Shown piece by piece: positions 1-64,000 of a stretch of 64,000 bases of DNA (the stretch's first letter is position 1; each line of letters starts with the position of its first letter). The notes under the pieces were generated by a model. The model made no database searches, was not told where the DNA came from, and saw only the letters and a list, made by a program, of their open reading frames with translations. A program made the translations under genes and the position numbers. The stretch covers positions 4,872,229 to 4,936,228 of the forward strand of contig CM049314.1 in the NCBI GenBank assembly GCA_026874595.1, in the 5' to 3' direction. This DNA is from Sipunculus nudus. Taxonomy: Eukaryota > Annelida > Sipuncula > Golfingiida > Sipunculidae.

Positions 1-1514
1 AGAAATGCCAGTACATTGCAGTTTTCAAACTTTCAACCACCTGTTCGTAGTCAGACTTCAGTATTACCATTGAACCAGCCTGCCCAGACCTTGAGTCAAC
101 CAAATACTATAGGCCCTTTTACCAATAGAAATCTGCCACAAATTCAACAAGTTAACATTTCAGAAGCAAACAGAACAAACCAAACATTGCATCTATCAAA
201 TACATTGGGATCTTCATCAAATGGAAATTTATCACATTCTAGTCAAACAGAGGTTTCAACCAGGAACAGATTTGATAATACAAGGCTGTACACTAACACT
301 ACAGAGCAAGTTACCAATACAAATGTGATACTGGGACAACCTATCCTTCCATCAGCCACAAACAGATCTAATTGTACAAGGACAGACTCAAACACCACAG
401 CGCCAGTAACAGATAGAAGTTGGACATTCAATAGACCACAGCACAATTCATCTTCACACAGGACAGACTTTAACACCACAATGCCACTAACAACTGGAGG
501 TTCGAGATTCATTAGACCACAGGCCAGTTCATCGTCAAACAGATCAGCTATCATGAGACCACATTCTGATACACAAGAACCAGAGTCGTGTGGAAATTCA
601 ACAAATATTGATTCAGTAAGTAGTTCAAGCACACTTGTTTTCACAGGACTGGGCCATGCAAGGGCAGACTGCAACAGATTATCAACTAAAGAAAGAGCAC
701 GTCAAAACAGAGCAAGACGAAATCGAGAACGTAGAAAAAGAAAACGTAGAGAACGTAGGGAAATGGAGTTGAATAGATTTGTCTCGAATCGTAACACTCA
801 GGCAGTGAATGAATCAACTGCTAACAGGTCTGTGCATTCAGGACGAGATTCTAATATAACAGTGTCAGTTTCTGATAGAGATGAAACAAACAACAGGAGA
901 GCTCATTGGTCAACCATAAACAGAACTGATCTCACGAGGTATAACTCTGATTCTGCTAGATCAGCATCAAGTATGGTTGGTTCACACAATCAGTCAGGCC
1001 AAGCATCAAGGAATTCAGCATTTTCAGCACCACTGTCATTTGGAGGTGTTACACATACTCAGCAATTCCAGAGTTCAACCATACATAGGTCTGATTACAC
1101 AAGGTCACACTCAAGTGGAGATGAGACACACAATCAACCATCTCAAAGTTTGACCAGAAATGGTCCTGATTTAACCACTACAGCACCATTGTCTACAAGA
1201 AATTTGACAGCTGCTCAGCCAGTCCACACATCAACCATAAATAGACCTGATCAAATACTACCTAACATCAGAACTTCATGGATTCAAAATGAAGTGCACA
1301 CTCGGCCATTTTGTGGTTCTTCCACAAACACACGTAGCCTGACAAGGCCTCCTTTTAACAGTATAGGGACAGGATGTAGTAGAAATGTGACACATACTCA
1401 GCCACCCCCATGGTCAAGTGTAAACAGAAATAATTATGGAGCACCAGCATCCAGATTTGGGACATACAATCCACCTACCCTGCAATATCCTAGAGACAGA
1501 TACAGATGGAACAG
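1..1514 (+). CDS. Gene A, internal exon (5' end outside window), Ser/Asn/Thr/Arg-rich protein
   Basis: Open in frame 1 from the first base to a donor AACAG|GTGAGT, about 504 codons; the frame would stop three bases after the donor, so splicing is expected. Composition is strongly biased to S, N, T and R with few hydrophobics, so it is probably disordered. About two-fifths of the way in lies a dense basic block (RERRKRKRRERR, near base 730-760) that looks like a nuclear localisation or nucleic-acid-binding patch. The second half holds loose repeats of the type STINR-D-TR and THTQP. The exon leaves two bases (AG) of a codon, which match the one base at the start of the exon at 7901. I do not recognise the family. 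No start codon is assigned because the exon continues upstream of the window. Confidence 0.72.
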
Positions 1515-2639
1515 GTGAGTTCTCACAGTAAATGATTTCATTTCAGGACAAGGAGATACTCTTTTTATAGAGTTTTAATTTTTTTAGGACAGGTCCATGG
1601 CCTGTTGGTGGCACTGTCTGTTGAATGAGGATGAAGGTATCCATACGAGATAATTGATATTTATTGTTGTATCCCCTGACAAACTTGGGGATAGTATGGT
1701 TTAAGGACGGTCATGCCAACACCTCAAAAAATTTGTTTTTGATGTGATAACTGGAGAAAGATTTCAATGATCTTTACCAAACTTGACATGTCCATAGATA
1801 TGGGTGAGAGGACTAAGCCTTTTCAAGATGGGTCATGACCTTTACTGAATGACCTTGAAAAGGTCCATTTTGGGGGGAAAATCGCACAAATTCTTAAATA
1901 TCTCAAGAAATATTGCATTGATTGATCCAAAAATCAAAGTGACTGAAGATCTTGATAGTGTTGTCATATGTTTGAAACTAATGGTGCCACCTATTATCCT
2001 TTCTTGTTTTTGTGCCATTCATACCTCAATCATTGCCACTTGTCAGTTCTGTGAGCAAGTCAAAAACTAATGGACAGATGTTTTCATTTTATGCATATAC
2101 ATAGGTATGGGTTATTGAATGATGTATATTCGAATTAGGGTCATGACCTTTCCTATGAGAGGGACCTTGACCTGGAATATTGCCATACATGGTGAAAAAT
2201 CACAAAAAAATCATAAATATCTCAATAAGGGTATGCATGAATTGGTCCAAAAATCAAATTGACTGAAGATCTTGGACAGCTTTGTCTTCTGAGAAAGACA
2301 GGTGGCGCCACCTCCTGTCTTTTTCTGGTTTAGCACCTTCAAATACACAGTCATTGTCACTTGACAGTACTGTGAGCATTTGAAGTAAAAAACCAATGGA
2401 CAGATTGGGCTAAAATTATGCATGTCCATTGATTCCATTGAAAACCTTCAATATCTTGATAATTAATGCATGGATTGTCATGAATCTTGGCTTGAATATT
2501 GAGCATGACTAGTTTGGCAGTTCCTGAAAAGTGGTGGCGCCACCTGAATTTTTTGTTATTTTAACAAATATTGTTTCTTTTTTTTTTACTATAAAATGAC
2601 AACAGGCATGTCATTTTCTTAGCTGGGATTGCATCTAGT

Positions 2640-3760
2640 GTCCCAAAACCTGGTGTGTTATTGATCACAAGTGGATGCCCTTTAGTAATCACCCTGTCTT
2701 TTTGTCTGTTTTTCTGTCTGTCTGTCCATCTGTCTGTCCTTCCATCCATACACACAAATTTGTTTCCAGTTGGTAACTACAGGTTGGATTGACACATGGA
2801 TTTCAAACTTGACTTTAATATGGCCCACCACTAAAGCAAGACCCTATATGATTTTTGGGTCATGAGATCAAAGGTCAAGGTCACAGGACTGACTTATTTA
2901 AAAAAGATTATGGCTGCATTTTAAGCCAAGCTTTTCATCCCAAACTTTCCATCTTGCACATTTAGCTGACTTGCCAGTATGGGGAGAGCATAAATGAATT
3001 TGGAGTCACAAGGTCAAAGGTCAAGGTCACAGGGGCCATCTGTAAACAAATTAGATTCTAGATAATAACTAGTTTGACATATTGGTTTCAGACTTAACCT
3101 ATATATGGCTCACCACTAAAGTGAGAATTGTGTTGTTTTAGGGTTCAAAGGTCAAGGTCACAGGACCCATTTCTTTAAAAAGAATGGGTGTGCATTTCAA
3201 GCCAAACTTTTCATCGCATACCTTCCACTTTCAAGATATTGCTAACCTGCCAAAAGGAGAAGATTCTATTCAATTTTGGGGTCCAAAGGTCAAGGTCAAA
3301 GGGCCCACCCATTCACAAATTAGTTTCAGATGATAATTCTGCTCTGGATAGACAGATTGACTTCAAACTTGATTTATTAATTACCCATGACTTAAGTAAA
3401 TTCATTTTGATTTTTAGGGTCCAGAGATCAAAGTTGAAGGTCACAGGGGCCACATCTTTAAAAAGATTGTGGATGCACTGTAAATCAAACATTTCATCCC
3501 AAACTTTCCATCTTTCACACATGGCTTACTTGCCCAAAGTGAGGAAATCTGTAGATTTTGAGGTTACCTGGTCACAGGTCAAGGTCACTTTTTAAAAGAT
3601 TGTTAAAATAATCTAAATGCTGCAAGTTCAAGGATAATAAGTTTTCTTTGGTCATTGGTTAAGGTCACAGGACTGTCATTCTGAAAAAAATTCTCTTTAA
3701 AAATATCCTTATAGACAAATATAGCTGAGCGTCGAGCCAAGTGGGTCCCTTGTTTAGGAA
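2640..3760 (+). repeat. Dispersed repeat rich in AGGTCA half-sites, copy 1
   Basis: Contains about six diverged sub-units of the form 'AAGGTCAAGGTCACAGG ... TTTCATCCCAAACTTTCCATC', ending near 3755 with the element tail GTGGGTCCCTTGTT. Several sub-units carry directly repeated AGGTCA; at 3011-3029 there are three in a row (spacing 1, then 0). A second copy of the family lies at about 37850-38720. No coding capacity. Confidence 0.6.
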
Positions 3761-4549
3761 TGATCTGCCTTATTGGCCTGAAATAGACTCGCATTCAAGA
3801 CTGTTGGCACCATCTGCAATCGTTTTCGTGTGGCTTGCATCCATTTATTTGTTTTAGGTCAAAATTGCTCATATTTCAGGAGTCATTCAATGTGTTGGTC
3901 TGAAATTTGGCATGTACATCCTCCTTGGGGAGTTTTCTCTTAAAGCAGACAGGTGGCACCACCAACCTTACTGTTTTCATATTGATCAAAGTGTTTCATC
4001 AGTTCCTGTAAACTGGTGGGGTCACCTGTATTTTCTCAATTTTTAGGCATTTTTACTCTATTTATGCGACCTTCAAATGAATTGTTCATCCGTTTACACA
4101 GAACAAACTGTAACTTCTGAACCTAGAATCTTCTGATTTGACATCCAGGGAGACTTATAAGAAATTGAGTCCCTGTTACCCATATTCTCTGAGCTCGTAA
4201 GTACCCCTGAGAATTAAAAAAAAAAAAAAATTGATACAAAAGCTCCAGTATCTGAATAACTAATGCCTTGATAGCCATGATTCTTTGGATACTTATTGAA
4301 CATGGAGTGTTTCATCAGTTTCTGCAGACTAGTGGCACTAACTGTATTTTTTTTCAATTTTTATGCATTTTTTTTATATATGAGATCTTCAAATGAAGTA
4401 GTCATCTGTCCAAAAGCCCACTCTAGCCCATTTCAAAGGACTATTCACAAAATTCATGATTTTATTTTGCTCTCTGGCAGTCATTTAGCTCATTGTTCAA
4501 TGTTTCTTGAATTCAGCTGAGTGTCATGGCCCATTGGCCGCTAGTTTAT

Positions 4550-4985
4550 TTATCTTAGATATTATAATTCTTACCCTACCTGGAGAGATAAGAATTCTAT
4601 AAAGTATAAATCTCCCTGGAAAGATGAAAATTCCTATTTTCTTGGAATTCTGATTCTTTAAGGAGAAGTGAGAATTTTTCTTTATTTCTTGAGGGATGAC
4701 ATTTCTTATTTTTCTGGGACAGATGGTAATTCTAATTTCTATTGGAGAGATGAGACTTTTAATTCTTCAATGAGAGACGCTGATGTTAATTTTCCCTTGA
4801 GGAATTAGGAATTCAATTCATTCTGGATATATGAGAATTCTAATTTTTCCTGGAGAGATGAACATTTATAACTATTTTGGAGAATAGAGATTAGTGATTC
4901 TTCCTTGGACAACAAAAGAGATTCTTGTTTATTCTTTAAGAAGGAGAATTCTTATTCTGCTGTGAACAATACATATTCTGGTTAT
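4550..4985 (+). repeat. Degenerate minisatellite, GAGAGATGAGAATTCT type
   Basis: Roughly 45-60 base imperfect units such as TGGAGAGATGAGAATTCTAA followed by a T-rich run recur about eight times. Variation between units is high, so the array is old. No open frame of interest. Confidence 0.5.
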
Positions 4986-4989
4986 TTTT

Positions 4990-7595
4990 AGCTCAGCTGA
5001 CTATATATCATCTGAGAGCAGTCGTGGTCCGTTGTCCGTCCGTCAGGCTGTCCGTCCGGATGTCCGTTGTAAGACTGGCATATTTTGACACCATTGGACC
5101 TATGAATCTGAAATTCGGCATACAGTTAGATGTCCCAAAAATCTGCCGAAAATTGGGTCAATAGGACTTCGTTCCTTCGAGATAATATGGAATAACCTAA
5201 AATTTTATAAGAAATCTATTTTCACATTTCAGGACTGCCTAATATCTAAACCACTCATATTGTTTTCTTCATATTTACCATAAATATTCCTCTATATAGT
5301 TCCTATGTACATGCCAGGAATTAAGTCAGTATTATTTAATTTGAAAAAGTTATGGGCCCAAACATAATGGACTTTGTAAAAAAAATCAGGAAAGATGTTG
5401 GTCTCTTAGGACCAAAAGTGTTAAAGGTACGGAATTTTTTTCAGTAATACAACATTAATTAATCGAAATTTGATTGTATACCAAAAATTAGATTGAAATC
5501 TGTTAATTTTTTTTAAATATAGGCTAAAATATAAAATTGGTACCATTAATTTTGCCCAAGTTTGACCATGGCATGTTTTTTTCCTGTAACTGCTGTGGAT
5601 TTAATTTTCAAAGCATGTTTTTGTTACCATTTCAACTGTTAACACCAAAAATTTGAAACCAGTTAATCAAATACTGTAGATTTTATTCAAGTTTTCAAGC
5701 TCCATGTCACATCAAGCTAGTGTTATGCAGTTTGCTAGAGCTCAGCTCCCCAGCTTCAGCTCTAAGTTCCTTAAATTTGGCATACAGTTAGATGTCTCAA
5801 AAATATCATACCGTACCAAGAATTTGATCACTAGGACTTAATTCCTTCGAGATATTAATGAAAACTTCATTTTTCCATTAAAAACCCATTGTTACACTGT
5901 AAGACTGCCTAATATCAAAACCACTGATCTGACTTTGATCATATATAATATACATATTTTTCTATACATTCGCTATGCACATGCCAGAAATGATGTCAGT
6001 ATTGCGTAATTGTTTTAATTATGGGCCCAAACATAATGCACTTTTTAAAAAATCTAGAAATATATTTACTCCCTTAACAAGAGGATGGCTGAATCTAGAG
6101 ATTTTTTGTCAGGGATGTAACATTATTTAATCAAGATTCAATTGAATACCCAAAATTAGTTCTGAATTTTTTCAAATTTTATAAGTTATTAGTATAAATA
6201 TAAAATTAGTATCTTAAATTTTGCCCAACTTTGACCATGGCACGTTTGTTTCCTGAGAGCACTGTTGATATAATTTTCATATCATGAACACATAAGGATT
6301 TCATCTTTATAGTTTAGAAAGCTGAAAGAAATAGGCCAAATAATGAAGCTTTTATTAATGTTTTTATGAGACCATGTCAGACCCAGGCTCAATCCAGCCC
6401 CTCTTCAGTCACATGTATGTTGACTTTGTTGACCTTTCATTAGATTATGCAAGCTTGAGGCGAGGCATACACTGGGGCAGCCAGGCAGCTAATGCCCAGC
6501 CACAGTTGATCCAGGTGTCCCACCCAACTCATCTAGCAATTGTTTTGGAAAAAAACATAACAATAAACAATAAATTAATAATTTTATATTGTTTTTTTTT
6601 TAAATAACAAATTAAAGAAAAATTAATAGAAAAGGAATTTGTTTGTTGATCAGTAACAGAAAATTAACTTGCAGTTACTGATGATGTAAGAATCTTGTAT
6701 GGATGGATAGAATGTCAATGTCAATGTTATTCCAAATAACACCATGTAGACACCTATGGTATTTTCAGTTAAATTTTAATGATAAAAAATAAATCCTATT
6801 ATTCATTACTAATCATTAGGGATCATATGAAGGAAATTAATGATAGACAAAGATGTAGTTGATAATATTAATCTAGATTCCTGCTGTGTCTAGTGTGTAG
6901 ATTGATGTGAAAGTAGTCCAAAGTGAATATATTACATTTATTTTTTTTTAATATAAATAAAAGCCATAAAACCAGGTACTTATGATCATTATTTGAATTT
7001 GTGAATTTCGTATATTCTGGATTCTCAACATCATTGTTTGGCTAAAACTGTGTAAATACTAGACATGGTGCAAAAGCTTTGCTGATGTATTTGAATACGA
7101 ATATGAATATGTACTGCATTAAAAAATTTTATTGCATAAGCATGGGAATTCAGGTTAAAATGAAAGTATTTGAATACCAGTGCATTCATGAATATATTCT
7201 ATAATATTATTTTAATAATCATTTCAGTTATATTTATTTTAAAAAAATCATATGATTTTCTTATTATTTTCTTTAATAAAAATTATATTGGCACAATATT
7301 TGGTATTAAATTTTAATAAATAGTTAAATTCTTTTATTATATGTGCTGCTAATAAGTTATATGGCCAAAGTCAAAATCTGTGTGACAATAGCACTCCATT
7401 TGTTAATAAAATAAATGAAATCAATCCTCTTCCCTGGCTCCAAAGATACTATCCAAATCATACATATGCTAAACACCAACAACTCATAAAAAAGCTTATA
7501 TTTATTACCACACAAAACCAGCATCTGCCTCATTCCCAAATCATATTTTTTTTCATATATAACAGCTGAGCGCCATGACCCATGGGTCCCTTGTT
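4990..7595 (+). mobile_element. Non-autonomous element with GCTCAGCTGAC / GTCAGCTGAGC-type ends, copy 1
   Basis: Starts TTTTTAGCTCAGCTGACT and ends CAGCTGAGCGCCATGACCCATGGGTCCCTTGTT. The inner ends are inverted repeats of about 9-11 bases, and the 3' end carries a near-perfect palindrome around CCATGG followed by CTTGTT. Internally two copies of an approximately 600-base module (about 5097-5690 and 5767-6330; core GACTTCGTTCCTTCGAGATA) lie in tandem. The right part (6400-7560) is AT-rich with no recognised content. No transposase frame is visible. Confidence 0.5.
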
Positions 7596-7900
7596 TTAGA
7601 AAGAATTCTGCTGATCCTCATTTTTTTGGAAAAGCCAACATCAAAGTTTTTGGAAATGTTTGCACATTGAGGAACTCTGAAATGCAATGATGCACAAGAT
7701 TTAGGAACCTCTAAATTAAGACATGTATAATATCAGAACAAGAATTTTTTTGATAATATTACTAACTTTTTATATTCTTGTACACTTAGAAGAATCTAAT
7801 TAGTAATTTTTCAAAGGATGTGTGAGAGATTACTAGTTCTCTGTGAGAAAAAAATGCATAATAATTTAAAAAAAAATTATTTTGTTATTTCCATATTCAG

Positions 7901-8012
7901 AAACAACCAAAACAATGGAAGTTCAAATTCTCGCTATGTATGGACTCGAGAGGGTGCCAACAGACATTCTGATTGTTCAAACACAACGTCTGGCAGTAAC
8001 CGGGAGAACCAG
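7901..8012 (+). CDS. Gene A, second visible exon
   Basis: A 112-base exon with acceptor TATTCAG|A and donor CCAG|GTATGT. It begins with the last base of a split codon, completing AG|A (Arg) from the exon ending at 1514, then reads NNQNNGSSNSRYVW and on to SGSNRENQ, ending on a full codon (phase 0). The N, S and R bias continues that of the upstream exon, which supports the join. The next exon must start in phase 0, which fits both the acidic-motif exon at 19314 and the possible exon at 8178. Confidence 0.65.
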
Positions 8013-9195
8013 GTATGTATTGTGTAGCCAGGCAGCACATCAAACTACAGGCTGAGGCAAACATAGCTTTTAAATTTTTTTTTTTAAAAAGTAGAATATA
8101 TTTAATACAAAAATAATTGTGAGTTTTTTTTTTCTAGAGCACTTACTCGTTTTATTTCGCTCATTTACCTTTAGCAGGCCTTATCAGATTATGGGCTGAA
8201 GCTGCCCGTGACAAACACCACTCAGTTAGGGCTCCCTACAAGCCAAAATGAGGACCGCCCTGCAAGATCAGGCCACGCTTTATAACCGGTGATCTGTATA
8301 CATTCAGCAGGCAGACCTCAGGCAGAAATCTCCAATACATGCAGAACAATATACAATATATTTGGTTATTACGGAATATTTCACACACATGGTAGGTGTC
8401 ATTGGAGAAATAAGAAACTTCTTAAAAGGTCTAGTGGGTTTATTTTAAGTGACACGATACTTGTAAGCAATGAGGCATTGTAAAAAATGATGAAAATATT
8501 TGCATCCTCATGGGGCCTTATAATGCGATCCTCAAAGTTAGATGTCCAGGCACTCTGGCAGGCCAGTGATTTGGCCATAATGTCAGAGGGCCGATCTGGC
8601 ACTAGGGCTGAAGCAAACATACCTATTTTAACCGTTCTTAAAGAAGAATATGTTAAAAACAAAATGATGAGGAGGTCAAAACAAAATGATGAAAAACTTT
8701 TAGTAAGAAAGGGTACAAATATATGCCCTGCTAATGTGATTTCATTAATATTAATATATGTAATTAAACATCAACGTAGAATCTGGTTTGTGTAATGGCA
8801 GTCATTGTGAGAGCCAAGCTGGTCTGGCCAAGCTTTAGCTGTGATATTCATCTGAAATGATACATTCTGGTTCACATTGTTAGTTAAAAAAATACGCACT
8901 AGGTGGCTCTAACAGATAATTCACTCAGTATCAAGGAACTGCATCTGATGAGAGGCAGATACACAGTGACAACAGCGCCACCTGTTCATTACATAGCCCC
9001 CTTTAGCACCTGACCATATACAGTTATGATGCTTTATAACTTGCCATTAGCAGTGAACTATTTTACCACCCATCATGTGGCATTCTTCATGGTTAGATGG
9101 TTAAGGGAAAAACAGGATATAAGAGCTGAAACACATGCACAGTTTAAGTCTTAATAAGCAAGTTACAATTTATGTACAGGTTAAATGCTGTATTT
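8013..9195 (+). other. Intron stretch before the array
   Basis: Apart from the possible exon at 8178, the only thing recognised is a dispersed repeat at about 8476-8620 (ATATTTGCATCCTCATGGGG and downstream), which has a diverged copy at about 59966-60070. The rest is AT-rich sequence in which I see nothing. Confidence 0.5.
8178..8285 (+). CDS. Possible alternative terminal exon of gene A
   Basis: A good acceptor (pyrimidine-rich tract then TTTAGCAG|G) is followed by a phase-0 frame of 35 codons starting ALSDYGLKLPVTNTT and ending at TAA at 8283-8285. The phase matches the donor at 8012. No convincing donor precedes the stop, so if used it would end the protein before the acidic-motif exon. 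Base composition is richer in G+C than the flanks. Its content resembles the gene C exon at 58343 only faintly (short Leu, Thr and Ser-Gly positions). It could be a relic of an equivalent exon. Transcript evidence is needed. Confidence 0.3.
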   Translation, partial: ALSDYGLKLPVTNTTQLGLPTSQNEDRPARSGHAL

Positions 9196-12100
9196 CAGGA
9201 GATCTGATCAGTCAGATGATGACTGTAATGTATGTACATTGTAGGTTGATAATGTGTCACCTGAGACCTGCAGGAGGAGATCTGATCAGTCAGATGATGA
9301 CTGTAATGTATGTACATTGTAGGTTCATAATGTGTCACCTGAGACCTGCGGGAGGAGGTCTGACCATTCAGATGATGACTGTAATGTATGTACATTGTAG
9401 GTTGATAATGTGTCACCTTAGACCTGCAGGAGGAGGTCTGATCAGTCAGATGATGACTGTAATGTATGTACATTGTAGGTTGATAATGTGTCACCTTAGA
9501 CCTGCAGGAGGAGGTCTGATCAGTCAGATGATGACTGTAATGTATGTACATTGTAGGTTGATAATGTGTCACCTGAGACCTGCAGGAGGAGGTCTGATCA
9601 GTCAGATGATGACTGTAATGTATGTACATTGTAGGTTGATAATGTGTCACCTGAGACCTGCAGGAGGAGGTCTGATCAGTCAGATGATGACTGTAATGTA
9701 TGTACATTGTAGGTTGATAATGTGTCACCTGAGACCTGCAGGAGGAGATCTGATCAGTCAGATGATGACTGTAATGTATGTACATTGTAGGTTGATAATG
9801 TGTCACCTGAGACCTGCAGGAGGAGGTCTGATCAGTCAGATGATGACTGTAATGTATGTACATTGTAGGTTGATAATGTGTCACCTGAGACCCGCAGGAG
9901 GAGATCTGATCAGTCAGATGATGACTGTAATGTATGTACATTGTAGGTTGATAATGTGTCACCTGAGACCCACAGGAGGAGGTCTGATCAGTCAGATGAT
10001 GACTGTAATGTATGTACATTGTAGGTTGATAATGTGTCACCTGAGACCTGCAGGAGGAGGTCTGATAAGTCAGATTATGACTGTAATGTATGTACATTGT
10101 AGGTTGATAATGTGTCACCTGAGACCTGCAGGAGGAGATCTGATCAGTCAGATGATGACTGTAATGTGTGTACATTGTAGGTTGATAATGTGTCACCTGA
10201 GACCTGCAGGAGGAGGTCTGATCAGTCAGATGATGACTGTAATGTCTGTACATTGTAGGTTGATAATGTGTCACCTGAGACCCGCAGGAGGAGATCTGAT
10301 CAGTCAGATGATGACTGTAATGTATGTACATTGTAGGTTGATAATGTGTCACCTGAGACCCGCAGGAGGAGATCTGATCAGTCAGATGATGACTGTAATG
10401 TATGTACATTGTAGGTTGATAATGTGTCACCTGAGACCCGCAGGAGGAGATCTGATCAGTCAGATGATGACTGTAATGTATGTACATTGTAGGTTGATAA
10501 TGTGTCACCTGAGACCTGCAGGAGGAGGTCTGATCAGTCAGATGATGACTGTAATGTATGTACATTATAGGTTGATAATGTGTCACCTGAGACCTGCAGG
10601 AGGAGGTCTGATCAGTCAGATGATGACCGCATGTATGTACATTGTAGGTTGATAATGTGTCACCTGAGACCTGCAGGAGGAGGTCTGATCAGTCAGATGA
10701 TGACTGTAATGTATGTACATTGTAGGTTGATAATGTGTCACCTGAGACCTGCAGGAGGAGGTCTGATCAGTCAGATGATGACTGTAATGTATGTACATTG
10801 TAGGTTGATAATGTGTCACCTGAGACCTGCAGGATGAGATCTGATCAGTCAGATGATGACTGTAATGTATGTACATTGTAGGTTGATAATGTGTCACCTG
10901 AGACCTGCAGGATGAGATCTGATCAGCCAGATGATGACTGTAATGTATGTACATTGTAGGTTGATAATGTGTCACCTGAGACCTGCAGGAGGAGGTCTGA
11001 TCAGTCAGATGATGACTGTAATGTATGTACATTGTAGGTTGATAATGTGTCACCTGAGACCTGCAGGAGGAGGTCTGATCAGTCAGATGATGACTGTAAT
11101 GTATGTACATTGTAGGTTGATAATGTGTCACCTGAGACCTGCAGGAGGAGATCTGATCAGTCAGATGATGACTGTAATGTATGTACATTTTAGGTTGATA
11201 ATGTGTCACCTGAGACCTGCAGGAGGAGGTCTGATCAGTCAGATGATGACTGTAATGTATGTACATTGTAGGTTGATAATGTGTCACCTGAGACCTGCAG
11301 GAGGAGGTCTGATCAGTCAGATGATGACTGTAATGTATGTACATTGTAGGTTGATAATGTGTCACCTGAGACCTGCAGGAGGAGGTCTGATCAGTCAGAT
11401 GATGACTGTAATGTATGTACATTGTAGGTTGATAATGTGTCACCTGAGACCTGCAGGAAGAGATCTGATCAGTCAGATGATGACTGTAATGTATGTACAT
11501 TGTAGGTAGGTAATGTGCCACCTGAGACCTGCAGGATGAGATCTGATCAGTCAGATGATGACTGTAATGTATGTACATTGTAGGTTGATAATGTGCCACC
11601 TGAGACCTGCAGGAGGAGATCTGATCAGTCAGATGATGACTGTAATGTATGTACATTGTAGGTTGATAATGTGTCACCTGAGACCCCCAGGAGGAGGTCT
11701 GATCAGTCAGATGATGACTGTAATGTATGTACATTGTAGGTTGATAATGTGTCACCTGAGACCTGCAGGAGGAGGTCTGATCAGTCAGATGATGACTGTA
11801 ATGCATGTACATTGTAGGGTGATAATGTGTCACCTGAGACCTGCAGGAGGAGGTCTGATCAGTCAGATGATGACTGTAATGCATGTACATTGTAGGGTGA
11901 TAATGTGTCACCTGAGACCTGCAGGAGGAGGTCTGATCAGTCAGATGATGACTGTAATGTATGTACATTGTAGGTTGATAATGTGTCACCTGAGACCTGC
12001 AGCAGGAGGTCTGATCAGTCAGATGATGACTGTAATGTATGTACAATGTAGGGTGATAATGTGTCACCTGAGACCTGCAGGAGGAGGTCTGATCAGTCAG

Positions 12101-15100
12101 ATGATGACTGTAATGTATGTATATTGTAGGTTGATAATGTGTCACCTGAGACCCGCAGGGGGAGGTCTGATCAGTCAGATGATGACTGTAATGTATGTAC
12201 ATTGTAGGGTGATAATGTGTCACCTGAGACCTGCAGGGGGAGGTCTGATCAGTCAGATGATGACTGTAATGTATGTACATTGTAGGTTGATAATGTGTCA
12301 CCTGAGACCTGCAGGAGGAGGTCTGATCAGTCAGATGATGACTGTAATGTATGTACATTGTAGGTTGATAATGTGTCACCTGAGACCTGCAGGAGGAGGT
12401 CTGATCAGGTCAGATGATGACTGTAATGTATGTACATTGTAGGGTGATAATGTGTCACCTGAGACCTGCAGGAGGAGGTCTGATCAGTCAGATGATGACT
12501 GTAATGTATGTACATTGTAGTGTGATAATGTGTCACCTGAGACCTGCAGGAGGAGGTCTGATCAGTCAGATGATGACTGTAATGTATGTACATTGTAGGG
12601 TGATAATGTGTCACCTGAGACCTGCAGGAGGAGGTCTGATCAGTCAGATGATGACTGTAATGTATGTACATTATAGGTTGATAATGTGTCACCTGAGACC
12701 TGCAGGAGGAGGTCTGATCAGTCAGATGATGACTGTAATGTATGTACATTGTAGGTTGATAATGTGTCACCTGAGACCTGCAGGAGGAGATCTGATCAGG
12801 TCAGATGATGACTGTAATGTATGTACATTGTAGGGTGATAATGTGTCACCTGAGACCTGCAGGAGGAGGTCTGATCAGTCAGATGATGACTGTAATGTAT
12901 GTACATTGTAGGTTGATAATGTGTCACCTGAGACCTGCAGGAGGAGGTCTGATCAGTCAGATGATGACTGTAATGTATGTACATTGTAGGGTGATAATGT
13001 GTCACCTGAGACCTGCAGGAGGAGGTCTGATCAGTCAGATGATGACTGTAATGTATGTACAATGTAGGGTGATAATGTGTCACCTGAGACCTGCAGGAGG
13101 AGGTCTGATCAGTCAGATGATGACTGTAATGTATGTACATTGTAGGTTGATAATGTGTCACCTGAGACCTGCAGGGGGAGGTCTGATCAGTCAGATGATG
13201 ACTGTAATGTATGTACATTGTAGGTTGATAATGTGTCACCTGAGACCTGCAGGAGGAGGTCTGATCAGTCAGATGATGACTGTAATGTGTGTACATTGTA
13301 GGGTGATAATGTGTCACCTGAGACCTGCAGGAGGAGGTCTGATCAGTCAGATGATGACTGTAATGTATTTACATTGTAGGTTGATAATGTGTCACCTGAG
13401 ACCTGCAGGAGGAGATCTGATCAGTCAGATGATGACTGTAATGTATGTACAATGTAGGGTGATAATGTGTCACCTGAGACCCGCAGGAGGAGGTCTGATC
13501 AGTCAGATGATGACTGTAATGTATGAACATTGTAGGTTGATAATGTGTCACCTGAGACCCTCAGGAGGAGGTCTGATCAGTCAGATGATGACTGTAATGT
13601 ATTTACATTGTAGGGTGATAATGTGTCACCTGAGACCTGCAGGAGGAGGTCTGATCAGTCAGATGATGACTGTAATGTATGTACATTGTAGGTTGATAAT
13701 GTGTCACCTGAGACCTGCAGGAGGAGGTCTGATCAGTCAGATGATGACTGTAATGTATGTACAATGTAGGGTGATAATGTGTCACCTGAGACCCGCATGG
13801 GGAGGTCTGATCAGTCAGATAATGACTGTAATGTATGTACATTGTAGGGTGATAATGTGTCACCTGAGACCTGCAGGAGGAGGTCTGATCAGTCAGATGA
13901 TGACTGTAATGTGTGTACATTGTACGGTGATAATGTGTCACCTGAGACCTGCAGGAGGAGGTCTGATCAGTCAGATGATGACTGTAATGTATGTACATTG
14001 TAGGTTGATAATGTGTCACCTGAGACCCGCAGGAGGAGGTCTGATCAGTCAGATGATGACTGTAATGTATGTACATTGTAGGGTGATAATGTGTCACCTG
14101 AGACCCGCAGGAGGAGGTCTGATCAGTCAGATGATGACTGTAATGTATGTACATTGTAGGGTGATAATGTGTCACCTGAGACCCGCAGGAGGAGGTCTGA
14201 TCAGTCAGATGATGACTGTAATGTATGTACATTGTAGGGTGATAATGTGTCACCTGAGACCTGCAGGAGGAGGTCTGATCAGTCAAATGATGACTGTAAT
14301 GTATGTACATTGTAGGGTGATAATGTGTCACCTGAGACCTGCAGGAGGAGGTCTGATCAGTCAGATGATGACTGTAATGTATGTACATTGTAGGGTGATA
14401 ATGTGTCACCTGAGACCCGCAGGAGGAGATCTGATCAGTGAGATGATGACTGTAATGTATGTACATTGTAGGGTGATAATGTGTCACCTGAGACCTGCAG
14501 GAGGAGGTCTGATCAGTCAGATGATGACTGTAATGTATGTACATTGTAGGTTGATAATGTGTCACCTGAGACCCGCAGGAGGAGGTCTGATCAGTCAGAT
14601 GATGACTGTAATGTATGTACATTCTAGGTTGATAATGTGTCACCTGAGACCTGCAGGAGGAGATCTGATCAGTCAGATGATGACTGTAATGTATGTACAT
14701 TGTAGGTTGATAATGTGTCACCTGAGACCTGCAGGAGGAGATCTGATCAGTCAGATGATGACTGTAATGTATGTACATTGTAGGTTGATAATGTGTCACC
14801 TGAGACCCACAGGAGGAGGTCTGATCAGTCAGATGATGACTGTAATGTATGTACATTGTAGGTTGATAATGTGTCACCTGAGACCTGCAGGAGGAGGTCT
14901 GATCAGTCAGATGATGACTGTAATGTATGTACATTGTAGGTTGATAATGTGTCACCTGAGACCTGCAGGAGGAGGTCTGATCAGTCAGATGATGACTGTA
15001 ATGTATGTACATTGTAGGTTGATAATGTGTCACCTGAGACCTGCAGGAGGAGGTCTGATCAGTCAGATGATGACTGTAATGTATGTACATTGTAGGTTGA

Positions 15101-18100
15101 TAATGTGTCACCTGAGACCTGCAGGAGGAGGTCTGATCAGTCAGATGATGACTGTAATGTATTTACATTGTAGGTTGATAATGTGTCACCTGAGACCTGC
15201 AGGAGGAGGTCTGATCAGTCAGATGATGACTGTAATGTATTTACATTGTAGGTTGATAATGTGTCACCTGAGACCTGCAGGAGGAGGTCTTATCAGGTCA
15301 GATGATGACTGTAATGTATGTACATTGTAGGGTGATAATGTGTCACCTGAGACCTGCAGGAGGAGGTCTGATCAGGTCAGATGATGACTGTAATGTATGT
15401 ACATTGTAGGTTGATAATGTGTCACCTGAGACCTGCAGGAGGAGGTCTTATCAGGTCAGATGATGACTGTAATGTATGTACATTGTAGGGTGATAATGTG
15501 TCACCCGAGATCTGCAGGAGGAGGTCTGATCAGGTCAGATGATGACTGTAATGTATGTACATTGTAGGGTGATAATGTGTCACCTGAGACCTGCAGGAGG
15601 AGGTCTGATCAGTCAGATGATGACTGTAATGTATGTACATTGTAGGTTGATAATGTGTCACCTGAGACCTGCAGGAGGAGGTCTGATCAGTCAGATGATG
15701 ACTGTAATGTATGTACATTGTAGGTTGATAATGTGTCACCTGAGACCTGCAGGAGGAGGTCTGATCAGTCAGATGATGACTATAATGTATTTACATTGTA
15801 GGTTGATAATGTGTCACCTGAGACCTGCAGGAGGAGGTCTGATCAGGTCAGATGATGACTGTAATGTATGTACATTGTAGGGTGATAATGTGTCACCTGA
15901 GACCTGCAGGAGGAGGTCTGATCAGTCAGATGATGACTGTAATGTATGTACATTGTAGGTTGATAATGTGTCACCTGAGACCTGCAGGAGGAGGTCTGAT
16001 CAGTCAGATGATGACTATAATGTATTTACATTGTAGGGTGATAATGTGTCACCTGAGACCTGCAGGAGGAGGTCTGATCAGTCAGATGATGACTGTAATG
16101 TATGTACATTGTAGGTTGATAATGTGTCACCTGAGACCTGCAGGAGGAGGTCTGATCAGTCAGATGATGACTGTAATGTATGTACATTGTAGGGTGATAA
16201 TGTGTCACCTGAGACCTGCAGGAGGAGGTCTGATCAGTCAGATGATGACTGTAATGTATGTACATTGTAGGTTGATAATGTGTCACCTGAGACCTGCAGG
16301 GGGAGGTCTGATCAGTCAGATGATGACTGTAATGTATGTACATTGTAGGGTGATAATGTGTCACCTGAGACCTGCAGGAGGAGATCTGATCAGTCAGATG
16401 ATGACTGTAATGTATGTACATTGTAGGTTGATAATGTGTCACCTGAGACCCGCAGGGGGAGGTCTGATCAGTCAGATGATGACTGTAATGTATGTACATT
16501 GTAGGGTGATAATGTGTCACCTGAGACCTGCAGGAGGAGGTCTGATCAGTCAGATGATGACTGTAATGTATGTACATTGTAGGTTGATAATGTGTCACCT
16601 GAGACCTGCAGGAGGAGGTCTGATCAGTCAGATGATGACTGTAATGTATGTACATTGTAGGTTGATAATGTGTCACCTGAGACCTGCAGGAGGAGGTCTG
16701 ATCAGTCAGATGATGACTGTTATGTATGTACATTGTAGGTTGATAATGTGTCACCTGAGACCTGCAGGAGGAGGTCTGATCAGTCAGATGATGACTGTTA
16801 TGTATGTACATTGTAGGGTGATAATGTGTCACCTGAGACCCGCAGGAGGAGGTCTGATCAGTCAGATGATGACTGTAATGTATGTACATTGTAGGTTGAT
16901 AATGTGTCACCTGAGACCCGCAGGGGGAGGTCTGATCAGTCAGATGATGACTGTAATGTATGTACATTGTAGGTTGATAATGTGTCACCTGAGACCTGCA
17001 GGAGGAGGTCTGATCAGTCAGATGATGACTGTAATGTATGTACAATGTAGGTTGATAATGTGTCACCTGAGACCCGCAGGAGGAGGTCTGATCAGTCAGA
17101 TGATGACTGTAATGTATGTACATTGTAGGGTAATAATGTGTCACCTGAGACCTGCAGGAGGAGGTCTGATCAGTCAGATGATGACTGTAATGTATGTACA
17201 TTGTAGGTTGATAATGTGTCACCTGAGACCCGCAGGAGGAGATCTGATCAGTCAGATGATGACTGTAATGTATTTACATTGTAGGGTGATAATGTGTCAC
17301 CTGAGACCTGCAGGAGGAGGTCTGATCAGTCAGATGATGACTGTAATGTATGTACATTGTAGGGTGATAATGTGTCACCTGAGACCTGCAGGAGGAGGTC
17401 TGATCAGTCAGATGATGACTGTAATGTATGTACAATGTAGGGTGATAATGTGTCACCTGAGACCCGCAGGGGGAGGTCTGATCAGTCAGATGATGACTGT
17501 AATGTATGTACATTGTAGGTTGATAATGTGTCACCTGAGACCTGCAGGAGGAGGGCTGATCAGTCAGATGATGACTGTAATGTATGTACATTGTAGGTTG
17601 ATAATGTGTCACCTGAGACCCGCAGGGGGAGGTCTGATCAGTCAGATGATGACTGTAATGTATGTACATTGTAGGGTGATAATGTGTCACCTGAGACCTG
17701 CAGGAGGAGGTCTGATCAGTCAGATGATGACTGTAATGTGTGTACATTGTAGGGTGATAATGTGTCACCTGAGACCTGCAGGAGGAGGTCTGATCAGTCA
17801 GATGATGACTGTAATGTATTTACATTGTAGGTTGATAATGTGTCACCTGAGACCTGCAGGAGGAGGTCTGATCAGTCAGATGATGACTGTAATGTATGTA
17901 CATTGTAGGGTGATAATGTGTCACCTGAGACCCGCAGGATGAGGTCTGATCAGTCAGATGATGACTGTAATATGTGTACATTGTAGATTGATAATGTGTC
18001 ACCTGAGACCTGCAGGAGGAGGTCTGATCAGTCAGATGATGACTGTAATGTATGTACATTGTAGGGTAATAATGTGTCACCTGAGACCTGCAGGAGGAGG

Positions 18101-19374
18101 TCTGATCAGTCAGATGATGACTGTAATGTATGTACAATGTAGGTTGATAATGTGTCACCTGAGACCCGCAGGAGGAGGTCTGATCAGTCAGATGATGACT
18201 GTAATGTATGTACATTGTAGGGTGATAATGTGTCACCTGAGACCCGCAGGAGGAGGTCTGATCAGGTCAGATGATGACTGTAATGTATGTACATTGTAGG
18301 GTGATAATGTGTCACCTGAGACCTGCAGGAGGAGGTCTGATAAGTCAGATTATGACTGTAATGTATGTACATTGTAGGTTGATAATGTGTCACCTGAGAC
18401 CTGCAGGAGGAGGTCTGATCAGTCAGATGATGACTGTAATGTATGTACATTGTAGGTTGATAATGTGTCACCTGAGACCTGCAGGAGGAGGTCTGATCAG
18501 TCAGATGATGACTGTAATGTATGTACATTGCAGGTTCATAATGTGTCACCTGAGACCCGCAGGAGGAGGTCTGATCAGTCAGATGATGACTGTATTGTAT
18601 GTACATTGTAGGTTCATAATGTGTCACCTGAGACCCGCAGGAGGAGGTCTGATCAGTCAGATGATGACTGTAATGTATGTACATTGCAGGTTCATAATGT
18701 GTCACCTGAGACCCGCAGGAGGAGGTCTGATCAGTCAGATGATGACAGTAATGTATGTACATTGTAGGTTGATAATGTGTCACCTGAGACCTGCAGGAGG
18801 AGGTCTGATAAGTCAGATGATGACTGTAATGTATGTACATTGTAGGTTGATAATGTGTCACCTGAGACCTGCAGGGGGAGGTCTGATCAGTCAGATGATG
18901 ACTGTAATGTATGTACATTGCAGGTTGATAATGTGTCACCTGAGACCTGCAGGGGGAGGTCTGATCAGTCAGATGATGACTGTAATGTATGTACATTGCA
19001 GGTTGATAATGTGTCACCTGAGACCTGCAGGAGGAGATCTGATCAGTCAGATGATGACTGTAATGTGTGTACATTGTAGGTTGATAATGTGTCACCTGAG
19101 ACCTGCAGGGGGAGGTCTGATCAGTCAGATGATGACTGTAATGTGTGTACATTGTAGGTTGATAATGTGTCACCTGAGACCTGCAGGGGGAGGTCTGATC
19201 AGTCAGATGATGACTGTAATGTATGTACATTGTAGGTTGATAATGTGTCACCTGAGACCCGCAGGAGGAGGTCTGATCAGTCAGATGATGACTGTAATGT
19301 GTGTACATTGTAGGTTGATAATGTGTCACCTGAGACCTGCAGGGGGAGGTCTGATCAGTCAGATGATGACTGTA
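9196..19374 (+). repeat. Tandem array of about 130 units of 78 bp derived from the 3' splice site and head of a gene A exon
   Basis: Unit, from the splice point: GTTGATAATGTGTCACCTGA, then GACCTGCAGGAGGAGGTCTG, then ATCAGTCAGATGATGACTGT, then AATGTATGTACATTGTAG. The length of 10,179 bases divided by 78 gives about 130.5. The last unit passes without interruption into the exon at 19314-19464 and loses similarity just after GATGACTGTA, where the exon reads TCATACTG and array units read ATGTATG. So a unit is about 61 bases of exon head plus about 17 bases of intron end. At the left border the similarity begins inside a unit, after TATTTCAG; bases 9172-9195 look like a decayed unit. In the exon frame each unit reads VDNVSPETCRRRSDQSDDDC-NVCTL-stop, and that TAG is the would-be acceptor. 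Variants: GTTGAT or GGTGAT, AGATCT or AGGTCT, CTGCAG or CCGCAG, and eight 79-bp units with CAGGTCAGATG. Each unit also has a small inverted repeat, CAGTCA-gatga-TGACTG. Confidence 0.97.
18529..19020 (+). repeat. Array units nearest the exon carrying CAG instead of TAG at the splice-like point
   Basis: At least four unit borders here read ATTGCAG|GTT (near 18530, 18686, 18918 and 18996) where most units read ATTGTAG. This removes the in-frame stop, so about three consecutive units between about 18850 and 19079 are open in the authentic exon frame. CAG is also the preferred 3' splice site trinucleotide in animals. Units at about 18530-18700 also share GGTTCATAATG. Confidence 0.8.
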
Positions 19375-19464
19375 TCATACTGTCTCCTGAGCCTCCAAGC
19401 AAGAAATCTTTCAGATTGAAGGAGGCATCAGATGGTTACCACAGACACAGAACAAGTGATGCAG
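19314..19464 (+). CDS. Gene A, acidic-motif exon
   Basis: A 151-base exon: acceptor ATTGTAG|GTT, donor GCAG|GTAAAG. It starts on a full codon, matching the donor at 8012, and leaves one base (G), matching the terminal exon at 29544. It encodes VDNVSPETCRGRSDQ, SDDDCIILSPEPPSKK, then a basic tail with HRHRTSDAG. The stretch SDDDCIIL (acidic run before C-I-I-L) is aligned with SDDDCVIL in gene B and ADDDCIIT in gene C and resembles a SUMO-interacting motif. Its first 61 bases are the unit of the upstream array. The alternative acceptor CTGCAG|G at 19342 would be out of phase with the upstream exon. Confidence 0.72.
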
Positions 19465-21457
19465 GTAAAGATATGTGCCAACTTATTTTTCTGATTGTAA
19501 CACATTTTTTTTCTCTTATTTTTAGCTAATCTATGGCGATCACCCTTTGTCTGGCGTCCGTCTGTATGTCTGTCCAAAAGTTAACCAGGCACAAATCATA
19601 ACCACTAGACCTAGAATCTTCTAACTTGATATCCTGGGAGGTCCATAAAAAATTCTCCTTTGAAACCTGAAATTAGGTCTCTGTTACCCATATTCTTTGA
19701 GCTATGGGGCTGCAAAGTACCCTCCAGAATAATGGAAAATTTGATACAAAAGCTCAAGTATCTGAAGAATTAATGCATTGATCACCATGATTTTTTGCAT
19801 TGATCATAGAGTTTCATCAGTTTTTGCAGACTGGTGGCGCCACCTGTATTTTTAGCGAACCTGTGAGCTTATGTGATGGTGCGGCGTCGTGCGTCCTCTG
19901 TACGTTAACCATAGCTATCTTAAAAACGGCAGGAGCTAGCATCATCAATTTTTTTGCAAATAATCAGTCATCTAAAAAACTATATCGGAATTTGTTTATT
20001 TTTTTTCTAACTGCATTTTCGTTGATTTTATAGGGAAAAAGCTAAAATAGCTTTAAAATTCTTCTTCTCTGAAACTGTCCAGCCAAATTGTCCAATATTT
20101 CAAAGAAATGATCCCTGGAACAATCTTTCTCAAGTTTGTAAGAATGGTTCCAGTTCAGAGATTTTTGGCCGAGTTAGAGGAGGTTGAACTTTGTTAACTG
20201 TGCAAAAAAGCATATTAAAATTTAAATCTCAGAAACGGCTGGAGCTATCATCACCAAATTTTATGTCAATGTTGGTCACATAGGTCATATCTGAAATTGA
20301 AGTATTGGTGGCGCCAGCTGCATCAGCCTTTTTTGTACAGGGTCATCAGTGCCTGTATCACACTGAGGGCTACAAAAAACTTCTTCTCTGAAACCATGTG
20401 GCCAAAATGTTCAATATCGTACAGAAATAATCCTAGGCTAGTGCTTCCTGAAGTTTGTTCAAATGGTCTCTTTTCAGTGACTTTTGGCTAAGTTATGGGA
20501 AGCTGAATTTAGTCATATGCCATAACAGCCCATTTTAGCTCAGTGGTTACAAAGATCTTCTTCTCAAAAACCACTGGGCCAAATTCTTAAATCTCACACA
20601 TTAACTATCCTCAGATGTTGATAATTCAAGTTTGTTCAAATGGTTATGGTTCAGTGCTTTTTGGCTGAGTTACGGGAAGCTGAACTTAGCCAGTTTGCTG
20701 TATCTTCCTATATGAGTTATAAACCTGCGAAACGTTTTTCGACTGATGCCACTGAAGCCAGTTTGTTAAATATCTTACAAGAATAATCCCTACAATAATT
20801 CTTATAATAATTGTCATTAATGGTTCCACGTGAATGATTTTCTGCTGAATTATGGAGATTGAATTGAGTCATTTTACCATATATGTTAGCTGTGTTATGC
20901 TGTTACATCTAGCCTGGCACCAGTTTATCAGCATCTATTACATGATGCCACTAGACATTTAGATTTCAGGTTATCTTTGGTTAATATTGACAAGAAAGTT
21001 TTTTTAAAAGCTTTTAAAAAATTTAGATTGATGATTTAAGTTATTCCTCATACCAGGCAATGTTACAATCATGGATATTCAGCTCTCTGTGGCTATATAA
21101 AGACAACTGTAAGTGGATTATAAATTATTGGAATCCCTACTCAACTTAATATCAGAATTGGCCATCAGTGAAATATATATGTATTTTAATTTTGCATTCA
21201 GTATGCATCTGTAATAATTTTACATGTATTCCTTATTTCTTTTTTATAAAAAGTCAGCTGAAAAGCATTTTGTATCGGGAAAATAAATTTCAAAGTTATT
21301 TCAAGTAGGGACCACTTTTGTGTACAGATGGCAACACTTGGTTTACCATTGGCAGATTGCCAGTGAGTGCCTTGATGTTGGCCATTAGCCAAGATGATGT
21401 CAGCTCTATAAATAGTTCTGGCACAGTGCCAGGATCGGAAGAAATGCAGCCAGATAA

Positions 21458-21720
21458 AGGTCAAGAGTTCACTCAGTGCAGTAGCTGCATTCTATTTATA
21501 GCTTTGGCAGACTGCTCACTGCATCATATTTGGAACCAAAGTTCAGCCTGAATCTATTTATAGCTTTGGCAGACTGCCAACTGTGTCAGATTATGCAACA
21601 GGTCAAGAGTTCACTCAGTGCAGCCAGGTACAGGTCAAAAGTTCACTCAGTCTAGCCAGGTGCAGGTCAAGAGTTCTCTCAGTGCAGTAGCTTGAGGCAG
21701 CAATTTGTCACAGGTCACTC
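21458..21720 (+). repeat. Short tandem duplications
   Basis: The motif AGGTCAAGAGTTCACTCAGT followed by GCAG(C)AG occurs about four times (near 21459, 21600, 21634 and 21665), and TCTATTTATAGCTTTGGCAG occurs twice (near 21490 and 21552). The copies are close to identical, so the duplication looks recent. Confidence 0.7.
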
Positions 21721-21839
21721 GGGAGCAACTGCCTTACTCACCTAAGCCTTGTCAGCCCAGTGCATCAAACTCTAGGGAAGTTTGATGTATTGGACTGATA
21801 TTTTGACCTGTCTATGCGTCTTTGATGGTATTCTCATTT

Positions 21840-23720
21840 ACAAGACAGGTGGTGCCACTTACATTGACTTTTGCAGTGTATGTGCCTGCTTATGTCTACA
21901 GAGGAATTTGATACATCAGCCTAAAATTGGGCATGTTTATACATATCGGGTAGCTTTATAGTGCACAAGACTGGTGGCGCCACCTACAATAATTTTTGCA
22001 CAGTGTATGTCCCTGCTTATTTCACAGGAGGGGTTTGACATATCAGACTGACATTAGGCTTATTTATATATCTCTTTGTTGTATATAAGACTGGTGGTGC
22101 CAGCTACAATCATTGTATCCGCCAAAACTGAGATTTGGGGATACTAGTAAGTTTTCAGTCGGACGACGATGCTGCCACCTTCACCGCATAGGTTTCCAGA
22201 GAACTCCTTCATAACCACTGGGCAGAATTTTTCAAAATTCAGAATTATGATCGGTCACATGTGAACTGCTGCGCCCTCATTTTTGGGTGACCTCTGACCT
22301 TTCCTCTCTGCCCAGCGTCCATTCGTGTGTCTGCTTCCACACATAAACCCACATATCTCGGGAACGGTTTGACCGATAAGGCTAAAGATTTTGCACAAAT
22401 GTAGCCCTTCGAAAGCTTTATAACATACACTAAAAATGGTGGTGCCACCTGCAACCATTTTTGCACAGCGTCCATCTGTTCATCTGCCTTGGGATAAAAA
22501 TGCTCATATCTCTGCATTGGTTGGACTTATCCATCTGAAATTTTGCATGTGTATACATCCTGGACAGCTTTCTTGATTTTATGACAGGTGGCGCCACCTA
22601 CATTCACATTTAAGCTGCAGATATCCAAGCTCATATCTCGGGAACTGTTTGACCAGTTTGGTCAAAATTTGCATGTGTATAGATCTCCCATAGGACTTTA
22701 TCATATGCAAAACTGGTGGTGCCACCTGCAACCATTTTTGCACAGCGTTCATCTGTTCATCTGCCTTGGGATAAAATCACTCATATCTCGGCAGTGGTTT
22801 TACTTATCCACCTGATATTTTGCAGGTTTATACATCCTTGACAGTTTTCTTGATTTTATGACAGGTGGCACCACCTACATTCAAAATTACGCAGCAGAAA
22901 TCCAAGCGCATATCTCAGGAACCATTTGACCGATTGGGCAAAAATTTTGCATGTTTATAGATCTCACATAGGTCTTTCTCATACACAAAAGCAGTGGTGC
23001 CACCTGCAATCATTTTTGCACAGCGTCCTTCTTTTTGTTTGCCATGGGATAAAATCACTCATATCTCGGCAGTAGTTTGAGATATCTGCCTAAAATTTTT
23101 CAGGTTTATACGTCTTGGATAGCTTTCTGGATTTTGTGGCAGGTGGCGCCACCTACATTTATGTACACGCTGCAGACGTTCAGGCTTATATCTCGGGACT
23201 GGTTTGACATATCCCCCTGAAATTTTGCATGTGTATAGATCTCACATAGCTCTTAATCATACACAAAATTGGTGGTGCCACCTGCCACCATTTTTGCACA
23301 GCTTCTGTCTGTTTGTCTGCTGTTGGCTAAAATCATTCATATCTCAGTAGTGGTGTGACTTATCTGCCTAAAATTTTGCAGGTTTATACATCTTCGATAG
23401 CTTTCTGGATTTTGTGGCAGGTGGTGCCACCTATATTTATGTATACGCTGCACACATTCAGGCTTATATATCAGGACTGGTTTGACATATCCCCCTGAAA
23501 TTTTGCATGTGTATAGATCTCACATATCTCTTAATCATACACAAAATTGGTGGCGCCACCTGCCACCATTTTTGCACAGTGTCTGTCTGTTTGTCTGCTG
23601 TGGGCTAAAATCACTCATATCTCAGTAGTGGTTTGACTTATCTGCCTAAAATTATGCATGTTTATACAGCTTGGACAGCTTTCTGGATTTTGTGGTAGGT
23701 GGCGCAACCTACATACACAT
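21840..23720 (+). repeat. Dimeric tandem repeat, period about 278 bp, with two GGTGGCGCCACC palindromes per unit
   Basis: Palindromes or their variants lie at 22587, 22715, 22864, 22993, 23142, 23271 and on, with spacing alternating close to 128-129 and 149 bases. The two half-units differ: one reads CATTTTTGCACAGCGTCC then CTCATATCTCGG, the other TACATTCACATTTAAGCTGC. A related head, TTGTATCCGCCAAAACTGAG, at 22115 links this block to the copy at 63549. Confidence 0.8.
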
Positions 23721-24079
23721 TTTAGCTGCAAACATACAGGCTATTATGCAACACACCTCACTCTATTTCCCCTTGTCACTCAATCCATGCCTCACTTCAC
23801 CTTTCCCACTCTGATTTTGGAGGATACACATAGTCACTTGTTGACTACCCATATTCTGCACCCATGCCAGAATTGCAGCAGTGATGTTCATTTAATTGTT
23901 TCTTGTTTTAAGTGTTTAGTACTTGCATTGTTCATATACATGTTACACATGTTCTTGAAAAGTAATGGTCCAGCATTGAAGCATTATACCTGGTGTAATC
24001 TCATTGCACAGGTTCGCATTAGGCCTGTAGGCCTTGTTTCTATATTTTTACAATTTTTTTTCTTTATTTTTGGGACTTT

Positions 24080-26770
24080 GAAAGGTGCAGTCATCTGTTA
24101 ACAAGGCACAAATTGTAACAACTGGACCTAGAATCTTCTGTCTTGACATGCAGGGAGGCCCATGAAAAGTCTCTTTGGAAGCCTGAAATAATGTCTCTGT
24201 TACCCATATCCTCTCAGCTATGGGGCTCCGAATTACCCTCTAGAATAATGGAAAATTTGATGCAAAAGCTCAAGTATCTGCACAACTATTGCATTGATCA
24301 CAATAAATTTTTGCATAGATATAGATCATTGAATATTTCATCAGTTTCTGCAGACTGGTGGCGCCACCTGTATTTTTTTTTCCAACTTTTACAAATTTTT
24401 TTCTCCTTTTTTTCAGACCTGCAATGAAACTGTCATCTGTTAATAGGGCACAAATCTTAACCGCTTGACCTGGAAGGTCCATGATTAATCTTCTTGGAAA
24501 CCAGAAATCAGGTCTCTGTTACCAATATTCTTTGAGCTATGGGGCTGTGAAGTACCCCCCCCCCCCCCGTATAATTAAAATTTTGATACAAAAGCTCAAG
24601 TATCTGAATAACTACTGCATTGATCACCATGATTATGTGCATGAACATTGATCATGGGGTGTTCTATCACCTCCTGCAGACTGGTGGTGCCACCTGTAAT
24701 TTTCCATTTTTTATGATTTTTTTTTTGGTTTCTTGTTTTTTAGCTCAGCTGACTTTCAGTCATGCTGAGCTATAGCAATCACTCTTTGTCCGTTGTCCGT
24801 CTGTCTGTTAACCTGGCACAAATCGTAACCTCTGGACTTAGAATCTTGTTTCTTGAGATTCTGAGAGGTAGATAAAAAATCTCCTTGGAAACCAGAAATT
24901 AGGTCTCTGTTACCCATATCCTTCGAGCTATTGGGCCCCAAAGTACCCCCCAGAAAAGTCAAAAATTTCATACAAAAACTTCAATATCTCGTTAACTACA
25001 TCACTGATGGTCATGATTTTTGGCAAACATATTGATCATGATATGTTCCATCAGTTCCTGCAGACTGGTGGCGCCACCTATATTTTTCGATTTTTTACAA
25101 ATTTTTTTCTCTATTTTTGAGACCTTTTAAAATGTGAACATCTGTTAACAGGGCAAAAATTGTTAAGACTGGACCTAGAATCTTCATTCTTGACACAGTG
25201 AGAGACCTAAAGAAAGTACATGGAAACCAGAAATTAGGTCTCTGTTACCCAAATCCTTCGAGCTATGAGGCCCCAAAGTACCTCCCAGAATAGTCAAAAA
25301 TTTCATACAAAAACTTCAAGATCTCATTAATTACATCACTGATGGTCATGATTTTTGGCATAATTATTGATCATGAGATGTTTCATCAGTTTCTGCAGAC
25401 TGGTGGCGCCACCTGTATTTTTCGATTTTTAAGAATTGTTTTCACTATTTTTAGACCTTTAAAAATGTGAACATCTGTTAACAGGGCACAAATCGTAAAG
25501 ACTGGACCTAGAATCTTCATTCTTGACACATAGGGAGACCCATGAAAAGTCTCCATGGAAACCTGAATTTAGGTCTCTGTTACCCATATCCTTTGAGCTG
25601 TTGGGCTCCCAATTACCCCCCAGAATAATGGTAATTTGATAAAAAAAAAACTGCAACATCTCAATAACTACAACACTGATGGTCATGATTTTTGGCATAC
25701 ATATTGATCAAGAGGTGTTTCATCAGTTCCTGCAGACTGGGGGCGCCACCTGTATTTTTTTTCAAATTTTTACAATTTTTTTTCTCTATTTATGAGACCT
25801 TTAAGGATGTAGTTATCTGTCAACAGGGTACAAATTGTAAGGACTGGACCTAGAATCTTCATTCTTGACACACAGGGAGACCCATGAAAAGTCTCCATGG
25901 AACCCTGAAATTAGGTCTCTGTTACCCATATCCTTTGAGCTATGGCACTCCAAAGTACAGCTTGGAATAATGAAAAATTTGATACAAAAGCTGAAGTATC
26001 TGAACAACTAAAGCAGAGATCACCATAATTATTTGCATGGATATTGATCACGGAATGTTTCATCAGTTTCTGCAGACTGGTTTTTTTTAACGAATTTTTT
26101 TCTCTATTTTTGCGACCTTTAAAGATATGAACATCTGTTAACAGGGCACAAATGGTAACGACTGGACCTAGAATCTTCATTCTTGACACACAGAGAGACC
26201 CATGAAAAGTCCCCATGAAAAACTGAAATAAGGTCTCTGTTACCCATATCCTTTAAGCTGTATGGCTCCCAAATACCCCTAAGAATAATGAAAAATTTGA
26301 TACAAAAACTGCACTATCTCAGTAACTACAACACTGATGGTCATGATTTTTGCCATACATATTGATCATGAGATGTTCCATTAGTTTCTGCAGACTGGGT
26401 GCGCCACCTCCATTTTTTCAAATTTTTACGAATTTTTTCTCTTTTTTTGAGACCTTTTAAAGATGTGGTTATCTGTCAACAGGGTACAAATTGTAACAAC
26501 TGGACCTAGAATCTTCATTCTTGTCATGCAAGGAGGCCCATGAAAAGTGTCTGTGGAAACCTGAAATTAGGTCTCTGTTACCCATATCCTTCAAGCTATA
26601 GGACTCCGAAGTATCCCTAAGAATAATGAACAATTTGATACAAAAGCTGAAGTATCTGAACAACTTATGCAGAGATCACCATGATTCTTTGCATGCATAT
26701 TGACCATTAAGTCTTTTTATTAGTTTCTGCAGACTGGTGGAGCCACCTGCATTTTTTCTGTATTTTTGAG
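24080..26770 (+). repeat. Tandem repeat of about 335 bp with one GGTGGCGCCACC-type palindrome per unit
   Basis: About eight units, each reading GACCTTTAAAGATGTGAACA, GGACCTAGAATCTTC, GGTCTCTGTTACCCATATCC, CAGTATCTGAATAACTA-like text, then TTTCTGCAGACTGGTGGCGC and CACC. The unit near 26078 has lost the palindrome and jumps from CAGACTGG to a T run. Further units of the family are at about 2280-2560, 3940-4340, 19600-19860, 32530-33505, 34140-34520 and, in reverse, 46640-48060. An AGCTCAGCTGAC-type head at 24742 and tail at about 26890-26919 enclose most of the block. Confidence 0.8.
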
Positions 26771-27159
26771 ATATATAAATACAGACACAATCTTGGCCTG
26801 TTGGTTAATCTCTTTGATGCTTCAGTTGAATGGGTATATACTACCATTCAGATGATAAAATTTTCTTTTGCGAATCTCTTCCCAGTCAGCTGAGCATCAT
26901 GACCCATGGGTCACTTGTTAGACCTGCAATGAAACTGTCAACTGTTAACATGGCACAATTCCTAACCGCTGGACCTGGAATTTTCTAACTTGACATCAAA
27001 GGAGGTTCATGAATATATCTCTGTGGAAACCTGAAATAGGTCTCTGTTACAGATATTTTCCGAGCTATGGGGCTCAGAAGTACCCCTCAGATTAATTTAA
27101 ATTTGATGCTAATCCTGTTTCAAATACGTCTTAATACACTCTATGTAGTTTCAAGTTCA

Positions 27160-28340
27160 GCTGAGCGTCAGTGCCCATGGGCCACGTGTTAGATCTACAA
27201 ATGAAGCAGTCTTGATGTTAACAGAACACAAGCTGTAATCATTTGACCTAGAAACCTCTAACTATCATCTAGGGAGGTCCTAGGCAAATCTCTTTGGAAA
27301 CCTGCAATTAGGTCATGGTGACCTATATTCTGTAAGCTATGGGCCGAAAACAGGACTCTGAGCATCCAGACAGTCACTGTCAGACAGGGAACAAATTGTA
27401 TCCATATGGCCTTGAATATTCTATTGTGACATTCAGGGAGGCCCTATGAAAATTTCCATGGAAACTATGACTTCAGTCACAGTGACCAATTCTGCAGCCC
27501 TCAGGCCAAAAGCATAATATTGAGACCACAGACAGTCAGACAGTGCTCAAATTGTATCTGTAAGCCTAGAATCTTCTAACACAACATCCATCTAGGTTCT
27601 TGATAAACTCCTGAAACCTGAAACTAGGTCATGATGACCCATATTCTGAGAGTTATTGGACAAAAACAACTTTGAGCAACCAGGGAATCAGAAAGGTAAA
27701 AAATTGTATCTGTTTACTCTGGAATCTTTTTCCTAAAATTTCAAGGAAATCCTGGGCATATCTCATTTGAAATGTATAATTTGGCCATGGTTACCTATAT
27801 CCTGTGAGCTACTGGCCAAAAACATAATTTTGAGCACCCAGACAGGGTACATATTGTTACCTTTAGGCCTAGAAGCTTCTAACATAACATCCAAGGAGGT
27901 TTTGGGGAAATTTTCCTGGAAACTTGAAACTTTGTAATGGTAATCTATATTCAGCAAATGACATGGTGACCTATATTCAGCAAGTGACTGGCCATAAATG
28001 TGATCATGAGCACCCAGATAGTCAGGCAGGGCAAAAACGTTACTTTTGGACCTAGAACCCTTTGACCTAAGATCCTGGGGAGTTCCTTGGCAAGTCTTCT
28101 TTGATCCTGAAATTAGGTGACTTTAACTTGTATTCTGTGAGTTAAGAGCAGAAAACCTGATTCTGAGCACCCTGGGAACAGATGAGCACGAGTCTAGCAA
28201 TTTGACTTAGAAACTTCTAACTTAGCATCTAGGGAGTTCCTGGTAAAATCTTCTTGGAAAGCTTAAATAAAGTAGCTGTTACCTATTTGTTTAGGACTTT
28301 GGACAAAAAAACATAATTTTGCACTCTGTGGAAGTCATTC
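27160..28340 (+). repeat. Diverged tandem repeat of about 160-170 bp
   Basis: Six to seven poorly conserved units built from 'GGCCTAGAATCTTCTAAC', 'ATCCAGGGAGGTCCTTG', 'GGAAACCTGAAACTAGGTCA', 'GACCTATATTCTG'. They resemble the first half of the approximately 335-bp unit and lack the palindrome half. Old and degraded, no coding signal. Confidence 0.55.
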
Positions 28341-29044
28341 TACCCATTGTTCAAAGTTCCTTAACAAATATTTTTCACCAGATCATAACATCAATAATTG
28401 ATACATGGATCAACTGTAAGCTAATTTTGTGAGCTGAAACAGCTGTAGTCCAATATATCATCAGACTGGTCCATGTTGCTAGCTATATTGAAATGTGTTG
28501 ATCCCATGAAAATCACAGCAGGCCTCGTGAGGAATGTTTCACACCTTTAGTTATTTATAGATCACAAATGACCATTGGTATCCACTATCCAGTGAATATT
28601 ATAACATAGACTAGTCCAGTTTTCACTTAACTTGAAAAACCAAACCCTTAACTAAGCTCAAACCAGTAAATAAAGCTTGCAGGTAAAGTGTGTACACAGA
28701 GATGCACAGAGCTGAAATCATTGATACTGCTTGCTTCCATTAAAAAGAAGACTGGCACAGAATTTATGTCAGCTTTAGACTGACTGTGAATGAGACATAC
28801 ATAGACTGGTACCCAGTACAGTTATGGCAGTCTAGTCACAATTTACCTGTAAGTAATATTTTCTAGTTTCCTGCAGGTCTAGAGTAAAGGGTTGGAGAAT
28901 ACTTGTGAAATTGGAAACTGTTTAAGCTAATTTTTTACTTATAGGGGTTCAATATGTCATCTGTGCCAGTGATTATAAACAAGACAGAGACAACCCCTCT
29001 TGTCCCAATCTATCTGTATAAAGAGGTACACTTCACATGTTACC

Positions 29045-29470
29045 CATCTTCACACAACCAAGTCTGCGAGATGACCATGCACTCACAGACCTTGAATCAA
29101 TGACCCTCTCTGGCATCTGTTTCATGAATAATGAACAAGATTGCAAGTGTTTAGGCCGAATTCACAATTGTTAACCACTACATCCAATAGAATGTAAGCA
29201 CTACACTGTTCAAACGGCATCTGAACAAGGACACTGATGCCAGAAAGGAGACAGGCTGATTTGATTGGTCAGTTTGTTGATGCCTTCCCAGCAATGCTAA
29301 ATCTTTGATCAAAACATTGCACCAGACATCTGTGTGAAATGGGTGTACGTGAGCAGTTTGATTGGTTCAGTTACCTTGTTGATTGTTCATGAAACAGATG
29401 CCAGAGATTGAAGTGGAATATCAGGTTCTGGAGTGCATGGTCATGTCACAGACTTGGTTGTTTGAAGATG
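29045..29470. mobile_element. Foldback (long inverted-repeat) element just before the last gene A exon
   Basis: Two arms of about 95 bases: 29045-29139 (starting CATCTTCACACAACCAAGTC) and 29375-29470 (ending GACTTGGTTGTTTGAAGATG) are inverted copies with moderate mismatches; the shared core is TCTGGCATCTGTTTCATGAA in one and its complement in the other. The interior of about 235 bases has no open frame of note. It lies only about 75 bases upstream of the terminal exon. I could not identify a target-site duplication with confidence (TTACC occurs on both sides). Confidence 0.7.
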
Positions 29471-29543
29471 ATATTACCTTGAATTGTAAAAGAAAGCCTA
29501 CTTCAAGATCCATGCATATCCTAATGCTGTAATTTATTTACAG

Positions 29544-29644
29544 ATGTGATGATTGTTGAAGATATCCGCCCCCCTGAAGACTTGGTGAGGAAAGCACGTG
29601 CACTAGGGCTTCCAGATACGTTTTACAATTATCTCAAGAATTAG
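29544..29644 (+). CDS. Gene A, terminal exon
   Basis: Acceptor TTTATTTACAG|AT with a pyrimidine-rich lead. It completes G|AT (Asp) from the donor at 19464 and reads DVMIVEDIRPPEDLVRK, ARALGLPDTFYNYLKN, then TAG at 29642-29644. The core matches the terminal exons of gene B and gene C, with the same entering phase. VMIVED is a hydrophobic patch followed by acidic residues, a second candidate SUMO-interacting motif. The visible part of gene A spliced this way is 625 residues. A possible weak polyadenylation signal ATTAAA is at 30029. Confidence 0.82.
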
Positions 29645-31740
29645 TTCAGTTACCACAAGGTAGCACTACATACTGGAGCCTTGAAAACTAGTCTGATGAA
29701 AGTCCACCAGAGAAATTCAAAGCAGCAGAACTATCCAGCAGTGATGTTACCACAAACACAGAGAGTAAAGTAACCAAAGACAAAGTAAACATGTTGTAAC
29801 CTGATTGAAAATTACAAAAGTTATATTATTTTAAAGATGTAGGTAAATTTGTAGGATGAAAATTCAGCAACACATCAGTTTTTTTTAGCTAGACAAAGTT
29901 ATTGAAAGGTCCATCTGAATTTGGAATAATTGTTGCTATTAAGCCTCAAACTGATCATACTGCTAGACCTTGTGCAAGTGCTATAGCTAAAGAAATTTAC
30001 AGTCACTATGGCTACTTTACAGGCACTAATTAAAGCTGCTTTTCAGGCTGGGACCCTACCAACTTATTTATGTGCCATGAGGTGTATGGTTTTCACCAGG
30101 GTTACTTTATATAGTGTCTCAAAGGATGGATAGAGACTTTTCACCTAAGTTCACTAGTCACCAGTCACTGTACCCTGAGCCTTTGGGTGAGGAGACCGGA
30201 AGAGTTTCTGACTGGCTGACAAGTTTGAGAGTTCACTTGTCATAAGGAGGTTTTGGGGTTAGTCCTCCAGTGATGGAAGGGTTGCCTGGCTTTTTTTCAA
30301 AATAACAAATAATGGTCCATTCTCTTCCAACACATATAATGTAACATGATTTATATTGCTGTTCCTTGAATCAGAGAGTGAATCACCAGCTAGACGTGTA
30401 TTCTGTGTGTACTGCTTGCACAAACATTAGATAATTATGAATTACATAAACATAATATTCTTTCAAACATTGGTTTCAAACCATTTCATGCAAAGCTTAT
30501 CCCTTAAATTCGTTTTATTGTGGCATGAATCAGTACATATACACAGGCATACCATTTAAAAATGTTATTGATAATCGGCAAATTTAAGTTAAAAACAAAA
30601 ACCAGGAATGCTAAGATGCAACAGGATGTGTTATTAGCTCAGTTGACTTTCGGAGGTCCATGAAAAATCTTTTGAAAACCTGAAATTAGCTATCTATTAC
30701 CCATATCCTTTGAGCTATGGGGCTCAGAAGAACCCACCTTGAATAATAAAAAAATTGATACAAAAGCTCCAAATTCCGCATAATGTTAGATGTCCCCAAG
30801 ATCCCCTACCAAGCCGAAAACTGGGTCTTTGCGACTTTGTTCCTTTGAGAAATTTTTTATTAAAAACCTATTTTCACATTCAAGACCACCTAATTTCAAA
30901 ACCACTCATCTGTTTTTCCTCATATTTACCATAAATATTCCCCTATATAGTTCCTCTGTACATGCCAGAAATTAGGTCTGTGTTGTATAATTCAAAAAAG
31001 TTATGGGCCCAAACATAATGCATTTTGTAAAAAATCAGGAAAGATATTTGATCACTTAACACAAAACATGTTAAAGCTAAGGACTTTTTTTCCAGTAATA
31101 TAACTATAATTAATCAAAATTAAATTGTATACCCAAAATTAGATCAAAACCTTTAATTTTTTTTTAAATATTAGCAAAAGTAAAAAATTAGTACCTTAAT
31201 TTTTGCCCAATTTTGGCCACAGCACGTTTTTTCCTGTAAGTACTGTGGATTTAATTTTCACAGCATGTACACATAAGGATTTAACATGTTAAAATCTGAA
31301 ATTTGAAAATAAAAGCTGCAAAATTAGGCTAGTTATTGAATTTTTTGGAGGCTCTTGTTGTGTTCCCTTACATTGTCAAGCAGTCCACTTTGGTCACTTC
31401 AGGTCATTCAGTGCAGCACTCTCTGCTCCCCAGGCTGTTGTTATGTAATCCCATCACTAGGGCAAGCCCTCTCTCCAATAAGCTGAGCTCGATCAGGCTG
31501 TCTGCAGTTAATACCACAGGGAGCCTTTTTCTCTCCCCCCCCCCCACCCCATTCTGTTGACAGACCTGTACTATGAACTAGATGAATCTTATAATTAACA
31601 TTTTTTTCAGCAACAAGCAGTAACAACAAAGACCCCTCCCCCCACCCACCCCTTCATTACACAGGACTTATAAACAAGATGAATCTTATAATTTTAATGT
31701 TAAATAAATTCTTTCTGTTGAGACTAGGATAGTTTTTATT
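29645..31740 (+). other. Gene A 3' flank and repeat remnants
   Basis: 29645-30630 shows no gene or repeat I recognise beyond the probable 3' UTR. From about 30637 a truncated AGCTCAG-type head leads into an approximately 600-base module (30770-31310) that is the same as those at 5097-6330 and 31840-32420. 31321-31740 holds C-rich runs and nothing else recognised. Confidence 0.45.
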
Positions 31741-31743
31741 TTT

Positions 31744-32521
31744 AGCTCAGCTGACTATAAGTCATCTGAGCTATAGTCGTGGTCCTTTGTCCGTCGTCCG
31801 GCCGTCTGGCTGTCCGTCCGTTAACAGGGCACATTTTTAAAACGGTTGGACTTACGATTCCAAAATTTTGGATACCATTAGATGTTCCCAAAATCTCCTA
31901 CCATACCAAAGATTGGGTCATTAGGACTTTGTTCCTTCGAGATATTAAGGAAAAACCCCGTTTTCCATAAAAAAAGCCATTGTTACACTTCAAGGCTGCC
32001 TAATATCAAAATGACTGATCTGTTTTTGATCATATTTAGTATTCACATTCTTTCATAGATTTTCTATGAACATACAAAAAATTAGGTCAGTGTTGGGTAT
32101 TATTTTGAAGTTATGGGCCAAAATATAATGGAATTTTAAAAAAATCAGGAAATATATTTACTCACCTAACATAAGAATTGCTAAAGCTTGAGACTTTTTT
32201 TCAGGAATATAACTTTATTTGATCAAGATTCAATTGTTTACCCAAAATTAGATCTGAATTTTGCAAATTTTTCAAGTTATTAGCATAAATAAAAAATCAA
32301 TACCTTAAATTTTGTCCAAATTTGGTAATGGCACTTTTTCCCTGTTAGCACTTTTGATTTAATTTTCACAGCATATATACATAAGGATTTAATCTTTTAA
32401 AATCTGAAATTTCAAAGGAATTATAAGTATACATGAAAAGCCAAAAGAATGAAAAAAAAATATGCAGTTACTAATATTTTCCAAAATTCAGCAGAGCAAT
32501 GTGACCCATGGGTCCCTTGTT
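31744..32521 (+). mobile_element. Non-autonomous element with AGCTCAGCTGAC head, short copy
   Basis: Head TTTTTAGCTCAGCTGACTAT, then CTTTGTCCGTCGTCCGGCCG, one approximately 600-base module, and tail CAGCAGAGCAATGTGACCCATGGGTCCCTTGTT. About 780 bases; the most compact copy in the window and therefore useful to define the family. Confidence 0.6.
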
Positions 32522-32529
32522 TTCTCTAT

Positions 32530-33505
32530 TTATGAGACCAAAGATGTTGTCATCTATTAACAGGGCTCAAAACTTAACCATTGTACCTAGAAACTTCTTT
32601 CTTTACATTCAGGGAGGTCCATGAAAATTTACTTTGGAAACCTGAAACCATGTCTCGGTTACCCATATCCTCCCAGCTATGGGGCTTTGAAGTACTCCCC
32701 AGAACAATTAAAATTTGATACAAAAGCTCCAGTGTCTGAACAACTAGTGCATTGATCACCATGGTTCTTTGCATGCATATTGATCATGGAGTGTTTCATC
32801 AGTTCCTGCAGGCTGATGGCGCCACCTGTTTTTTCTTCAATTTTTTTCACATTTTTTTTTTTCTTTGAGACCTTCTAAGATGGAATCGTCCGTTAACAGG
32901 GCAAAAATCTTAAAAGTTTGACGTAGAATCTTCTAACTGTACATCCAGGGAGGTCCATGAAGAATCTCCTTGGAAACCTGAAATAAGATCACTTTTGCCC
33001 ATATCCTCTGAGCAATGGGAACTGAAGTAACAGAACAGAAATAATTAAAAATTTGATTCAAAAGCTCCAGTATCTGAACCACTTATGCACTGATCAACAT
33101 GATTCTTTGTATGCAGTTTGCTCATGGAGTGTTCCATCAGTTCTTGCAGACTAGTGGCGCAACCTGGACTTTTTCCCAAATGTTTACACAATTTTTTGTC
33201 TATTTTTAAGACCTTTAGAGGTGTGGTTGTCTGTTAACAGGGCACAAATCATAACCATTGGACCTAGGATCTTCTAACTTGACATCCAGGGAGGTCCAAG
33301 TAAAATCTTCATGGAAACCTGAAATTAGGTCTCTGTTAGTCATATCCTTTGAGCTTTAGGGCTTTTAAGTACCCTAAGTATAATTTAAAAATTTATACAA
33401 AACCTCAAGTTTCTGAACAGTTAATGCATTCATCACCATGATTCTTTGCATGCACATTCATCATGGAGTGTTTCATCAGTTCCTGCAGACTGGTGGTGCA
33501 ACCCG
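32530..33505 (+). repeat. Three further units of the approximately 335-bp palindrome repeat
   Basis: Palindrome-like sites near 32812 (GATGGCGCCACC), 33154 (TAGTGGCGCAACC) and 33490 (GGTGGTGCAACC), each after GCAGACT or GCAGGCT, spaced about 340 bases. The lead text (ACCTAGAATCTTCTAACTTG, TCTGTTACCCATATCCT types) is as in the block at 24080. Confidence 0.7.
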
Positions 33506-33512
33506 CATTTTT

Positions 33513-34103
33513 AGCTCAGCTGACTGAAAGTCATCTGAGCTTTAGTGATCACTCTTTGTCCGTCATCCGTCTGTCTCTCTGTCCGTAGGTCTGTCTGTCC
33601 GTTAACAGGGCACAAATTGTAACCGTTGGTCCTAGAATCTTCTAACTTGACATCAAGGAAGTTCTTTGAAAAATATCCTTGGAAACCTGAAATTAGGTCT
33701 GTTACCTATATTCTATATAATAATTGAAAATTTGATATCAAAGTAGTGCACAAATCATAACGTTGGACCAAGAATCTTCTAGATTGACATCCTGAGAATT
33801 CCTCAAAAGTTCTCCCCAGAAACCTGAAAATGTGTCACTTTGACCTATATTCTCAGAGTTTCAGGGTATGTTTGAGCACCCCAGAAAAAATGCAAAATAC
33901 ACACAAATTGCCAAATTCCTCAGGAAAGGCAGGTTGGATTGTCATCAAATTAGGTGTGCTTATGGGTCTTGATGAACTTGAGCTTATATGCATGAATGGT
34001 GATGCCACCTACAATATCTTAATTAGTTGGATGTGCACAGGACATATGGACATATTGTCAACATGTCAGTCAGCTGAGCGTCATGACCCATGAGTCACTT
34101 GTT
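33513..34103 (+). mobile_element. Non-autonomous element with AGCTCAGCTGAC head, copy of about 590 bp
   Basis: Head TTTAGCTCAGCTGACTGAAA, then CTTTGTCCGTCATCCGTC. Tail CAGTCAGCTGAGCGTCATGACCCATGAGTCACTTGTT. Inner inverted ends GCTCAGCTGAC and GTCAGCTGAGC match exactly over 11 bases. No transposase frame. Confidence 0.6.
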
Positions 34104-34929
34104 ATTTTAATTTTCATGCATTTTTTTTTTATTTTTACTTTGAGACCTTCAAAGATGTGGTCGTCTGTTTAATGTAACCATTGCACCTAGATCCTTTAAC
34201 TTAACATCCATGGAAGTCCATGAAAAATCACATTGGAAACCTGAAATTAGGTCTGTGTTACCCATATCCTCCGAGCTATCCTTCAGTTGAAGAGGGATTA
34301 CCACCAACAAAATTTTGACATTCAGATGATAACATTCCTCATGTGAATGTCTTCCTAGTTTTACTCTTCCAGCATTCTCCCTTCTATATTTGAGACAACA
34401 AATGAAAGCTATATATCAGTTGATCGACTGTGGTTTCATCTGGTGTTCTGAAAGTTCATATGATTATTGATAATGACTATTTCTATCAGTTACTGAAGAC
34501 TGCTGGCGCTACCTGTACCCTTTCCTTCAGCTGAAAAAAAAAATCCTTGCAAACTTCAAATAAGGTCATGGTGATATATATTCTGCAAGCTGTGTTCTGG
34601 TAACATCAGTTTCACTGTTTGAACCTGTAGCAAATCTTCAGTCATGCCTAGTATCACTATTTTACCCTGAACCTTCAAGTAATGTGCTTTATGCGTACAA
34701 ATCTTCCTGTCCCTCCCCAAAATTTGAACAAAATTAACAATCATTTTCTTTTTAATAAGACAACAGTTTTAAAAATTAGGCCATTATCTCATGCTTGTCA
34801 GCTGAGTGGCATGGCCCATGGTTCACATGTATCACCTGGTTTTGGGCTAATCTGGCTTCTTGTTAGCTGAGCTCTAGCTGTCACCCACCGTCTGCCTTCT
34901 GTCTTCAGGCTTCTGTAAGCAAGTCACAA

Positions 34930-35230
34930 TTTACAACCACTTAGGCCCCCCAATAAAAGTTTTTATTCGCCCTTTTTTGTATGTTTCGATAAAAATGTCA
35001 TATGATAAGGGAAAAGCATGATAATAACAGGTAAAAGCACTAGATGACAAAGGAAATCTGATAAAAATTGTATTATTTCATCTTCTTGAAAGGAATGTCC
35101 AAGAACCTGGAGCTTAAAATTGGCAAGTTTCTATTGAATATCAAATATTTCTGATTCAGGGGGTTAAAATTGACGTGTGTAGTACATGAGAACCACATCT
35201 TGATTTTCTTTTACTAAAAGCTCAGACCTA
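34930..35230 (+). repeat. Dispersed repeat, copy 1 (TTTTGTATGTTTCGATAAAA type)
   Basis: Shares CTTTTTTGTATGTTTCGATA, AACAGGTAAAAGCACTA, ACAAAGGAAATCT and a downstream GGGGGTTAAAATTGACG block with 56935-57150. Both copies are in the same orientation. No coding content. Confidence 0.65.
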
Positions 35231-37637
35231 CAATAGGCTTCATTACCACACATCATTAAGATTTATATTTAAAAACATATTTTTCTGAAGAAATAAGGTC
35301 AGATGGCTTTGAGATTGAACAGAGACTGCCATGTTTATCATTTGATGGGTTTGTCAGCAGATGATATGCAAAGTGGCCATTTACCAAGTAAAATCATGAA
35401 AAAAAATACTTTAAAAAATCTTACTGAACCACTTTTTAAAATAATTTAAATACTTTTTCCTTTAGTTTAGTATTTTAAGTGATGGTAATAGCAAGGACAA
35501 TTAAAATATTCATTGATCTAGCTATTAACTAATCAGAGCATGTTTCAATAGAAGTTTCCTATACCGCTACACATGTCATCGGTAATAAACTCTATGCACA
35601 TTTATCCTGATGAACATTCATTCAATATATAATTGTATTTTTGGTGGTACCTTGTTAACTTGCAGTTACCAGATATGACCAGCAGGATACACAATTAGCC
35701 TGGCCATTTAAATGTTTGACATTTAATAACAAGTATGACGGTGTGTGTGACATCCTTTGTCACTTTAATCATATTGCCATGGTTTTCATAAAATTCAGTC
35801 ATTTTAAAGTAAATTAGAGGACAAATGAGAGGTTATATAACTAAGTATAGAAACCATGAATGCTGAAAATGTTTACTTTTAACCTTTTTTTTGGTTTTAT
35901 GAAAAGGTTTCAGAGCTATTACACAGTTTGTTAAACACCAGCAGTAATTATTTTTATATATGATATTAATTTTATTTAGTTTTATATTTCTTTATAATGT
36001 TTTATAAACAAAAAATGTTGTGTACATGTTTAATAATCTTAACGAAATTCTGTAAAACTTATTTATCATGATTATTTTCAGATTTTAAATAGAATTTATA
36101 ATTTTTGCTTGATGATGGATAATTTATAGATTTCCTTTATGGCATAGTCCGTTTATTCTTGTTTTCAATCAGCATTATGGCATGAAGCAAGTATAAAATA
36201 TCTCCAAAGAATTTTGGGAGTTAATTTATGCATATCCATATGATATTTCTCCATTGTTAACTATATAGACCACGCTTTTATAATATTTATTAATTGTTGT
36301 GATCTGAGAGAGTTCAACAGTTTAATGAGAGAAAGAGCTTTGTATCTTATTTCTTTGGGGATTACTATTTGAATTTCTTGAGGCATTTACTGAACAAAAT
36401 TGGATGCTGGTACATAAATTCAAATTTGCGGAGAGGCCACTTTTTTGCACTGTCCTATACATGTTTTCAGAAGAAGAATTTAAAGCACTTATGTGTATTG
36501 CCTTCACATATTAAAGTTATATCTTATTTTGAAAAAAAAAATGTCAGTTTCAAATCATTATTGTTGACTTGCATTGGTTTCAGTTGTACATTAACGTATA
36601 TAAATACGTGCATTTACTTAGAAATCTCTTTGTTTCAACTAAACATTATCAGTGTCATACCTTCCTTCCGATGTATCGGTATTCCAACTCACTTTGAGCA
36701 TCATACATCACAAGTACTTTTAATTTATTTGCGTTGGATTTTTATTTAATACCTGAAGCAGCATTCAAAACGACTTATTGACCCAGTATTTGTGTATAAC
36801 AAATGCTTTACCCCTTCCCCATTGTTGTTACGACGCATAAAAGGGTAAAGGCAGTGATATTTATATATCTCGTGATAGAGACTGCTGTTATTTTGAAGGG
36901 GGGCATGTTTTTATATTCATTATTTTTCCTTAATTACGTATGACAGGTTTTGGCAGGTTCGCCTAACGATATGGAAACCATTTCACAATATCCTATATGG
37001 CTCGAGAGCATTACCATGCTGAGTATAGAATGTTGATATCTAGTGTTAGGCCTATTTCATTTTTATTTGGACATTGATTATATGAATGGAACTTAAATTA
37101 CGATGCAAATCATTTATTCATTTATCTAATATGCTATACATATATGTAAAATGAATAAAGGAGACTTTTTACATTTCTATTACATGTATCGGAGTTGTTT
37201 GTTTACGTGCCATTCCAACTTCCAGTACCGTCAGTGTACACAAATGCATAGACCAGTCTGTGACTTTATTCCTTCATGATAAGTAATAAAACCACTAGAA
37301 TAAATAGAGGAGAAGAATTATGAGACTGGACCAATATCCCGTAACGGCTAAATTAGCGACATCTATTGCCGACGACTAACACTGGTTGTTCGGGTGGGAA
37401 ACATAGATAGATAATCATAATATCTAGAGTTATTGCCAGTTTTACATGTAATAATATCAAATATCTGTAATGATGAAAATTTTTGATTGATTCCTGTGGT
37501 AGCCCCATCAATGCTGCCAAACAATGACAAGCGAATTGTCCATTTGTTTTTCCCAGCATCATGTTGCCATCAATTTGCCGCTGCTGGCCATACTGCAAGT
37601 ATGTCGACCACCCAGTAACCTTGCTTCTCCCATTTTT
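35231..37637 (+). other. AT-rich intergenic stretch
   Basis: I recognise no repeat family and no gene here. Small open frames up to about 126 codons at 36369-36749 have AT-driven composition (many F, L, I, S) and no splice or start context that supports them. Confidence 0.5.
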
Positions 37638-40048
37638 AGCTCAGCTGACTTTCAGTCATGCTGGGCTATAGCGATGGGTCTTTGTCCGGCGTCCTTCCGT
37701 CTGTCCGGCCGGCCGCAGGGCACAAATCGTAACCGTAGGGGCTAGGGCCATGAACCCTATGCAGTCTTAGAGGTTATAAAAAGATCTCCTTGCAAACCTG
37801 AAATTAGGTCACTGCGACCTATATTCCCAAAATTATGGGGTGTGTTTGCACCCCCCAGAAATAACTCTTTGAGACAAAATTTTCATCCCAAACCTTCCAT
37901 CTTTCACATACAGCTCACCTACCAACAGGTGAAGAACCATAATTTTTTTAGGTCAAAAGGTCAAGGTCACAGGAGCCTCTTTTTTTGAAAAGCCTGTGGA
38001 TGCATTTTAAGGTAACCCTTTCATCCCAATTCTTTGATCTTTCACATATAGCTCACCTACTAAGTTGGAGAAGAATCCTATAGATTTTGAGGTCACAAGG
38101 TCAAAGGTCAGGGTCACAGGATCCACTCCTTCGAAAAGGTAGTGGACACATTTCAAGCTAGACTTTTCACTCCAAACCTTCCAGCACTGATATCGCTTCT
38201 CTGCCAACAGGGGAAAAGACCTTTTGATTTTGAGGTCAAAGGTCAAGTTCACAGCACCCACTTCTTGCGTGGAGTCATTTTCAGGCAAACTTTTTAATCT
38301 GTACCTTCCATCTGTCATATATGGCTTACCTACCAATAAGGGAAGAAGCCTATTGATGTTGAGGTCAAAAAGTCAAAGGTCAAGGTCACAATATTTAATT
38401 GTTCTAAATGCTTGTGAGCATATTTCAAGTGTAACTGTTCAACCCAAACCTTCAGTCTTTCACATATAACACATCTATGCATCACTCAGTTTGACTCAAA
38501 CTTCATATTTATGGGTCTTTTTGCTTGAATAAATAACTTATTGATTTTGGGGTCAGCTGGTCAGCAGGTTAAAGGTTGCAGGTCAAAGTTATTCACCCAT
38601 TGGTTGCCAAGTAATTACACCAGATTTAAGTGGTCAGTAGTTACCCATCATTTAGAAAGAATCCAGTTGATATATGGGCAAAAGGCCAAGGTCAAAGGTC
38701 AGGGATGTTCACAATTACTTAATTTTATAGACCATCTCTATTTTTCTTGTATATATAACCATCCCACTCCAGCTGGTACATATCCCTGTGTGGCTGTAAT
38801 TGTGAGTGACACCGGTGACATATGACTCCCTTTTGTATCAGCCTATTAAGTGATAAGGCTCAGTGATAAGTACTCGTTACTTCATAACAAAAACACTGTT
38901 GTCAGAATGCTTCAGCCAGGCATTAAGACTATGAGAGTATAGTATTAAGGTTTAGCTACTGATTTATAAGATGATGGGAACATTTTGCAGTTTATTTTAT
39001 GGAATCCTAGCAATAAACTTAGTTTCCTAGATATCTGAATATTTTAATATATATCACCACATATAAAAGCAAGTGTTTGTTCTCATAATATGTGGATGTG
39101 TACCTTGATTTAGGATGGCTTTTTGTTTTATTTCAAGACTCTTAGTCATGCTTTCTGCATTTCTTTTCTTTCAGGTTTGGCAGTTTACCTACCCTGCTGA
39201 CCCCATTGAAAAGCAGAGTGATAATAAAAAATATTGGACTTACACTTTTTACAATTGCATATCTATAAATCTGATATGAGGGCCTGGACATGCCTTTTGA
39301 ATTATTTTGGGCATTTATTACTGGATAATTTGCCCCAAGTTTGGTCTCTTATTGGAGAATGTGGGATATCAAATGTCATACTTGTCAGAAATCCATTATT
39401 TCTGCCAGTTAGCCACCTTAGAAATTCTTTCTTCAGGGCAGTTTCAGTAATTTATCTTTAATGTTTGGTCCGATTTAGAGAATGTTTGTTGTCTGATTTC
39501 AGACTTGTCAGAAGTCTAATATGGCCACCAGGCAACCATCTTTTAATTCCTTTTGATCATATTATCTCAAGAACAGTTAAAGTGAATGCAGTTGGATGTA
39601 TATTTATGTAATCTTGTAAAGGATTGGGTCAAATAATTCTGAATAAATATTACCATCATTTATAAAAGTGCAGTACAGTTGGCTTGTATTGAATAAAAAT
39701 TCATACAGAAGCACCTGTTTCTCAATAATTCTTGCATGTATTTCCTTGATTTTTGCTATATATTTTGATCTTATATTTGCCCTTTGTGGTGTTCCTTTTG
39801 AGACTGACAGGTTTCAAGCAAGCTGTTGGAATAGTTCCTGATAGCTTAACAATCATGCATTTTCCTCAGACCATCAATTCACTGTGTTTTAACCAGACAT
39901 AGGTGATATATATTTCTGTTGTCATGGAAAATTTTCAACAAATTGGCAAATTGGTTCTTCAAAATTTGACTGGAAGTTGTGAATCTCAGTCCATGATGTC
40001 ACAGGTCATGCTTGGCAGCTGAGCGTCATGACCCATGGGTCACTTGTT
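37638..40048 (+). mobile_element. Non-autonomous element with AGCTCAGCTGAC head, long composite copy
   Basis: Head TTTTTAGCTCAGCTGACTTT at 37638; tail GGCAGCTGAGCGTCATGACCCATGGGTCACTTGTT ending about 40048. The left third (37850-38720) is the second copy of the AGGTCA-rich repeat, with AGGTCAAAGGTCAGGGTCA at 38098-38116. The right part (38820-40020) is AT-rich with no recognised content. Confidence 0.5.
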
Positions 40049-41479
40049 TAACATATGTTCTACTGTGTCCTACTATAAAAATACAAAAGATCGGATAAAG
40101 AAACTCACGGGATATTCATAATTATAGAACACTGTGATACACGCAAGAGCAGAACTTTATATCAGCCCCGCCCCCTTGCACTTCCTCAAACCGTTAGATG
40201 AGACTATTCAAAGTAAGAGAGCCCAAAGAAAAAGATATTAAAAATGTTATATTGAGGATGCTGATATATTTGATGCGGTTAAAGAGTAAAGGCTCTTATT
40301 TTCATGCCTGGTCCGACAAGAAAAGATCCATATCTAGTTGTTTAATTTATATTCTGATCTAACATAAACATGGCAGAAAACAAATCTTTGGCAATATTTA
40401 TCATAACATGAGTAATAATACAATTGTCAGTGGTGTATTAGCGGGCCAGTAGTTAAATTAAATACAGAAATACATTAGATTGATATTAAATATTGATCAC
40501 GGATTTAATCTTTCATTACTATTTATCGATTTAGGTATATCTGACCCTTTCCTCTAAAGCCAGCGGTGAGGGATAAGGAGTGGTCGGGCTGCATCAGCTC
40601 ACAGCAACATGTAACAGGAAGATTAAACTATACATCAAAAATGTAATTTACATATCATTTTGCATAAAACAGTCTTTAGATGATATACTAGTCTAAGCGA
40701 TGAGCGCAAAATACAGCTAAAAATGCTGAATTACTGATAAAAGCATGAAATTTTACACAATTATACTTGACCCTCTAATGAATATTTTCAAAGATAGAGC
40801 CAATGGATACAGCATGTTTCTTAGCGGTTGCTATGAAACTTATTAACCCTAGCAACGCCCCATTCATATCTTATCCATTCCGAAAGGAGGATGCTATGTG
40901 TTTGAGCATCAAAACTATCTAAAGACATGTTTTAAAGCTACTGTAAAGTGTCAACAGAGTAAAAAAGCATTGTTTGTTGCTAGGCAACGGATAAACCATA
41001 CCAATTGTCTATTTATATTTAAATTGTCAATTTGTAAATGATGTTTCCACCTTACATTGCCTAGAAGCTTACAGAAGAGCAATTTTTGGGTAATGTTTAT
41101 ATTCATAATCTGTACAGATTGTCATAAATGTTAATTGACAAATTATAACATATTTAGTTGACTAGTGATCTATTTACCATAGCAACAAGCCGTGTACACA
41201 TGGAAAACAATCCGTGCACATGGGATCCATTTAACTCAAACAATTTCCTTATCATTAGAAGGCCTATATCCTGGAATCAGTGAAGGCAATGTTATTTTAC
41301 ACCATATATCAAATTGAAACAATGTTGTTATAATCAATACATAAATAAAAGCAACTAGCTACTTTTGGTCAGATGGATTGTCTCAACAATATATAGTCTC
41401 ACCATTAACAGTCTAAAGTTATTCACCATTGTTTCAGGCTTTGTCACAATCTCCTCTGCAGGTACGATGAACAGTGTAT
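40049..41479 (+). other. Intergenic stretch with several GTTGCTA/TAGCAAC sites
   Basis: No gene seen. At 40976-40988 lies GTTGCTAGGCAAC, which resembles an RFX-type X-box; partial matches GGTTGCTATGAAAC (near 40838), CTAGCAAC (near 40851) and CATAGCAAC (near 41178) fall within 350 bases. Functional meaning is unproven. Confidence 0.3.
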
Positions 41480-42220
41480 TTCAAGTGCGCTCGTACAATA
41501 TGCAGTCTCTACACCTCCTACATTTTCACTTCAGCAGCTCTGGGCAGGATGCACTGGCTTCCGGTAAGTTTGTCCACAGAGGCCTCCACTGTTCTGGGCT
41601 GTTCCATTCCCCACTCTGTCTCAGAAGGGGAGGGCAACAGGCGATATGGCATTGTAGTACGTCCCCAATAGTGTCCTGATGTGTTGTTGTACGACAGCCT
41701 TAGTGGGAGGATTCTGACATCTGACGCCTTTTTTCCTGTGAATAGAAGCTTTCTGGCTCCGTTGATGGACGTACATGTTGCTGTCCTGTCGTAGAGCAGG
41801 GCGGAAAAAGTACTCTATAGGGAAGCCTCAATCTCATCAGATATTTGATTTTTTTTGCACCGTGCAGCTCGTAGAAGGCTGCGTTGAGTTCATCCTGTGT
41901 CTCCCACACTTTCCAGATATTCTTCTGTCCAACTTGGGAAAACTGGGACACAGTGTCGCACCCCGTGAAAGCATGGAACACCGGAAGTGCCAAGGATTTT
42001 TGTGGGGAAAGGGAGGCACTTATCTCTGAGCTGGGACGTGGTGAAAGTTCTTGCCGCTTCCGAATGCAATCCAGAGGTCTCTCGACCTTCCCAGCTGCTG
42101 CACAGTCGCTAATTCTAGCACAACTACATCGGTATCTACTGTCCGAACAAGCAGGGCGTGGATAGCGGGGGGATGCATACCCCCCAGAATTTTAGGTGAG
42201 GGGATGGTGTGTACAATCAT
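41480..42220 (-). pseudogene. Broken gene of a transposon-associated protein family (HAFTGCDTVS motif)
   Basis: Read from 42220 down to 41480. The first part has VDTDVVVLELATVQQL and LWIAFGSGKNFHHVPAQ. After a frame change the next part has ALPVFHAFTGCDTVSQF, then WKVWETQDELNAAFYEL. Past an in-frame stop it reads EWNSPEQWRPLWTNLPEAS, then SCPELLK, a stop, and CRRCRDC. These motifs in this order (D-T-D-VVV-LA, HAFTGCDT, W-PLWT-LPEAS, Cys-rich end) are ones I recall from a multicopy, nuclease-like family common in cnidarian and mollusc genomes; I cannot give a formal name. At least one frameshift and two stops show it is not functional. The gene's start is missing. Confidence 0.7.
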
Positions 42221-44490
42221 CCCCCCCCCCCCCCAGGTTTCTATGGGGATAAAAGCAAAACTGTATTTATTATGCCATACATACCAGTCAACAGTAATAA
42301 TATTTATAAAGAATGTTATGAGGTATTAGAAGTAACAACTGGCTCGCCTCGTCAAACATTCAAGGATCGTTAATTCGTTATTCAGAGTTTCACCACAGGT
42401 TTCCGTATATATTGCATCTGCAATGGAGATACGCTCATAATATTCAATTAGAGTATGACCGTAATAACTATTATCGTTAACTAAACAATTTATTATGCAG
42501 ACTAGGACCTCCTTAGCTCTAGAGCTGTAGGGAAGTCTATTAATCATATGAATTCATGTGTTTAATAACTCTACAAATAACCCATTCTCATATATTATAA
42601 TGAATTCTGCCAAAAGACGGTAAACCAGCAAAATAGTAAACAATTTAAAAAAAATTAAATTTACGGTTCTTCATAATCTATACATCATTCATTTCCTTAG
42701 GTTCTCTAGTATGTTGATTAAACAAGGGAAATAAATTAAATAAGTCTATTTCAAGATTTTAAAATGTTATTGAAGGAAAATTATATCTACAAAATCGGTC
42801 CAATATAAGAGGTCGGTGCAGATATAGTCTATAAATTGTCGAATGCACATAATAGTGTAGAACAACCCCTACGGGCTTCATGCATTTAGAACGAATAGTT
42901 AGAAAAGTAATAACTTACGGAAACTTGTAACATTTTTGCAACATTTTTGCAGAAAATTAGGGCCATGCTCATTTGTTAGGTAAAAGTCTCAAAATTTACA
43001 AAATTTTTGCAGATACATGGCTTAAAACTTTGCATATTTGCTATTGGGAAAATTGAAAGTATCAACATGAAGTATTTGGCAAATCAGAGATGGTCATTTA
43101 GGAGGTATATTTGTTGATAACACATGGAATGACCAAAAAAAGTAAATCAATTCTACAAATTTGGTACCCTTTTTTAAGGAAGAAAACTTAGTATCATCAA
43201 AATTATTATTTTCCATGTTATATGGTAAAAGCTGTGCATATTAGAATGAATGAAACTTGATTTTTTCAAATGTTTGGCTCGGAATGAATTTTATCATATA
43301 CTGTGGCTGTAAAGGGCATACATTGACATTTATGGAAACTGCTGAGAAAATATGTCCTGGCTTATAAAAAGTGGATGAAACTGCTACATGAACTTGACAA
43401 TAAAAATACACTTATATAGTGTTTTCTTTATGAATCCTGGCCATTGTGGCCAATGATGAGTTATAAAGTCACTCCTGCAAGTTTCTACTTCTTTTAGGCA
43501 AGTTCTCCCCCTTGTAATCTACTGAATCTAAAGGCAGAGTATCAGCATAAGAACTAAAGCATTCTTCTGAAACTTTACCTTTAACATGAACATTTTTTGC
43601 AATCTTGAAACTTCAGCCTCATGTTATATACATATTGTATCACTGACTAACTGCGCTTCAATTCGCGAACAAAAACGGGAGGAGGCGACTAACATTCGGG
43701 CATTTTTTTTTACTAGATAACAAGAAACTTCTGCGACATCTACCCCTTAAAACGTTCATATTACTACACCGTTTAAGAAAATAAGAACTTAACAAGTATG
43801 TTTCTCTCCTGCATTTTACCTGATTCCGCCATATGATCATCATCACATGACATAATAAGAAATGACTCGAATGATGATAAAAATACATCTATGCAGTTTA
43901 CTTCCAACAACCCATTGAGTTTTATTTCATTATTTACTGTGCTTGACATAATCCTTTAATCAACCTTTGTTAACAGAGTTTGCTGAGCGTTTCATTTTCT
44001 GCATAGCTGCAGGTTGATAAGGAATATGATTTTGATCATTTTAATTTAACCCGTTTATTATTTATTATCATTCTTGATATTATGATTTTTGGAGTGATTC
44101 ATCATTTATCATTTATTGGTTTATTCATTTAGTTGTGGATTCATTTATTTGTTCATTAACAATATCACTTCTCCTAGACTTAAATATATAAAGGAATACA
44201 TGATACTAGTTCTATTCTAAATCATGTAGCAGTGTATACTGTCATAATCAACATGTGGCATCTAGATACCTGATCTCATGATCATCGATTCTCATGGTTA
44301 TAATTAAATCAGAAGCAAAATAAAATATTACTGTCATGAAATAACGTGTTGGACAATTTGTTTATTGCTGAAAGTAGAGTGATAGACTTAGAGTTATAAA
44401 AATACACTAGCTAATCATTCTTCAATGTACACTTTTGATTTTTTATGACTATACAGTATACAATGAACTTTCCGTGAACACAAACACCCA
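42221..44490 (+). other. Intergenic AT-rich stretch
   Basis: A C run at 42221-42234 precedes a stretch in which I see no gene, no long repeat and no array. It is consistent with ordinary intergenic DNA. Confidence 0.5.
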
Positions 44491-44495
44491 CACAC

Positions 44496-44519
44496 ATATA
44501 TATATATATATGAACACAC

Positions 44520-44567
<48 letters not shown>

Positions 44568-44580
44568 CCCCCCCCCCCCA
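44496..44580 (+). repeat. TA microsatellite followed by a C run
   Basis: Two TA tracts (44496-44511 and 44522-44565) and about 12 C. The text after the C run, CTGTCTACGCCACTG, recurs in nearly the same form at about 51848 (CTGTCTACACCACTG), also after a C run, so this is probably one end of a dispersed repeat. Confidence 0.85.
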
Positions 44581-45126
44581 GGTCCGAAGACCTGTCTACG
44601 CCACTGCGAACAAGGTTCATGTGGAAACCCTGTCTGACAGCATCAGCAACATGTACCATGATCCTGGAATCTGCTTCCTCCTGATTGATTTAGATATTGA
44701 TGATCCAGAGTCCTACTGGGAGCATCATTTTATGTACTTGTACAATGCAACGGAATTTAGCTGGAGGCTTTGTTCTTATATCATAACTCCTTTTGTATCT
44801 CAAATTCACTTATGCCGAACTTATATTACTGTCATATTGGTAAACAAGTGTTTAATCATGCACATAATTAAGGTAAAAGGTGGCTAATTATGTAAACCTC
44901 TTTTTTTTCTTTTTTGTTTTTTTTTTTTTGGTTAAATATCTTTAATTTCATCTTGTTTTAATTATGGACTATTTTTGTTTTCTTGCATTTGATTGTAATA
45001 TGATATGATGAACGAATATCTTCACTTTATGGAGGAAATAAAGTCTATGATCATCATCACATATCTCGCGTCAGGAACTGTGTATCTTAACGACCACGGA
45101 AATGTACAGCCTGATCGTCACAGTTC

Positions 45127-45203
45127 ATTGGTCGTTCACAGCCTCGTTTTCGCGTGTATAACCAGTTCACGTGTAGTTCAGTGTACTGTTGGAAATTTGT
45201 ACA
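45127..45203 (+). promoter_or_regulatory. Candidate promoter of gene B
   Basis: Upstream of the gene B ATG lie ATTGG (reverse CCAAT, 45127-45131), TATAA (45157-45161) and an E-box CACGTG (45168-45173). TATAA is 43 bases upstream of the ATG, implying a short leader of about 10-20 bases. These are motif matches only; no transcript start is known. Confidence 0.4.
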
Positions 45204-45305
45204 ATGGCACGACGACCGAAGAAACGAAAACAGCGACGTCCGGTCCTGTTAACGAAACCAGATCCTGCTGACAGTAAAAATGAAACCAAGGAGAACGAGG
45301 ATAAG
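45204..45305 (+). CDS. Gene B, first exon
   Basis: ATG in the context ACAATGG, 34 codons, then a strong donor AAG|GTAAGG. Encodes a very basic N-terminus, MARRPKKRKQRRPVLLTKPD, followed by an acidic/polar end NETKENEDK. The basic block is a likely nuclear localisation signal and parallels the basic block in gene A. It ends on a full codon, matching the phase-0 start of the exon at 49590. Start chosen because it is the first ATG after the TATA-like site and gives the in-phase join. Confidence 0.75.
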
Positions 45306-48300
45306 GTAAGGCAAACTGATGTCCTATTAGATACTTAAGGTGGAAAATCGCTGACCTTGTTAAGCATTTCATAGTGCCTTGTCTGTGTGACCAAAGTGAA
45401 GTAAGAACTAAATAACTCAAGCCCCCCCCCCCCCTTTTTGAACACAGAGTATCGGTCTCTATTTAGAGACGGAGAGCGCATTTGCATTTTAGTGGTGCCC
45501 TGTATGATATTATTAAATATCCCTCACTTAGCCATATAACCAAACGTAAATTGTCTAGCTGACAGACCCTTAACTAAGACGCCTTATTTGTTTATTGCTC
45601 AAATAAGAAAGTGAAACATATTATCCAGGTGCAAAGTAGGGAGGCGATGCTAGCAGGTTTCTAACAAGATATGACATGTTGCTTCAGGATCAAGAACACA
45701 GGGGGCATCCAGTTTTCAAATTCCTTCTTCTGATTGGCTCTTGGGTTTCAGGCTCATTCATCACCGAAATCAAAGCATAAGATTTACTGCCTGGTCTCTA
45801 AAATAGTGCCATCTAGTGACTAAAACAGAAATATAATGGCTCCAAGCGGAGCTGGTAGCTACTTGTACATTTTCTTGTTTTAATCATTTTGAAATGGTTC
45901 TCACACGCAGGTAAAAACCCAGGTTTGTTTCTTCAAAGCTTATTTTATAATTTATTTGAAAATCTGTGTCCTCGCTCGCCCCTAGTGTTTTTATAGAGTG
46001 CACGTCACTGGAAGGCTATCCTTTCTGAGCAGCCCCATCTTTCTTGCCTCCGCTAGGACGGTATGCGTTCATTCCTTTTCGTGTGTCTGGGACTGTGTAT
46101 TTGTTCTCAACTCACGCAACCATGAACTGATTCTCATGAAATTATCTGGGCATTTCGGGAACGGGCCAATGAAGAATCCACTGGATTTTGGTGTAGATCC
46201 GGTTTATGATCCTGATACATAAACGTCATCAAAGAATAGTCACAAATCCACACTCACTTATGCCTATTAACTTTGGAATATTGGCCGAATATGTAATTGG
46301 CGGGGGCTTGTTTTCATTAAAATGCAGATTTCTATTTGTTTCTAGGTGTTTAAATTAATATTTACGGACTGAAACACTCCCCTTCTGGACCAGAGGACCC
46401 ATTGCAGGTTTCTATTTGAGTCTTCCTGGAGGGGACCTTCCCCTTTAAAAAGTGGCCCATGGGCAATGACGCTCAGTTGAATTCAAGGAGCCTTGAACAA
46501 TGAGTGAAATGACTCCGAGAAAGCTCAAAATCATGCAGTTTACGAAAAGACCTTAGGTATAGGTTACAGTGACCTTGTTCCACATCAAACTGCTACCATT
46601 TGTGCTAAACTGACAGTGTTAAAATCATGTTCTTTCACACAGCTTGCAGAATATTGGTCAAAGTGAAATTATTTAAGGTTTCGAGAATGACAAGAATAAA
46701 GATTCTAGGTCCATTTGTTACGATTTGTACCCTGTTGACAGATAACCATATCTTTAAAGGTCTCAAAAATAGAGAAAAAAAATTGTAAAATTTTTTAAAA
46801 AATTTTAGGTGGCACACCCAGTCTGCAGAAACTGATGGAACACCTCATGATCAATATGTATGCCAAAAATCATGACCATCAGTGTTGTAGTAATTGAGAT
46901 ACTGCAAATTCTGGGAGTATTTTGGAGCCATACAGCTTAAAGGATATGGGTAACAGAGACCTAATTTCAGGTTTTCATGGAGACTTTTCATGGGTCTCAC
47001 TGTGTGTCAAGAATGAAGATTCTGGGTCCTGTTGTTACGATTTGTACCCTGTTAACAGATGTTCATATCTTTAAAGGTCTCAAAAATAGAGAAAAAATCG
47101 TTAAAAACGAACAAATACAGGTGGCGACACCAGTCTGCAGAAACTGATGAAACATCTCATGATCAATATATATGCCAAAAATCATGACCATCCGTGATGC
47201 AGTTTATGAGATATTGAAGTTTTTGTATGATTTTTTTTTACTTTTCTGGGGAGTATTTTGGGGCCCCATAGCTCCAAGGATATTGGTAAAAGAGACCTAA
47301 TTTCTGGTTTCCATGGAAACTTTTCATAGGTCTCTCAGTATGTCAAGAAAGAAGATTCTAGGTCCAGTCGTTACGATTTGTACCCTGTTGACAGATAACT
47401 TCATCCTTAAAGGCCTTAAAAATAGAGAAAAAAAATGGTAAAAATTTGAAAGAATTCAGGTGGCGCCACCAGTCTGCAGGAACTGATGGAACACCTCTTG
47501 ATCAATATGTATGCCAAAATCATGACCATCAGTATTGTAGTTATTGAAATATTGCAGTTTTTCATCAAATTTTCCATTATTCTGGGGGGTAATTGGGAAC
47601 CCCACAGCTCTAACGATATAGGTAACAGAGACGTTATTTCAGGCTTCCATAGAGACTTTTCAAAGGTCTATCACTGTGTCAAGAATGAAGATTCTAGGTC
47701 CGGTCTTTACGATTTTTGCCCTGTTAACAGATGTTCACATTTTTAAAGGTATCAAAAATAGAGAAAACAATTCGTAAACAATTGAAAAATACAGATGGCG
47801 CCACCAGTCTGCAGAAACTGATGAAACATCTCATGATCAATATGTATGCCATAAATTATGACCATCATGCAGTGATGTAGTAAATAAGATATTGAAGTTT
47901 TTGTATGAAATTTTTTACTATTCTTTGGGTATTTTTGGGCCCCATAGCTCAAAGGATATGGGTAACGGAGACCTAATTTCTGGTTTCCAAGGAGATTTTG
48001 TCATGGACCTCTCAGAATGTCAAATTACAAGATTCTAGGTCCAGCGGTTACGATTTGTGCCTGGTTAACGGACAGACGGACGGCACGACGGGCGACCGAC
48101 AGAGATCTATAGCTCAGATGACTTACAATCGGCTGAGCTAAAAAATCCTGGATACTCCCCTGGGACAATAGCCACAGTCCTGATCTCTCTCGCAACATTA
48201 CCCCGTGACAGAAGGATGGGGATACCGCCACGCCACTAAGTTACAGATCTTTCAAATGAGTGTTTGGAAGAAATAGAGGGTTTTAGCAGGGGAAGCCGTC

Positions 48301-49589
48301 TACTTCAGGACAGTAGGTCATATCAAGTTGAAAAGGTGTCCATGCATCATTTACTTCCATTATCTTCAAAAATATTGATTTTATCATTACAAATCAATGC
48401 CGATAATTGTATTTAGTATGCAACAAACGTTTGCTGGAACTATACGTGTAAACCACTAGTTATCAGGTTTGTTTGTCTGTCCTTCTGACGTTCATTATCT
48501 CAGGATTATGCTGTTATTTTATCTGATGATTTTTCTCGATGAGGGTATTTGTAATGATAATCTAATTTCAACCCTGTCAGAAATCCAAGCCAGCCAAGAA
48601 ACGATCTTGGATTTCCTTTCACGGGCATGCGATGGTTACTGTATTTGCTATTTTGTGTTTTATTTTCTGTTAAAAGATATATACGAATGGCTGAGGCATA
48701 CGGTTTTACTGGTATTGTTCATTGTGACTGGTATGTCGCGTTTTACATACAAAAGCTGTGATGGCCCAGCTCATAGAGTATTTTCAATTACACATTTAAT
48801 TCATTCAATTGTTACCCATTATCTAGCAACTTCTGCTCATGTCGAATGTAAGACCGAGGGGTCTGTGTTTCAGAATGACAGACCACAGATTCCTCTACAT
48901 TAACAATTAAATGAATGATTATAATGAGACCTGGATGGATTCACCTTTAGTATATTGGCTTTACATGCTTTTTTTCGAAATCACAGATTAGCCAGGTCAC
49001 TGATCTTTATTGATTGGCTACATGTAGTCAGTAGATATGACTGTACCAATGTTAGTACATTTTACACAAAAGAGAGTTCTCAGTGTTGGAGAAATGCATA
49101 TGCATCCCAACCCTTAGCTTGACTCTCATGGTTTTTACTGAAAGGTGTAAGGAACGTCACTCCAATAATGGAAGTCGAATATTAGGACAATATGGAATAC
49201 TTGCTATATATTACGCCAGTCACTGTCTTGGTCATTTCCATGAACATGATGAACACCAGGGGGGTGTTACATTTGACCATGAAGCTGATGTAAAAGGATG
49301 TAATCTCGCCTGAAGCTCAGGAGGTGGCTTAAATTCGGTTCCTCGGCTTCAGATGAGCTTTCTGGATTATTCAGCCCAGGAGGCCTAACTGAGACTGACA
49401 ACAATAATATCATGTTGCTCGTACTACTTATCTTCATCCATTGTAATTATTTGCACTGTTTTTGAGTTCTGATTAGAGTTGCCACCAATCACTTCGTATA
49501 CAGTTAATGGTGATATTTAAACCATTGTCGTAAATATATGGAAATTTGAGTCATCAATACACCTGACTAGTTTTGATTTGTGAAAACAG
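45306..49589 (+). other. Gene B first intron
   Basis: 45306-46440 and 48141-49589 show no recognised feature. Between them, 46450-48140, lies a reversed copy of the AGCTCAGCTGAC element. A 144-codon open frame at 48469-48903 is rich in hydrophobic residues and Cys but has no recognised motif, and I do not support it as a gene. Confidence 0.55.
46450..48140 (-). mobile_element. Non-autonomous AGCTCAGCTGAC element carrying approximately 335-bp palindrome units, minus orientation
   Basis: On the minus strand the head TTTTTTAGCTCAGCCGATTG is at about 48140 and the tail TCAACTGAGCGTCATTGCCCATGGGCCACTT at about 46450. Inside are about four units of the approximately 335-bp repeat in reverse, with palindrome sites near 46812 (damaged), 47122 (damaged), 47459 and 47793. 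This shows that the palindrome repeat is the body of at least some of these elements. Confidence 0.65.
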
Positions 49590-49722
49590 GAGAACCGTAA
49601 GAGGAGACCGAGTTACTCTGACGACGACTGTGTGATCCTGAGTTATGAGCCGCCACGTAAGAGAGCTTGTCATAAACCAGGTGGTCCCTCCGAATCCTCC
49701 AAGCCCAATTTAGACGGCTCAG
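49590..49722 (+). CDS. Gene B, acidic-motif exon
   Basis: 133 bases, acceptor GAAAACAG|GAG, donor TCAG|GTGAGA. Phase 0 in, phase 1 out, as in genes A and C. Encodes ENRKRRPSYSDDDCVILSYE, then PPRKRACHKPGG and a Ser-rich end. SDDDCVIL is an acidic stretch followed by a hydrophobic core, a good match to a SUMO-interacting motif. RR-SYSDDDC aligns with RRSDQSDDDC of the gene A array unit. Confidence 0.85.
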
Positions 49723-50068
49723 GTGAGACTGGTTACTTAATCTGAATTAACTTTCCCGATAAAACCACATTTACGTACAGGCTCTCGGCCGTACCCAAAG
49801 GCGTGCCGCATGGAGGGGGTAATGCCCCCACCCCACCCCCTCATCCGAGTTTGTACATAATTCAGCAAAAACATTACAGCCACTAAATATCTGCCAAGAA
49901 AATTATATGAAAGAAATTAAAAAACAGTGAAAATAACTTATGTTTATATCAGGTTTAAGAATCTACCTTTTAGATGTTATACTTTCATAGGAATTAGAAA
50001 CTGAAAATAATTATTGTATGAAATATCAAATGAATATCCGATCAAATGTGAATTCTTGTTTTGAGTCT

Positions 50069-50070
<2 letters not shown>

Positions 50071-50140
<70 letters not shown>
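50071..50140 (+). repeat. (TA)35 microsatellite
   Basis: Seventy bases of uninterrupted TA. It gives open frames of repeating Ile-Tyr that are not genes. Confidence 0.97.
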
Positions 50141-50145
<5 letters not shown>

Positions 50146-50375
50146 CTAAAAATATAGAGGTTCCACTGGTATGAACCAGACCATTTCAATCAGACAGTCT
50201 TACTGATGAATGCAACAACATGTTGCACGAAACAACGTATTCATAAAAATGTCTGGCGAAACTTGATTCCTCTATATTTGTTTATATAAATATAAAGCTC
50301 TGGTGTAATACCATAGAGCACTTCAGTAGTTGTTTATTGCAGGAAACCTGTAGATTGAATTCATATATATATATA

Positions 50376-50500
50376 CTAGCAAATACCCGTGCTTCGCACG
50401 GTCTGGGGCGAACAAAACAATCCGTACGGTGGTATCAGAAATCCACCGGAAATCTGGAGATACACACAAATCGCGATACGCTATTAATATATGGATCCAT
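50376..50500 (+). repeat. Dispersed repeat with CCGTGCTTCGCACGG hairpin
   Basis: Starts CTAGCAAATACCCGTGCTTC; the 15-base hairpin at 50387-50401 has a 6-bp stem and TTC loop. Downstream ATCCGTACGGTGGTATCAGA and TACGCTATTAATATATGGAT recur in diverged form at about 51720-51790. The 'AAATACCCGTGCTTCGCA' head is, from memory, a motif of widespread invertebrate repeats; I cannot assign a class. Confidence 0.55.
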
Positions 50501-52654
50501 AATATGCATGGTGTTATGCATAAACATCGTATTGAAGCCAAGGGTTTGGACGGAAAATATTTAGGAGAAGTTGATATGATAAATAAAATAATTTTTATAT
50601 GAAAAAATATTATGTTGAACATCGCTATTCAAAGTTGCCCTCCGATTTTTCTTGCGACATTATCGCACAGTGTAAAAAGCTGGTGACAGATTCCAACGTT
50701 TATTTGCATCCGATCATCGCCCCCGTTCATCGCGTCCGTGTAAAATGTTTGGACACTATATTTTCAAAAACACATGACACATACCTCGGGCAACGATTAT
50801 CAGCTGCGAACAACACATGCAAGCGTTTATCGCAAACCTAGAGTCCTGCTCGATTTTTTGGATGAACACATCCGTAAAACGCACAGAGGATTCCACATCA
50901 TGACGTAAAATTGGGGAAGCCCTCACTTCCATTACCAAAATATGAGTATTAAAGTTCATTAAAGGGGAATAACTGTAGGGAAGCATCATCATGTCTATAA
51001 CAATCAACATGCATCTTACTGAGTATCACTGAAAAATTGCAACAATGAATTTGATGCAATAAAAAGTGACATTTAAAGTGGAAGCGAAACAATTATTTGT
51101 GTGTGTGTGGGGGGGGGGGGGGGGTCCATTCCCACATTAATTTAGTTAAAACATAATTATTTGTTAAATTTTACTTAAATATAATTTAGGTTTACAGGCA
51201 TAAATCTTGATTTGAAAGGACAAAACGACTTATCGTCACCTGTCGACGCTTGTTTGTGTCATGTGTTGCCTCATGGTTGCCCACCTTTGATCGCACATGA
51301 AAGACGGCTGCGACAAACACTGGTTTGTGTGACCGTTGGACATGATTTTAATCGCATGCGACTCGCTTATTTAGGGAGGGGGGGGGGGGGTGTAGAAGCC
51401 CTCTTCTTGCAATCCCGGTCACAGGAAGGCCTGCCAAACAATTCTTTCAAAGATCTCCCTTTTGAGAAGGGGATTATTTCGGGCCGGTGCCCGCGAAATG
51501 TACAAATAACCCAGATAGAGCCCCCTGAGTAAAACTGTTCTGCCAACACACACTCTATGCCCATTGTGTTACCGGGCCCGACGACACAAAGAAAAGAGGC
51601 ACCCGAGGGGGAGCAAATATTAAAATTAATATTTATGCACGTAATACGCAAATATTGCAAATAAAAGTGGGTGGAATCTCTGCGGACACACCCGGACCAA
51701 ATATATGTCGAAAATCACGGCAATCCATACGGTGGTATCAGAGGAGATACGGAAAATTACAAAAATCGCCTTACGCTATTAATATATAGATGCCCTTTCT
51801 TGCCAGGGGGTATGCCGCCCCCCCCCCCCCCCACGATGCAAATCCTGTCTACACCACTGATGCTTCAACCCATGTCCCTATAACCAAGGGGCCCTCAGCC
51901 CCCTGTAATAAAATTAAAAACAAACATAAATTCTATTCTTACTTGTTTAGTAATATTATTTCTTACGAAGAAAACAGGTGCATGAATCCAGGGCAAAATA
52001 AAGTGCAAGGATAAATACAAAAAACACGAGCAGCTCATTTTGAACAACGTCTAACATCCTTTGTATTTATGTTTATAAATTCATAAACTTGCAATGTTTG
52101 ATGAATGTTTAAATGTCAGCAGAGTCCTTTTTTATGAGGTGATTTTTTTTATACAGAACAAGTTGTATGTGTATGGGAGATAATACAGCATCTGGTAAAG
52201 GAAATAACGTCTGTAGGAAATGCCGAGCAATATTAACTAAAATAAAAAATAGTAGTCGAGATCCGGCTATGTGAGCTTCAACCCCCGCCCTATACTTGGG
52301 AGAGGAATCCCGAATTGTGGAAAGGAGAGGTCCAGCCAACCCTGGAGGACTAATGAGAAACCCTCAAAAAGGTCATCAGGTCCGGAAAAGGTCGCGGGGG
52401 TTCCAAGCCACAAAATTTATGTTACCCCTTAAAATGTTTGCGGGGGTTGAAAACATTGAGATGGGTCCATATATACAACCTTGCCCCCGCCCAATTGGAC
52501 CCTACTTCCCACTAGAAACTCCCCTGTCTAGCTTAACAATATTGGCGCCATTATAACAAATGCAATATGGTCATGTCATATTTGAAGTTGGAACTTTTTT
52601 TAGGATAATTATAAATGTATCAAATTGACTTTAAAACCTGAGGTTTACTTTCAG

Positions 52655-52809
52655 TTCATATCGTGGAGGAAGTACGTCCGTCCTCGGATCTCGTGAAGAA
52701 AGCACGTGACCTCGGACTTCCAGATACATTCTACAATTACCTCCAGGAGGAGCCACCCGTCTCCAATGGCAGCAAGAAATCTAATAAAAAACAAATACAA
52801 CAAAGTTGA
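52655..52809 (+). CDS. Gene B, terminal exon
   Basis: Acceptor TTACTTTCAG|TT, completing G|TT (Val). Reads VHIVEEVRPSSDLVKK, ARDLGLPDTFYNYLQEE and a Lys/Ser/Gln-rich tail to TGA at 52807-52809. The core KARDLGLPDTFYNYL is almost identical to gene A. VHIVEE is a second hydrophobic-acidic candidate SUMO-interacting motif. The total gene B product is 129 residues. The 20-odd residue tail after the core is absent from genes A and C. A candidate polyadenylation signal AATAAA is at 53432-53437. Confidence 0.85.
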
Positions 52810-54050
52810 CCAATTGACAAACAGTAGAAAAGATGTTGGGAACTTTGAGTATATATATAGTGAAAAAATACAAAATCCGCATCAGTTTTTACCCTTGATC
52901 TTACCAAGAGAAAAATAGTGGACGGCAGTACCGGTTCCTGAAAAGGGTAACCTGGGATGTTTGCAGTCCACTTCTGCTTCTTAATCACTGACATTTTAGA
53001 GAAATAGATAAGCAAATTAATCAGTATTCTATTTTATTTATTGACTTTTATATGGTACCATGCGTACTTACAGACTTGCAAACTGTACTTAAAATATTTA
53101 TAAAATGTTCTTAATATGACGTTTAATGTAGATATTTTATATTTAAATAGTTTATTTTTATACATTTTATTATTATGGAGATAGGGAAAGCTCAAGAGGT
53201 AGAGAGAAAGAGGAATAAAGAGAGCGGTACAAAGACGTATGCATGTGTACATAGACAGATTGAAATAGGGATACATATATAGGTAGAGAACTAGAGACGG
53301 TCCAACAGTGTGAAAGAGATGGATATGATTCATATGATATATGACCTGTACATACATGTTTTATTGACAATGTTGATGAATTCAAATCGTTCTGCTGCTT
53401 TTTTCCCAAATATATGTATTTCAGTTGGAAAAATAAAATGCAATTAAGGTATACATACATGTTCTAGAGCCATTTGATGGTTCCAGCATATATCTCATCA
53501 AACCTGCAATCTTGAACTGGCTGGCATTTTCAAGTGTTGACGAACGTAAGTTCCAAGCCAAGACCAATAAATGTATCAGGAATAAAACTGTTTCAGTAAA
53601 GTTTCTTATAACTTGGCCTAAGAATAAATATAGTATGCTAAACATTTAAACTCTGTTTCTATTTAAATAACATACTCTAGAAAACGTAATTCAATGCAAT
53701 CGAATAAGTAGCCGCATTTTAACATTTTTCCCTTTCCAGGCACCGATGCTGCCTGCTGTCAATTTATATTTAATCATATCTGATTTCACGGATATGGGAT
53801 ATATACAGAGTGAACAGTAAAGTAGTAAGCAATATATTGTAAAACTGTCCGCACATGTACAATCAAATGTTCACCCCAATCCCTCCATTCTGCAAGTTAA
53901 CTAAATAAAATTACCTGTAGGTGCGCCACTTTTAAATTGTTTTACCAGTTTCACTAATTTTCCACACGCACACTCGTACACTCACGCATGATATTTTCAT
54001 GGCTTTCTGGAGAGTGGGAGTCAGTGTCTGTGACGCTCCAAATCTTACTA
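52810..54050 (+). other. Gene B 3' flank
   Basis: Probable 3' UTR to about 53450. No repeat or gene is recognised between there and the minisatellite that starts near 54055. Confidence 0.45.
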
Positions 54051-54054
54051 ACCA

Positions 54055-54480
54055 CATAGTGACAATATCTGATCATATAATGGCAATATCTGATCCTAAA
54101 ATGATAATATCTGACCCTGTAATAAACATTTATATAATCCTATGACAATATCTGATCATATAATGACCATATCTAATCCTATAATGACTATCTAATCCTA
54201 TAGTGACAATATCTGATCATATATGACAAAATATCTGATCCTATAATAACAATGTAATCCTATATTGATAATATCTGATTCTATAATGACAATCTCTTAT
54301 CCTCTTATGGCTATCTATATCATACAATGACATATGTTCCTATTATAACGTTAGCTAATCATATAATGACAACATCTAATCAAATTATGACAGTATGTCC
54401 ACATAATGACAATATCTGGTTATAAAGACATCTGTTCCTGTATAATGAAACTATCTAATCATTTAATGACAATATATAAA
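54055..54480 (+). repeat. Degenerate minisatellite, about 20-bp unit
   Basis: Units of the type ATCTGATCCTATAATGACAAT recur about twenty times with frequent substitutions and small indels. No coding signal. Confidence 0.8.
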
Positions 54481-54614
54481 GATATAATCATAGAAAATTT
54501 AATAATAAAGTCCCATTCGGACGTCCTAAATTCCAATGTGACGCGCAAAAATATTCACCTCAGCGTTCTGAGGCCTGACACACACAGAGTGAGACACCCA
54601 AATACAGACACACG

Positions 54615-54617
<3 letters not shown>

Positions 54618-54692
<75 letters not shown>
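54618..54692 (+). repeat. TA microsatellite interrupted by a MITE
   Basis: About 75 bases of TA. It ends at the left edge of the inverted-repeat element at 54693; after that element come CTAT repeats and another TA run (about 54866-54935), so the element split or seeded the microsatellite. Confidence 0.95.
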
Positions 54693-54695
<3 letters not shown>

Positions 54696-54863
54696 TAAAA
54701 CTCGTTGTGTCGAAGTCGAAGGGACCATCAGAAAACTTCGACACATCCGAGGTTCGACATTTGGTTATTATTTAACTATTTTACTCCAGAATATCGAGTC
54801 TGTAACTTCGACATAAAGCGGGGTATTCGACTTAAGCGAGTTCGACACAATGAGGTTTCACTG
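54693..54863. mobile_element. 171-bp MITE with pogo/Tigger-like ends and TA target
   Basis: Begins CAGTAAAACTCGTTGTGTCG and ends with its near-inverse CGACACAATGAGGTTTCACTG, flanked by TA on both sides. Terminal inverted repeats of about 22 bases with few mismatches. CAGTRAAAC...TCG ends with a TA duplication are typical of Tc1/mariner-related pogo/Tigger elements (family knowledge). Too short for a transposase. Confidence 0.8.
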
Positions 54864-54865
54864 TA

Positions 54866-54885
54866 TCTATCTATCTATCTATCTA

Positions 54886-54935
<50 letters not shown>
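54866..54935 (+). repeat. CTAT and TA microsatellite
   Basis: About six CTAT units followed by about 23 TA units, immediately right of the MITE. Confidence 0.95.
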
Positions 54936-54944
<9 letters not shown>

Positions 54945-55098
54945 GTATGTTTATATGTGTGTTTATCTGTGTGTGTCTATATTGTGAGTAATACATGTAT
55001 ATACATTAGCCTGCAATATATACTCGCTCTGCCGTGGTAGTCAGTTGCACGTAAACAATCTAGCAATTCATTTTGCAAAATTGAGGCTAGACCATGTG

Positions 55099-56188
55099 CA
55101 GTGAAACTCCGGACAACTCAATAAGGCGGAAAACTCACTAATGCGGACACTAAATCTCAGTCCCTTCAAATTTGCCTCTTTATTGTGTTTAACTAACTCA
55201 GTCAAGTGGACAACTCGCTATCCCGGAGAACGGACAAACTCTCCCGTCCCGCTTGCCTTTCCAGTACATATTACGACCCTCTAAAGCGGACAGACATCGC
55301 GAGTTCTATTTTTGTTTGTTAAAATATCCGCCGGGAGATGGCGCTCCAATGTCGTGACCTCATGATTATGAATGTTTTTTGTCAAAGCGACAGCCCAAGT
55401 ACAAGTAGACTGGTACCCTGCTCTATTTTGGCACCGCTGCTCTAGGCCAATCATAGCTTGAGGGCATTAATAGAGCAGGGTACCAGTCTAAAGTACAAGC
55501 GTAATTTTCGTGAACCATCGTGATGTTACATGTGAATATACAGTTGATTATGTTTTTTTCTATAAATGTGTAGAAATCACAATCATTACTTTATTAATAT
55601 TGGCCGGTCAAACAGAAAAAAAAACTAAGCTTTCAAACAGCTTTTCATTTGACAAGACCACCATCAAAGATCAGAGTTCCTGCGTTGTGATCGGCGTACG
55701 GCCCGGGGAGCCTTAACTAGTTCGTGACAGTTTGCTGTTTTTTTATAGTGAATGCGTCGTGAAGACTCTCCTTGAACAAATAATCATGCTTTCCGGATGC
55801 TGTCAAGAATCCATCTTCAAGATACCTAGTGGAGCAATCCATAAAATATGCGAACTTAGAAGGAAGCATGGTACGTCGAAGTGAAACTGCCTAGATTTGT
55901 GTGTGAGGCCTAGCTCATGAAGTGGAAAGAGAGAAAGAAAATGTTTGTCTTTCCTTTTTTAATAATTATATTTTATAAATTAAAAAATGCATATTTAAGC
56001 GATTTTGAAAATGATTTAAATAAAATGTATGTATTTCAACTTAAGTGTAAAAAAATCAAACAAGAGGGTAACAGTTACATTCAATGAAGAATTTATACGC
56101 AATATGCTCAATCTCTAAACAGGACAACTCACTAATACGGACAAAATCCTCCAGTCCCTTGAGTCTCCGGCTAAGAGGAGTTTCACAT
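55099..56188. mobile_element. Decayed pogo/Tigger-like element of about 1.1 kb
   Basis: Left end CAGTGAAACTCCGGACAACTC; right end, read in reverse, TATGTGAAACTCCTCTTAGC then CGGAGACTC. Both ends repeat 'GGACAACTCACTAATGCGGACA'-like text (near 55115-55150 and 56119-56145) in opposite or shifted arrangement. No transposase frame survives; a separate 85-bp MITE is inserted inside. Assignment rests on end sequence only. Confidence 0.5.
55406..55490. mobile_element. 85-bp MITE with 22-bp perfect inverted repeats and 9-bp target duplication
   Basis: Arms TAGACTGGTACCCTGCTCTA(TT) and its exact inverse at the right end. The same nine bases AAGTACAAG occur directly on both sides (55397-55405 and 55491-55499). 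A 9-bp duplication suggests a Mutator-like source; hAT (8 bp) is less likely. Nested in the 1.1-kb pogo-like element. Confidence 0.9.
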
Positions 56189-56889
56189 AACACGTATTAA
56201 CATAACACGTACATGGACAAATGGGGTTTGCACTATTAACGAAAAAGAAAACAAAAAATAGCTGAACATATATTCCACCAAATTGCTCATGCACACCCAG
56301 AAACAAGGAGACGGCTTCTGTTTGCAACAAAAGAAATGATTGTAGAATACATAACTGAAACTTGCTGACGTGTGTCTGTACATGACTCGAGGACGTTATT
56401 ATTGAAGGAATGTTTGGTTTTGTTGCTATGTACCAGTGGACTTTGTAACTCAAGACGAGTCATTTTTTAAGAGCCATTTTTGTACTGTCAGCGTGCATGC
56501 TCGCCTTGCGGGCCCCTTTATATAAATGCCATAACAAACAACGTAATCCTTTGATCGTATATAAATGAATCACTCCCTCGCTGGGCGAGATCTACATATA
56601 TTTTTGGCCATTTGTTAACTCCGGGGGCTTTCAGGGGGCTCAGCCCCCCCCCCCCTTTTTTTAAACCTCCGATGTTTGGATAATAGAATAATAACGTTAT
56701 AGGCGTGCGCCCTGGATCTTGCGTCTCGTGTCGTTAGGTTCCCTATGCTTCTGCATGCCAGAGTTTGCAAAATGTCCAGTTGCATTCCAGTGCCAGGATG
56801 TTGAGCCCCATTTTCTTAGAGCCTGGTTCCGCCCCTATTTTAACATTTACAACATATCACTCCATGATTAAAATATGCCACTCAAGCCA
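56189..56889 (+). other. Intergenic stretch upstream of gene C
   Basis: A C run (near 56646) and otherwise nothing recognised. Confidence 0.4.
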
Positions 56890-56934
56890 AAAGAAAAGGA
56901 ATGGTTTTTTTTTTAGAAATCAGTGCGGGCGGGC

Positions 56935-57150
56935 GATTTATTTTACCTTTTTTGTATGTTTCGATAAAAAAAATTTATATGATCAAGATAATAACTTATT
57001 TTTTTTTGCTAAACAGGTAAAAGCACTACATTACAAAGGAAATCTTATCAAAATTGTATTATTTTATCAACTTGAAAGATGAAAATCAGTATTACACTTT
57101 TTTTTATGCGGGGGGTTTAAATTGACGCGGGCGGTGTCTTAGAACCATAC
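56935..57150 (+). repeat. Dispersed repeat, copy 2 (TTTTGTATGTTTCGATAAAA type)
   Basis: Same family as 34930-35230; shares CTTTTTTGTATGTTTCGATA, GGTAAAAGCACTA, ACAAAGGAAATC and a GGGGGTTTAAATTGACG block. Diverged. Confidence 0.65.
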
Positions 57151-57400
57151 CTTTTTTAGCCTTAGTCCTTATAGTATATCGGAATTTTGAGTGGATTGTC
57201 CTGTTATTGTCATGCAATTTCGGCGAAAAACGCACGTTCATGATTTAAAGTACATTCTAAGAATACAAAAGTTATTTTAAGAACTCAATAGGTTTTTTTA
57301 CGTACCGTGTATAGGCATAAATCTATATGTAACCAGGTAAAACATATTCATTTATATGTATGTGCAATACCTATAATGAAATATTCATGTCGGCTGACAG

Positions 57401-57651
57401 GTGTCAGACGTCACAGATCTGCTTTCATATTTTTGCCTCCCATGTGGGTCCAATGATGGGAAGGTGGGTTGTGCCTCACGGATTGTCAGGCTACTGGGAA
57501 AGCCTTTAACATTTCTGACGCCATGGCTTACGTTCAAGATTTCCACTCTCTGGTACTGCAGTTCTGGAATCTTCTGTGGTAAGATAATATATCTGTATTT
57601 ATAGACCTTTACACTAATGTTCACACAAACGCAGGCAAAATGTCGGCTCAC
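57401..57651. other. Two-strand open segment, possible exon or gene fragment of unknown family
   Basis: Plus strand: open frame ending at donor-like TGTG|GTAAGA (57580) in phase 1. Minus strand: open frame with natural-looking polar composition (KIPELQYQRVEILNVSHG, later TIREAQPTFPSLDPHGRQKY) ending in a stop, with an AG before its first codon. The minus reading looks more protein-like, the plus reading Cys/Trp-rich like an antisense translation. It may be a fragment of another gene or element. I cannot name it. Confidence 0.25.
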
Positions 57652-57745
57652 TCCTGAAACCGATCATCGAGCATTGTGAAAAAACAAAGAATCTGATATT
57701 CATTTGGTACTGAGAAGCAAGGGAACGAATGTTTGATTTTTGTCA

Positions 57746-57830
57746 GGAGTTGGATATAATTATCAAAAACTTCAAACCTGGAGTGAAGACTTTGTACATG
57801 TGAGGGCAATAAACAGGTGTGATATGGCAG
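57746..57830 (+). CDS. Possible upstream exon of gene C ending in ATGGCAG
   Basis: A segment after TTTTTGTCAG|GA ends at donor-like GGCAG|GTAGGC in phase 1, the phase needed by the exon at 58343. Its last codons are ATG GCA G, so it could also be a leader exon with translation starting M-A-G; gene D also starts M-A-G. The evidence is phase and splice dinucleotides only. Confidence 0.2.
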
Positions 57831-58092
57831 GTAGGCCTGGAGTTTATACACATTGTTTTCATTTCTGCGTGTGTTATAACCTCATTCGTACTTACGCGTA
57901 CAGGGAAATATCAATAGGGAGCCCAGCCTTGATCTGTTGTGCATCGTAGGTAAAGATAATGCTTTTAGGATAAGATAGCTAAGCATTTGGATAGACTAAC
58001 TTGTTCATTAACACGCGAGTTTTCGAAGCGCACAGTCTTCTTCTTCAGGTGATACGCTTCTACTATACAAACTAACACGGCTTTACACCTTA

Positions 58093-58104
58093 TATATATA
58101 TATA

Positions 58105-58169
<65 letters not shown>
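58093..58169 (+). repeat. TA microsatellite with interruptions
   Basis: TA runs broken by CT and TT; then TG-rich text to about 58197. Confidence 0.95.
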
Positions 58170-58342
58170 GTGAGGGTGTGTGCGTGTGTGTGTTGTGTGC
58201 CCCAAGTTAATTCAAATTGTGTCATTAATCACGTAAGTTGATATACCTGTAAACATTTGAGGTAACATTTATTAAAAATATGAATATGCAGAATAATTCT
58301 AAGCAATTGTTAACACGTTGTACACATATCTAAAAAATGCAG

Positions 58343-58428
58343 GTCAGGAAGTACCACCGGCACTCGATCTCCAGTCAATCTCGCTAGAGGACCAGACATC
58401 CACTGACCATTCAGGGTCAAGTATTCAG
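58343..58428 (+). CDS. Gene C, exon preceding the acidic-motif exon
   Basis: Between AATGCAG|GT and ATTCAG|GTAACT lies an 86-base segment open in the frame (G)QEVPPALDLQSISLE, DQTSTDHSGSSIQ. It enters in phase 1 and leaves in phase 0, as required by the exon at 61029. It is richer in G+C than the AT-rich flanks. The first exon of gene C is not firmly located: gene D's first exon also leaves in phase 1, so an ATG exon ending in phase 1 is expected between 52810 and 58340. The acceptor's pyrimidine tract is weak. Confidence 0.5.
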
Positions 58429-59365
58429 GTAACTATAGGATGGAGTCTCTTCCACTCAGATGCAAAACAATTTTTATTTCTATTTTGACTACACGCACCC
58501 ACTGACAATCCATATAAATAACATGCATCGTAATATTTTTGTTGCCATGTGCTACTTGGAGTAATGACATAAAGACCTACAGAAAAGATATTATAAAGAA
58601 GTCTTCACTTTTTCAAGTTCCAGTGCACAGAAAATGACAGATGATGCTACATTTTGTAAATAACTCGGGCCATGCGTCTTCTGTAAAAAAAAACGAGAGG
58701 TGAACATCCCGCAGTGTTAATGGGCGCATATATATCATGTATTTAAAAATATACAGCGAATACCCGGGCTGCAGACACCCCTCTGGGACGTAAAACCCGC
58801 CTAACGAACAATTTTTGGGGCGACCGAGCGTTTTCACTATTTTAAGAACCCCTGTGGGGCGGATAGGTATTCTTAATCCTCTAGGACCTCATGGTATCAG
58901 CCGTCAGTCATGAATGTATTAATACGGAAGGGTACTGAATGAAATTTTGGAATTAAAAAAAAATCCAGACAACTTTCACACAGGGGCGGCTTTCGACCTA
59001 AAAATATGAAAAACTCCTACTACTTGCCGAAAAAAGGAAGCGCATTTGCCTCTCGTAACGCATGTTTCCCTACTTCAGCAGGCACTGGTTATGTATAAAG
59101 GCCTTGTTTTTGTCCTAAAGACAAACCAGCAAGATGATAGATCAAACACCAGCAGAACCGCAGTTTATTTCCCTATTTGTACAGGCTTTAATAATGTATA
59201 AAGGCGAGTGGAATCCCGGCACACTTGTTCACCTGGGCCAGCGTGTTTCATCCCCCACCCTTTAAAAGTGCCCATTGACCTGCCTTTTGGAAAGGACTAC
59301 AAGATTTCTAGATTCCTCTGTGTATATATTAAATATCTAAGGGTAATGTTGTTGGTTAAAAGTTC

Positions 59366-59665
59366 TTATATCACCTCCGTGAAGGATGTATGAACATATT
59401 TATCAACAACGTGTTTTTGAACACAGCAATGTTGACAAACGGGGAAAAACATGTAACCTAAGGTGGTAGAAATGTCACTTGTTGCCAAACACGATTTGCA
59501 AAGCTCTGGATTATCTCGCTTGCTGCTAGCCGTGATAACTCTACTCCGTAAAGGCAATGATAATTGGGCTGGTAAGCCTACTTGAGTCGTGATACAAGCA
59601 ATATCGAGGAATGCTTCGCAGTGATCTTCCATCATGTTGCATTCATATGTTGGTAAACAGCCCAT
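59366..59665 (-). CDS. Hypothetical Cys-containing protein or exon, minus strand
   Basis: An open frame of 99 codons from ATG, with paired cysteines ELCKSC and PVCQHCC about 17 residues apart, resembling a small zinc-ribbon spacing. Near its end ACGGAG|GTGATA could be a donor, so it might be an exon. I recognise no family, and there is no independent support beyond length and composition. Confidence 0.22.
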   Translation of the reverse strand: MGCLPTYECNMMEDHCEAFLDIACITTQVGLPAQLSLPLRSRVITASSKRDNPELCKSCLATSDISTTLGYMFFPVCQHCCVQKHVVDKYVHTSFTEVI

Positions 59666-60067
59666 AATCGTAACATGCTACGGATAATGAATTAACACAA
59701 GAGAATACACTTGAACTAACAACCCAAACTGTAACGCCTTCTCTATGGTAACGAGTCATTTCCTGTATCGTATACAAGTTGGCTGCGTCTAGTAACCCGT
59801 GCGAGCCATGCCTGGATTCATGCAGTCAGGAATTCAACAAACGTACGGAGGGGTTTACCAACATGCTGAGATAAAACGGAACTGTTATCGCTGCTGTTTG
59901 GTGTTGTTAGAACTGCTAACGATTAGTCTGGTTTATATCAATTGACAGTGTACCTGCAGGCCATAAGGCGTTGTCAAAAATGATAATAAATATTTGCACT
60001 CTCATGGGACCTTAATTATAATGCGTTCCTCAGACCTAGGTGTAAAGCCACTCTGACAGCCAGTAGT

Positions 60068-60662
60068 TTGGTATAGTCCGTCCCAAAACCCGTGTCCGCA
60101 TGTTTTTTCGCGATAATTATTTTTAAAATATTCTTTAAAAATGCCCTTTGGCCTGAAGCAGATATACAGATATTCCGACGATTTTGTGTAAAGTTGTTAT
60201 ATATCATGAAAAACGTATTTACTTTGCGACTCTTTTGCGTTATTTTTGCTGAAATACCGTGAATGGCGTCTTCCCGGCACTGCTAGACAGTACATTCCTC
60301 CATGTTACACTTTCCATGTCTATGGCTGCGTTTGGTGTTTGTTAGACAACAGTGACGTCACAAAGACGTCACAGTGATCGGTCGCACGTCACCATCAATT
60401 GACTGACGTCATAAGTTTGACTGGCTTGTTTATTATCAGTTCTCAGGTAAGGAATAAGTCGTAAACGCTGTAGCTTGTTTTGTCATATTTTGGATTATTT
60501 GTCTCATATAAAATCAAGGCAAGGTAAGGTATTACTTTTTACGCAGGTAGTCTGCGGAATAGCTCCTGCAACCTTTGGACAAGAAAGGTTTACACTGCTT
60601 TACTTGTATAAAAAATTATTCCGGAAAAACATGCGGACACGGGTACTGGGACGGACTATAGT
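60068..60662. repeat. Inverted-repeat pair of about 52 bases around a CRE-site cluster
   Basis: Left arm near 60068-60125 (TATAGTCCGTCCCAAAACCC then GTGTCCGCATGTTTTTTCG) and right arm near 60612-60662 (CGGAAAAACATGCGGACACG then GGTACTGGGACGGACTATA) are inverted copies. The spacing of about 490 bases and the lack of an internal gene suggest a non-autonomous element. The left side overlaps the repeat shared with 8476-8620. Confidence 0.7.
60353..60411 (+). promoter_or_regulatory. Cluster of TGACGTCA (CRE-type) sites
   Basis: Perfect TGACGTCA at 60353-60360 and 60404-60411; close relatives AGACGTCAC (60364) and GCACGTCACC (60384) between them. About 40 bases downstream CTCAG|GTAAGG (60442-60451) looks like a donor, so this could be a promoter with an untranslated first exon. 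In animals TGACGTCA is the CREB/ATF palindrome. Not tested. Confidence 0.4.
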
Positions 60663-61028
60663 ATTGTAAAAGGGCGATTTCGCGCTAACTTGATGCCAGA
60701 TGCCCTTATTGAGTTTGTTTTGATTATTTCCACGGGCCCCCACATATTATAAACACGTTGATATAAATAAAACAAGAAGCCTGTGTGCGATGATATCAAT
60801 GTTTTCTGGTCTATTTTTTTTATAAAAAAATAATTCCCAACTTATTACCTTTAGTTTAAGATCAGAAAGGTGATTGGGCCCCTTTAAAGTCCTCTGTCAG
60901 CCCTTGTGTTAACTCTTGTAATTGAAAACAAGAAATTATCATTAGAATGTTCATACTGCAAAATCTGACATGATGTAGCTTATGACTTATATTGCATTTA
61001 AAGACCTATGTTTTCCTTTCAACTGAAG

Positions 61029-61200
61029 ACAAACCGGCTAGAAGAAAACTCAAACGCCAGCAGCACAGCAGCCGATGACGATTGTATTATCACACATTAC
61101 GAGGCTCGGAGAGAGAGAGTAAGGACTGCTCACAAGGACGACAGTCAGGTCGAAGACCACCCTCAGACCAGTTACTGGCAAGACGGAATAGTTGAATCAG
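61029..61200 (+). CDS. Gene C, acidic-motif exon
   Basis: Acceptor TTTTCCTTTCAACTGAAG|ACA, donor ATCAG|GTAGCT. 172 bases, phase 0 in and phase 1 out as in A and B. Encodes TNRLEENSNASSTAADDDC, IITHYEARRERVRTAHKDD and a polar tail to VESG. The acidic-hydrophobic core ADDDCIIT is present but Leu is replaced by Thr, so this copy may bind more weakly if it is a SUMO-interacting motif. Confidence 0.8.
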
Positions 61201-61816
61201 GTAGCTTAGTTTTATATATATATATATAACAAAGCCGAGATCTATTTTGAAATAGTTTAGACAAGATCAATCGTTTGATACTTTAAATTTATTCTCCTAC
61301 ACGAGCGGTTCCTACACGTGTTGGGAAAATATTGGGCATGTATTCAGAATCTTTAACCTTTTCGAACCTCCCGTAAACTGGCGTTATTATGATCAGATAT
61401 CATTTAAAACTAATTAAAAAAAGTATCTCTTTCGGCAAGCTTTTGGTAATAAATATGCATTTTTTTTCTGGGTCAGGCACAGGGAGTAGATTATCATGAA
61501 ATTGTATGTGGGTATGTGTGTGTGTGTGTGAGGGTGTGTTTGTGTGTGCATGTGTATGAATTGCGCTGTGATTCCGACCATCGGAGAATTGGCGCTATAT
61601 AAATACTATATATTATTATTATTATTATTAGTAGTAGTAGTAGTATTCGTCCAGTTTGCTCGTTTTATTGCTGTAAATCAAAACCAAAGGCCTATAGGAC
61701 CAGATTGAAACCGGCATGTGACCTTACGTATTGAGCTAAACCATTATCATCGTATACAATTATATTCAGTTTAACTTTCCCTTGAATGATACAGACTTTG
61801 TGTAATTAATTTTCAG
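61201..61816 (+). other. Gene C last intron
   Basis: 616 bases with TA (61215-61228), TG (about 61508-61545), ATT (61604-61629) and AGT (61630-61645) microsatellites. Nothing else recognised. Confidence 0.6.
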
Positions 61817-61929
61817 AGGTGGTAATTGTTCAGGAAATTCTTCCGTCGGAAGATCTCATCAGAAAAGCACGTGACCTTGCTCTGCCGGATAGTTTTTATA
61901 ACTACCTCAAGAGCACGCCGCGCTGCTAG
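61817..61929 (+). CDS. Gene C, terminal exon
   Basis: Acceptor AATTTTCAG|AG, completing G|AG (Glu). Reads EVVIVQEILPSEDLIRKA, RDLALPDSFYNYLKSTPRC, then TAG at 61927-61929. The VVIVQE patch and the P-DL-KARDL-LPD-FYNYL core match genes A and B. A polyadenylation signal AATAAA at 62238-62243 lies about 310 bases after the stop. Confidence 0.85.
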
Positions 61930-61949
61930 GAAGTCTGTTTATTTTAGTT

Positions 61950-62245
61950 TGCGGGATCCTGGCCAAAAGAGACTTTGTAGAACGCTATGTTTCGGTTGAA
62001 GTTGCAGGTGCATGATTTGTATCGATCGAGTTCGTTTATGCGTGTGTGTAGGTAGTGTCCATATTGACTTGATCATCAGAAGTATTATCAGTAATTTAAT
62101 TAAAGACTGACGAACAAACACATAGCACCCGATGAGCATCTTGGCATGATACAAAGTACCCGTGTTCAGTTCTATACTCGAGTAATTTCTTCTTTGTCAA
62201 TTATGTTCATGCTTCTGAATCCTATAAAAATATATTGAATAAAAA
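61950..62245 (+). other. Gene C 3' UTR with AATAAA signal
   Basis: The segment between the stop and AATAAA at 62238 has a diverged second copy downstream (62685-62970): shared blocks include GTGTGTGTAGGTAGT, AACAAACACAT or CAAGCAAACACAT, GATGAGCATCTT and TTATGTTCATGCTTCTGAAT. Confidence 0.55.
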
Positions 62246-62684
62246 GTAAAGAAAAGAACAGATGATGTCATTTCGAGTGAATTTCTGCATCTTCAATCAT
62301 TTTAATGGGCCCAAATAACTCCTGGCCCAACAAGGCCCTTTGTACCCCCGGATTAAAACCTTAATCAAGGGCTAGAAACGAAAAAAAGTTGTAAATTGAT
62401 ACCTATTTATTTATACTTTGCATTGATTACATAACATCAATTAAATACATCCAGGTGATAGTCAACATCAATTCAATACACCCAGCTGATAGTCTGGAGA
62501 ACCTTCAAGACTGCAGATCCTTATTCTGTTTGCTCAGGTTTTTGAAGTGAATTACTACTAAATTGATGCTGCGTACAATGCATGTTTTATCTAAAAACAT
62601 TTGAAAATAGCACATTCTCTAGAAGCTCTTGGATATCTATGGCGACTGAATGCAATCAACTCTGATTTATGAATTAGGTTGCCG
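62246..62684 (+). other. Spacer between the two 3' UTR-like copies
   Basis: No gene recognised. I looked for a decayed terminal exon here and did not find one. Confidence 0.4.
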
Positions 62685-62970
62685 GATTCCGGCTGAAGAT
62701 GAATTTCTGGAACTCTTATGTTGCGGTTGAATTTGACTTGACCACGACTTGTAACGATAGGTTTCGTTTGTGAGTGTGTGTAGGTAGTTAATACAATTAC
62801 ATAACCATCGGTGGTTTTATAAATAATTTCATCACAGACCGACAAGCAAACACATCGGCAACACCCCATGAGCATCTTCGCTAAATATCATATACAGATG
62901 TTCGGTTCTGTATTCGGGTTTTTTCTTTATTAAATTTTGTTCATGTTTCTAAATCCTGTAACAATACATA
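62685..62970 (+). repeat. Second, diverged copy of the gene C 3' UTR
   Basis: Follows the same order of blocks as 61950-62245 at roughly 60-75% by eye. It could be the remains of a lost paralogue or a local duplication. No terminal exon core was seen upstream of it. Confidence 0.55.
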
Positions 62971-63430
62971 AGGAGAGAGACTAAGTAGCATTATACGAGA
63001 GACGCTGATACTGGTCAACAGATGTTTATATGTAGTTATAATGAATATTCTAATTGGTCTTAATTCCATCACTAACGTGCAGAGAAGAACAAACTGGTTC
63101 TTGTCTTTAGCGGCAGATGTCGCCTTTGTCACCTCTTTATAAACAGTGGGAAATCCCTAGGTTCTGGGAAATCACTCCTGGAAATGTTTTTCCCTGTCTT
63201 CATGACTCGAGCCTGTGTTATTTTAATGTGTTATTTTAGTTGTGCTTGTTGCACCAGGTCCCGCTGGAGATCGATATGTGTATATTCGAACATGTAGAAT
63301 CGCGTGACTTAGAGTTATGGTATGTGAAGTGAGGTTTATCAGTACATACATAATTCGTGTATCTTGTGTTGCCTATTAATAACTGTACACGTGGATCCGT
63401 GCCAGTTACAACAGTCTTCCATATACTTAT

Positions 63431-63500
63431 ATGGCCGGAAATACCAGAGCCAACAGTGTTCAACAAAAGTCAACAGTGAAATTGAAACCAGGAAAGCAAG
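63431..63500 (+). CDS. Possible first exon of gene D
   Basis: ATG in the context TATATGG, then 23 codons, MAGNTRANSVQQKSTVKLKP and GKQ, to a strong donor CAAG|GTATGT, leaving in phase 1. Polar and basic like the other N-termini. Gene C's exon at 58343 enters in phase 1, so this has the form expected for a fourth member whose remaining exons lie beyond the window. Sequence similarity to other first exons is too low to prove it. Confidence 0.42.
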
Positions 63501-63548
63501 GTATGTGCTCTCAAAACTTAGTTTATATAATGAAGCAAACATTTAATT

Positions 63549-64000
63549 GTATCCGTCAAAACAGAGTTTTGCGGATACTATGTTTTCAGCTGCACGCCGC
63601 CGCCGCCGCCGCCGCCGCCGCCGCGTAGGTTTCCGGAGAACTCCTCCGTAACCGCTGGGCGGAATTTTACGAAACCCGGGATTATGTTAGGGTCACATGT
63701 GAACTGCTGCGCCCCGATTTTGTTTGACCTCTGACCTTTCCTCTGCGCTCTGCGTCCGTTTGTGCGTCTGTTTCCACACATAAACCCACATATCTCGGGA
63801 ACCGTTTGACGGATCAGGAAAATTTTTTTGCACAAATGCAGCTCTTGGAGAGCTTTATAACATACAAAAAAAATGGTGGCGCCACCTGCAACCATGTTTG
63901 CACAGTGTCCATCTGTTCGTCTGCCTTGGGTTAAAATCACTCATATCTCTGCAGTGACTTGACTAATTTACCTGAAATTTGGCATGCGTATACATCCTGG
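63549..64000 (+). repeat. Palindrome-bearing repeat with TTGTATCCG head (continues past window)
   Basis: Head TTGTATCCGTCAAAACAGAG folds back with TTTTGCGGATACTA; then a GCC trinucleotide run (63595-63624) and the same body as 22115-22600, including a GGTGGCGCCACC palindrome near 63874. The second copy of the head is at 22115; a more diverged relative is near 1660. It lies within the presumed first intron of gene D. Confidence 0.8.

Follow-up and report, generated by a model that had tools for sequence, protein, structure and literature searches.

A 78-bp minisatellite, each copy of which repeats an intron-exon boundary, was found within one intron of a gene, here called gene A, in the window analysed, a stretch of 64,000 nucleotides of Sipunculus nudus DNA (contig CM049314.1, assembly GCA_026874595.1). 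Arrays of this kind are already known as lancelet mirages, in small copy numbers; what is new here is the large size of the array and its in-frame 63-nt cassettes. The array is probably a very large minisatellite of the mirage type that arose by ordinary local expansion, is spliced out together with the intron and is tolerated as a by-product, with the last acceptor being used most of the time.

Anatomy of the array

Analysis of the window with TRF placed the minisatellite at positions 9197-19374 of the forward strand, on which the exons and splice points of the window described below also lie, with 130.4 copies in this one assembly, a period of 78 and 96% matches. In agreement with the initial annotation, which had described about 130 copies of a unit made of some 17 intron bases and 61 exon bases, the unit consisted of 17 intron bases followed by the first 61 bases of exon 3 of gene A. 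Segmentation divided the array between 9245 and 19313 into 129 full units (120 of 78 bp, eight of 79 bp, carrying one additional base, and one of 77 bp), with part of a further unit before them at the left edge and the exon copy after them at 19314. This copy is identical in layout to a unit over 61 bases and then runs on into unique sequence (...GACTGTATCATACTGTCTCC) up to the donor after 19464, as had been claimed; the first 61 bases of the exon are therefore themselves one copy of the array. The intron holding the array (8013..19313, with junctions placed by phase and homology) measures 11,301 nt, and the array makes up about 90% of its length.

A 36-nt pattern derived from the unit matched 121 times in the window and, on average, 0 times in 100 shuffles of it, which excluded a chance origin. 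When the whole 1.43-Gb assembly was searched with the same pattern, allowing up to 3 mismatches, 121 matches were obtained, all 121 of them inside the window. A genome-wide satellite, which the initial annotation had named as the finding that would speak against it, was thus ruled out, and its proposal that a satellite has arisen from a 3' splice site within a gene fits this single locus that ends at an apparently real exon. Mean identity of the units to their consensus was 98%; units differed pairwise at a mean of 2.7 of 78 positions and adjacent units slightly less (2.4), as in a homogenised cluster. A search of the array for a higher-order repeat gave no clear lag, a G-quadruplex scan gave no motif, and scans for Rfam families (gathering level) and tRNAs gave 0 matches.

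Gene A and its paralogues

The mapping of gene A starts at its large exon and leaves out exons further 5'. The 3' part of this exon (1..1514) encodes an S/T/N-rich sequence with a K/R-rich stretch and ends at the donor CAG|GTGAGT. The exon was taken to start further upstream, at L004:8634, after the acceptor tttatttcag|GAAAAAATGC, for a total of 2881 nt; it is open over 959 codons with 0 stops, whereas 200 mononucleotide shuffles yielded open stretches of 170 codons at most. Exon 2 (7901..8012) precedes the array and ends in phase 0 at the donor CAG|GTATGT, exon 3 (19314..19464; VDNVSPETCRGRSDQSDDDCIILSPEPPSKK...) follows the array and ends at the donor CAG|GTAAAG, and the last exon (29544..29644; DVMIVEDIRPPEDLVRKARALGLPDTFYNYLKN*) is open. 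The phases agree, 0 and then 1. No Pfam family was found in 625 aa of gene A.

Two further genes in the window carry related exons. Gene B comprises exon 1 (45204..45305; MARRPKKRKQRRP...), which ends in phase 0, exon 2 (49590..49722), which corresponds by homology to exon 3 of gene A and has a single acceptor, aaaacag|GAGAACCGTAAG, and a last exon (52655..52809) bearing an IR1-like motif. The corresponding exon of gene C lies at 61029..61200 (TNRLEENSNASSTAADDDCIITHYE...; exact acceptor uncertain) and its IR1-like exon at 61816..61914 (EVVIVQEILPSEDLIRKARDLALPDSFYNYLK). Neither gene B nor gene C has an array at the homologous exon. When only the window was searched, gene A exon 3 aligned with gene B exon 2 (54% over 26 aa, E 3.7e-6); 14 of these residues come from the repeated part and 12 from the unique part, and 7 of the latter are identical. 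Exon 3 is apparently a real exon, its boundary being deduced from intron phase and from paralogue B. A search with the gene B protein found no relative.

Splice signals in the units and choice of the acceptor

Of 117 units of 78 bp, 116 carry a TAG or CAG acceptor point, and a donor-like AAT|GTATGT also occurs in the units, with GTATGT intact in 109 of 129. The initial annotation had stated that joining the phase-0 donor at 8012 to any unit acceptor but the last would stop translation after 25 codons. This held for 111 of the 129 units when the array is read through; the remaining 18 acceptors lead to a stop after 6 to 88 codons, and in none of the 129 cases does the frame extend past 19313. 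The statement failed once the donor of the unit is used as well, 113 of 129 units then being stop-free in-frame cassettes. Splice sites were scored crudely, with weights other than those of a dedicated tool: the last acceptor (19314) scored 4.4 and was exceeded by 14 of the 129 acceptors of the units upstream of it (4.5 to 6.5), and the donor of the units scored 5.9 versus 7.6 for the exon 3 donor. Since the last acceptor is not the strongest and the unit donor comes near the score of the real one, some leak of splicing into the array is plausible.

The 14 bases preceding acceptor 19314 recur unchanged ahead of 6 other units and almost unchanged ahead of the remaining ones, which makes upstream sequence an unlikely reason for its choice; the information for that choice would therefore have to sit downstream, in the exon body and the donor after 19464. 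The predicted RNA fold gave the last acceptor no special accessibility among 12 units examined. As a separate observation, tiled units folded modestly better than tiled shuffles, of which 10, 5 and 2 of 120 folded as low for 1, 2 and 3 copies, respectively, and 1 of 150 tiled intron 78-mers folded as low as two tiled unit copies.

Two acceptor-like points were noted at the left end of the array. The one at its edge, ATGCTGTATTTCAG|GAGATCTG (9185..9199), is in the wrong phase for donor 8012 and leads to a stop after 2 codons. The other, caatttatgtacag|GTTAAA (9166..9180), is situated immediately before the array; it is in phase 0 with respect to donor 8012 and opens a different frame, stop-free for 490 codons to 10652 through the first array units. 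The left flank was considered as a possible old diverged unit or ancestral acceptor, and its alignment to the unit was no better than that of shuffles (as high a score was reached by 105 of 1000 shuffles and, in register, by 235 to 354 of 1000 shuffled sequences and by 201 to 269 of 1000 control stretches).

These features are consistent with the following course of events. Tandem duplication would have begun with the 78 bp that join the 3' end of the intron of gene A to the beginning of the following exon, and the copies would then have increased to about 130, presumably by unequal exchange or slippage. The array would be transcribed and removed along with the 11.3-kb intron, and most splicing would go to acceptor 19314, the only one followed by the unique exon body and its donor, so that recognition across the exon would favour it. 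Most likely, the array itself serves no selected role and is simply a by-product that is tolerated.

Constraint, exchange and alternative explanations

Differences in the exonic part of 117 units fell 63, 49 and 20 times on codon positions 1, 2 and 3. Changes in the donor GT and acceptor AG were not significantly rarer than elsewhere (in 128 units, 4 were seen where 9.8 would be expected; P 0.48), and coding differences comprised 4 synonymous, 28 non-synonymous and 2 stop states versus 37, 135 and 8 possible. The units thus showed no detected constraint on splice sites or codons. Identity to the exon copy over 60 nt was found in 4 of the last 7 units versus 2 of the 122 others (Fisher P 4.6e-5, the cut at the last 7 having been picked after seeing the unit list), suggesting that the exon copy seems to exchange with neighbouring units; along the whole array, distance to the exon copy did not fall (Spearman -0.07, P 0.46).

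Regulation by decoys, as proposed in the initial annotation, is possible but unlikely. Upstream unit acceptors would capture a share of splicing, the early-stop transcripts would be degraded, and gene A output would be tuned by copy number. The near-universal acceptor points, the unit acceptors that outscore the real one and the stop reached from every unit on read-through all agree with it, whereas the pattern of codon differences and the lack of detected constraint on the AG and GT positions leave this function unsupported; moreover, passages of PMC3087553 and PMC3902484 report lancelet mirages as not disturbing splicing.

It is doubtful that the units serve instead as 63-nt exons (TAG|GTT to AAT|GTATGT) adding a variable number of 21-residue modules, acidic and arginine-rich, to gene A proteins upstream of the SIM-like motif. 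The in-frame, stop-free units have AG before and GT after, and 96 of the 129 units are of this kind and keep the whole GTATGT; an in-frame donor as good occurred in only 2.9% of 20,000 random junction units by the same crude weights, and the 5.9 bits of the unit donor were matched by 10 of 463 GTs in 20000-29000. Against this, the idea is post hoc and the splice weights are crude, the unit donor lacks G at -1, and the coding differences look unconstrained; adjacent units are also mutually exclusive, since the 15 nt from a unit donor to the next acceptor prevent both from being exons. If true, it would mean a graded protein family whose possible set shifts as the satellite grows or shrinks, each unit supplying its own acceptor, purine-rich body and donor, and the first 20 codons of exon 3 being rewritten through exchange with the satellite.

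Rather improbably, the array might disable gene A through poor splicing across it, the allele or gene being in decay; many competing sites are near those of the real exon in strength and some are stronger, but the large exon is open throughout and the last exon is intact, with 74% identity to its counterpart in gene B and 67% to that in gene C. An assembly artefact, with a far smaller real copy number or a misplaced array, is very improbable: although the count comes from a single assembly, 68 distinct sequences occur in irregular order among 128 array segments, and unique flanks continue into the gene on both sides.

Comparison with known systems

The initial annotation knew of no described example, and here it has to be corrected. 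Passages of PMC3087553 describe tandem copies of intron-exon boundaries, or mirages, in the lancelet globins BflGb6 and BflGb9 and in Adh3, cite similar loci from papers on retinol dehydrogenase and presenilin, and give RT-PCR results suggesting undisturbed splicing. As in that account, the unit contains the intron-exon boundary of its host gene (here placed by phase and homology), splice signals are repeated in the units, and the units are homogenised within the cluster. BflGb6 has 6 and 3 units in two haplotypes, of 150-160 bp and 81-100% identity according to the same passages, in contrast to about 130 units of 78 bp with 98% identity to consensus in a 1.43-Gb genome. A further difference from these passages is that most units here are in-frame cassettes, read from sequence, whereas lancelet splicing was followed by RT-PCR.

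A passage of PMC3902484 names Adh and troponin C mirages and describes lancelet PGBD5, with tandem repeats of 60 and 108 bp over splice sites; the latter differs from the present case as a triplication with imperfect copies, in another gene and another animal. According to passages of PMC2812944, human internal tandem repeats are likewise minisatellites at exon-intron boundaries; they affect splicing and may create new introns. Their units average 30 bp and are repeated 4 times, some 160 bp in all, in primate genes of recent duplication. For potato RdRp (PMC4974935), intron gain is reported to be tied to tandem duplication, apparently a single one and not an array.

At the present locus, about 130 near-identical acceptors have near-identical intron-side surroundings, and the last one differs on the exon side. 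The choice of the spliceosome among equal acceptors is usually studied with few engineered copies; junction counts here would tell apart, in a natural gene, choice of the nearest site, scanning, and recognition across the exon. It would also become clear whether mirages, a kind described in lancelets, reach large size elsewhere, and the locus suggests that a coding exon can have its beginning kept in concert with a satellite.

IR1-like motif and neighbouring arrays

The last exon of gene A weakly resembles the IR1 motif of RanBP2 (SUMO E3 type), and this is a resemblance only. Gene A scored 13.2-13.5 bits, below the curated Pfam cut-off of PF12185 (25 bits), and the best E among genes A, B and C was 0.0088. 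In a PDB search RanBP2 appeared with E 0.19 for gene A and was absent among the matches listed for gene B; with a three-member profile it came third, behind two unrelated chains. A query with the IR1-like exon gave 7 matches, all on C9. A trimmed SIM-exon query matched genes B and A only and was thus not sensitive, since it missed gene C. Tandem arrays are frequent in the neighbourhood, which fits an ordinary local expansion: 32 of them cover 48,466 of 344,000 bases, one of these, of 15 kb, lying upstream of the gene A large exon.

Anatomy of the 78-bp Array in Gene A

The presumed gene A intron at 8013..19313 lies between exon 2 (ending at 8012) and exon 3 (19314..19464; exon numbers count within the window, the exons 5′ of the large exon being unmapped). 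It contains a 78-bp tandem array at 9197–19374 (130.4 copies, 96% matches; Tandem Repeats Finder). When cut at GTTGATAATG, the array splits into 129 complete units spanning 9245–19313 (120 of 78 bp, eight of 79 bp, and one of 77 bp); an incomplete unit precedes them at its left end, and the last copy follows at 19314. In this last copy, 61 bases are unit-like and unique sequence follows up to CAG|GTAAAG after 19464; the remaining 17 unit bases (consensus ATGTATGTACATTGTAG) are the end of the intron preceding 19314. The initial annotation had described the unit as an intron end joined to the first bases of a gene A exon, and this 17 + 61 anatomy, with the last copy running into the exon, bears it out. 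Mean identity to the consensus was 98.1% (117 units of 78 bp). The eight 79-bp units (12364, 12755, 15252–15567, 15802, 18221) have one additional base in common (CAGGTCAG), and four of them are consecutive, as if one change had spread along the array.

Tandem copies of an intron-exon boundary, or mirages, are known from lancelet genes. According to PMC3087553, the BflGb6 globin unit comprises the intron 3′ end and the 5′ part of exon 2 (150–160 bp; two haplotypes have 6 and 3 units), Adh3 mirage units measure 10–72 bp, and regular splicing is apparently undisturbed (Adh3 data, globin RT-PCR), though many units have AG/GT signals. PMC3902484 adds PGBD5, Adh, and troponin C of lancelets, and PMC2812944 reports that boundary repeats can create new introns in human duplicated genes. 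These lancelet cases contradict the earlier statement that no example had been described. The gene A array resembles BflGb6 in being built from an intron 3′ end and an exon 5′ part, but has about 130 units of 78 bp. No case near this number appeared in the titles and abstract openings of the matches listed from a partial library. The only search for mirages that did not name amphioxus, made as an exact phrase, gave no match, so published examples from beyond lancelets may well exist. Tandem boundary copies being already known, we class this array as a new, very large mirage.

Gene A as a Probable Coding Gene

Phase is 0 at donor 8012; exon 3, open from 19314, closes in phase 1, the phase required by the last exon (29544). 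Searched against just the window, exon 3 matched exon 2 of gene B, a downstream paralogue, over 26 residues (54%, E 3.7e-6); the repeated part holds 14 of these and the unique part 12 (7/12 identical), and the phases of both exons agree on both sides. The last exon of gene A is intact, with 74% identity to that of gene B and 67% to that of gene C. The large exon (2881 nt), whose start was taken as L004:8634 in neighbouring DNA, after tttatttcag, has 959 codons without a stop in one frame, against a longest open frame of 170 codons in 200 mononucleotide shuffles. Judged on phase, paralogue match, and intact last exon, exon 3 reads as real; since, in addition, the large exon is open, gene A very probably works as a coding gene in Sipunculus nudus.

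Splice Signals and the Choice of Acceptor

Splice sites were scored with crude generic weights. Of the two acceptor-like points with which the unit had been credited, TAG|GTT scores 4.2 (4.4 for the real acceptor at 19314); CTGCAG|GAG reaches 4.8 and lies out of phase. Fourteen of the 129 upstream unit acceptors outscore the real one (maximum 6.5); AGs as strong as the last acceptor are common in introns (84/503 in 20000–29000). Used alone with read-through, every one of the 129 brings a stop no later than 19313, and the stop after 25 codons predicted by the initial annotation holds for 111.

The unit also offers a donor-like AAT|GTATGT (score 5.9), unmentioned previously; the presumed exon 3 donor scores 7.6, and the window's six presumed donors of genes range from 6.0 to 12.5. 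GTs as strong as the unit donor are less common than such acceptors (10/463 in 20000–29000). With this donor, 113/129 units form stop-free 63-nt exons keeping phase 0, the others failing on frame (9), stop (3), donor (3), or acceptor (1). The whole GTATGT is retained in 109 units, 96/129 being also in frame and stop-free. In 20,000 random units (61 coding plus 17 intron bases), an in-frame, stop-free donor as good occurred in 2.9%. This cassette property, noticed after the fact, is a lead.

Left of the array, two acceptor-like points score 5.4 each: 9199 is out of phase, and 9180 is in phase 0 and opens a different frame through the first units. This second frame (490 codons, 9180–10652; 26-residue repeats containing MMTVMYVHCRLIMCHLRPAGGGLISQ) is terminated by the single 77-bp unit and probably arose as a by-product, the unit length being divisible by three.

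Neither branch point nor tract is likely to distinguish the last site, because the 14 bases preceding 19314 recur exactly before six other units and nearly so before the rest. Predicted folding did not set the last acceptor apart among 12 units examined. Only 19314 has 90 bases of unique exon sequence after it, with a donor lying 151 nt downstream. Exon definition, recognition across the exon, is established in animals; the last acceptor would win in this manner, using the downstream unique exon body and donor, which we consider the simplest account of the choice.

Unit Variation and Interpretation of the Array

Exonic differences at codon positions 1, 2, and 3 numbered 63, 49, and 20 (117 units of 78 bp), and distinct changes comprised 4 synonymous, 28 non-synonymous, and 2 stops (37, 135, and 8 possible), a pattern that gives no hint of coding constraint. 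Changes at the donor GT and acceptor AG positions in 128 units were 4 against 9.8 expected, 48% of random position sets being as low or lower; there is no sign that splice sites are kept or removed. We thus favor the array as a very large mirage, most likely a tolerated by-product. The initial proposal that upstream acceptors capture splicing as decoys fared well in its anatomy and single locus; despite acceptors outscoring the real one, its function is unproven, the sites show no sign of being kept, and we regard it as improbable. Use of the units as 63-nt exons, suggested by the cassette property, is a doubtful reading given units with no sign of coding constraint.

Six of the 129 units showed no difference from the exon copy across 60 nt, four of them within the last seven (Fisher P 4.6e-5, the cut having been picked after the list was seen); distance to the exon copy showed no trend along the whole array (P 0.46). 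This clustering suggests exchange between the satellite and the first 20 codons of exon 3.

Genomic Neighbourhood

A genome-wide satellite unrelated to the exon had been named as a finding that would overturn the initial interpretation. Across the entire 1,426,538,692-base assembly, a 36-nt unit pattern (≤3 mismatches) matched 121 times, all on one strand, and likewise 121 times in the window, where every listed place falls; the array is therefore no dispersed satellite. Around it, 48,466 of 344,000 contiguous bases are tandem arrays (n=32; period at least 20, score at least 150), and among those >1 kb the 78-bp array has the top match percentage. Satellites upstream of the large exon (C9:4836997-4859771; L005, L008, L009) comprise an 87-bp-unit array (15,070 bases, 176 copies) stopping about 11 kb before that exon, a 77-bp-unit satellite (4,232 bases), and a block of 3 kb with a unit that corresponds to the 87-bp unit in reverse complement. 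Short arrays with units of about 278 and 335–341 bp (window 22424–26756, 32553–33512, 46908–48069) probably derive from a dispersed repeat family. A 163-codon open frame at 41700–42191 (minus strand) presumably resembles a fragment of a mobile-element protein.

Gene A Product and Paralogues

The gene A product is long and S/T/N-rich with basic stretches, followed by SDDDCIILSPEPP, which we take to resemble a SUMO-interacting motif, and then by DVMIVEDIRPPEDLVRKARALGLPDTFYNYLKN. The latter resembles the RanBP2 IR1 motif (PF12185, E 0.068 to 0.088 for gene A; best among A, B, and C, E 0.0088), every match lying below the curated Pfam cut-off, and queries with longer stretches of gene A (625 and 85 residues) did not show PF12185. 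In PDB searches, RanBP2 appeared at E 0.19 for gene A, was absent from the gene B listing, and ranked third with a joint A/B/C profile, behind two unrelated chains. A role in the SUMO pathway is, on these motif likenesses, only a lead.

The gene A last-exon query gave seven genome matches, all on the contig carrying the window: four lie consecutively at the locus (A, B, C, and a further one at 4942550) and the other three between 76.8 and 78.5 Mb. The C-terminal IR1-like exon is common to the four neighbouring paralogues, gene A first (window 45204–52809, 61029–61914; L006 6322–6426), and a DDDC-type acidic exon is also common to A, B, and C. The three distant exons (76.8 and 78.5 Mb; L032, L033, L034) have the IR1-like motif followed by CPGCIGC... 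and perhaps belong to RanBP2-like genes.
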